Source of the DNA: Bdellovibrionales bacterium
Lineage (GTDB): Bacteria > Bdellovibrionota > Bdellovibrionia > Bdellovibrionales > UBA1609
Direction of reading: 5' to 3'
Length of the DNA stretch: 38,995 nt
Assembly: GCA_020850475.1 (NCBI GenBank)
Contig: JADZEO010000107.1
Location: 1 to 38,995 of the forward strand
In this document: one piece after another, positions 1 through 38,995 of the stretch
Position numbering within the stretch: the stretch's first letter is position 1
How the letters are laid out: each line of letters begins with the position of its first letter
Made by a program: the position numbers and the translations under genes
Notes under the pieces: generated by a model
The model's database searches: none
Told to the model about the DNA's origin: nothing
The model's input: only the letters and a program-made list of their open reading frames with translations

Positions 1-60
1 AGCTCTAATTCGCATTTCCTCTAGAGTCTTGTGATCAAGTTTTCTCGCATCCTGTCGCAT
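1..60 (-). CDS. IS630-type transposase, N-terminal fragment cut by window edge
   Basis: On the minus strand an ATG at 60 opens a frame that stays open for 20 codons to the left edge. It begins MRQDARKLDHKTLEEMR. That opening, a D-A-R-x-L then L-E-E-x-R-x-R-A pattern, is what I remember from the N-terminal helix-turn-helix of IS630-family (Tc1/mariner-like, DDE) transposases, which bind the element ends. Only about 20 residues of the usual 300 or more are visible, so catalytic residues and one terminal inverted repeat lie outside the window. No strong ribosome site is seen. The call rests on motif memory only; another helix-turn-helix protein cannot be excluded. Confidence 0.5.
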   Translation of the reverse strand, partial: MRQDARKLDHKTLEEMRIRA

Positions 61-369
61 GAAAGTATCTGACCAAAACAACAACCAAAAAGCAAATCAT
101 ATTAAATTACTTTCGGCCGGGTTAATAGCTTTATAGTGACCCTCATTTCCTTGTGAAAACATTTCCAATGGTCCCAAAACGCCCCTAATTTGGCAGTAAT
201 GATTACAGCCCACATTATATAGAGCCTTGCGCCGTGGTATGTGACTGGCATAGCGGTTGCTGAATCACCGGGGCGCCAGTGCCAATTGGTCTCCAAGCGG
301 CACTGCTTACAGCAATTTTGATTTTTTAATATTTAGACAGAAACCAATCCACTGTTGGGGGTCTCTTCC
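61..369. other. AT-rich intergenic region, possible insertion-sequence end and promoter
   Basis: No convincing gene lies here. The stretch is visibly richer in A/T than the rest of the window, especially 61-210 and 313-340. If the gene at the left edge is a transposase, this region should contain that element's outer end and its junction with the chromosome. A weak promoter for the lipoprotein gene may be TTACAG at 307-312, a 17-base gap, and TATTTA at 330-335. A run of five G at 357-361 serves as ribosome site for the ATG at 370. A minus-strand reading frame at 102-296 has no family features and is not called. Confidence 0.45.
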
Positions 370-2760
370 ATGTCTTTGCCAAAGAGTTTAATCACGGGTT
401 GCCTGATTGCGAGTTTCGGTCTTGTTGCCTGCAACAAGACGCCGAAGCAATATCAAGCAGCTCCACCGCCGAAGTTCAAACGGGACCTCACCCAGATCCC
501 CACTCGCGAAAAGTTAGGTGAAGCAACGAATCCGAATGGTGGCATTTCGGGCGGCGGGACTGAGTTGCCGCCGGATGAAAAGGTGCGACGAGTCCGCGAA
601 AACTCTCGCAAAGATATCAGCTACGGCCCTGAGGGCGGGGGCGGCGGTATTACCTTTAAAACGGAGTATGGCCAGTCCAAAGACATTTTAAGTAAGCCCT
701 TTTACGGTCCTGATAAAGATGGACTGGCGGCTTACGAAGAAAATATCTGGGTTTATTGGCGACAAGACAAACCCCGCACTCCAGAAGCAATCTTCTTTAA
801 CCCCGGATATTTGGGGAGCATTGATCTGGGTCTCAAAGATGCCAACGGCAAGGCTCGTTTGATTCACATCAGCGACGAGTTGTCAGATTTATTTGTGGGC
901 GACCCCAGTGGCAAAGAGTTGGTCAAGAAGGTGTTTCGTCATTTGGAAAAGGTCGAAGACGCGAGCTTTGATTGCTTAGCGGCAGGCATTTGCCAGGTGA
1001 ATGATAGTGGAAAACAATTCTTGCAATTGTCGCTTCCGCGCGCGGTATTGCTATTTACTCAGGATGATCGTCGATCCCTCTTTAGAATTGTAATGGTGAA
1101 GGCCCAAGATCCCGGCAACTTTGCCAACGATGCGGATTTGATTCAAGGCAAGATCTTGATCCCCGGTGAACAAGGTCAGCCGGCCGATGCGATTGGCGTT
1201 GGCATGACTTGGGGAGAAGCCAAGAAAAAGGGCGAAGCCGACGCCGACAATCGCTTGACCACCAGAGCGTTTATTAAGGATTTTCAGGGTCTCGGAGTGA
1301 TCATTAGCAAGTCACGCACGCAACGGGACTACTTTTTTCCCAGTGATGACGAGAAACTGACGGGCTTTTACTTTACCAAAGACTTTCAACAGCAGTTGCT
1401 CGTCAATGGTGAGGCGCTGAAAATCACCAAAAATTTAGACGGTGGCGTGGACCTGAGTCGCGGTTGCAAGCCGGCCGACCAAGAGCCCCAAGGCCAACCC
1501 GCAATCATGGCCGCCCGCGAGGCGGGTTCCGTGAGTGAAGCGGCAGAGATCTTGGCCGAAGTTGATGAGGCGCAAAAGGAAAAGCAGCGACTCGCGGACG
1601 AAGTTGCCAAGAGTAAACCGTCGGCTTGTTTTGGCACTCAAGTTCCGTTGGTTAAGGCCCTGGCTAAGATGCAAAAGGACCTATTGCGCAAATTGGCCGT
1701 GGAACTCATCGCCCAAATGAGTGCGAATGGGGTGGCCGAAGAAGATCAAAAACGAATTTTGTCCGCCAAAAACGGAACCATCGAAAAGGGTGATCGCCAC
1801 TTTTTGTGGGCTTTCCAGGGCTTTGATGCCGACGGAACGGATCGCCAGTTTTCGATGCTGATTACGGCTTTTGACCATAAAGCGAGCAGTGGGACTCAGT
1901 ACTCAATCCAAATCGACGAAAAGACCGGCAATGTAACGGTCAGTTTGGATCAAATCACCAATCCACTGGCGGCAATCACGGTTCCAGCCAGCTTCCAACC
2001 AATTCAAGCGGGATCGCTCCAACTGGGTGGTTTTGCTCTCGGTGATAAAGTGAAAATTAAGGACATCGACTTGGGCCGCGAACAGGCAACCCTAGTGGTT
2101 GAGCGTGCTGGCCAGTCGATTGAAACCCGCGTTGCCTATGATCCGTCTTCGAAGATGCGCTTGCAATATTTGGATGGCGACAAACTCAAGGAAAAAGATC
2201 AGTCGATGGAAAGTGTCGGCAGCGAAAACCTCGGACTCGGTTTGCACCGGGTAGGTGCTGAGGGCGCCGGCGCCAGTGAAGTCGTGACCCTCGAGGTGGA
2301 TGCCTTGTCCGTAGGGCTCAACGGCAAGGGTGTTGAAAATCTTTGCGGCATTCCTGGCTTAAAAGTCAGTATGAACGAAAAGGACACCGTGTTCTTGAAT
2401 CGCCTGCTACTCGCGGTCGAGAAGGCCAAGGCTGATTCGGCGGCGGCCAAGCAAAAGGCGGAGCGGATCCTTAAGAAAAAGGAGCGCATCGTTCAGGGCA
2501 GTGGCGAGAAGTTAGATCCGGTTCAGGATGTATTGACGGCTGAAGAGTCGGCCATAATGAAATTCCGCGGCTGCACCTTTGATTCACCGCTCGACCCGAA
2601 TGGTTCCGGACTCAACGTGCGTTACTACTTTCCTGAGCAACGGGTGCTGCTGTCATTTGATGATACCGACGATTCTGGAATGGATCGCGAATTGATTAAC
2701 GTCACGATTTACAAGAAGGCCAACGAAAAGGCCAGTGAGCTGCGTGGGGGTGCCCAGTGA
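370..2760 (+). CDS. large lipoprotein of unknown function
   Basis: A 796-aa predicted lipoprotein. The N-terminus has a short basic start, a hydrophobic stretch and a lipobox L-V-A-C, with Cys at residue 21, so it should be lipid-anchored. I chose ATG 370 because GGGGG at 357-361 sits 8 bases upstream and the signal peptide is then normal; a TTG at 355 in the same frame would overlap that site. After the signal come a Gly/Pro-rich linker, a long mixed alpha/beta region and a charged helical segment around residues 390-425 that looks like coiled coil. I recognise no enzymatic motif. Its stop overlaps the GTG start of the metalloprotease gene by four bases, so the two are almost certainly co-translated and may be an enzyme-partner pair in the envelope. 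Confidence 0.85.
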   Translation: MSLPKSLITGCLIASFGLVACNKTPKQYQAAPPPKFKRDLTQIPTREKLGEATNPNGGISGGGTELPPDEKVRRVRENSRKDISYGPEGGGGGITFKTEYGQSKDILSKPFYGPDKDGLAAYEENIWVYWRQDKPRTPEAIFFNPGYLGSIDLGLKDANGKARLIHISDELSDLFVGDPSGKELVKKVFRHLEKVEDASFDCLAAGICQVNDSGKQFLQLSLPRAVLLFTQDDRRSLFRIVMVKAQDPGNFANDADLIQGKILIPGEQGQPADAIGVGMTWGEAKKKGEADADNRLTTRAFIKDFQGLGVIISKSRTQRDYFFPSDDEKLTGFYFTKDFQQQLLVNGEALKITKNLDGGVDLSRGCKPADQEPQGQPAIMAAREAGSVSEAAEILAEVDEAQKEKQRLADEVAKSKPSACFGTQVPLVKALAKMQKDLLRKLAVELIAQMSANGVAEEDQKRILSAKNGTIEKGDRHFLWAFQGFDADGTDRQFSMLITAFDHKASSGTQYSIQIDEKTGNVTVSLDQITNPLAAITVPASFQPIQAGSLQLGGFALGDKVKIKDIDLGREQATLVVERAGQSIETRVAYDPSSKMRLQYLDGDKLKEKDQSMESVGSENLGLGLHRVGAEGAGASEVVTLEVDALSVGLNGKGVENLCGIPGLKVSMNEKDTVFLNRLLLAVEKAKADSAAAKQKAERILKKKERIVQGSGEKLDPVQDVLTAEESAIMKFRGCTFDSPLDPNGSGLNVRYYFPEQRVLLSFDDTDDSGMDRELINVTIYKKANEKASELRGGAQ

Positions 2761-5700
2761 AATCCATGAAATACCTATTAACACTTGCAGTTGTTGCCCT
2801 GGTCGCTGGTTGTGCCAAAGAGCGTCCCATCGAGAAAAAACCGGATGTTGAGAAAGAGCGTCTGTTTAAGGGGTTTTTCACAGGTTCTACCAACATTGCG
2901 CCCCTCAATGGCCAAGTTCGCCAAGGCACAACCTGGCTTGCCAAAACCACCGTCACCAAGACCAGCGAGGCGGGGGGCTTTGCCTTTGTCGGTTGGCAAA
3001 GTGACATGAAGGCGGGCTACTTCGACTTTACCAAGGATAGCTTGCGTTTTTACTCCGCAGTTTCGCCCTATCAACGGGGCGGTTCGGCCGAAGAAAACCT
3101 GATTAACTCTTGGCCGATCTCCCACTCTGAGCTGCGTTTGCGAGAATCCGACGGCAAAGTAACGAATGTTGAAGAAGAAGATTCCTACAAACGTTGGGAT
3201 GAAAAGCGGTACTTCACGGTCAATTGGGCGAGCTCAACGATTAAGGAAGCGGCAAGCTTTCCTTATCAAATTGCTATTGCGCAGATGTTCGATTGTTGGA
3301 TGAAGGCCGATGCTAATTTGTTGCCGGAGAGTTTGGAAACCACTGAGGACTACATCGCCTTTACCATCCGCACGGACTATGTGCAGGTGGGCCTCTGCTC
3401 GGACGAAATCCGCAAGCATATGCGGGGGATCTTCAGTTACACCGTCGACTACAACTACTCCTTCAAGCGGATGGACAACACCGGCTATAAACCGTATGTC
3501 TACACCGGCGAAGAAGATCCGTTGATGTCGAAGTATGGTTACTTTCAAACCGTGGTCGAGTCGATGAATCCGGCTGACGGCCTGTGGAAGAACCACATCG
3601 TGGTGAATCGTTGGGATCCCAATAAGACTCACAATTACTACTTCGCCGACGATTACCCTGAGGAGTACAAGTGGATTTTCAATCATCCCAAACACGGGAT
3701 CATTGCGAAAACCAACAAACTCTTTGAGCGCAACGGCTTAAAGATTCGATTTAACATTGAAGATGCGAACGGCAAAAAGTTTGGTGATCTTCGTTACAGC
3801 TTTATCAAGCTCATTCAAGAGATCGACACCAACGCGCCCCTGGGCTATGGCCCCTCGGATGCAAACCCCTTTACCGGCGAAATCGTCGCTGCCAACACCA
3901 TGCTGTGGACGGGCTACCTCAAATATTACCTGAAAGTCCTCAAGGATCAGATTAAGCACGAAGAAGACCGCTACAGTAAGTCGAGTGTCTTCCGTGAAAT
4001 GAAAAAGGCGCTTGAAGTTGAAGACCCAAATCAGTGGACAGCGACGGCCAAGGCCGTGCAACCGGGCACGAAGGCCGGCGACGCCTTTTTGGCTTTGCTT
4101 CCGGACTTCACCTTTGGCTACCCCGGCTGGGCTCGCTTTACCATGCGCTCGACCTTTGGCAAAGGCAGTGCAGGTTTGCGCGCCTATCCCGGAGCTTTGG
4201 GTAAAGAAGTCGCTACCAACGTAGGCCCTTCCTCACTCAACGTGGGTCAGGAGATTTTTAAGTTTCAAGATTTAAAAGAGCTTGAACAACTCATGTCACG
4301 CGACCGGGGAGCCGCCATTGCGGCCCTTAAGACGACTCAAGACTGGGCTCGTCGGGCGATTCATGAGGACACTCATCGGCACGTGCGCGACACCACTGTT
4401 GAAGCGATCGAGAGTGCGTTGAGCGATGGCATGAACATGTTGTTGGATGGAAAGTCACCGCAACAGGTGATTGATACCTTGTTGTATCGGGTGGCCATTC
4501 ACGAATTCGGTCACAACTTGGGCTTACGTCACAACTTCTATGGTTCGGTAGACGCCAAGAACATGCGTCCGCCCATTCCGGCTTTTGACGAAAAAGGTCA
4601 GCCGGTCATGGTCAAGGGACCCGATGGCAAACAGGTGCAGAAGCAATTTGTCCAACGCACCTCTTCAGTCATGGAGTATTTGTCGTTGCGTGATGAAATG
4701 CACTTGCAGTTTGATTGGGAACCCTATGACGAGGCGGCGCTGGCTTACGCTTACAGCTCGGACGATCCGAAGCAAAAAGTGGACCTCGCCAAAGCGAACA
4801 AGACCCGTTACTTGTTCTGTACCGATGAACATCGGGTCCTCAACGCTCTTTGTAACGTTTGGGACAATGGTTCCACACCCACAGAGATTGTTCGGAGCCT
4901 CATTGAGACCTACGAAGACCGCTATCGTTCGTCGAACTTACGCTATGATCGCGCTTACTGGAATACTTTAGGCTATCCGGCTCGCGTTTTCGGAACCATG
5001 TTTCAGCTGAAGAAGTTCTTGTTGTTGTGGCGCACGGCCTTTAACGACAACAACATTCAGGACAAGCTCAATACCAAATTGGGTATTGACGAGACCGAAA
5101 CCATTCGTGAAATCAGTGAGCCAATCCGGGACGAAATGGTGCAGGCCGTAAGGCTCGTGGTGGCCTTCTACAACTCGGTGATTCAGCAGAGTTCGGCCGA
5201 TCGTCACTGGCGGGATGAGTACAGTCCCTTCTCGGGTGAGCAAACTCGCATTGGGATCATCTGGGACAAAATCTTTGCGATGTTGTTCCTCATGGGTGAT
5301 GAGAGCTTTATGTACAACCCGAACCAGTACATGGCCTACGCTTCGTTCTTGTCCTACATTCAAGACGACGATGGTCAGTATGGCGACTTTGGCAACTTGA
5401 TGGAAAAGGTTTTGGAAAACACCCTTACTGAGCGGGTGGACATGGAGCCTTGGTTTATCGGGTTTGGACGAACACTCTATGTGCTCAACGCCTACAACAT
5501 GACCAACATGCGCAACTCGCAATTGGTCCACAAGGTACGGGTGGCGTGCTACTCGCCTGAATCTTTAAAGGCCAAGCTGGGGATTGATCCCAATGCCTTT
5601 ATTGATCCCGAAAAAGAGGACGCCGAACCGGAAATTCTTGATTCCACTCTGCTCGATATGTCTCAGCTGAAGGCCGAGCAAATTAAAGACGACTACTTTA

Positions 5701-5921
5701 GTAAACGCTACGGTACCGCTCGTTTGGGAATCGTGCGCGTGGACGGCAAGTACTATGTGACCCATGAGACTCGCAATTCAGTGGCGTTTAACATCATGTG
5801 GAACATGATCCAACAGGCCAAGCGCTTTGGCAGTAGTCAAAACGTGGATAAGGATGACTTGTTAGAGATTTTCCGTTTGTACAACTTGGTTGTGCATCGA
5901 AAAATTCCTGAGTGTCAGTAA
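2757..5921 (+). CDS. metzincin-type zinc metalloprotease lipoprotein
   Basis: A 1054-aa protein with a lipobox ending A-G-C near residue 19, so probably lipid-anchored in the envelope. The peptidase signature H-E-F-G-H-N-L-G-L-R-H at residues 582-592 has the HExxHxxGxxH form of metzincins: three zinc-binding histidines and the catalytic Glu583. It is followed by a plausible Met-turn (S-S-V-M-E-Y, Met639). This matches the very large bacterial zinc-dependent metalloprotease family with DUF5117/DUF4953-type architecture, which typically carries long flanking domains. GTG 2757 overlaps the upstream stop (GTGA), with GTGGGGG just upstream as ribosome site; ATG 2766 is an alternative. Substrate unknown. 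A role in degrading envelope or prey proteins is only a guess. Confidence 0.85.
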   Translation: MKSMKYLLTLAVVALVAGCAKERPIEKKPDVEKERLFKGFFTGSTNIAPLNGQVRQGTTWLAKTTVTKTSEAGGFAFVGWQSDMKAGYFDFTKDSLRFYSAVSPYQRGGSAEENLINSWPISHSELRLRESDGKVTNVEEEDSYKRWDEKRYFTVNWASSTIKEAASFPYQIAIAQMFDCWMKADANLLPESLETTEDYIAFTIRTDYVQVGLCSDEIRKHMRGIFSYTVDYNYSFKRMDNTGYKPYVYTGEEDPLMSKYGYFQTVVESMNPADGLWKNHIVVNRWDPNKTHNYYFADDYPEEYKWIFNHPKHGIIAKTNKLFERNGLKIRFNIEDANGKKFGDLRYSFIKLIQEIDTNAPLGYGPSDANPFTGEIVAANTMLWTGYLKYYLKVLKDQIKHEEDRYSKSSVFREMKKALEVEDPNQWTATAKAVQPGTKAGDAFLALLPDFTFGYPGWARFTMRSTFGKGSAGLRAYPGALGKEVATNVGPSSLNVGQEIFKFQDLKELEQLMSRDRGAAIAALKTTQDWARRAIHEDTHRHVRDTTVEAIESALSDGMNMLLDGKSPQQVIDTLLYRVAIHEFGHNLGLRHNFYGSVDAKNMRPPIPAFDEKGQPVMVKGPDGKQVQKQFVQRTSSVMEYLSLRDEMHLQFDWEPYDEAALAYAYSSDDPKQKVDLAKANKTRYLFCTDEHRVLNALCNVWDNGSTPTEIVRSLIETYEDRYRSSNLRYDRAYWNTLGYPARVFGTMFQLKKFLLLWRTAFNDNNIQDKLNTKLGIDETETIREISEPIRDEMVQAVRLVVAFYNSVIQQSSADRHWRDEYSPFSGEQTRIGIIWDKIFAMLFLMGDESFMYNPNQYMAYASFLSYIQDDDGQYGDFGNLMEKVLENTLTERVDMEPWFIGFGRTLYVLNAYNMTNMRNSQLVHKVRVACYSPESLKAKLGIDPNAFIDPEKEDAEPEILDSTLLDMSQLKAEQIKDDYFSKRYGTARLGIVRVDGKYYVTHETRNSVAFNIMWNMIQQAKRFGSSQNVDKDDLLEIFRLYNLVVHRKIPECQ

Positions 5922-5982
5922 GGTAATGAGTTTCAGCGAGGGCTCAATCGCGTAAGCGGGATGGGCCCGGTGGGAGTGAGAA

Positions 5983-6936
5983 ATGAAAATCATGCTGAAA
6001 CGAAATTGGGCTTGGGCCCTGAGTGTCACGGTTGTGGCAGCACTCGCAGTGACGGTAACCGCCACTGCCGGTACGACGGCCCCCGGTGCGCAAGTCCAAG
6101 GCAATGTTTCATCGACCAGTGCCAAGACCGAGTCAGTCGCGGCTGCAGCTGAGTCGAGCAAAGAGAAAAAATCGCCTTGGTCGGCCGAAATCGCCGCCTC
6201 TTACAACGGCGGGTTTCGGGATGATGTCGATCCCTACAACTTTTATGAACTGACGTTGGGTTACAAGATTTCCGAATCCTCGTCCTTGTCAGCGGTCCAG
6301 GGGATCAATCACCTCTCCTATGTTTACCCCGGGCAATCGGAGCTGCAGGCCGCCGACACCTCAATTGCGCTTTCGCGCAAATTGTCGAAGGATTTCTTTG
6401 GTTACAAACTGGGGGGCAAGTTCAAATTGACCGTTCCCACTTCCGAGACCTCGCAGCGGGTGGATGTTTTGACCAAGCCCTCGCTGTCCTTCACCTTGTC
6501 TGACAAGTTCTTCAAAGAAAAACTCGGCTTGAGTTTGACGGGCAGCGGGACCTATTACGTCAATCGCTACAAGACGACTCCCACGATCGAGGGTGCGGGG
6601 GGTGGTCGACCCCTGCGGCATTGGTTGGCCGGGATCAGTTTGGCCGCCAATTACAAATTGAACGATAAAGTCAGTTTCGACGGTTCGGGTGGCTACAGCT
6701 ATGTCGCCTTTGAGCAGGTCGATTTTAAGAATGACTTTAGTCAGCTGGGTCTCAGTAATCCGCCCGTTCACCGCTATGCCTTTAGCTTGGGCGCGAACTA
6801 CGCTTGGAATGACCACCTCTCCTTGTCGCTGGGGTATTCTCAAGACAGCCAGGTTGAAAAGATGGGTGGATTGGAGATGGTCCTCTTTGATGACATGGTG
6901 ACTGAATGGTCGGTGGGTGCGAGTTACTCGTTCTGA
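5983..6936 (+). CDS. outer-membrane beta-barrel protein
   Basis: A 317-aa protein with a classical signal peptide (basic start, Ala/Val-rich core, likely cut near residues 25-30). The mature part has alternating polar/hydrophobic strands rich in Tyr, Ser, Gly and Asn, and it ends S-Y-S-F. The terminal aromatic residue is the usual recognition signal for the Bam outer-membrane assembly machinery. The length suits a 10-14-stranded barrel. GGGAGTGAG immediately before ATG 5983 is a good ribosome site. It follows the metalloprotease by 61 bases on the same strand, so may share its transcript. Specific function (porin, adhesin or structural) cannot be read from sequence. Confidence 0.8.
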   Translation: MKIMLKRNWAWALSVTVVAALAVTVTATAGTTAPGAQVQGNVSSTSAKTESVAAAAESSKEKKSPWSAEIAASYNGGFRDDVDPYNFYELTLGYKISESSSLSAVQGINHLSYVYPGQSELQAADTSIALSRKLSKDFFGYKLGGKFKLTVPTSETSQRVDVLTKPSLSFTLSDKFFKEKLGLSLTGSGTYYVNRYKTTPTIEGAGGGRPLRHWLAGISLAANYKLNDKVSFDGSGGYSYVAFEQVDFKNDFSQLGLSNPPVHRYAFSLGANYAWNDHLSLSLGYSQDSQVEKMGGLEMVLFDDMVTEWSVGASYSF

Positions 6937-6984
6937 TTCCTTATTTGGTGCGGTGCCATAGCTAGAATTCTCGATTGCTGCGCA

Positions 6985-7013
6985 TTGACTAAAGGTACGA
7001 GGTCACCTAATTT
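6985..7013 (+). promoter_or_regulatory. candidate sigma-70 promoter
   Basis: TTGACT at 6985-6990 matches the -35 consensus at five of six positions. Exactly 17 bases later comes TAATTT at 7008-7013, a weak -10. Transcription would start near 7020, just before the GAGGAGA ribosome site at 7022-7028 and ATG 7036. It is a good positional fit, but the -10 is poor. Confidence 0.35.
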
Positions 7014-7035
7014 AGTCCGACGAGGAGACCCTCAT

Positions 7036-7578
7036 ATGAATAAGCTGAATCGAGCCTTGTTTTTGACTCTTTTGATTCTTCTGGTTGCGGCGAGCCGCTG
7101 GTTGCCCCATCCTCCGAACTTCACCCCCATAATGGCGGTGGCGCTTTTTGCTGGTGCCCTGTTTCGCGATGTGCGGTGGGCGTTGGTGGTTCCGGCCCTT
7201 GCAATGTTGATTGCTGATTGGGGTCTGGGTTTTCACGATCAAATGTTGGCGGTTTATGCCAGCCTCTTAATTGCGGTGGGAATTGGTCGCTGGACCGCTC
7301 GGCAAGGCGAGACAGTCGCGGCCTTGGGTTTTCGCGTTCCCGTTGGTGTCTTGGCCAGCAGCCTGGTGTTTTTCACTCTTTCCAACTTCTTTGTTTGGGC
7401 TTTTGCGGGACTTTACCCGGCAACCATTGAAGGCTTGGTGGAGTGTTATGTGATGGCGATTCCCTTCTTCCACAACGAATTGTTGGGAAACATTGTTTAC
7501 AGTGGAGTGCTGTTTGCTTTGTGGGGTGCCGCTCGTAAGTGGGCACCGTCGCAATGGACGGCGGTCGTTCGCGGCTAA
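7036..7578 (+). CDS. DUF6580-type integral membrane protein, putative transporter
   Basis: A 180-aa, very hydrophobic protein with about five membrane segments. The stretch P-P-N-F-T-P-I-M-A-V-A-L-F-A-G near residues 27-41 is what I associate with the DUF6580 family (annotated as putative transport proteins, resembling small substrate-binding subunits of ECF-type importers). ATG 7036 is chosen because GAGGAGA lies seven bases upstream; an in-frame TTG at 6985 coincides with a probable -35 element and is rejected. Substrate unknown, and no riboswitch is visible upstream. Confidence 0.75.
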   Translation: MNKLNRALFLTLLILLVAASRWLPHPPNFTPIMAVALFAGALFRDVRWALVVPALAMLIADWGLGFHDQMLAVYASLLIAVGIGRWTARQGETVAALGFRVPVGVLASSLVFFTLSNFFVWAFAGLYPATIEGLVECYVMAIPFFHNELLGNIVYSGVLFALWGAARKWAPSQWTAVVRG

Positions 7579-7605
7579 GGCGATTGATTTCACGAAACGG
7601 ATTTT

Positions 7606-8181
7606 GTGACTAAAGAAAAAAAGAAACACCGATATCGTCATGCCGAGGGAAAACGCTGGATCGAAATCCGCGTAAAAAATCCCAATCAGCTTTTTGATGC
7701 CCGAGATCCTGCCCCATTTCGTGACCGGGATTTGGATGACGACTTCGTTGAATATGTGCTGTCGTCGGCCAAAGAATTTTCCCTGTCCACCGCCCTCAAG
7801 TTGGTGATTTACGTTGAAGAGGGAGAGACCCCACTACTTTCCAAAGACTCCATTCGCGAGTCCATTCGCAGTTATTTTGCCTATCAGATTGAGTTGCAGC
7901 AGACCAACCTCAAAGAGTTTGTAAAGCGCTCTCAGGTGTTTTTGATGATTGGTTTGGTGTTTCTGGTCGTCTGCATTAGTGTGGCGCAAAATCTACAGGT
8001 CCCCGAGCCCCCGGGGGCGATTGGCATTTTGCGCGAAGGCATCGTGATTTTTGGTTGGGTGTCTATTTGGAAGCCGATCGAACTCGTGCTGTTTGATTGG
8101 TACCCCTTGTATGAAAAGCTTCGTTACTACCAAAAGCTTTTGGGGACTGAAATTGACATTCACTTTAAGGCCAACTCCTAG
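7606..8181 (+). CDS. conserved hypothetical protein with two membrane helices
   Basis: A 191-aa protein. The N-terminal third is soluble and strongly charged (many Lys/Arg, then acidic). A middle amphipathic region leads to two hydrophobic helices at roughly residues 110-130 and 143-162, followed by a basic/aromatic C-terminus. I do not recognise the family. The start is GTG 7606, with only a weak purine-rich stretch upstream. It follows the DUF6580-type gene by 27 bases and is probably co-transcribed. Its TAG stop is interleaved with the stop of the convergent gene inside a CTAG palindrome. Confidence 0.7.
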   Translation: MTKEKKKHRYRHAEGKRWIEIRVKNPNQLFDARDPAPFRDRDLDDDFVEYVLSSAKEFSLSTALKLVIYVEEGETPLLSKDSIRESIRSYFAYQIELQQTNLKEFVKRSQVFLMIGLVFLVVCISVAQNLQVPEPPGAIGILREGIVIFGWVSIWKPIELVLFDWYPLYEKLRYYQKLLGTEIDIHFKANS

Positions 8182-8621
8182 TGTTGGATGCCGCCAAAGC
8201 GAAATAACAAGCCCACCGCACCAAAGAGGACTGCAATCAGCGTAACCGGTACGATGTGAGCTGCGAGTGAGCCGATGTTTTTCTCGCTGAGTTTGGGAAT
8301 CACTCGAAACCGGGCATCGACGGCGAGCAAGGCCGTCACTCCCAAAAAGAGAAGTTTGGCCTGAATTCCGTGAGCCAGCGGGTTGTTCCAGTCACCCCAT
8401 AAGGAAAAGGGCACTAAGTTTTGCGCCAGCCAAATCCCGGTACCCACTTGAATGAGCAGGGCCGGGATACCGATGACTTCAAAGCGGGTTTCAAAGGCTT
8501 GAAGGGCCGGAAGATCCTTTTTCCAGAGAGCTTGCGGGAGGTAGCGAAAGAGCAAAATGAGGTGGCCCCCAATCCAAACCGTGGCGCCGAGGAGATGCAG
8601 AAGTAACATTGTGTAATACAT
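8178..8621 (-). CDS. CopD-like four-helix membrane protein
   Basis: A 147-aa protein with four predicted membrane helices. His9 in the first helix and the nearby W-I-G-G-H-L motif (His20), plus later His and Asp/Arg residues at helix ends, fit the CopD/DUF2269-like superfamily, whose members bind heme or copper in the membrane. ATG 8621 has GAGG five bases upstream. It lies 24 bases after the alpha/beta hydrolase gene and is likely the last gene of the nupC operon. Copper handling is an inference from the family and not proven. Confidence 0.65.
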   Translation of the reverse strand: MYYTMLLLHLLGATVWIGGHLILLFRYLPQALWKKDLPALQAFETRFEVIGIPALLIQVGTGIWLAQNLVPFSLWGDWNNPLAHGIQAKLLFLGVTALLAVDARFRVIPKLSEKNIGSLAAHIVPVTLIAVLFGAVGLLFRFGGIQH

Positions 8622-8645
8622 AAGAACCTCACAAAATGGTGGTGC

Positions 8646-9641
8646 TCAATACCCTTCCGGCAAGGGAGGGGCTCCGAAGCCAATGCTCCGATAAATGTGA
8701 ACCAAAAAATCTCGACGCACTTGTCGCCAAGTGGCTGTGCCGAGGGCCTCTTCACCGATGACCAGATGGTGAAGTTTGTCCTTTAGCGTGGATTCAGCAT
8801 TGCTGACTTCTCGGACTTGCCACTGATCCAGCTGGTTTTGCGAGATGAATTTTCGAATGCCCCGCGCGCTGACCAACTCGTCGTCTGGGTCGACGATGAC
8901 AAGGGTGGGAATGTTGTAGCTGGCACTCGCCCGAAAATGGACGTTGTCGATGGTTCGAAACAGGCTTTTGTAATGCTTCATTTTAGCCCCAGCCGAAAAG
9001 CGATAGCCTTCGGGGCTGCGACTGTTGAGATAGTAGTCGTCGCCGAAGATGTAAAAGGCCTTAATGAGGTAGGTGTAGAAGCGCAAGGAAATAGCCGGTG
9101 CAAATAAAACCATCGCATCCACCTTAAACGCGGGGTCGGCCTGCTGGCCCAGAACATCCAAGTAAAGAGCTCCGCCCAGCGAAAATCCCAAAAACACCAG
9201 CGGGATCGACTTGTCGCGAGCAGTTTTTTGGGCAGCACAAAGTGCGGCCTTGAGGTGGCCGACCCACGCGACGTAGGGCTCTGTCGCCTCATCGGGGCCA
9301 AAGCCGCGATGACCAGGCAACCCGACCTGAATGACTTCGCCGCCCAGAGCCTGGAGGGCTTGGCTCACATCTTTCATACGACTTGGGCGAAGATTAAGGC
9401 CGTGGGCGACCACGGCGACAAACCGAGGACCGTAGTTGGCAGAAAGGAGGTGGGTGAGCTCGCCCCTGAGTGATTCATCCACAGCAGGCGGGGCTAAGTC
9501 GGCCCAAGTGATTTCGCGGTCAGCGCAGGATTCAAAGTGGACCGTGGGATCGCCAGAGGCTTGAGCCCAAGCCGGAGCACCCAGCGCGAGTGCACTTGAG
9601 GCAACTAGGGCGGCTAAGACTGATCGAAACTCGCGATTCAA
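8646..9641 (-). CDS. exported alpha/beta-hydrolase (lipase/esterase-like)
   Basis: A 331-aa protein with a typical signal peptide ending A-W-A near residue 26, so probably periplasmic or secreted. The nucleophile elbow G-F-S-L-G-G places the catalytic Ser at about residue 154. A likely catalytic Asp lies in V-D-P-D-D-E and a His in K-L-H-H-L further on, giving a complete triad in the usual order. This is the Hydrolase_4/monoacylglycerol-lipase-like fold. The start is TTG 9641, overlapping the upstream nupC-like stop (TTGA), so it is translationally coupled to the transporter. Substrate unknown; the pairing with a nucleoside transporter could mean scavenging, but this is speculative. Confidence 0.8.
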   Translation of the reverse strand: MNREFRSVLAALVASSALALGAPAWAQASGDPTVHFESCADREITWADLAPPAVDESLRGELTHLLSANYGPRFVAVVAHGLNLRPSRMKDVSQALQALGGEVIQVGLPGHRGFGPDEATEPYVAWVGHLKAALCAAQKTARDKSIPLVFLGFSLGGALYLDVLGQQADPAFKVDAMVLFAPAISLRFYTYLIKAFYIFGDDYYLNSRSPEGYRFSAGAKMKHYKSLFRTIDNVHFRASASYNIPTLVIVDPDDELVSARGIRKFISQNQLDQWQVREVSNAESTLKDKLHHLVIGEEALGTATWRQVRRDFLVHIYRSIGFGAPPLPEGY

Positions 9642-10939
9642 ATCACAATTCCTGCAATTGCCGCGGTCAAAAAGGCCGCGAGGCTACCCCCGATTACAGA
9701 ACGAATTCCGAGTTCTGCCAAGTCGGATTTTCGGGTGGGCGCGATTCCGCCAATGCCGCCGATCTGGATGGCGATGGACGAAAAGTTGGCAAATCCACAG
9801 AGTGCGTAGGACAAAATAACAATCGTGCGGTCGGTCAACTGGCTGGCCAGCTGGGACATATGTAAATAGGCAACGAACTCATTCAAGACAACCTTTTCAC
9901 CAAGGAGGGTTCCCGCCACCCCCGCTTCGTCCCAGGAAATGCCCATCACCCAGGCCATGGGCGCAAAAAGCCAGCCCAGGATAACTTCAAAAGTGAGTTC
10001 GGGCGGTTTGTCGCCGCGAATGAGGTGGGGAACGGCATCGACTCCCCATTGGTCAAAGCCAATCCCGGCGCCGATGGACTTGAGGACCGCATTAATGAGA
10101 GCGATCAAGGCAATGAAAGCCAGGAGCATGGCTGCGACGTTGAGGGCGAGGGAGAGACCTTCGCCAGCGCCGCGGGCTGCGGCTTCAATCAGGTTGCGAT
10201 CGATTTTTTCTTCGACCGACTTGGGAACCGAGCCGAGGGTTTCCGGTTTGTTTTTTTCGGGGATCATGAGTTTGGAAATGGCCAAGGCCGCCGGAGCGGA
10301 CATCACACTGGCGGTCAGTAAGTGCCCCGCAATTCCGGGAATGCGATCTTTCAGCATCATGGTATAGGCGGCCATGACTCCGCCCGCGACCGTGGCCATG
10401 CCCCCCACCATGACGGCAAAGAGCTCGGAGCGCGTCATGTTGGTCACAAAGGGGCGCACGAGCAATGGAGCCTCGGTTTGTCCCACGAAAATATTGGCCG
10501 AGACGGCGAGCGATTCGGCTCCGCTGATCTTCATGGTTCGCACCATGACCCAAGCAATAGCCCGCACGATCGCTTGCATGATTCCCAAGTGGTAGAGGAC
10601 CGCCATCAAAGACGCCATAAAGATAATCGTTGGGAGTACTTGAAAGGCAAAAATAAAACCAGATTTACTTGGGTCCAGCATTTGGCCAAAAATAAACCGA
10701 CTGCCTTCTTCGGTGTATCTCAGGACGGCGAGGATGGCGTCATTCGCCCAGCCAAAAAGGGGAGATAAGGGGCCGGTAAACCCGAGGGCGGGCACGCCCA
10801 GCACCAAGAGGGCAAGAATCAACTGCAGTCCCATCCCCCAGCCCACTAACTGCCAAGAGACGCGCCGACGGTCGTCGGAAAGCAAGTAAGCGATTGCCAA
10901 AAACACAATGAGGCCTGAAAAGCTGATAATCCGTTCCAC
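9638..10939 (-). CDS. nupC: concentrative nucleoside transporter, NupC/CNT family
   Basis: A 433-aa polytopic membrane protein. The motifs G-Q-T-E-A-P-L-L-V-R-P (substrate site), G-G-M-A-T-V-A-G-G-V and C-G-F-A-N-F-S-S-I-A-I-Q-I-G-G-I-G form the hallmark set of the CNT family, which imports nucleosides with H+ or Na+. Length is normal for the family. The start is GTG 10939, with AGGGGG upstream. It is the first clear gene of a three-gene minus-strand operon with the hydrolase and the CopD-like gene. Ion and nucleoside specificity cannot be decided by eye. Confidence 0.92.
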   Translation of the reverse strand: MERIISFSGLIVFLAIAYLLSDDRRRVSWQLVGWGMGLQLILALLVLGVPALGFTGPLSPLFGWANDAILAVLRYTEEGSRFIFGQMLDPSKSGFIFAFQVLPTIIFMASLMAVLYHLGIMQAIVRAIAWVMVRTMKISGAESLAVSANIFVGQTEAPLLVRPFVTNMTRSELFAVMVGGMATVAGGVMAAYTMMLKDRIPGIAGHLLTASVMSAPAALAISKLMIPEKNKPETLGSVPKSVEEKIDRNLIEAAARGAGEGLSLALNVAAMLLAFIALIALINAVLKSIGAGIGFDQWGVDAVPHLIRGDKPPELTFEVILGWLFAPMAWVMGISWDEAGVAGTLLGEKVVLNEFVAYLHMSQLASQLTDRTIVILSYALCGFANFSSIAIQIGGIGGIAPTRKSDLAELGIRSVIGGSLAAFLTAAIAGIVI

Positions 10940-11050
10940 CCCGGGTCCCCCTGTAGCTCATGTATAGGATGAGAAATGCCGACTCAAAATCGCCTGCGGT
11001 GGGAGTTGACTACCAAAGTCGCTGGCATCTGGGAAGCCTTCTTTACCGGA

Positions 11051-11179
11051 TCACCATGTCAAAGAATTGCCAGCCAATTGGTTAAGTTCGCGGCGCTGCG
11101 ACTGGGCATGGGCTTCGACGTAAACCACCGATAGGAGCAGTAAACTCAGAATTAAGAATTCGATGAGGCGACGAAGCAT
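11051..11179 (-). CDS. possible 42-aa membrane or exported peptide
   Basis: In the 338-base gap between nupC and the ATP-grasp gene, ATG 11179 opens a 42-codon frame. It encodes M-L-R-R, then a hydrophobic Leu/Ile-rich run (about residues 6-20), then E-A-H-A-Q-S-Q-R-R and a polar tail ending in Trp. This is a plausible single-span membrane peptide, or a signal peptide with cleavage after A-H-A. The ribosome site is weak (AGGG about six bases upstream). It is co-oriented with both neighbours. The rest of the gap holds only AT-rich sequence (11219-11260) with no other convincing gene. It could be chance. Confidence 0.3.
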   Translation of the reverse strand: MLRRLIEFLILSLLLLSVVYVEAHAQSQRRELNQLAGNSLTW

Positions 11180-11277
11180 AAGGGCCCTGCACGGTTAAGT
11201 GAGAAACAGTCAACGCCTACATATATAAATGAGTGAGAGTTAAAATTCTAGAGAGCGAAAGTCGGTTTGGGAATTTT

Positions 11278-12153
11278 TCAAACGAGTCGGCGGGCCAAGG
11301 CTTGCGCCAGTCGGGCGGCGCTCGAAGGATCAAACTCGAGGAAAAGTTGCGGTTCAATCAATTCCAGCTCGATCAATGCCCATTGCTCCGTCTCAGGGTG
11401 GCGGATCAAATCAACTCGGGCGTAGAGGGGTGATTCGGGAAGTAGATCAAGGATTCGCCGGCCCACTTTGATGGCATCGGCCGAGGGTCGGCAGGGCTTG
11501 GTGAAGCCTCCGTACTTTTCTTGAACGCGAAAGTCACCGCGCTTGGGGATCTTTTGAACCGCATGTGAGAATTCTTGATCAAAGAACACTAAGGACCATT
11601 CCCCTTCTTGGGTGATCGAGGGCAAAAACTCTTGGATCATGAGCGGACCCCACCCACCCTGCTGGTAGGCCGCGGCCTGAGCGGGATAGGTGGCAGGAGA
11701 CTCGAGCAAATAAGTGCCACGGGCCGAGGCCGAAACCTGGGGTTTAAGCACCCAACTTTTGCTGGGACCACCCGAAGGCCAAAGCATCGCGCCTTGGACG
11801 TCCTGAATTTGGTCGTACCAAAAAGTGAGGGGGATGGCGACCCCTTGCATTTCCAGATCGCGGAGGTAGGTTTTTGTGGAATTCCACTCGATGAGGGGCA
11901 GACGATTGAACAGGGGCCGATTGGTCTGACTGAGGTTACGGAGGGTGCGCAAAAATTCGTTTAAATGTCGGGTATAGTCCCAGGTGGTGCGTATGAGGAC
12001 TGCCCCCGTTGGGTGGGCCGAGCCATTGAGTCTCTGCCATGGGACAAACTCGGTATTAAAACCCAGGGTCTGCAGTTGCGTCAAAAGCAGTCGATCCTCG
12101 GCGATGGGTTCAAGGATTTCATTGCAAGTGAGCAAACTGACGGTTTTGGCCAT
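11278..12153 (-). CDS. ATP-grasp domain enzyme (RimK/DcsG-like)
   Basis: A 291-aa protein of the ATP-grasp superfamily, enzymes that join a carboxylate to an amine or thiol through an acyl-phosphate. An early R-T-T-W-D-Y motif (about residues 54-59) is typical of the glutathione-synthetase/cycloserine-type DcsG branch. It is followed by a W-V-L-K-P-Q-V-S-A nucleotide-binding segment with a glycine loop, then E-F-L-P-S-I and E-G-E-W-S-L, and a late R-V-D-L-I and E-L-E-L-I-E-P with Mg-binding acidic residues. Its product cannot be named. It is transcribed divergently from the hydrogenase operon, with 55 bases between the two starts. Confidence 0.8.
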   Translation of the reverse strand: MAKTVSLLTCNEILEPIAEDRLLLTQLQTLGFNTEFVPWQRLNGSAHPTGAVLIRTTWDYTRHLNEFLRTLRNLSQTNRPLFNRLPLIEWNSTKTYLRDLEMQGVAIPLTFWYDQIQDVQGAMLWPSGGPSKSWVLKPQVSASARGTYLLESPATYPAQAAAYQQGGWGPLMIQEFLPSITQEGEWSLVFFDQEFSHAVQKIPKRGDFRVQEKYGGFTKPCRPSADAIKVGRRILDLLPESPLYARVDLIRHPETEQWALIELELIEPQLFLEFDPSSAARLAQALARRLV

Positions 12154-12195
12154 GACTTGAGGCTAATGGGTTGTTTTGGCCGAAGCAAGCTGCTT
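12143..12195. promoter_or_regulatory. direct repeats and a dyad in the divergent ATP-grasp/hydrogenase-operon gap
   Basis: GTTTTGGCC occurs at 12143-12151 and again at 12173-12181, exactly 30 bases apart (about three helical turns on the same DNA face). A short dyad AAGCA-AGC-TGCTT covers 12183-12195. The pair straddles the ATP-grasp start and precedes the first gene of the hydrogenase operon, where an activator or repressor would sit. No convincing -35/-10 pair was found. The first copy overlaps the ATP-grasp coding start, so the repeat may be fortuitous. Confidence 0.25.
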
Positions 12196-12208
12196 AAATG
12201 TTTTCTCT

Positions 12209-14377
12209 ATGAACCGGGCTCGAGCTTTGTTTGTCAAAACTCCCGACGAATGCGTTCAGTTGATCATCGAGCGTGTGGGTCCCGATTTGCGCGTGGCCAC
12301 CCCGTTGGCGGTCGGTAAACCCAACCAATTGCTGAATGCGCTTTATCAGCGAGTTAAGCAGGACTCGTCCTTGAGTCTGACCTTGTACACGGCCCTCACT
12401 TTAGAAAAACCCAAAGGGCGTTCCGACCTCGAGCGCCGCTTTGTCGAACCGATGGCGGCCCGATTGTTCGCGGATTATCCCGACTTGGACTATGAAGTCG
12501 ATCGGGTCAACGGTCGCTTGCCGAGCAACGTAAAAGTGATCGAATTTTATTTTCCGGCCGGCAAGTTCATGGAAAATCGCCATGCCCAGCAGGATTACAT
12601 TAGCGCCAACTACACTCATGTGGCCCGTGATCTGCTGGATCGGGGAGTGAATGTTCTGTGCCAGATGGTTGCCATTCGCCAGGCCTCCGACGGGAGCGCG
12701 GATGTCAGTTTGGGAAGTAATCCCGATGTGGCCGTTGATCTGATGACGGCCATGCGGTCGAGCGGTCGGCCCGTGGCCTTTGCCGCCCAAGTCAACGGTC
12801 AAATGCCCTTTATGTATGGCGACGCGCTCAAGAGTGCTGACGATTTTGATTTTGTGGTGGAAGACTCGCGCTGGGATTTTCCGCTGTTTGCCCCCCCTAA
12901 AACTTCGGTTCCGGAGGCGGAGTTTGCTGTCGGGGCCTATTGTTCTGCGCTGGTGCGCGACGGGGGAGAGCTGCAAGTGGGGATAGGGGCCCTCGGCGAT
13001 GCCGTGGTGTATTCTTTGTTGCTGCGCCATCAGCGCAACGAAGAGTATTGCCGCGTTTTGCGTGACCTGGGTGTCTTTGACAAGTTTGGGCCGCTGCTAG
13101 ATCGGCTGGGGGGCGCTGAGAGTTTTTCCGAAGGGCTTTTTGGGGCCAGTGAAATGGTGGTGGATGGTTTTTACCACTTGTTTAAGGCCGGTGTCATCAA
13201 GCGCAAGGTGTACGATGACTTGCCCTTGCAACGCTTGATGAACGAAAAACTGATCACCGAAATGGTGACCCCGGAAACCCTGGTGCATCTGGTGGCCCGC
13301 CGGGCGGTGCACGTGCGGTTGACCTTTGAAGACACGCGATATCTCAAGCAGTGGGGAGTCTTCCACGAGCGGGTGAAATGGAACGACGGCCATTTGGAGT
13401 TAGTCAATGGCGATCGGCGAATTCCAAATCTCGAAGACCCGGCGACTCGTCAGTGGGTCATGCAGTATTGCCTAGGCGAACGACTCAAGGGCGGCGCCGT
13501 GATTCATGGGGGATTCTTTTTAGGGCCGCGCTCTTTTTATGAGGGCTTACACCAACTCACTGAAGATGAGCGGCATTTGATTCAAATGCGCTCGGTTCGC
13601 AAAATCAACCAGTTGTACGGCCATGAGGAGTTGGATCGTCTGCATCGCAAAGATGCGCGGTTCATCAACACTTGTCTCAAAGTCACCTTGTTGGGTCATG
13701 TGGTATCCGATGCCCTTGAGGATGGTCGAGTGGTGAGTGGCGTCGGGGGACAATATAACTTTGTGTCGATGGCCCATGCGCTGCCTGATGGACGAAGCAT
13801 CATGAATTTGCGCAGCACCCGAGGGAGCGGCTCCACTCTGCAATCAAACTTGGTTTTTAAGTACGGTCATGTCACCATTCCTCGCCATCTGCGCGATTTG
13901 GTGGTGACCGAGTATGGGGTTGCAGATCTGCGGGGCAAAACCGACTCGGAAGTGGTTGGGGCTTTACTCAATGTGGCTGATTCGCGATTTCAAGAAGCTT
14001 TACGTCGAGAGGCGGTGCGCGCTGGCAAGCTCGCCAGTGATTATCGTATACCGGAAGTGTTTCGTCAGAATCGCCCCGAGCAATACCTCAGGGTACTCGA
14101 ACACTACCGCCACCAAGGACTGTTTCCGCCGTTTCCCTTCGGGACCGACCTCACTGAAATGGAAATTGTGGTGGGACGGGCCTTAAAGCTACTCAAAAAA
14201 AGGCTGCATCAGCCTCGAGAATTGGCGGCGGTCTTTTGGCGGGGTCTCAAGGTCAATCCTCAAGAGGCCAGGTACCGGTTGCCGCTCGAGCGGATGAAAC
14301 TGGCTGAACCGCGTTCGCTCAAGGAGCGCCTCTATCAGCGTTTACTTTTAGGAGCCTTGGTCGGGAGCGGCCGATGA
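12209..14377 (+). CDS. acetyl-CoA hydrolase/CoA-transferase family protein
   Basis: A 722-aa protein of the acetyl-CoA hydrolase/4-hydroxybutyrate CoA-transferase superfamily, which moves CoA between carboxylic acids or hydrolyses acyl-CoA. Recognisable parts are G-E-L-Q-V-G-I-G near residue 255 and, in the C-terminal domain, G-V-G-G-Q-Y-N-F (CoA-binding glycine loop), S-T-R-G-S-G and V-T-E-Y-G-V-A-D-L-R-G. It is longer than the usual 430-540 aa, with a large helical insertion in the middle, as in some proteobacterial relatives. I prefer ATG 12209; an in-frame TTG at 12176 is possible and neither has a strong ribosome site. Its stop overlaps the hydB start (ATGA), so it is part of the hydrogenase operon. 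Confidence 0.8.
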   Translation: MNRARALFVKTPDECVQLIIERVGPDLRVATPLAVGKPNQLLNALYQRVKQDSSLSLTLYTALTLEKPKGRSDLERRFVEPMAARLFADYPDLDYEVDRVNGRLPSNVKVIEFYFPAGKFMENRHAQQDYISANYTHVARDLLDRGVNVLCQMVAIRQASDGSADVSLGSNPDVAVDLMTAMRSSGRPVAFAAQVNGQMPFMYGDALKSADDFDFVVEDSRWDFPLFAPPKTSVPEAEFAVGAYCSALVRDGGELQVGIGALGDAVVYSLLLRHQRNEEYCRVLRDLGVFDKFGPLLDRLGGAESFSEGLFGASEMVVDGFYHLFKAGVIKRKVYDDLPLQRLMNEKLITEMVTPETLVHLVARRAVHVRLTFEDTRYLKQWGVFHERVKWNDGHLELVNGDRRIPNLEDPATRQWVMQYCLGERLKGGAVIHGGFFLGPRSFYEGLHQLTEDERHLIQMRSVRKINQLYGHEELDRLHRKDARFINTCLKVTLLGHVVSDALEDGRVVSGVGGQYNFVSMAHALPDGRSIMNLRSTRGSGSTLQSNLVFKYGHVTIPRHLRDLVVTEYGVADLRGKTDSEVVGALLNVADSRFQEALRREAVRAGKLASDYRIPEVFRQNRPEQYLRVLEHYRHQGLFPPFPFGTDLTEMEIVVGRALKLLKKRLHQPRELAAVFWRGLKVNPQEARYRLPLERMKLAEPRSLKERLYQRLLLGALVGSGR

Positions 14378-15501
14378 GTCGGATTTGGCGGGCGGAACTC
14401 AACGACCTCGATCGCTTGATTGCACAGCTTGGCCGTGAGGGTTTTGAAGTCATTGGTCCGCGGGTAGAGGGCCAAGCCATCAGTTACGGTCCTATCCAGA
14501 GAGTGGCGGATCTGCCTGTGGGCTGGACGGAAGAACAATCCGCAGGTCATTACCGTTTACGCCGCCGCAACGATCAAAGTGTTTTTGGTTTTACGGTGGG
14601 ACCTCAGGGCTGGCGGCGGTATCTTCAGCTTCCCAAGGAGAGTTTGTTCTCGGCGGACCGCAATCATCGGGGACAATGGCAGGTTCAGGAGACTCCAACG
14701 CTTGCACCCAAGCGGGCGTTACTGGGTGTGCGCAGCTGCGAATGGCAAGCCATTAAAATTCAAGATCGGGTTTTTGAGCGTCCGGGTTCGGTTGACCAAC
14801 CTTATCAGCGGCGACGCGAATCCTTATTCGCCATCGGTGTCGATTGTGTCACTTCGGCACCTACGTGTTTTTGCACCAGCCTGGGCGGAGGGCCCAAAGT
14901 CGGAGAGGGAGTGGATCTGGCTTTGACCGAGGTGGTGAATTCCCACCAGCATTTTTTCTTGATTCGCGCTGGGACCCCGCAGGGTGAAGGGCTGCTGACA
15001 AAATTAAACTTGGGAGTCGCCGACGCGATCCAAATTAAAGAGGGCGAACGGCGCATTGAACACACCCGCACCCAGGTCGCGGGACACTGGAAGGTGGATG
15101 TTAAACGCCTGCGTGAGGATTTGCTCGCGAACTGGAATCATCGGTATTGGGAGGAGTTGGGGAATAAATGTTTGGCCTGTGCCAACTGCACTCTCGTTTG
15201 CCCCACCTGCTTTTGTTCTAATACCGTCGAAGAGGTAAGTCTCGAAGGCGACCGTGTGGAGCGGTTTCGGCAATGGGACAGTTGCTTTACCGCAGATCAC
15301 GGTTACCTCCATGGGGGGCAAGTCCGTCCTGACGTGAAATCTCGTTATCGCCAGTGGCTCACCCACAAACTGGCCACTTGGCAAGATCAGTTTGGTGAAG
15401 TCGGCTGCACCGGCTGCGGCCGTTGTGTGGTTTGGTGTCCGGTCGGCATTGATTTACGACAAGCGGTCGAGGCTTTGGCCCAACCCGAGGGGGAACTATG
15501 A
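14374..15501 (+). CDS. hydB: group 3b-type hydrogenase beta subunit, iron-sulfur electron-transfer protein
   Basis: A 375-aa cytoplasmic iron-sulfur protein of the HydB/anaerobic sulfite reductase A family. It should pass electrons between the NAD(P)-binding subunit HydG and the NiFe module. Two ferredoxin-type [4Fe-4S] motifs are clear: C-x-x-C-x-x-C-x-x-x-C-P-x-C around residues 267-280 and C-x-x-C-x-x-C-x-x-x-C-P about 344-354. A further C-F-C-T-S-L-G-G-G-P cysteine motif lies near residue 166. The start ATG 14374 overlaps the CoA-transferase stop, and its own stop overlaps the next start, both as ATGA. Length and order match the bacterial and archaeal hydBGDA arrangement. Confidence 0.9.
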   Translation: MSRIWRAELNDLDRLIAQLGREGFEVIGPRVEGQAISYGPIQRVADLPVGWTEEQSAGHYRLRRRNDQSVFGFTVGPQGWRRYLQLPKESLFSADRNHRGQWQVQETPTLAPKRALLGVRSCEWQAIKIQDRVFERPGSVDQPYQRRRESLFAIGVDCVTSAPTCFCTSLGGGPKVGEGVDLALTEVVNSHQHFFLIRAGTPQGEGLLTKLNLGVADAIQIKEGERRIEHTRTQVAGHWKVDVKRLREDLLANWNHRYWEELGNKCLACANCTLVCPTCFCSNTVEEVSLEGDRVERFRQWDSCFTADHGYLHGGQVRPDVKSRYRQWLTHKLATWQDQFGEVGCTGCGRCVVWCPVGIDLRQAVEALAQPEGEL

Positions 15502-15974
15502 AGAGCGCGGAGATCAAGGCTTTGTTGTTGGCTCAACCCTTGTTCAAAGGGTTGGACGAGACTCAATTGTCCAGCCTTGCCAGTGAAGCCAAAGTAAAAT
15601 CCTTTCGGGCGGGACAGTATCTGGCGCACGAGGGTGAAAGTGCCGATGCATTTTATCTGCTGCTTGACGGGAGAGTGGAAATCTTGACGGATGCGGGGGC
15701 CAAAAAACAGGTTTTGCAAACCATTGGGCCCGGCGAAGTGTTCGGGTGGTCCTGGATAGTGCCGCCCTATCGTTGGAACTTCGACGCTCGCGCCGCGGTC
15801 GCCTCCCGCGCCCTGGTTCTGGCGGGTCAACCTCTGCGCGTGCGTTGCGAAGAGGACCCGCGCTTTGGCTATCAATTGATGAAGCGATTTGCCACAATCA
15901 TGGTGTCGCGCCTCAGAGCCACCCGATTACAGGTGCTCGATGTCTACGGGCGAGAGCCGTCGGCCCATCGATGA
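15498..15974 (+). CDS. cyclic nucleotide-binding domain protein without DNA-binding domain
   Basis: A 158-aa single-domain protein with the Crp/cNMP-binding beta-roll. It shows F-R-A-G-Q-Y-L-A-H-E-G-E (about residues 36-47), Y-L-L-L-D-G-R-V-E-I and a G-P-G-E-V-F-G-W phosphate-binding-cassette region. A long helix follows to the C-terminus, but there is no helix-turn-helix, so it is not itself a Crp/Fnr regulator. It sits between hydB and hydG with ATGA overlaps on both sides, and similar proteins occur in other group 3b operons as far as I recall. Likely role: a bound regulatory subunit sensing a cyclic nucleotide. The cassette lacks an obvious R-S/T-A-S motif (it reads F-D-A-R-A-A-V), so cNMP binding is uncertain. 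Confidence 0.85.
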   Translation: MKSAEIKALLLAQPLFKGLDETQLSSLASEAKVKSFRAGQYLAHEGESADAFYLLLDGRVEILTDAGAKKQVLQTIGPGEVFGWSWIVPPYRWNFDARAAVASRALVLAGQPLRVRCEEDPRFGYQLMKRFATIMVSRLRATRLQVLDVYGREPSAHR

Positions 15975-16795
15975 ATTCCTCTTCGTTAACCCCGCAAGTC
16001 TGGACGGTTCAAAACAAACGTCAGGAGACCGACGACGTGTGGACCCTCACCTTGGCGCGCAAGGGCGGGAAGTGTGAGTTTCTACCGGGTCAGTTTAACA
16101 TGATCGGGGCTTTCGGGAGCGGCGAAGTGGCGATTTCGGTGAGTCAAGCAGGCACGACAGCCGGGCAGGTGATCCACACCATTCGCCGCGTGGGCCGCTC
16201 GACCTCGGCTCTGGTGGAACTCAAAAAAGGTGATCAAGTGGCACTTCGCGGGCCTTTTGGTCGCGGCTGGCCTCTGACGCAAGTGCGGGGACAAGATTTG
16301 ATCTTCGTGGCGGGGGGACTGGGCCTTGCTCCGCTTCGTCCTGCCATTCATCGGGTCCTTCAGCAGCGTGAGCACTACGGGCGCCTGGTGTTGATTTACG
16401 GGGCTCGATCGCCGGATCAACTCTTGTTTTTGTCTGAGGTCAAACGGTGGTCGCAGCGTCAGGGTTTCAAAGTGGAACTCACCGTGGATCATGCCACGCG
16501 CGGTTGGCGCGGCCATGTGGGGGTCGTCACCAGTTTGTTTGAAACTCTCAAGTTCGAGCCTCATCAAACTCACAGTCTGATCTGTGGGCCGGAAGTCATG
16601 ATGCGCTTTGTGGCTCTTGAACTGGAGAGCAAAGGACTGGGGCGCGAGCGCATGTGGTTGTCGATGGAGCGGAACATGAAGTGTGCGGTCGGCATTTGCG
16701 GCCATTGTCAGTATGGTTCGAGTTTTGTTTGCCAAGATGGGCCCGTTTATTCGTTTGACCAAATTGACCAGTGGCTGACACGAAAGGGAGTGTGA
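15971..16795 (+). CDS. hydG: group 3b-type hydrogenase gamma subunit, FAD/NAD(P)-binding reductase
   Basis: A 274-aa ferredoxin-NADP reductase-type flavoprotein that exchanges electrons between NAD(P)H and the hydrogenase. It has an N-terminal FAD barrel (F-L-P-G-Q-F near residue 37, G-P-F-G-R-G-W near 97), a nucleotide fold with V-A-G-G-L-G-L-A-P-L-R-P near 113 and I-Y-G-A-R-S-P, and a C-terminal [2Fe-2S] motif, C-A-V-G-I-C-G-H-C, with a further Cys 11 residues on. Start ATG 15971 overlaps the CNBD stop (ATGA); the same frame is open further upstream but that part is out-of-frame CNBD sequence. The stop lies one base before hydD. Confidence 0.92.
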   Translation: MNSSSLTPQVWTVQNKRQETDDVWTLTLARKGGKCEFLPGQFNMIGAFGSGEVAISVSQAGTTAGQVIHTIRRVGRSTSALVELKKGDQVALRGPFGRGWPLTQVRGQDLIFVAGGLGLAPLRPAIHRVLQQREHYGRLVLIYGARSPDQLLFLSEVKRWSQRQGFKVELTVDHATRGWRGHVGVVTSLFETLKFEPHQTHSLICGPEVMMRFVALELESKGLGRERMWLSMERNMKCAVGICGHCQYGSSFVCQDGPVYSFDQIDQWLTRKGV

Positions 16796-16796
16796 G

Positions 16797-17582
16797 ATGA
16801 CCCGGAGGCGTCCGCGGTTGGCGGTTTGGAAATTCACTTCCTGCGACGGGTGCCAACTCAGCTTGCTGGATTGCGAAGATGAGCTTTTGACTTTGGACCG
16901 GCATATCGACATTGCTTATTTTATGGAGGCCACCAGCCGGGCCGAGCCGGGGCCTTATGACCTGTCGTTAGTGGAAGGCTCGATTTCGACGCCTGAGCAA
17001 TTGGAACAGATCGTTCGCATTCGTGACCAGTCGCGAGTGGTGGTGGCGATCGGAGCTTGTGCCACGAGTGGGGGCCTTCAAGCTTTGCGCAACTTTGCCG
17101 ATATCGACGAGATGACCCGCGTTGTTTATGCCAGTCCCGCGCACATCCAGACCTTGAGTTGCTCCACCCCGATTTCCCAACACATCGCAGTTGATTTTGA
17201 GTTGCAGGGCTGTCCCATCTCCAAAACTCAGTTGCTCGAAGTCTTGGGGGCTTTTTTGCGGGGCGAACGCCCGGTGCTCCCCACCTACAGTGTTTGTGTC
17301 GAGTGTAAACTCCAAGGAGTTTTGTGTTTGTCCGTCAGCCAGGGGCGGACCTGTTTGGGACCCATCACCCAAGCTGGCTGCGGCGCTTTGTGTCCTCGTT
17401 ACGACCGCGGCTGTTTTGGCTGCTATGGTCCCAAGGAATTGTCTCAGCCTCGCGCTCTGGGAGAATTTGTTAAAGCCCAGCACAAGGTTTCGGATCGAGA
17501 TTGGGTGCGCTGGTTGCGCAGTTACCAGGCCGGCGCGAGCGAATTCGCCAAAGAAAGTGAACGTCATGAAAAAGACCGCTAA
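16797..17582 (+). CDS. hydD: group 3b-type [NiFe] hydrogenase small (delta) subunit
   Basis: A 261-aa small subunit carrying the iron-sulfur relay to the NiFe site, related to NADH-quinone oxidoreductase 20-kDa subunits. The proximal cluster motif S-C-D-G-C-Q is at residues 15-20, followed by V-E-G-S-I-S, I-G-A-C-A-T-S-G-G and G-C-P-I-S. A Cys-rich C-terminal part (C-V-E-C-K, C-L-G-P-I-T, C-G-x-x-C-P, C-F-G-C-Y-G) supplies further clusters. There is no signal peptide, so the enzyme stays in the cytoplasm. Its C-terminus overlaps the start of hydA by 17 bases. Confidence 0.93.
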   Translation: MTRRRPRLAVWKFTSCDGCQLSLLDCEDELLTLDRHIDIAYFMEATSRAEPGPYDLSLVEGSISTPEQLEQIVRIRDQSRVVVAIGACATSGGLQALRNFADIDEMTRVVYASPAHIQTLSCSTPISQHIAVDFELQGCPISKTQLLEVLGAFLRGERPVLPTYSVCVECKLQGVLCLSVSQGRTCLGPITQAGCGALCPRYDRGCFGCYGPKELSQPRALGEFVKAQHKVSDRDWVRWLRSYQAGASEFAKESERHEKDR

Positions 17583-19014
17583 AAAAACCTCGTCCAAATC
17601 AGTCGGCAAGTCAGCCGGCAAGTCAGCCGGCAAATCAGCCAGCAAGTCAGCCGCCAAGTCAGCCGGCAAATCTAAAAAGGCTCGGCGGCAAGCAAAACCC
17701 GTCCGCGATCGCCGGCAAGCGGCGACCAAAGTCATCAAGGTCGACTATTTGGCGCGGGTTGAAGGTGAGGGAGCCCTCTTTTTGAAATACCAACGGGGAA
17801 AGGTGGAGGAAGTGCGACTCAAAATCTTTGAGCCGCCGCGATTCTTCGAAGCCTTTCTGCAGGGCCGAGATTTTAGCGAAGCACCTGATATCACCTCGCG
17901 CATTTGTGGGATCTGCCCGGTGGCCTATCAAATGAGTGCCGTGCACGCCATGGAAAATGCTGCCGGAGTGGTTGTGCCGAAGGGAATTCGCCAACTGCGC
18001 CGGCTCTTGTATTGCGGGGAGTGGATTGAAAGTCACGTCCTCCATATTTACATGCTCCACGCTCCCGACTTCTTGGGCGTTCCCGATGTCATGACCATGG
18101 CTCGGCAATACAAAGACGAAGTCGAACGGGGCCTACGACAAAAAAAACGCGGCAATCTGATTGTGAAGACCCTGGGAGGGCGCGAAATTCATCCCATCAA
18201 TGTCAAAGTGGGGGGCTTTTACTCCTTACCGCCTTGGGAGGAATTAGCCCGGTTGCGCGAGGAATTGGTTCAAGGACGAGACGAGGCTTGGGCCACCTTG
18301 CGCTTTGTTAAAGGTTTTGAGTTTCCGGACTTCTCTCGCGAAGTTGAACTGGTGAGCTTAGTGAATTCGCAAGAGTATCCGATGAACGAGGGGCGCATTC
18401 GTTCCAGTACCGATCTCGACATTGCAGCGCAAGAGTTTGAAGCGCACTTTGAAGAAGAACACATCGCCTATTCGCATGCGTTGTTTTCGAAGCGTCGTGG
18501 GCGAGGAAGTTATTTGGTCGGACCGATGGCTCGGTTCAGCCTTAATTATCCGCAACTGAGCGCGGTGGCCCGGCAAGGTGCTGACGAAGTGGGGCTGGCA
18601 CCGGGTTGCCAAAATCCGTTTAAGAGTATTCTCGCTCGTGCCGTCGAAGTGCTTTACGCCTTTGACGAAGCCGTGCGACTCCTGGATAACCTCGAGAGAC
18701 CCGCTGGTCCGAGCGTGCCGGTGGAATTTACCCAGGCCGCACGAGGAGCATGGGCGACCGAGGCGCCGCGGGGTTTGTTGTATCATCGTTATGAAATCCA
18801 AGCGGATGGGTCGATTAATACCGCCCAAATTATTCCTCCCACTTCGCAAAATCAACGCACGATCGAAGAAGACGTACGAGAGCTGGTGTTGGCACATCCG
18901 GAATTGGACGAAGATCGTTTGCGCCATCGCTGTGAGCAGGCAATTCGTAATTACGACCCTTGTATTTCATGCGCCACGCACTTTTTGAAAATCAAAAAAG
19001 AGGTGGTCGCATGA
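17566..19014 (+). CDS. hydA: group 3b-type [NiFe] hydrogenase large (alpha) subunit with basic N-terminal tail
   Basis: A 482-aa catalytic subunit. The NiFe ligands are present: R-I-C-G-I-C-P (Cys114, Cys117) and D-P-C-I-S-C-A-T-H near the end (Cys466, Cys469, His472). Ten residues follow His472, the usual peptide removed by the maturation protease after nickel insertion. The catalytic core starts near residue 60 (V-D-Y-L-A-R-V-E-G-E-G) and has the normal length of about 425. Before it lies an unusual tail of about 55 residues made of Lys, Ser, Ala, Gly and Arg, including six K-S-x-x units. ATG 17566 has a purine-rich site upstream, and no in-frame start lies nearer the core that would give a complete N-terminus, so the tail is probably translated. 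The frame is open further upstream inside hydD but that is coincidental. Confidence 0.93.
   Translation: MKKTAKKTSSKSVGKSAGKSAGKSASKSAAKSAGKSKKARRQAKPVRDRRQAATKVIKVDYLARVEGEGALFLKYQRGKVEEVRLKIFEPPRFFEAFLQGRDFSEAPDITSRICGICPVAYQMSAVHAMENAAGVVVPKGIRQLRRLLYCGEWIESHVLHIYMLHAPDFLGVPDVMTMARQYKDEVERGLRQKKRGNLIVKTLGGREIHPINVKVGGFYSLPPWEELARLREELVQGRDEAWATLRFVKGFEFPDFSREVELVSLVNSQEYPMNEGRIRSSTDLDIAAQEFEAHFEEEHIAYSHALFSKRRGRGSYLVGPMARFSLNYPQLSAVARQGADEVGLAPGCQNPFKSILARAVEVLYAFDEAVRLLDNLERPAGPSVPVEFTQAARGAWATEAPRGLLYHRYEIQADGSINTAQIIPPTSQNQRTIEEDVRELVLAHPELDEDRLRHRCEQAIRNYDPCISCATHFLKIKKEVVA
17596..17673 (+). repeat. 12-bp minisatellite in hydA encoding K-S-A-G repeats
   Basis: Six tandem 12-base units (17596-17667) with consensus AAGTCAGCCGGC are followed by a half unit AAATCT. 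Each unit encodes Lys-Ser-Ala-Gly or a close variant (V for A; S or A for G). Two units are identical neighbours, and the others differ by one or two bases, as expected for growth by replication slippage. Because the unit length is a multiple of three, copy-number change keeps the frame. The repeat lies wholly in the N-terminal tail of the hydrogenase large subunit, just after the end of hydD. Confidence 0.92.
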
Positions 19015-19520
19015 GGCGTCCGCTCGTAATCGGAGTCGGCCAGCGGTGGCGTGGTGACGACGCTGAGGGGCCGCGCCTCGTGGAGCTGCTCAAGGGGAGT
19101 ATGGCTGACCTCGCTGATTTCTTGGTGATTGAGGGTGATCCACTTGAACTTTTGGACCATTGGGAAGGGCGATCCTGCGTGGTCATCATTGATGCTTACG
19201 AAGATTCTCGGCAGACAGGCGAAGTGCGCCATTGGTGTCTATCACCCCAAACCGCGATGACGGCACAGGACCTGCCATTTGTGACCGGCGGATTTTCCTC
19301 GCATCTCGTGGGACTGCCGGAGACTTTGAGGTTGGGTGAGGCCTTGGGACGAAATCCCAGTGAGATCCATCTACTGGGTATTCCCGCAAAGAATTTCGCC
19401 TTGGCGCAAATTCCACCGCCCTCAACGAACGGCGGACGGGCGGCGATGGAAAACGAGGTGATGCAAAGGGTGAGGAACATTCTCAACCGGGGAGTTGGAT
19501 CATGCATGAGTCAGGAATGA
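19011..19520 (+). CDS. hydrogenase maturation protease (HycI/HyaD family)
   Basis: A 169-aa endopeptidase that trims the C-terminal peptide of the large subunit once nickel is in place. It has the N-terminal G-V-G-Q-R-W-R-G-D-D-A-E-G loop (family pattern G-x-G-N-x-x-x-x-D-D-x-x-G; Gln replaces the usual Asn), an I-I-D-A-Y metal-proximal Asp, S-S-H-L-V-G-L-P with the conserved His, and I-H-L-L-G-I-P near the C-terminus. ATG 19011 overlaps the hydA stop (ATGA). It directly follows its likely substrate gene, whose product ends in a ten-residue extension after the last His. Confidence 0.88.
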   Translation: MRRPLVIGVGQRWRGDDAEGPRLVELLKGSMADLADFLVIEGDPLELLDHWEGRSCVVIIDAYEDSRQTGEVRHWCLSPQTAMTAQDLPFVTGGFSSHLVGLPETLRLGEALGRNPSEIHLLGIPAKNFALAQIPPPSTNGGRAAMENEVMQRVRNILNRGVGSCMSQE

Positions 19521-19768
19521 TTCGGTCTCTCGTCCATAAGATGAACGAAATCTCCCGAGCCAACGGGGGTGGCGCGATCGCGCTGGTGAAAATCCGAATC
19601 GGTGCCTTGGCAAACATCTCAGCCACCCACTTTCGGGAGCACTTTGAAATCGAAACGGTGGGCACCATTGCCGAAGGTGCGACTCTGGAAGTTGAAGAGC
19701 ACCAAGACCCCTCGGACCCTCATGCCGCGGAGATCGTCCTTGAAAGTGTCGAGGTGGAGCTCAAGTGA
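19502..19768 (+). CDS. hypA: HypA-type nickel chaperone lacking the zinc domain
   Basis: An 88-aa protein aligned by eye to HypA. It begins M-H-E, whose His2 is the nickel ligand, and keeps the first half (I-R-I-G-A-L, H-F-E-I-E-T-V-G-T-I-A-E-G-A, L-E-V-E-E) and the last strand (V-E-V-E-L). The normal 113-118-aa protein has two Cys-x-x-Cys pairs between those parts that bind structural zinc. Here they are replaced by a short linker, H-Q-D-P-S-D-P-H, and the whole protein has no cysteine. It overlaps the protease gene by 19 bases and the hypF start by four. Nickel delivery would therefore occur without the zinc-controlled contact to HypB; no hypB is present in this window. Confidence 0.85.
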   Translation: MHESGMIRSLVHKMNEISRANGGGAIALVKIRIGALANISATHFREHFEIETVGTIAEGATLEVEEHQDPSDPHAAEIVLESVEVELK

Positions 19769-22059
19769 ATGTGACTCGGAGGCGATTGTCATTAACGGGC
19801 TTGGTTCAGGGCTTAGGGGTCAGGCCCTTTGTGTACAATTTAGCTCGCGACCTGGGCCTTTCAGGATTTGTGCAAAATACTTCCGGTGGATTATTGGTCG
19901 AAGTCCAAGGGCCCGAGATGCGACTGGATGAGTTTGCCTTGCGACTTCGAAGCGAAAAACCGCCGTTGGTGGAATTCCGCAAGTGGGAGGAACAAAACTG
20001 CGCCGTGGATTTGTCTGGCGAGAATTTTTCTATTCGTGAGTCGAGTGAAGACAACCAACGCAGCTCTTGGGTGTTGCCGGATTTGGCGATGTGTCCTGAG
20101 TGTCGGTCTGAGATTTTTAATTCTCAAGAACGTCGATATCGGTACCCGTTTACTAATTGCACCTATTGTGGCCCGCGCTATTCGATAATTGCCGGTCTGC
20201 CCTATGACCGACCGAGAACCTCGATGGCCCGCTTTGCCATGTGTGAGTCGTGTCGGTCCGAGTATGAGGATCCGACGAACCGGCGCTTTCATGCCCAGCC
20301 GATTGCCTGTGCGGATTGTGGACCGCAGGTGGAGTTGTGGAATTCCCAAGGTGAGGTGCTCTTCTGCCGCGAACAGGCCTTGGCTCAGGCAGTCGCAGTC
20401 TTGCGGCGAGGTGAGATACTCGCAGTCAAGGGTTTGGGTGGGTTTCACTTGTTGGTTGATGCCGAAAATGGTGAGGCGGTTGCACGCTTGCGCCAGCGCA
20501 AACGACGTGGGGACAAACCCTTTGCAGTGATGTTCAATTCCCTGGAGGCGGTCCAGGCCGTGGCCTCGGTCTCCGAAACCGCGTCATCGTGGCTGACCAG
20601 CTCCGTTCAACCCATTGTTTTGGTTCGTTGTCATGACCAAGTAAAGTGGGCAGACAGTGCTCCTGGGCAAAATTATTTGGGAGTGGTGCTCCCTTATACG
20701 CCCCTTCATGCTTTGCTGCTCAGCGATTTTGGTCGGCCTGTGGTTTGTACAAGTGGCAATTTGTCGGAAGAACCCATTTGCATCGATGAGCATGAAGCCT
20801 TGGCCAAGCTCAGTGGCATCGCGGATGCCTTACTGGTGCACAACCGTCCGATTTTGCGCGCGGTCGAAGACTCGGTTCTTCAGGTGGTCGGCGGGCGACC
20901 AATGGTTTTGCGTCGAGGCCGAGGTTTGGCTCCCAGTGTTTGGCCGAGTGCAGACGAAACGGCAACCGTCAGCTTTGCTCTCGGCGGAGATTTAAAGCAT
21001 GCCATGGGAATTGCCCGCGGCCAGGAGTTCATCTTGGGTACCCACGTGGGTGATGTGGCGGAAGCCGAGGCCTATGCCCAGATGGTGAGTGAAGTGAAGT
21101 CGTGGCGAGAGTTTTTTGCAGTTAAAGATCCAACCTACTTGGTCGACTGTCATCCCCAATACCACACCCACCAATGGGCGTGGTCTCAGAGTCAGAAGGT
21201 CGCCGAGTTGCAACACCATCGCGCTCATGTTTGGTCGCTTTGGGCTGAGCACGGTGGGCCCCAGGAAGATTTTGCGGTTGTGTGGGACGGCTCGGGGCTT
21301 GGGGAAGATGGCAGTATTTGGGGCGGAGAATTCTTGGTCGGCGGCAGCGATGGTAATTTGTTGCGCTGGGGCTCCTTGCGACCCTTTCAACTGTTTGGTG
21401 GTGATCGCGGCGTCCGCGATTGTCGTCGCAGTGCTTGGTCTCTGTTAACTGACACCTTGGGTGAGAGTTGGTCATCGGCCTTCGGGTGGCCTCAGGAATT
21501 TCTCCCGAGTGCGGGTGAATTGGCGTTGTTCCAGTGCAAATCGGGTCGACCTTCGTGGCCGACCACCAGCATGGGACGAATCTTTGATGCGGTGGCCGCA
21601 ATTTTGGGTTTGGTTGCAAAGCCCGTCAGTTTTGAGGGACAAGCTGCCATGCTTTTGCAAGCGCAAGCCGAATTGAGTGACCAAGTGAGTGCGCCGTTTA
21701 CCTGGGAGTGGATTCAGCACGACGGCCTGTGGCAGGCCGACTGGCGGCCGATGATTCGCGCGCTCGTTGAGGAACTGGGCCGGGGCGCAAGAGTGCCCGA
21801 ACTGGCGCGGCGGTTTCATCTGAGCCTGGTGCAAATGATAATGGTGGGCTGGCAGCTTCAGCGGCCCCGATCGCGACGGATGATTGTAGCGGGCGGATGT
21901 TTTCAAAATAAATTATTGCTCGAGTTGCTTATCGAGAGGTGTCAGCAGGAGCAGATTGAAGTGGCCTGGCCGCAACTGAACCCCCCGAATGATGGAGGTT
22001 TGGCCTTGGGGCAATTGGCCTGGTGGAAGTTTCAACAAAGGAAAAAAACATGTGTTTAG
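19765..22059 (+). CDS. hypF: carbamoyltransferase HypF
   Basis: A 764-aa enzyme that turns carbamoyl phosphate and ATP into the carbamoyl group passed to HypE for making the CN ligands of the NiFe site. Domain order is canonical: an N-terminal acylphosphatase-like domain (G-L-V-Q-G-L-G-V-R-P-F-V), a paired zinc-finger region (C-P-E-C, C-T-Y-C-G-P, C-E-S-C, C-A-D-C-G-P, about residues 107-190), a YrdC-like domain (K-G-L-G-G-F-H-L, K-R-R-G-D-K-P-F-A-V-M) and a C-terminal Kae1-like domain (H-H-R-A-H and G-G-C-F-Q-N). GTG 19765 overlaps the hypA stop (GTGA). The stop overlaps hypC by ten bases. Confidence 0.95.
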   Translation: MNVTRRRLSLTGLVQGLGVRPFVYNLARDLGLSGFVQNTSGGLLVEVQGPEMRLDEFALRLRSEKPPLVEFRKWEEQNCAVDLSGENFSIRESSEDNQRSSWVLPDLAMCPECRSEIFNSQERRYRYPFTNCTYCGPRYSIIAGLPYDRPRTSMARFAMCESCRSEYEDPTNRRFHAQPIACADCGPQVELWNSQGEVLFCREQALAQAVAVLRRGEILAVKGLGGFHLLVDAENGEAVARLRQRKRRGDKPFAVMFNSLEAVQAVASVSETASSWLTSSVQPIVLVRCHDQVKWADSAPGQNYLGVVLPYTPLHALLLSDFGRPVVCTSGNLSEEPICIDEHEALAKLSGIADALLVHNRPILRAVEDSVLQVVGGRPMVLRRGRGLAPSVWPSADETATVSFALGGDLKHAMGIARGQEFILGTHVGDVAEAEAYAQMVSEVKSWREFFAVKDPTYLVDCHPQYHTHQWAWSQSQKVAELQHHRAHVWSLWAEHGGPQEDFAVVWDGSGLGEDGSIWGGEFLVGGSDGNLLRWGSLRPFQLFGGDRGVRDCRRSAWSLLTDTLGESWSSAFGWPQEFLPSAGELALFQCKSGRPSWPTTSMGRIFDAVAAILGLVAKPVSFEGQAAMLLQAQAELSDQVSAPFTWEWIQHDGLWQADWRPMIRALVEELGRGARVPELARRFHLSLVQMIMVGWQLQRPRSRRMIVAGGCFQNKLLLELLIERCQQEQIEVAWPQLNPPNDGGLALGQLAWWKFQQRKKTCV

Positions 22060-22295
22060 GAGTGCCGGGCAGAATCGAAAGCATCAGTGGCGAAGGCTTG
22101 TTGCGCAGAGGTCAAGTGAGTTTTGCGGGGGTGGCGCGCGAGGTGGCCTTGACCTATGTGCCGGAAGCCAAGGTGGGCGACTTTGTAGTCGTTCATGTTG
22201 GTGTGGCCATCTCAGTCTTAAGCGAAACGCAAGCCCAACGAGCCTTTGATGCCTATCGCGAACTTGAAGGAGATCCCAATGAAGTTTGTGACTGA
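22050..22295 (+). CDS. hypC: hydrogenase assembly chaperone HypC
   Basis: An 81-aa HypC/HybG protein beginning M-C-L-G-V-P-G. Cys2 is the conserved residue that holds iron with HypD and contacts the large subunit. ATG 22050 is required to expose that Cys; the in-frame sequence further upstream belongs to hypF read in another frame. AAAGGAA lies just upstream as ribosome site. A small beta-barrel (V-G-D-F-V-V-V-H-V-G-V-A) is followed by a C-terminal helix as expected. It overlaps hypF by ten bases and hypD by 17. Confidence 0.93.
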   Translation: MCLGVPGRIESISGEGLLRRGQVSFAGVAREVALTYVPEAKVGDFVVVHVGVAISVLSETQAQRAFDAYRELEGDPNEVCD

Positions 22296-23373
22296 GTTTC
22301 GCGATCGCGAACTGGTAGAACGGGAAGCCAAGCGCATTCATCAAGTGGTGACTCGCCCTTGGCGCATCATGGAAGTTTGTGGCGGGCAAACCCACGCTCT
22401 ACTCCGGTATGGCCTCGTCAGCCTTTTGCCGGAACAAGTTAAGTTGATTCACGGACCTGGCTGCCCCGTGTGCGTGACTCCCATCGAAGTGCTGGATTGT
22501 GCGGTGGCTTTAGCGGAACAGCAGGGAGCCATTCTCTGTTCTTTCGGCGATATGCTTAAGATTCCGGCGTCCAACGGCAATTTGTTTCAATGCCGAGCCC
22601 GCGGTGGCGATGTGCGAGTAGTGGATTCTCCGCTTGAAGCTTTGTCCCTTGCCCAGCAGAATCCCCATCGCGAAGTGGTCTTTCTCGCCGTCGGTTTTGA
22701 GACCACCGCTCCGGCTCATGCGCTGGCGGTGTTGCAGGCGCGTGAGTTGGGACTGAGCAACTTTTCTTTGCTGGTGTCTCACTATTTGGTTCCCCCTGCC
22801 TTGCGGTTGATTCTCAGTAATCCGAAGGCTCAGGTCGATGGCTTTTTGGCGGCGGGACATGTTTGTACAGTGATGGGAGCTGAGGAATATCGGCCGATTG
22901 TCGAAGAATTCCAAGTGCCGATTGTTGTGACTGGTTTTGAACCAGTCGACTTGATGCAAGGAATTCGCATGGTCGTGGAACAACTGGAAGCCGGCCGCGC
23001 AGAGCTCGAGAATCAATATGTCCGCAGTGTGGCGACTCAAGGCAACCCGACGGCGCGCGCGGCGATTGCCCAGGTTTTCGAGCCGATCAAGCAAAATTGG
23101 CGGGGATTAGGAAGTTACGACGAAAGTGGTCTTGGGCTTAGAGCGGATTTTGCTCACTTTGATGCCCGCAAGAAATTTAACTTGAACTTGGTACCTGCGG
23201 CCGCCAATTCTTGCTTAGGTGGTGACATTATGATGGGCATTAAGAAGCCTTGGGACTGCGAGAAATTTGGCAACGAATGCTCGCCGGATCACCCGCTGGG
23301 TGCGCCCATGGTGTCGGCCGAGGGAGCTTGTGCGGCTTATTTTAAATACGAAATGACGGAGAAACCCACATGA
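22279..23373 (+). CDS. hypD: hydrogenase iron-center assembly protein HypD
   Basis: A 364-aa [4Fe-4S] protein forming the scaffold, with HypC, on which Fe(CN)2CO is built. Hallmarks are M-E-V-C-G-G-Q-T-H (active Cys), H-G-P-G-C-P-V-C-V-T-P, G-F-E-T-T-A-P, C-S-F-G-D-M, and a C-terminal Cys group (N-E-C-S-P-D-H-P-L-G-A-P, E-G-A-C-A-A-Y) for the cluster. ATG 22279 has GAAGGAGA seven bases upstream, inside hypC, one of the strongest ribosome sites in the operon. The stop overlaps the hypE start (ATGA). Confidence 0.95.
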   Translation: MKFVTEFRDRELVEREAKRIHQVVTRPWRIMEVCGGQTHALLRYGLVSLLPEQVKLIHGPGCPVCVTPIEVLDCAVALAEQQGAILCSFGDMLKIPASNGNLFQCRARGGDVRVVDSPLEALSLAQQNPHREVVFLAVGFETTAPAHALAVLQARELGLSNFSLLVSHYLVPPALRLILSNPKAQVDGFLAAGHVCTVMGAEEYRPIVEEFQVPIVVTGFEPVDLMQGIRMVVEQLEAGRAELENQYVRSVATQGNPTARAAIAQVFEPIKQNWRGLGSYDESGLGLRADFAHFDARKKFNLNLVPAAANSCLGGDIMMGIKKPWDCEKFGNECSPDHPLGAPMVSAEGACAAYFKYEMTEKPT

Positions 23374-24395
23374 ACCAAGACAACTCCCGCATTATTTTAG
23401 CCCACGGCAACGGTGGCAAATTGCAGGCGGATTTGCTGGCCAATTGGATTTTTCCAGAGTGGGGTGGAGTCGTACTGCCCGCCGATCGCGACAGTCAAAT
23501 CATGCCGTGGTCGTCCTCGCAACTGGTTATGAGTACAGATTCCTTCGTCGTTGATCCCTTGTTTTTCCCAGGGGGCGACATTGGTCACCTGGCTGTCTGT
23601 GGTACTACCAACGATCTCGCCATGAGTGGGGCTGAACCACGATTTTTAATGTGCAGTTTTATCCTGGAGGAAGGTTTACCCTTAAATGATCTGAGGCGCG
23701 TGGCGCGGTCCATTGGTCAAGTGGCTCGAGAACTCAAACTCCAAATTGTCGGTGGCGACCTAAAGGTGGTGGAGCGGGGCAAGGGTGACGGGATGTTCAT
23801 TAATACTTCGGGAGTGGGTTGTTTGAGAGGGGGCAAAACTCCAGGCCCCGAACGTCTTCGTCCGGGACAGCGAGTGCTGGTGAGTGGCGACTTGGGTCGG
23901 CATGGACTGGTGGTGTTGCTGTCACGCGAGGGAATTCAGTTCACCTCTGAACTCCAGTCGGACTGTGCGCCGCTGTGGCCTGCCGTTCGAGCGCTTCAGG
24001 ATGCTGCCATTGACCTCAAATGTTTGCGTGACCTCACTCGCGGAGGTTTGGCGACGGCGCTTCACGAACTTGCGCAGTCTTCGGGACAATCTTTTTTGAT
24101 TCACGAAAATCACCTGCCGTTGCTCGAGCCGGCGCGGGGAGCCTGCGAGGTTTTAGGAATCGAGGCCGTTTACTTAGCGTCGGAAGGCACGATGTTGGTG
24201 GTGGTGGACGAAGAGGACGTGGCACCGACTCTCGAAATTTTGCGAGCCCGATCCGGGCACCAGCTGGCTTGCGAAATCGGGCAAGTGGTGAGCACCAACC
24301 CCGATCTTGGTCCTGAGACGCGACTTCAGGCCGAGTGGGGAGCTCCGCGACGACTCGGGCCGCTGCTCTATGAAGCCTTGCCGCGAATCTGCTAG
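23370..24395 (+). CDS. hypE: carbamoyl dehydratase HypE
   Basis: A 341-aa AIR-synthase-like ATPase that dehydrates the carbamoyl group on its C-terminal cysteine to thiocyanate, the CN donor. It starts with H-G-N-G-G near residue 11, has the STDSFV motif (M-S-T-D-S-F-V-V) and G-D-L-K/D-L-T-R-G-G-L-A-T, and ends P-R-I-C, the terminal Cys required for the chemistry. It is the last gene of the compact hydrogenase operon; a gap of 241 bases separates it from cheY. Confidence 0.95.
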   Translation: MNQDNSRIILAHGNGGKLQADLLANWIFPEWGGVVLPADRDSQIMPWSSSQLVMSTDSFVVDPLFFPGGDIGHLAVCGTTNDLAMSGAEPRFLMCSFILEEGLPLNDLRRVARSIGQVARELKLQIVGGDLKVVERGKGDGMFINTSGVGCLRGGKTPGPERLRPGQRVLVSGDLGRHGLVVLLSREGIQFTSELQSDCAPLWPAVRALQDAAIDLKCLRDLTRGGLATALHELAQSSGQSFLIHENHLPLLEPARGACEVLGIEAVYLASEGTMLVVVDEEDVAPTLEILRARSGHQLACEIGQVVSTNPDLGPETRLQAEWGAPRRLGPLLYEALPRIC

Positions 24396-24407
24396 AGCCT
24401 CTTCCGC

Positions 24408-24454
24408 AAGGATGAAACCAGCAGAGCGGCGAGGGGCGGCCAAATCTCATCCTT
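24408..24454 (+). terminator. weak inverted repeat after hypE
   Basis: AAGGATGA at 24408-24415 pairs perfectly with TCATCCTT at 24447-24454 around a G-rich loop of 31 bases. It lies 13 bases past the hypE stop, where the operon should end. There is no T-run, so it is at best a Rho-dependent or processing hairpin and may be chance. Confidence 0.2.
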
Positions 24455-24574
24455 AGAGAGTGGTAGAGTGTGATTCGGCGCAAACTTTGGCGCCGAGGTG
24501 ATGTTTCGGTGTGAGACAGTGGCGAGATTTTTGAGCTGGACTCGCACAGGTTGGTTTAGGGATTCGAGCTCAAT

Positions 24575-24601
24575 TAAGTCGACTCTGGGAAAGGCCGATG
24601 A
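24575..24601 (+). promoter_or_regulatory. sigma-28 (FliA)-type promoter of the chemotaxis operon
   Basis: TAAG at 24575-24578, then exactly 15 bases, then GCCGATGA at 24594-24601. The flagellar sigma-28 consensus is TAAA-N15-GCCGATAA, so this matches 10 of 12 fixed positions with the exact spacing. Transcription would start near 24608, 29 bases before the cheY ATG at 24637. It suggests the che genes are expressed with late flagellar genes. A flagellar sigma factor is not encoded in the window. Confidence 0.65.
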
Positions 24602-24636
24602 ATGGATGCTGGCCGAGATATCAGAAGGGAGTCGGC

Positions 24637-25050
24637 ATGGGTTTGGACCCTCAGTCGCGAGTATTAATAGTGGATGATTTTGAGCTGATGCGAACCATGC
24701 TCAAGCGGGCCTTGGGAGCGTTTGGCTTTACCAACTTTACCGAAGCCGCCGATAGCAACGTGGCCGACCAACTGATGGTTGAGGCCACGGTCACGCGCCG
24801 ACCCTTTTCGTTGGTGTTTTTAGATTGGAATTTACCGGGATCGACGGGCTATGATTTGCTGTGCAAGTGGCGGGGAAATCCTCGTCTGGCAGAGCTTGCG
24901 ATTATCATGGTTACGAGTGAATCGGATCGTGAAAAAGTTCAAGCGGCGCTCAAAGCTGGAGCCAACGACTATATTTGCAAGCCCATTTCAATCGATAAAC
25001 TAAAAGAAAAATTGGAAGCGGTCGGACTCGGCAAAGTCCGATCGGCCTGA
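24637..25050 (+). CDS. cheY: CheY-like single-domain response regulator
   Basis: A 137-aa receiver domain with no output domain, so it probably carries the phospho-signal to the flagellar switch. It contains the acidic pair Asp13-Asp14, phospho-acceptor Asp63 (F-L-D-W-N-L-P-G), the switch Thr93 (M-V-T-S-E) and Lys115 (I-C-K-P-I). ATG 24637 is chosen because GAAGGGAG lies about seven bases upstream; an in-frame ATG at 24598 lies inside the promoter -10 element. It heads the chemotaxis cluster, ten bases before cheX. Confidence 0.9.
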   Translation: MGLDPQSRVLIVDDFELMRTMLKRALGAFGFTNFTEAADSNVADQLMVEATVTRRPFSLVFLDWNLPGSTGYDLLCKWRGNPRLAELAIIMVTSESDREKVQAALKAGANDYICKPISIDKLKEKLEAVGLGKVRSA

Positions 25051-25060
25051 GGATACAACT

Positions 25061-25588
25061 ATGGGTGCCCTAAAAAAGAATTGTCCTCCGGAATTTCAAC
25101 TCACCGACCAAGTCGCTACGATCGTTGAAAAAAATGTACGTGATGTTTTCTTGTCGATGTTTAACCTCGAAGCCGAGACCGGCAAACCTCGATTTGAGCA
25201 AGATCATGTTAACCAAGGGGATGTGTCGGGAACCGTCGGCATGGTCCAAGAAGAAATGGAAGGCACGCTAACCGTGTCATTTCCGAAGCGCACCATCTAC
25301 AATATTTTGGCGCAGATTTACAATCGCGAGTTCACCTCGGTTGATCAAAGCGTCAAAGAGGGAGTGGGTGAGCTGACCAATGTCATCTACTCGATGATCA
25401 AGCGGGGCCTTAACGAAACGGGCTATGACTTCAAGATGGCTATTCCCGACATCATAGTTGGCGACAATCACCAAATCTTTAAGATCCAGACTGGACCGAC
25501 TCTTGTCCTGCCCTTTGTGTTGAGCGGCGAGGCCTTCGAGGTTTCCATCACCATTCGCGGTGGAGTCCGGCCCAAGAACCGGCACTAG
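25061..25588 (+). CDS. cheX: CheX-type chemotaxis phosphatase
   Basis: A 175-aa protein with the CheC/CheX/FliY-type E-x-x-N catalytic pair: Glu104 and Asn107 in the helix G-V-G-E-L-T-N-V-I-Y-S-M. Only one such helix is seen, as in CheX. These proteins dephosphorylate CheY-P, replacing CheZ, which is not found here. TGAGGAT upstream of ATG 25061 is the ribosome site. It directly follows cheY, its probable substrate. The family match is by motif only. Confidence 0.8.
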   Translation: MGALKKNCPPEFQLTDQVATIVEKNVRDVFLSMFNLEAETGKPRFEQDHVNQGDVSGTVGMVQEEMEGTLTVSFPKRTIYNILAQIYNREFTSVDQSVKEGVGELTNVIYSMIKRGLNETGYDFKMAIPDIIVGDNHQIFKIQTGPTLVLPFVLSGEAFEVSITIRGGVRPKNRH

Positions 25589-25590
25589 GT

Positions 25591-25613
25591 CACTAGGCGA
25601 TAATTGCCTAGTG
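25591..25613 (+). terminator. perfect 8-bp hairpin after cheX
   Basis: CACTAGGC at 25591-25598 and GCCTAGTG at 25606-25613 form a perfect stem around a seven-base loop, three bases after the cheX stop and inside the 181-base gap before cheA. There is no T-run directly after, so it may attenuate or protect the cheY-cheX end of the transcript rather than end it. The rest of the gap to 25769 holds an AT-rich stretch (25700-25732, including TATATAGAT) that could be a -10 for cheA, but no matching -35 is evident. Confidence 0.3.
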
Positions 25614-25769
25614 GCTCGCGAGACGAGTCAACTTTTCAACAGGACAAATCGTTAGAAGTGCGCTCTGACTGTAAGACTGGTCTGACGCTTCAATCGAGAT
25701 TTTCATAACATGAGAATATATAGATAACGAAAACGACCAGCGCGTGTCCGCGGGATAGAGAATCGTTTT

Positions 25770-27446
25770 ATGTTTGATGACTTAATTGGCCAGTATGTTG
25801 TCGAAGCACTTGAGAATCTCGAGAAGTGGGAAGGCTCGTGCCTTAAGCTGGAGCAAGGTTTTGATGAGAGCAGCGCCAAACAACTCTATCGCATCGCTCA
25901 TAATCTCAAAGGGGGCGCGCAAATCTTTGGACTCGAGGAGCTGATAAAATTCTGCCATCGGCTCGAGGACTTGCTTCGCCCCGTGATGAACCGTGAATGC
26001 GAAGTGACGCCCGGGTTGATTGGCTTTCTGTTGCAGACCGAGGGTGTTCTACGTCACTGGATCAGCCAGCTCAACGACAACAGTAAGTTCCTTCCGGATT
26101 TGGGCGTGATTAGACCTCGGCTTGAGCAGTTAATTGCGGCAGCGGCTAACCGAGCGCAAGCAGATCCTCAGGAGGCCACCAGCGAGCCTGCTGATCCCAA
26201 GTCAACTGCGAAAAAGGTCAAACGGGCGGCGACTGAGGGAACGGTCAGTTCAAACGGCACCATTCGAGTCGCGGCGACTAAGCTCGACGAATTAATTCAA
26301 CTGATTGGCGAGCTCTCGCTTAACCAGTCGATTGTGAATCAGTTCGTCGGCAGAGTGGCTAAAGAAAATGAAGTATTCGCCAACGCGGTGGCATCGACCA
26401 GCAAAATTGCGAAGGCCCTGCAGACCGCGGCTCTGGATTTACGGATGCAACCGCTGCAAGGCGTGTTTCAAAGGCTGCGGCGAACGGCTGCAGATTTGGT
26501 GAGAACGCAAAATAAGGAAGTCGAGATTGAAATCGTTGGCGAAGACGTGGCGCTCGATCGCACGGTTATTGAACGGGTGACCGAACCGTTGATTCACTGT
26601 ATTCGCAACGCCATTGATCATGGCGTTGAAACCCCGGCGGAGAGAAAGCAGTTTGGCAAATTGCCGAAGGCCCTGCTGCGAATTCAAGCTCTCAATGAAG
26701 CCGGTGGCGTGGGTATCTCCATTAGTGATGATGGTCGGGGAATCGACACTGATCTCATCTTTAAAAAGGCGATTGAAAAAGGGCTGATTGAGGCCCACGC
26801 CGAATTGGGCCACCGCGAGAGAATGGAACTGATTTTTCTCCCCGGTTTTTCTACCGCTGCCACCGTCACCGATGTTTCGGGTCGCGGGATCGGAATGGAC
26901 ATCGTTAAGAACGCCGTGGATGCCTTGGGTGGTGAACTCGCCGTGGAATCTGAGCTGGGAATCGGAACCACGATACGGATGAACCTGCCGATTAATCTCA
27001 GCATCATGGATGCTCTCGTGGTCGAAGTGGACGGGCTCGATTATGCCGTCCCGACCAAAGATCTCTCCGAGGTCATCGATCTTAACGACTACCGAGTCGA
27101 GAGTTCGGGGCAATCTCAAAAGATGATTAGTTTGCGGGGACGAGTGGTACCCCTCAATCCGCTGCGGCGCTACTTGCCCCAATCTCGAGTGGGTGTGCGG
27201 GCAGTCGTGGATGGCGAGTGGGGCACTCTCCCAGCCCTGGTCTACGAAAGTGAATTTGGTAAGTTCGCCTTTTGGGTCGATGCCGTCAAACAGCAGCAAC
27301 AGGTCTTCGTGCGGCCCTTGGCGGATCACCTCGCACATGTTCCTGGCATAGCGGGTGCCACCATTCTTTCCAACGGCGAACCCAGTATGATCGTCAGTCT
27401 GCCGGTCATTTCCAAACGAATGACATCAAAAATGAGGTCTGCATAA
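25770..27446 (+). CDS. cheA: chemotaxis histidine kinase CheA
   Basis: A 558-aa cytoplasmic kinase. The N-terminal Hpt domain has the phospho-His in I-A-H-N-L-K-G-G (His44). A spacer of about 60 residues rich in Ala, Lys and Glu follows. Then come the dimerization helices (L-D-E-L-I-Q-L-I-G-E-L), the ATPase domain (N box H-C-I-R-N-A-I-D-H-G, G1 D-D-G-R-G-I-D, G2 G-R-G-I-G-M-D, then G-I-G-T-T) and a C-terminal CheW-like domain. It is about 100 aa shorter than the E. coli enzyme because no folded CheY-binding P2 domain fits between Hpt and dimerization. Its stop overlaps the cheW start (TAATG). The ribosome site of ATG 25770 is weak. Confidence 0.95.
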   Translation: MFDDLIGQYVVEALENLEKWEGSCLKLEQGFDESSAKQLYRIAHNLKGGAQIFGLEELIKFCHRLEDLLRPVMNRECEVTPGLIGFLLQTEGVLRHWISQLNDNSKFLPDLGVIRPRLEQLIAAAANRAQADPQEATSEPADPKSTAKKVKRAATEGTVSSNGTIRVAATKLDELIQLIGELSLNQSIVNQFVGRVAKENEVFANAVASTSKIAKALQTAALDLRMQPLQGVFQRLRRTAADLVRTQNKEVEIEIVGEDVALDRTVIERVTEPLIHCIRNAIDHGVETPAERKQFGKLPKALLRIQALNEAGGVGISISDDGRGIDTDLIFKKAIEKGLIEAHAELGHRERMELIFLPGFSTAATVTDVSGRGIGMDIVKNAVDALGGELAVESELGIGTTIRMNLPINLSIMDALVVEVDGLDYAVPTKDLSEVIDLNDYRVESSGQSQKMISLRGRVVPLNPLRRYLPQSRVGVRAVVDGEWGTLPALVYESEFGKFAFWVDAVKQQQQVFVRPLADHLAHVPGIAGATILSNGEPSMIVSLPVISKRMTSKMRSA

Positions 27447-27916
27447 TGGATTTTTCCAATAGCGATGAGGCTGATAATGATAAATACCTGCTCTTTCTGT
27501 TGGGCGGCGAAATCTACGGGGTTCCACTCTTAGGAGTTAAGGAAGTGATTGAGTTTCGACAGGCCAAGCCGGTTCCCAATATGGTCGATTATTTTGACGG
27601 CGTGATTAACCTCCGAGGTGAGATCGTCGGTGTACTCGATTTGCGGCGCAAGTTGGGACTTGCTGCCAAGTCCAGTCGTTGCCAACTGATCTTCTCGACG
27701 CGCCGGGGAACACTCGCCGCCACCGTGGATGCGGTTCAGTCGGTGGTGAGCATTCCCGGTGCGGCTATTGATCGCGAACCCAATGTCGAGTCTAAGATCG
27801 AGCAAAAGTATTTAATTGGGGTGGGTACGCACGAGGACCGCCTCATTACCCTGTTGGACTTTCAAAACTTGTTGACCGAGGCCCAGTTAGATCAAGTCAC
27901 GGATTTGGTTGGTTAG
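27446..27916 (+). CDS. cheW: chemotaxis adaptor CheW
   Basis: A 156-aa CheW-domain protein linking receptors to CheA. Typical elements are [14 protein letters not shown] (start of the fold), the V-K-E-V-I-E segment, [13 protein letters not shown] with the conserved Arg, and V-D-A-V-Q-S-V near the middle. ATG 27446 overlaps the cheA stop. The frame is open further upstream within cheA but is not coding there. It is followed ten bases later by the receptor gene. Confidence 0.93.
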
Positions 27917-27926
27917 AGGAGGATTT

Positions 27927-29573
27927 ATGCGATTTTGGGATTACTTTCTCGTTCCCAATCGTTCCATCGGACATCGAATAGTGATTCCGGTGAACTTGTT
28001 TATTGCGCTCTTTTTGGCCCTCGTCGGATATTTGCAGATCGAAAATCAGGAAGCCTTGTTAAAGCGGGGAAATGACGAAAAGGTCCAGGCCTTGGCCATG
28101 TCGCTGGAAGCCTCAAATGCCCTGGCAGTGAAACATCAAGACAAGACTCTGCTCGGACATATCGGGAAGCAGCTCTTGCAGTCGCACGTGGTTGACGGCC
28201 TGATCGTTTACGATGCCGCCGATCGAGTGATCGTGAGCGTGGGCGACGAAGCCTTTCAAATGGCCCCTGCCAAAGTTTCTCGCAACTTTGTTGACGAGCT
28301 CGGGATCACCTTTGGCCGGCTTGAGATCTATTACAATTATCACCAGGCCATTTCTCAGGCCCGTCAATCGGTGTCGATCGTGGCTCTGATCGTCGTGGGC
28401 GTCCAACTCCTGATGTCGATCTTTATATTGCTGTTGGTTCGGAGAATCGTTCAACCGCTCAATCGGATGCGCCACCAGCTAGAAAAAGGCACAACCGTAA
28501 ATGAAGAAACGAGTTTGACCCTCAAGTCGTCTGCCGAACAATTGTCCTCATCGAGTGCGGGCCAAGCGTCGGCCGTGCAAGAGTCGGTCTCGGCAATGGC
28601 CGAAATGAAGAGTATGATAGGTCAGACTGCCGGTCACGTGAATGAATGCCAGCGGATGTCGGAAGGTGTGAAGCAGAGAACCCAAGATGGCAGCCGCATT
28701 ATGGGCGATATGGCCACCTCGATGGTGTCGATTGAGAGTTCCAATCAACAATTGGAAAATTTGGTTTCTATCATCAGTGAGATTCGCAGCAAGACGAAGA
28801 TCATTAACGATATCGTATTTAAAACCCAGCTGCTGTCATTTAATGCCTCCATTGAGGCGGCCCGAGCCGGCCAGCACGGCAGGGGATTTGCGGTGGTGGC
28901 GGAAGAAGTCGGAAACCTAGCGCAAATGTCCGGCAAGGCGTCCAAAGAGATTGAGAGCCTTCTGCAAAACAGTCAGCAGAAGGTGCAGCAAATGATTGCG
29001 GATTTGCAGTCGAGAATTACCGACGGCAAGGGTGTCACCAAAGAAGCCATGGACACCTTCCAAGAAATCTCTGAGCAGATCGTAATCATGTCCAATAAAA
29101 TTCGCCAGATTGGTGAAGCAACCCGGGAACAAGAACTAGGCGTTGCGGAGACCTCAAAGTCGATGACGGAGCTAGACCGTACCGCGCAAAACAACAACCA
29201 AGCTGCCCGCAACATGTCGGGACTGGCGGAAAAAGCTAAGATTCAAGGCGAGGAGCTGCGGAAGATTGCCCAAGGCCTGCAAACTTTGGTGGTGGGTAAA
29301 CAAGCTTTGCGCGAGTTAGGTAAAACCCCTTATCGTAACGTCGCATATTGGGGAACCAAGCGCGATGACACCGACAGTGGGCCAGTGACCTCGACCGATT
29401 CGGGTGAGCTCGTTAATTTGGTGGATCGAATTGTGAGGCGAAACAAAAACCGTAACAAGCCGGCAGTTGGCACCAAGGCCGATCGCGTAGGAAGTCTCGA
29501 TCCGCGGGTGGCGGGTTTGCATGGTGTCACGGCTGACGACGAATCCTTCCGCAAGAAAAAAACCAAATCATGA
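27927..29573 (+). CDS. methyl-accepting chemotaxis receptor
   Basis: A 548-aa transmembrane receptor. Membrane helices lie at about residues 14-36 and 149-172, enclosing a small periplasmic domain of about 115 residues with no recognised sensor fold. After the second helix comes only a short R-I-V-Q-P-L-N segment resembling the first HAMP helix; a full HAMP domain is not evident. The long coiled-coil signalling part has the conserved hairpin tip ([36 protein letters not shown]) near residues 285-335. ATG 27927 has a strong AGAGGAGGA site. It lies inside the che operon, so this is the cluster's dedicated receptor. Confidence 0.92.
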
Positions 29574-31510
29574 AAGTGAGCAAGGCCGACGAGCGGCTCC
29601 TTTTTGAGATGATCTGCTCCATCACTGGAGTGAGCTACGACGAAGAATTTCGTCGGGAAATGATTATCAATAATATTGGTTATCGGATGCAGGCTCTGGC
29701 CATTGCCGACCTCGGCGGCTATTTGCTGCGTATCGAAAAAGACGAAGACGAGTTTGATCATTTGGTCTCCCTCTCCACCATTCACACCACGTCGTGGTTT
29801 CGCGAGAAGAGCCATTTTGATTTTCTGCATGATTTGGCGTTGAAGTCCTCTGCCCATGCTTTGGCTCCCCTACGCCTCTGGTTTTCTGCTTGTTCAACGG
29901 GTCAGGAAGTTTACACAGCAGGATTGGTATTGGAGAAGGTCCGCCAGATGCGCCCGAGTTTTGAGTACCGCCTGTTGGGCTCAGACATTGATGTGATCAG
30001 TTTGAATTATGCGCGCAAGGCGATCTATCCTGCCCGCAAACTCCCGGAAATCCCGGCGGAGTACCAAGAGTTCATCCACGAGGGTTCAGGAAAGACCGAG
30101 GGACTCTTTACAGTCGCCCGCGAAATTCGCGATCGAACGACCTTTAGTCGGATTGATCTCAACGTTCTCGAGGGGCTTCCGCCTGAGAAGTTTGACGTCG
30201 TCGCCTGCCGAAATGTGCTGATTTACTTTAAACCAGCGAAGATTTTTTCAATTGTCAGCGGCCAACAGCGGTTTCTAAAAGTGGGAGGGCACTTTATTGT
30301 TGGCCACTGTGAGGCCGTGGAAGGTGAGCTTTTTGGACTCCATCCACTGGGTGGGTCCGTCTATCAGCGGGGCGCTGTGCGGACGACCCCTGCGGCGCCC
30401 ACTCGCAGCCAATCTCAGACTCTCACCTCGGCCACGCCCTCCGTCGTGAGTCAGGGCGGTGCGGTTCAGCCGTCTCGTCGGGCCCTCATTGTCGATGACT
30501 CGCCCACTTATCGCAAATTCTTGACCAGCCACCTTCGGCAATGGGGCTTTGAGGTTCAGGCCGTCGATAGCGCCGCCGAGGCGGAGCGAGCGATCATGGC
30601 GGGACGATTTGATTTGGTGACGTTGGATTTGCATATGCCCGATCGTTCGGGTGGTGAGTGGATCAAAGATGCTCGTAAGCGGGGAGTGCAAACGGCCGTG
30701 GTGATTGTGAGCGAGGCCCATCCCAAAGAAGCCATTGCCGTCGTTGAGGTGCTCGAACGTGAGGGAGTCGAGTTTATCGACAAGGTCACTGTCTCCGGCA
30801 AACCCGACCAGTTGCGCTTGACGATCGAAGCGATTCTTAAACCCCGCGGGCAGGACGGTGGGGTCGTAAAAAAGACAGGTCGTCACACCCTAGGGACAAA
30901 TTTTCGTGGTGGGCATGCTCCCGAAGTGATCCTGATTGGGGCGAGTACGGGTGGCCCCCAAGCCCTGACCCGACTGTTGAACAACTGGAGCACTGTGAGC
31001 CCGCCGATTGTGGTGGTCCAGCACATCTCCAAGAATTTTTTGGCTGCCTTTGCGGAGCGACTTGCCCAGGTGTCGGGGCTCAGGCTCGGCAATATTAAGG
31101 AAGACCCGATCCTCAAGCCCAATCATTTGTATATGGCTCTGGATGATTATCATCTTAAACTGCAGACTCAAAAAGCTGAATTGTGCTTAGTGGCCGGCGC
31201 AAGTGAGCCTCGTCACGGGCACCGGCCTGCGGTGGATGATTTATTTTTGTCGGCGGCTGATTCGGCCGGTGGGCGAGCCTGCTCGGTGCTGTTAACCGGC
31301 ATGGGAGCGGACGGCGCTCAAGGGATGTTGGCCTTGCGCAAGGCGGGGGCTCAGACCTTTGCGCAGTGTGAAGACTCTTGCGTGGTTTTTGGGATGCCCA
31401 AGGAAGCCATCGTCCTCGGCGGCGCCGAGCACGTGGGCGACATCGACTTTATTCGTCAAGCACTGCTTGATCTGATCTCAATTAAATCCCCCAACCGGAA
31501 GGTGGGCTAA
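29570..31510 (+). CDS. CheR-REC-CheB fusion: receptor methyltransferase and methylesterase in one chain
   Basis: A 646-aa three-domain protein. Residues 1 to about 275 are CheR, methylating receptor glutamates with [11 protein letters not shown], then A-C-S-T-G-Q-E (usual G-C-S-T-G-E-E), G-S-D-I-D and A-C-R-N-V-L-I-Y-F. After a Pro/Ser/Thr linker, a receiver domain runs about 300-425 with Asp353 as phospho-acceptor. Then a CheB methylesterase domain runs about 450-640, with Ser459 (G-A-S-T-G-G), His485 (V-Q-H-I-S-K) and Asp581 (M-G-A-D-G) as the triad. The last two parts equal a normal full-length CheB. ATG 29570 overlaps the receptor stop (ATGA), and the end overlaps the convergent cyclase stop. 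Confidence 0.93.
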
Positions 31511-31518
31511 CCCACTTT
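31499..31518. terminator. hairpin centred on two overlapping convergent stop codons
   Basis: AAGGTGGG at 31499-31506 pairs with CCCACTTT at 31511-31518 (one G-T pair) around a four-base loop CTAA. The loop contains both stop codons: TAA of the CheR-CheB gene on + and TAG of the cyclase gene on -. Stem symmetry would let it act in both directions. T-runs are short (three), so intrinsic termination would be modest. Confidence 0.4.
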
Positions 31519-32931
31519 GCGCACGGGCTCGATCGTGGTGTGGCCACAACTGCGACACTTAAAAATGTTGGCTTCGGGTGCTGCCAAGTCCAGGCGGAGT
31601 GCTCCGCCGCAGAGATCACAATTGGCCTCACTTGGAAGTTTCGAATATCCCGCCGCGGGCCGAACTTCGATGAGAACCTTTTGACCAAAGCCTTTGAGCT
31701 CCCGGGTTTGGCAGGCGGAAAATTGAAAGGCGCTGTCGGTGTTGCGTGATTTGAGGCGGTCCACCAATTCAGGATGAACGAGAATGTGGCCTGGCTCGGC
31801 GTTTTCGCACAGGCGGTGGGCTAAGTTAATAACCGCTCCGATCGCCGTGTAGCTGTGATAAGTCGACTGCGATCCATAAAAGCCAACACTGGCGCGCCCC
31901 AGAGCGATTCCAGAACGAATCATAAAGGGCTGTCCTGCGCATTCGTCAAACTCTTCTTGGCGTTCAGTCACGGCCGCCTCGAGGTCAAAGGCGGCTTTGA
32001 GGACCCGTTCGATGAAGTCGTCATATTGAAAGGGAACATTGGAAAGGGCCAACACCCCGTCGCCGAGAAATTTGTCGATGGTAATGTCATATCGCAGGAG
32101 AACATTGGAGCAAACATCCATGAAGAGTGAAATGACCTTGTCGATGTTTCCGCCCGACTGAGAATCGACAATTTTGGTGGAGCCGACAATGTCGACAAAG
32201 AGAGCACAGATTTCGGCATTGTGGACCTTCGACGTCAACCCCAGTTGTGAAGAGCGGAGGGCTTCGACCACTTGAGGAGAAAACTGTCGGCTCAAGTTGG
32301 TGAGTTGGATAGTTTGTTCTGTCTTGGTTTCTATGATTCGCTGGCGATTTTCCACTTCGCCTTTAAGGTCCATGCGCACTTTGAGTTCGTTCAGTCGTGC
32401 TCGTTCCATGAACTGGCGTAAAAAAACCGAAATCGCGACCGCGGCGGCAATGAACAGGCTGTTGGAGGCAATCTCGTCCCCGCTTTCGGGGTAAAAGGTG
32501 ACGGCGGTCGCTAAAAATCCAAGGTAAATCACCGCCGGAGTCCAGAGGAAATATTTGCGCTCAAAGGGCACGAAGGCCACGGCGCTGAGGTGAATAAGTA
32601 TGAGGCCCACTGCATAGGTGTAGCTATACGCATCTCCCGTGTACATCAACAGCGAAGAATGAAGGCTCATCAAAAGGAGCGAGGCCAAGGCCACTCGTTG
32701 GATCTTTTTCCATGTCCGAAAGCGCTCAGCCGACCAGTAAATGAGAAAGGCCAAAGGAATGATTCCGATGCGAACGTACAAGAGTTCCCATTTGCGCTCG
32801 GGAAAAATCAACCAGTCATTGAGCCAAAACAAAAAACAAAAGGGTACAATGAGGTACACCGTGGCGATACGCACGGCCAATTGGGTGTCCTTCATGCGTT
32901 CCAAGTCATTGAGAATGCGAAAACTAAACAT
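31507..32931 (-). CDS. membrane class III adenylate/guanylate cyclase with C-terminal zinc ribbon
   Basis: A 474-aa protein. Six membrane helices fill residues 23-175, a helical linker follows, then a class III cyclase domain about 238-425. Metal-binding Asp247 (F-V-D-I-V-G) and Asp291 (L-G-D-G-V), base-selecting Lys287 and Thr362, and transition-state Asn369 and Arg373 are all present, so it should be active; the Lys/Thr pair suggests ATP, giving cAMP. The C-terminus adds a zinc ribbon, C-x-x-C (438, 441) and C-x-x-C-G-H (459, 462), not usual in this family as I know it. ATG 32931 is used; an in-frame ATG at residue 13 is possible. Confidence 0.9.
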   Translation of the reverse strand: MFSFRILNDLERMKDTQLAVRIATVYLIVPFCFLFWLNDWLIFPERKWELLYVRIGIIPLAFLIYWSAERFRTWKKIQRVALASLLLMSLHSSLLMYTGDAYSYTYAVGLILIHLSAVAFVPFERKYFLWTPAVIYLGFLATAVTFYPESGDEIASNSLFIAAAVAISVFLRQFMERARLNELKVRMDLKGEVENRQRIIETKTEQTIQLTNLSRQFSPQVVEALRSSQLGLTSKVHNAEICALFVDIVGSTKIVDSQSGGNIDKVISLFMDVCSNVLLRYDITIDKFLGDGVLALSNVPFQYDDFIERVLKAAFDLEAAVTERQEEFDECAGQPFMIRSGIALGRASVGFYGSQSTYHSYTAIGAVINLAHRLCENAEPGHILVHPELVDRLKSRNTDSAFQFSACQTRELKGFGQKVLIEVRPAAGYSKLPSEANCDLCGGALRLDLAAPEANIFKCRSCGHTTIEPVRKVG

Positions 32932-33006
32932 CGGTTCGATAGGATGCCCTCAGGGTTCACCTTGATTGACGGGTCGTTTGTAGTTTTGCCTTCTACTTCC
33001 CATAGC

Positions 33007-33033
33007 TTATCGGGAAAAATGGATTTTGATTGG
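33007..33033 (-). promoter_or_regulatory. possible sigma-28-like promoter of the cyclase gene
   Basis: Read on the minus strand, CCCGATAA at 33014-33007 matches the flagellar -10 consensus GCCGATAA at seven of eight positions. It lies 76 bases before the cyclase ATG at 32931. The expected -35 at N15 reads CCAA (33033-33030), only two of four, so the evidence is weak. The rest of the 118-base gap between the cyclase and tcdA shows nothing else. Confidence 0.22.
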
Positions 33034-33049
33034 AGAGTGGAGGTGGGAC

Positions 33050-33850
33050 CTAGGTCGAGCTGTTGGTGGGATTAACCAAGATCTGGACTGCCGCCGAGGC
33101 GGCGGTAAATCCATAAGCCCCGGTGACAAAGGTCGCGGTTCCATATCCTGTGGTACAGTCCAGTGGGCCCTGGGGTTTGTCCTTGCCCTCTTGCACGACA
33201 CAGCCATCGGCGGTGGGGTAGTAGGGGCGTTCAGTAGAAAAAACCGTGGGGACTCCAAAGCGAACACCCTCTTCGCGAGAAAAACCATACTGCTTGCGAA
33301 GCACCTTTCGCACTTGCGCCAACAGCGGATCTTGAAAAGATTCGGTGAGGTCAGCGACTTGGATCAAGGCCGGATTGCGGCGGCCACCCGCTCCGCCGGT
33401 GGTGACGACCGGAAGGTGACGCTGGTGGCATTCGGCAATGAGCAAACATTTGTTGGCCAGATCATCAATGGCATCAACCACCACATCGTAGGGTGTCTGC
33501 AGAATTGATTCGGCAGAAGCGGCGGTAAATGGTTCACTTAAGGTTTTGGTTTTTAGCTCGGGATTAATTCCGCGGAATCGCTCGGCCAGCACTGCGACTT
33601 TAAATCGTCCCACTTGGTCGGTGATGGCGGGCAGTTGCCGATTGGTGTTTGATAAGCAGACGTCATCATGGTCCACCAACGTGAGTTGGCCCACCCCAGT
33701 GCGGGCTAAGGCTTCGGCCGCCCAAGAGCCAACGCCACCGACGCCAATGACGAGGGCGTGGCAACGGGCCAACTTTTCAAGAGCCGGTTGGCCGTACAGG
33801 CGGGCGATGCCGCCAAATCGATAAAGATAATCATCCGAGAGCATGGTCAA
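33050..33850 (-). CDS. tcdA: tRNA threonylcarbamoyladenosine dehydratase TcdA
   Basis: A 266-aa E1-like (ThiF/MoeB-fold) enzyme that cyclizes t6A to ct6A at position 37 of ANN-reading tRNAs using ATP. It has R-F-G-G-I-A-R-L-Y-G at the start, the nucleotide loop G-V-G-G-V-G-S-W-A-A-E-A-L-A-R-T-G, D-D-V-C-L-S-N-T-N-R-Q and, later, the conserved D-A-I-D. Length and motifs closely match E. coli TcdA (CsdL). GAGGAG lies five bases before TTG 33850 but 11 before ATG 33844, so spacing favours the rare TTG start. The ATG two codons on remains possible. It is nine bases after the TatD-family gene. Confidence 0.92.
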   Translation of the reverse strand: MTMLSDDYLYRFGGIARLYGQPALEKLARCHALVIGVGGVGSWAAEALARTGVGQLTLVDHDDVCLSNTNRQLPAITDQVGRFKVAVLAERFRGINPELKTKTLSEPFTAASAESILQTPYDVVVDAIDDLANKCLLIAECHQRHLPVVTTGGAGGRRNPALIQVADLTESFQDPLLAQVRKVLRKQYGFSREEGVRFGVPTVFSTERPYYPTADGCVVQEGKDKPQGPLDCTTGYGTATFVTGAYGFTAASAAVQILVNPTNSST

Positions 33851-33859
33851 AAAAACTCC

Positions 33860-34618
33860 TCATAATCCCAGCCGTTCGAGATTGCTACGGCTAATGGCTA
33901 ACACTTCTTCGGGCGCGGTCCCTTTGATTTCACCCACCGCCCGTGCCACCCGGGGGACCCAGTTGACTTCGACCTCGGGCTTTTCAGTATTCTGAGGCGA
34001 GTCCGATTCGATCACTAAGTGTTTGAGGTCCACCGTGGCGACCGTCTGTTTAAGTTGCTTGTAGCCTTTTTTCAAGAGGCCGGGCCCCACCGAAAGCAAA
34101 AAACCCAACCGAAGGTAGCCCTCAGCGACCTCGGGGCTGCCGCTAAAGGCGTGCACCAGGCCGCGAAAGGCCTGACCGGAGGCCTTTAGGATTGTCAGGG
34201 CCGGCCCGTGGGCTTGTACGATGTGTAACACCAGAGGCTTACTGAGCTCAGCCGCCAGAATTAGATGACGACGGAAGAAGTCTTCTTGGAGCACCAGCTG
34301 TTGCGGCTCGCGGGAATGAAAGTAATCGAGACCGGTTTCGCCAATCAAATGGGCTTGGGGCGCCAAATCCGTAAGACGAGTCCACTGCAGCTCCAGTTGC
34401 CTCGGCGCGAGTGCAGTCACAGCCCAGGGATGAAGGCCAAAGGCCGTTCGAATTTGCTTGGGAAATTGGCGGTAGATCTGTTGCTGGCGCTCCCAATCGC
34501 TTTGGTCGTAACCGCCCTGAAGCCAAGTGGTAAGTCCGAGCAAAGCTCCCTCGGAGAAGACCCGGTTAAGGTCTTGCTCCGAGTAAAAGCTCAAATGACT
34601 ATGGGCATCCCACCACAT
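33860..34618 (-). CDS. TatD-family metal-dependent deoxyribonuclease/hydrolase
   Basis: A 252-aa amidohydrolase-fold TIM barrel of the TatD family. Metal ligands are visible in order: D-A-H-S-H (His6, His8), I-G-E-T-G-L-D-Y (Glu near residue 93), L-H-I-V-Q-A-H-G (His near 131), V-H-A-F-S-G and I-E-S-D-S-P (Asp near 201). Members act as 3'-5' exonucleases or D-aminoacyl-tRNA-type hydrolases; the exact substrate is not predictable here. The gene sits between the S9 peptidase (16 bases upstream) and tcdA (nine bases downstream), so the three look like one operon. Confidence 0.9.
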   Translation of the reverse strand: MWWDAHSHLSFYSEQDLNRVFSEGALLGLTTWLQGGYDQSDWERQQQIYRQFPKQIRTAFGLHPWAVTALAPRQLELQWTRLTDLAPQAHLIGETGLDYFHSREPQQLVLQEDFFRRHLILAAELSKPLVLHIVQAHGPALTILKASGQAFRGLVHAFSGSPEVAEGYLRLGFLLSVGPGLLKKGYKQLKQTVATVDLKHLVIESDSPQNTEKPEVEVNWVPRVARAVGEIKGTAPEEVLAISRSNLERLGL

Positions 34619-34634
34619 GGGTTGAGTATAGCAC

Positions 34635-36794
34635 CTATTTTAAGGGGAGCAGCTGCTGAATACCAAACACCCGACCGAGGAAGGCCGACTCGTCGACAAA
34701 CTCGCTGCGGGCGTTGTGGCCGTTGTTCTTCTCTTCATAGAAGTAAACCAGCTGATTGCCCGGGAACTTCTGATTCAAAGCTTCGACCATATAATAAGAT
34801 TGCTCCGGCCCTGTACGTTCGTCGTGGTCAGCGGCAAAAATCAGAGTTGGCTTGAGCTGTGTCAACCGGTTCAGGTTGGCCAGCGGCGACCACTTGGCCA
34901 AGGCTTGCCTCCATTCGGGAGTGTCGAGAGGATTTCCTTTTTTGTCACGCGGAAGCCCGAAGTCATCAACAGCGTAAAAGCCAAAGGGGCCGGCACTCAA
35001 AAACTCATTCACATCCGATACTCCGACGACGGGAACAAAGGCGTCAAATTCTTGAGCATAGTGAGTGAGAAGTTCCATCGAGTGCATTCCGCCAAACGAG
35101 CGCCCCGTGACGACGATTTTGTCGACTCCAAGATTTTTGCGCATCCAGCGGCCGGCAGCGACCGAGTCCTCGAGTGACGGCATCCGGTCCACCTTGACCG
35201 ACATTTGCCACTGAACGCCTTGCTCGCCACCACCACGGTGGTGAACCATCACGACGGCCGCGCCCATCTCAAGCGCCATTTGGATCTTGCGGTTCCACCA
35301 AGAAAACTGCGGAATTCCAATATAGCCGTAATAAAACAAGTAACCAAACTTAGGTTTCGGCAGGTCAGTTCGAGTAAAGACCGTGATGGGGACTGGAGTT
35401 CCGTCTTGGCTGGTGACCCATTCCATTGAGTAGCGAATCCGGCTGGCATCAAGTGGGGCTGGTGCTGCATTCGGTAGTCGTTCTAGTTTGAGTGAGTCGA
35501 GATCAATCTTAAGTGTCGTCGGCGGTACGCGGAATTCGTTGTACACCAAGAAGGCAGATTTGGAAAATTTGCCGGCAACAAAACCGCCGACTGCGCCAAC
35601 ATCAGGTAGGCCCACGTCTGAAAGTTTAAAGCTCTTTACAATTTTGCCGTCAAGATCGGCCACTTCAATCGACCAGGTGAAGTCCTGTTTGTTAAAAAAC
35701 TGCAGCAGCAAGTTGTTGTTCACTCGCTGAGCAACAATCAGCACTTGATTGGGGCGAGCGGAAACTAAAGTCGAAGTGCGAAACTGCTTGGCGAAATCAA
35801 CCGCCACCAACCCAAAGCCATCGCCCGCCTCGGAAGAGCGCAAAATAATTTTTGATCCGTAGGCGGCAATGTACTTACCCAGGCGATGGGTCAGAGGATG
35901 CCGAACGGTCTTCCAAGCGTACTGGCCCACCTGGAATTCGCCTTTGCCGGCTACGGCCTTGCGACCCAAGTAGACCGCGACTGGAACTTCGGCCACCCCT
36001 TGAATGCGATGAGCGATAAAATAGCGTTGGCCCTGGTATTCCAAGTCATCAATATTGTAAAATTCGCGGGAGTCTTTTTGCGGAGGTTGAAAGATCAACT
36101 CTTGTTGGCCGGTGCTCAAGTCGACGCGAAAGTTGCGGGTGCGCCGGATGTTTTTGGCCAAATCTTCGGCGTTATCCCAATCGGTGAAGTAAATCGCCTG
36201 GGAGTCGGAGGCCCAACCGGTATCATTTAACCGAACGACGAGGGGGCCGGCGACGACTTTTCTGCTCGCCAAATCAACCACCGACCAAGTGTTAACGTCC
36301 GAACCATTTTTGACATACGAATAAAGAACTTTACTGCTATCGGGACTGACCTTGTATTCGGCGACGACCGAAACTCCAGAGCCATCGGCATGTTGAATTT
36401 TTGGAGCCAAAGCAACCTCAACTCCGGCGAGGTCAACGAGAACCAGGCCACCGGCTTTGGTGAGAACTTTTCCAGAAGGCGTTTCGATGTAGGGCGCGGG
36501 GTTGGAGGGCGCGAGCTCTTTGTAGCGGGCCGCGAGAGAGGCATAAAATGGATCGGGCTGACCGTCGGCTGTGAGTGCCAACCAGTTGCGAGTTTTTTGA
36601 TTATGATCACTGACCCACTGGCGAACACGGGGAGAATCCAAATCCGCCAACCAGCGGACTCCCAGTTTCTCCGACTCAAAGGTTCCCGCACTCTTGATCG
36701 GGACCACGGGCGAAGGCGGCGTGAGCGCCTGACCTGAATTGGAAAAGGTGGCGGCAATCAATACGGCAACGGCCAAACGAAAGGATGGTGACAT
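34635..36794 (-). CDS. exported prolyl oligopeptidase-family (S9) serine peptidase
   Basis: A 719-aa protein with a signal peptide (hydrophobic core about residues 7-20, likely cut near Q-A-L). The N-terminal 450 residues form a beta-propeller-like region, followed by an alpha/beta-hydrolase domain. The catalytic Ser566 is in G-R-S-F-G-G, the Asp probably in A-A-D-H-D-E-R-T, and the His at about 693 in N-N-G-H-N-A. A Y-Y-G-Y-I-G-I-P strand precedes the domain as in S9A enzymes. It should cleave short Pro-containing peptides in the periplasm or outside. GAGGGGGAG lies about eight bases before ATG 36794. First gene of the minus-strand operon with the TatD-family gene and tcdA. Confidence 0.92.
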   Translation of the reverse strand: MSPSFRLAVAVLIAATFSNSGQALTPPSPVVPIKSAGTFESEKLGVRWLADLDSPRVRQWVSDHNQKTRNWLALTADGQPDPFYASLAARYKELAPSNPAPYIETPSGKVLTKAGGLVLVDLAGVEVALAPKIQHADGSGVSVVAEYKVSPDSSKVLYSYVKNGSDVNTWSVVDLASRKVVAGPLVVRLNDTGWASDSQAIYFTDWDNAEDLAKNIRRTRNFRVDLSTGQQELIFQPPQKDSREFYNIDDLEYQGQRYFIAHRIQGVAEVPVAVYLGRKAVAGKGEFQVGQYAWKTVRHPLTHRLGKYIAAYGSKIILRSSEAGDGFGLVAVDFAKQFRTSTLVSARPNQVLIVAQRVNNNLLLQFFNKQDFTWSIEVADLDGKIVKSFKLSDVGLPDVGAVGGFVAGKFSKSAFLVYNEFRVPPTTLKIDLDSLKLERLPNAAPAPLDASRIRYSMEWVTSQDGTPVPITVFTRTDLPKPKFGYLFYYGYIGIPQFSWWNRKIQMALEMGAAVVMVHHRGGGEQGVQWQMSVKVDRMPSLEDSVAAGRWMRKNLGVDKIVVTGRSFGGMHSMELLTHYAQEFDAFVPVVGVSDVNEFLSAGPFGFYAVDDFGLPRDKKGNPLDTPEWRQALAKWSPLANLNRLTQLKPTLIFAADHDERTGPEQSYYMVEALNQKFPGNQLVYFYEEKNNGHNARSEFVDESAFLGRVFGIQQLLPLK

Positions 36795-36906
36795 GAAAAA
36801 CTCCCCCTCAGTTAAAAAAGGACGAAGCGGAGGAGTTAAGAGAAATCCGTGTGCGGGTCACTACCCGTGGCGAGTTACGATTTTTTTTCAAGGTGCGTGG
36901 GGAGTG

Positions 36907-36917
36907 ACTCATTGAGT
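36907..36917. promoter_or_regulatory. small perfect dyad between the hypothetical gene and the S9 peptidase gene
   Basis: ACTCA-T-TGAGT is a perfect inverted repeat at 36907-36917, immediately preceded by TGACTCA. It lies 113 bases upstream of the peptidase ATG, where an operator would fit. A second hairpin CGGGT-CACT-ACCCG covers 36854-36867 in the same gap. Both are short and may be chance. Confidence 0.2.
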
Positions 36918-36987
36918 GTCGAGTAAATCGGTGAAAGCATAAACGGCGAATCATTCATCGACTGACGATTTGATGTTTTGTTCACGC

Positions 36988-37674
36988 TTACTGTGAAGCG
37001 AAAGTCTCTCGCACACTCGACAGGTCGTTAGAGAGTTCGGACGAAAACAAGAAGGCAAACGAATCCAAAATGAGGACGGCGTTGGCTTTGGAGTCACCGC
37101 GACCCACTTGCCGAATACGGGCGAGAATGCCTTGATTTACTTTGGTCACGTTTTTGTAGAGCTCATCGAGTTTTTTGAGTTCCATGTCCGTGGGCTGGCC
37201 GCTCTTGGCATTGAAATATTGTTTCAGCAAATACATCGAAGCCACGCGCACTAAGGTTTCGTCCATCGAAGAAAACGGCAAATGATACCGGGCCATGGGC
37301 CGCAAAAAATCCAAGTGAGGACAGCCACTCGAAGCCATGATCAAACCAAACAAACTAAACAGACCAGTTTGCACATCCGTGTCTTTAACATAGGTTCGTT
37401 CGCTGGTTGTCACGGTGATGTGGGTCTTCCAAAAGGATTTCATTTCGCCAAAGGATTGCACAAGGTGGCCAAGTCCGACCGCCACTGGGCAATTGGGTTG
37501 GTCTTGTGACTTAAGTGGGCAATGACCGCACTTTTGAAAGTCAAGCTTGGTCCAATCTTCGTTCTCCAAATTCGGCGGAAACTGCAGTTTGCCGCTTTTT
37601 TGATCAAGGCAAACATGAAACTCCAGCGGGTACATATCCGAAAACTCAAACTTGTAGTTGAAATCGATGGTCAT
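36988..37674 (-). CDS. cysteine-containing hypothetical protein (DUF6901-like)
   Basis: A 228-aa soluble protein without signal peptide. The N-terminal part, F-x-F-S-D-M-Y-P-L-E-F-x-V-x-L-D, precedes W-T-K-L-D-F-Q-K-C-G-H-C-P-L and then N-C-P-V-A. These grouped cysteines could bind a metal or a cluster. A Cys-Pro-His motif follows at about residue 121, and the C-terminal half is helical. It resembles what I recall as DUF6901, but I am not certain and no function is known to me. It is isolated: 193 bases before the S9 peptidase gene downstream and divergent from the HyfB-like gene. Confidence 0.7.
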   Translation of the reverse strand: MTIDFNYKFEFSDMYPLEFHVCLDQKSGKLQFPPNLENEDWTKLDFQKCGHCPLKSQDQPNCPVAVGLGHLVQSFGEMKSFWKTHITVTTSERTYVKDTDVQTGLFSLFGLIMASSGCPHLDFLRPMARYHLPFSSMDETLVRVASMYLLKQYFNAKSGQPTDMELKKLDELYKNVTKVNQGILARIRQVGRGDSKANAVLILDSFAFLFSSELSNDLSSVRETFASQ

Positions 37675-37785
37675 AGTTCTACGATAGAGACTGTGAGACT
37701 GGGGCGCAAGCAGAACCGCCGGTGTCTTGGAATAGTATCCCGACCAAGGTCAAGTGAGAAATTTGCGCTTTCGAGCCTTTGCCCC

Positions 37786-37800
37786 TGACTTTGAGAGTCA
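37786..37800. promoter_or_regulatory. dyad upstream of the HyfB-like gene
   Basis: TGACT-TTGAG-AGTCA at 37786-37800 is an inverted repeat in the 185-base gap between the divergent hypothetical and HyfB-like genes. It is flanked by CCCC and CAGGG, which extend the symmetry with a two-base bulge. A regulator acting on either gene could bind here. No clear promoter hexamers are recognised. Confidence 0.25.
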
Positions 37801-37859
37801 CAGGGATTATCGTTTTCTTGGGGCGCAATTGATGAGCGTCCAGTGAGAGAGTAGGCAAA

Positions 37860-38995
37860 GTGGTCTTGATTTTAGTGGCAGTAATTTCCTTGGTGGCCGG
37901 CGGGTTGGCTGCGCTGTTGTTAAAGACTGGAAGACTGCAAATAATTGCCAGCCTCGGGGCTCAAGCCGTGGCATCAGTCTGTGTCCTCGTGGCCGTGGTG
38001 CCGGTGCTGATGGGTGGCACCTCTTTGGGTGGGATCATTGAGTGGTCCTTTCCCATCAACAACATCAATCTTAAAGTCGACGCCTTGTCAGCACTGTTTT
38101 TGTTGTTCTCGGTGCCGATGACCTTTCTCGGGACTCTCTACGCAAAGGGCTATTTAGAGCCTTACTTGGCGAAAAAGCGAGATCCCGGGAGTCATTTTGC
38201 TCTGCTTTGCGCGGTCTCGTTTTCCTATTTACTTATTTATTGCGTAGAAAACTCGATTGTTTTTTTGTTGGGTTGGGAAGTGGCAGCTGTTTCAGCTTGG
38301 CTCCTGGTGATTTGGGACTATCACAATCAGAAGATCCGCTTTGCGGGATTTAATTATCTTATTTCTACTCACGTCGGACTCTTGTTTCTCATTGCTGCCC
38401 TTTTGTTACTCCATAGCGCGACCGGCAGCTTCGATTTTAGAACCTTTGGAGAAATTCTCGCGCGGCCAGGAACTTACCGGAATGTAATTTTTATTTTGTT
38501 AGTCACCTCGTTTGGTCTAAAGTCCGCGTTTTTTCCATTTCATACCTGGCTACCGCGGGCACACTCAGCCGCTCCGGCCCATGTCTCGGCTTTGATGTCG
38601 GGAGTGATTCATAAGGCCGGTCTTTACGGAATTCTGCGGGTGATGTTCTTAATGGGAAATCCTGATGAATGGATGGGCTGGTACTTGATTGGCTTTTCCG
38701 GTCTCTCCGCCTTTGCCGGGGTTTTGTACACCGTGACTCAGCGGGATCTCAAACGCTTGCTCGGATACTCTTCGACTGAAAATGTGGGAATCGCCGGGAT
38801 TGGAATTGGCCTCGGGAGTTTGGGTCTGACTTGGAATCAACCCTTGCTCGTCGCGCTGGGCTTTACTGGTGCGGTTCTTCATGTCCTCAATCATGCGGTC
38901 TTTAAGTGCCTGTTGTTTTACGCCGCCGGTAGCATTTACCGCATGGTGCAGGTGGTAGACCTCGAGCGGTTGGGTGGGTTGATTCAGTCGATGCC
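37860..38995 (+). CDS. hyfB: HyfB/HycC-like proton-translocating membrane subunit, 3' end outside window
   Basis: The first 378 codons of a polytopic membrane protein of the NuoL/MrpA/HyfB antiporter family; the frame is still open at the right edge. It shows L-G-W-E-V-A-A-V-S-A-W with the membrane Glu, then L-K-S-A-F-F-P-F-H-T-W-L-P-R-A-H-S-A-A-P with Lys and His, then A-L-M-S-G-V-I-H-K-A-G-L-Y-G and H-V-L-N-H-A-V-F-K. These are closest to hydrogenase-4/formate-hydrogenlyase subunit HyfB. The start is GTG 37860: an in-frame stop at 37833 and the GAGAG stretch upstream leave little alternative. Further hyf/mbh-type genes are expected downstream. Confidence 0.85.
   Translation, partial: MVLILVAVISLVAGGLAALLLKTGRLQIIASLGAQAVASVCVLVAVVPVLMGGTSLGGIIEWSFPINNINLKVDALSALFLLFSVPMTFLGTLYAKGYLEPYLAKKRDPGSHFALLCAVSFSYLLIYCVENSIVFLLGWEVAAVSAWLLVIWDYHNQKIRFAGFNYLISTHVGLLFLIAALLLLHSATGSFDFRTFGEILARPGTYRNVIFILLVTSFGLKSAFFPFHTWLPRAHSAAPAHVSALMSGVIHKAGLYGILRVMFLMGNPDEWMGWYLIGFSGLSAFAGVLYTVTQRDLKRLLGYSSTENVGIAGIGIGLGSLGLTWNQPLLVALGFTGAVLHVLNHAVFKCLLFYAAGSIYRMVQVVDLERLGGLIQSM

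Follow-up and report, generated by a model that had tools for sequence, protein, structure and literature searches.

In this Bdellovibrionales genome a gene for a CoA-transferase stands at the head of a [NiFe] hydrogenase operon and overlaps its first hydrogenase gene, hydB. In the reading which we consider most probable (about 0.72), a known type of hydrogenase operon, group 3b-like, has undergone a lineage-specific extension, and this reading does not make the two enzymes a metabolic module. The hydrogenase operon, which is rare in the class, would have been set behind a type of CoA-transferase which is commoner in the class, and the two would have become one gene run in this lineage. As judged by sequence comparison, the pairing looks local to the lineage and not a conserved partnership among the genomes we have searched. 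That two genes overlap tightly in one genome does not by itself make them functional partners. The window, which is the whole stretch of DNA analysed, is the entire contig C107 (38,995 bp) of a 3.9 Mb genome in 175 contigs. Its features in the region of interest are the following, with the source of each assignment in brackets:

12154..12208, no strand: divergent intergenic region of 55 bp, likely place of the operon promoter (coordinates)
12209..14377, + strand: CoA-transferase/acyl-CoA hydrolase-family gene, 722 aa (ORF, Pfam, fold model)
13151..13153, + strand: GAA codon of Glu315, counted from the ATG at 12209 (profile alignment to Glu238 of 3gk7)
14374..14377, + strand: ATGA stop/start overlap of the CoA-transferase gene and hydB (sequence)
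14374..15501, + strand: hydB, 4Fe-4S subunit, sulfhydrogenase beta-like (Pfam, NCBIfam)
15498..15974, + strand: cNMP-binding-domain protein, HoxI in the Hyd-3b cluster in the excerpted text of PMC12319191 (Pfam)
15971..16795, + strand: hydG, FAD/NAD(P)-binding subunit (Pfam, NCBIfam)
16797..17582, + strand: hydD, hydrogenase small subunit (Pfam, NCBIfam)
17566..19014, + strand: hydA, [NiFe] hydrogenase large subunit with a Lys/Ser/Ala-rich N-terminal tail (Pfam, NCBIfam)
19011..19520, + strand: hydrogenase maturation protease, HycI-like (Pfam, NCBIfam)
19502..24395, + strand: hypA (from 19502), hypF (19765), hypC (22050), hypD (about 22279) and hypE (23370) (Pfam, NCBIfam)

We have named hypC from its translation, and the start codons of hydG, hydA, hycI, hypC and hypD were picked by us from the ORF data.

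The CoA-transferase ORF extends on the + strand from the ATG at 12209 to the TGA at 14377. Its 3' end has the ATGA at 14374–14377 in common with the start of hydB, exactly as a preliminary description of this DNA had stated. The complete run has 12 genes, from 12209 to 24395, in the order CoA-transferase, hydB, cNMP gene, hydG, hydD, hydA, protease, hypA, hypF, hypC, hypD and hypE. All of its 11 junctions are either overlaps or a 1-bp gap. The same coupling had been claimed for the hydrogenase genes themselves, and in fact 4-bp overlaps are found at five further junctions: hydB/cNMP (15498), cNMP/hydG (15971), hydA/hycI (19011), hypA/hypF (19765, here GTGA) and hypD/hypE (23370). Among gene pairs not belonging to the operon, the 13 co-directional ones listed include 3 with a 4-bp overlap. 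Since overlaps of four bases are the usual packing here, at 6 of 11 junctions, the ATGA junction carries no special signal. The neighbour on the 5' side (11278–12153, minus strand) is divergent and lies 55 bp apart, which agrees with the proposal that the CoA-transferase is the first gene of the operon; this neighbour is ATP-grasp-like, with a match slightly under the Pfam cut-off. A consensus scan of 11900–16000, confined to promoters of the sigma-70 type, gave none on the + strand and 2 promoter-like sites on the minus strand, the mean in shuffled sequences being 1.6. From the gene layout, the CoA-transferase and hydrogenase genes are probably on one mRNA.

The 722-aa CoA-transferase matches nothing but itself in a search of its own genome. 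It had been assigned to the acetyl-CoA hydrolase/transferase family; the fold, a candidate glutamate and the C-terminal Pfam domain (AcetylCoA_hyd_C, residues 439–602, the only Pfam match) agree with this assignment, while the N-terminal half is invisible to Pfam and is recognised by profile and fold only. A profile of 8 relatives has its best match in the 4-hydroxybutyrate CoA-transferases (3gk7, E 4.3e-32). The structure model, built from 37 sequences, has a mean pLDDT of 92.3 and a pTM of 0.92, and its best fold match in the PDB is also 3gk7 (E 1.9e-28, target-normalised TM 0.81). According to this predicted model the protein would have the fold of the class I CoA-transferases. Glu315 is invariant in the 37 aligned sequences and aligns with Glu238 of 3gk7, which we take to be the catalytic residue of that enzyme, so it is a candidate catalytic glutamate. 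Against the NCBIfam models of CoA-transferases for acetate, butyrate and succinate it scores 33–39 bits, where the cut-offs are 500–740; with scores so low its substrates cannot be named. Its mechanism is most likely that of class I: a glutamyl-CoA thioester would form on Glu315, and CoA would pass from one acyl group to another. We infer that the exchange is probably between a small acid and an acyl-CoA which comes from the degradation of fatty acids or amino acids.

The hydrogenase appears to be NAD(P)-linked and group 3b-like, by the matches of its subunits. The translation of hydA has a NiFeSe_Hases match and contains both of the nickel-binding CxxC motifs which define a [NiFe] large subunit, RICGIC and DPCISCATH. 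The four subunits of an NAD(P) enzyme are all present: beta with Fe-S, gamma with FAD/NAD(P), delta and alpha. Among NCBIfam models, hydB, hydD and hydA each score best with a sulfhydrogenase subunit; hydG scores best with a cytochrome-c3 hydrogenase gamma subunit, with the sulfhydrogenase gamma models in 4th and 5th place, and all these matches are under the curated cut-offs. The cluster also has the cNMP-domain gene of the HoxI variant. Of 41 hydrogenase loci, 27 have a cNMP match in the vicinity of hydB; relatives are counted by a close hydB, so that not all of them bear HoxI. A hydrogenase of this kind would link NAD(P)H and H2 by electron exchange.

For the comparison of the pairing with other genomes, a hydB or CoA-transferase match is called close when its E value is below 1e-50. 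A close CoA-transferase is present in 7 of the 40 other genomes with a close hydB (9 of 40 have a match at E up to 1e-6), and it is adjacent to hydB in none of the seven. These genomes are G193, G428, G966, G1165, G1129, G040 and G207, the last one with the shorter form of the enzyme. The two genes share a contig in G1165 (about 92 kb apart) and in G1129 (about 389 kb); in the other five they are on separate contigs. For example, contig C8 of G040, a genome of the same order as ours, has the CoA-transferase; the hydrogenase lies on contig C14, where rnc-era-der precedes it. The stretches fetched around hydB in genomes with both genes contain no close CoA-transferase, and there is none beside hydB in the 25 loci of a test defined beforehand. 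The preliminary description had proposed to examine the gene order in relatives and had named unlinked genes as the outcome which would refute its idea; this outcome is what all seven genomes show. It had also remarked that the pairing is not a standard one, and with this we agree: we found no such pair in the titles and abstract openings of the literature searched.

The search from the side of the CoA-transferase gives the same picture. At least 585 GTDB loci have a CoA-transferase match, and among the 80 best of them one (L034) has a recognisable hydrogenase in its flanks; it is Vhu-like, on the other strand, convergent, and lies behind hyp genes. In this search the hydrogenase subunits of the window were the queries and the flanks were often ended by contig edges. 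With 0 of 7 genomes and this single locus, we reject a conserved pair of CoA-transferase and hydB for the genomes searched. A second candidate, L049 in genome G326, was rejected as a chance result: its hydA matches are weak and both ORFs have no NCBIfam family. A hydB match is found in 15 of 49 CoA-transferase genomes (from 50 of the 80), and it is close only in G322, on another contig; this is the same genome as G193 and the one which contains L044.

Two further CoA-transferases were observed in these genomes. G207 has a different one of 426 aa, divergent and 62 bp from its cNMP-hydB genes, and in G1129 one of 439 aa is separated from hydB by about 20 kb. A real tie might be indicated by either of them.

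The two genes differ in their distribution. In a set of 58 relatives, which includes our genome and no other of the same genus, 20 have some CoA-transferase match, 8 have a close one of the long form and 2 have a close hydA, namely our genome and G040. Within the class, 9 of the 143 genomes, counting ours, have a hydA match of any strength. A close hydB occurs in 7 of 240 genomes of the home phylum, again with ours, and in 2 of 58 of one class of this phylum. In the phylum to which G326 belongs the count is 9 of 398; two of its orders give 14 of 239 and 14 of 234, a third one 3 of 78. These sets overlap one another. In the CoA-transferase tree the window falls in a clade of 14 rows (SH-aLRT 95) with nine of the ten rows that carry a label of the home phylum or its kin, the window included; the tenth, G040, is just outside. 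The clade also takes in rows titled Gammaproteobacteria, Proteobacteria and Bacteroidetes. In the hydrogenase tree, which like the other was built with a quick method, the window is found among rows of the home phylum and of the order of G428. This placement has no starred support (forks 85–93), so that it is mainly the patchy occurrence of the hydrogenase which suggests its horizontal spread. The likely course of events is that a hydrogenase operon spread by transfer was joined, once, to a resident CoA-transferase gene of wider occurrence.

Among hydrogenase loci, an acetate/PEP-type gene, by which we mean a CoA-transferase, an ADP-forming acyl-CoA synthetase or a PEP synthase, is present at 5 of the first 16 loci: the window, G207, G190, G193 and G450. 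One of the 16, L206, has only 0.3 kb upstream. In G190 the acyl-CoA synthetase is inside the hyp genes; in G193 and G450 the PEP synthase is directly upstream of hydB, with an 8-bp gap and a 4-bp overlap respectively. A test of this theme, set down before the 25 new loci were collected, gave none of the three genes in any of them. A few misses are possible in this count, as L220, L221, L228 and L233 have only 1.4–2.2 kb upstream of hydB and L236 (G967) is made of hydB and cNMP fragments only. On the new loci we reject, as a general rule, the idea that the locus is a hot spot for genes of the acetyl-CoA/PEP node. The identified upstream genes at other loci are diguanylate cyclases, a GDSL lipase, a MobA-like transferase, a curlin-repeat protein, a thioesterase, a response regulator and a CobW-type protein.

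It is possible, and we put it forward tentatively, that the CoA-transferase and the hydrogenase have only their regulation in common: they would be under one promoter for low-oxygen survival, with no coupling of substrates. This is compatible with the reading as a lineage-specific extension, and the odds of the two overlap. The PEP synthases directly 5' of hydB in G193 and G450 speak in its favour. Two of the five annotated plasmid records with hydB (a sixth has no annotation at the locus) also have a PEP synthase nearby, as the second gene upstream in Burkholderia savannae and the third in Rhodococcus qingshengii, and three plasmid loci have universal stress, slipin or CBS genes in their vicinity. 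The recurrence in plasmids fits a loose neighbourhood of low-oxygen genes, but such a neighbourhood is not borne out by the test set, where PEP synthase is found at 0 of 25 loci, and no PEP synthase is annotated at three of the five annotated plasmid loci.

A true metabolic module is unlikely. In such a module, while lipids or amino acids of the prey are degraded under oxygen limitation, the CoA-transferase would recover or set free the CoA of acyl-CoA and the hydrogenase would dispose of the excess NAD(P)H as H2, the overlap fixing the ratio of the two proteins. That both genes are in one gene run agrees with it, as do the CoA-transferase beside cNMP-hydB in G207 and the acyl-CoA synthetase within the hyp genes of G190. 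A further point comes from plasmids, where 57 records have a CoA-transferase match. Five alphaproteobacterial ones were read, and in each a beta-oxidation operon with an acyl-CoA dehydrogenase, a thiolase and a hydroxyacyl-CoA dehydrogenase/enoyl-CoA hydratase gene has a relative of about 615 aa as its last gene. These five stretches have no annotated hydrogenase. Against the module stand the genomes, with the two genes non-adjacent in seven of seven, the 25 test loci, and the five annotated hydB plasmid stretches, whose incomplete annotation lists no CoA-transferase. The long form of the enzyme, moreover, is seldom found next to beta-oxidation genes: among the 80 best-matching loci (at least 585 in all), 5 have a thiolase in their flanks and none has an acyl-CoA dehydrogenase or a hydroxyacyl-CoA dehydrogenase there, and none of these genes is annotated at the long-form plasmid relative in Pseudoalteromonas (one record). 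To call the long form a beta-oxidation gene from its context is thus a weak proposal. The preliminary description had tied the H2/NAD(P)H balance to acyl-CoA or short-chain acid metabolism; with the genes apart in seven of seven genomes, the comparison removes the support for this, although the operon may be connected metabolically with the breakdown of acyl-CoA.

A related reading is also unlikely: a single operon which serves as fermentative outlet for the breakdown of prey lipids or amino acids at low oxygen, with G207 as an independent second case. The CoA-transferase would then yield acid and free CoA, and the hydrogenase H2. Bacteria of the Bdellovibrio type are best known for predation; if the metabolic link were true, it would give this group a fermentation route to H2. 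As for a fusion of two unrelated pieces in the assembly of the metagenome, the window is a whole contig out of 175 and just this one genome shows the junction, but the ATGA is exact and in frame, a plausible ribosome site (gggag) precedes the ATG of hydB and the composition is even, with GC levels of 0.553 and 0.560 on the two sides of the junction, so that we regard such an artefact as very improbable.

The lineage-specific extension which we prefer can be compared with several known systems. The closest known structure to the CoA-transferase is the 4-hydroxybutyrate CoA-transferase of Clostridium aminobutyricum (3gk7), with the same fold and an aligned glutamate. The identity in the fold alignment is 20%, and the window protein, at 722 aa, exceeds the 447 aa of 3gk7; it has an insert near residues 335–425 which shorter relatives lack, and a longer C-terminus. 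The succinyl-CoA:acetate CoA-transferases AarC/Ach1 (4eu9, 8dh7) belong to the same superfamily, but with 14% identity and a weaker fold match than 3gk7; the PDB title of 4eu9 states a covalent glutamyl-CoA thioester. The alphaproteobacterial enzymes of about 615 aa (L243, L244, L246–L248) are of the same family, with 42–45% identity over 85–86% of the query; they lack the insert, as seen for L244, and have other operon partners. On the side of the hydrogenase, the excerpted text of PMC12319191 gives a Hyd-3b cluster in 'M. acidophilus' 29 which includes HyhL, a large subunit of group 3b, as well as HoxI, a protein with a cNMP domain. Compared by gene content and not by order, the window cluster has the large subunit and HoxI in common with it, next to the remaining subunits and the hyp genes, and adds the CoA-transferase gene at the front and the Lys-rich tail of hydA.

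The gene immediately 5' of hydB is a PEP synthase in G193 and G450, two genomes from separate phyla whose hydrogenase loci were compared with the window:

L164 (G193), 620–3058: PEP synthase, 8-bp gap to hydB
L202 (G450), 9684–12098: PEP synthase, 4-bp overlap with hydB

On plasmids of Burkholderia (L238) and Rhodococcus (L240) a PEP synthase is found as the second or third gene 5' of hydB.

Genes for an acyl-CoA synthetase or a CoA-transferase are found at other hydrogenase loci:

L162 (G190), 1446–3584: ADP-forming acyl-CoA synthetase gene inside the hydrogenase operon, with hypF on one side and hypD on the other
L163 (G207), 8233–9513: 426-aa CoA-transferase of the 4-hydroxybutyrate type, divergent from the cNMP-hydB genes, 62 bp apart
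L034 (MAG labelled Bacteroidetes), 4625–14432: close CoA-transferase (50%), convergent with a run of hyp and Vhu-like hydrogenase genes, about 180 bp between them

In G040, a relative of the same order, the coding sequence of the CoA-transferase (L022, 7651–9401) is divided between two reading frames: it is either a pseudogene or an assembly error.

Downstream of the hyp genes of the window, after a gap of 202 bp, there is a group of chemotaxis genes:

24598–31510: response regulator, CheX, CheA, CheW, MCP and a CheB/CheR fusion

The large subunit of the hydrogenase in the window has an extended N-terminus:

17566–17735: N-terminal extension of hydA, about 55 residues, rich in Lys, Ser and Ala, histone-tail-like

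The N-termini could be read in 43 of the 45 loci, and a clear Lys-rich tail is present in two of these 43, the window and G040 (L021), where its sequence is different. Two further hydrogenase loci, L160 and L162, have shorter Lys-rich N-terminal stretches, with unclear start codons.
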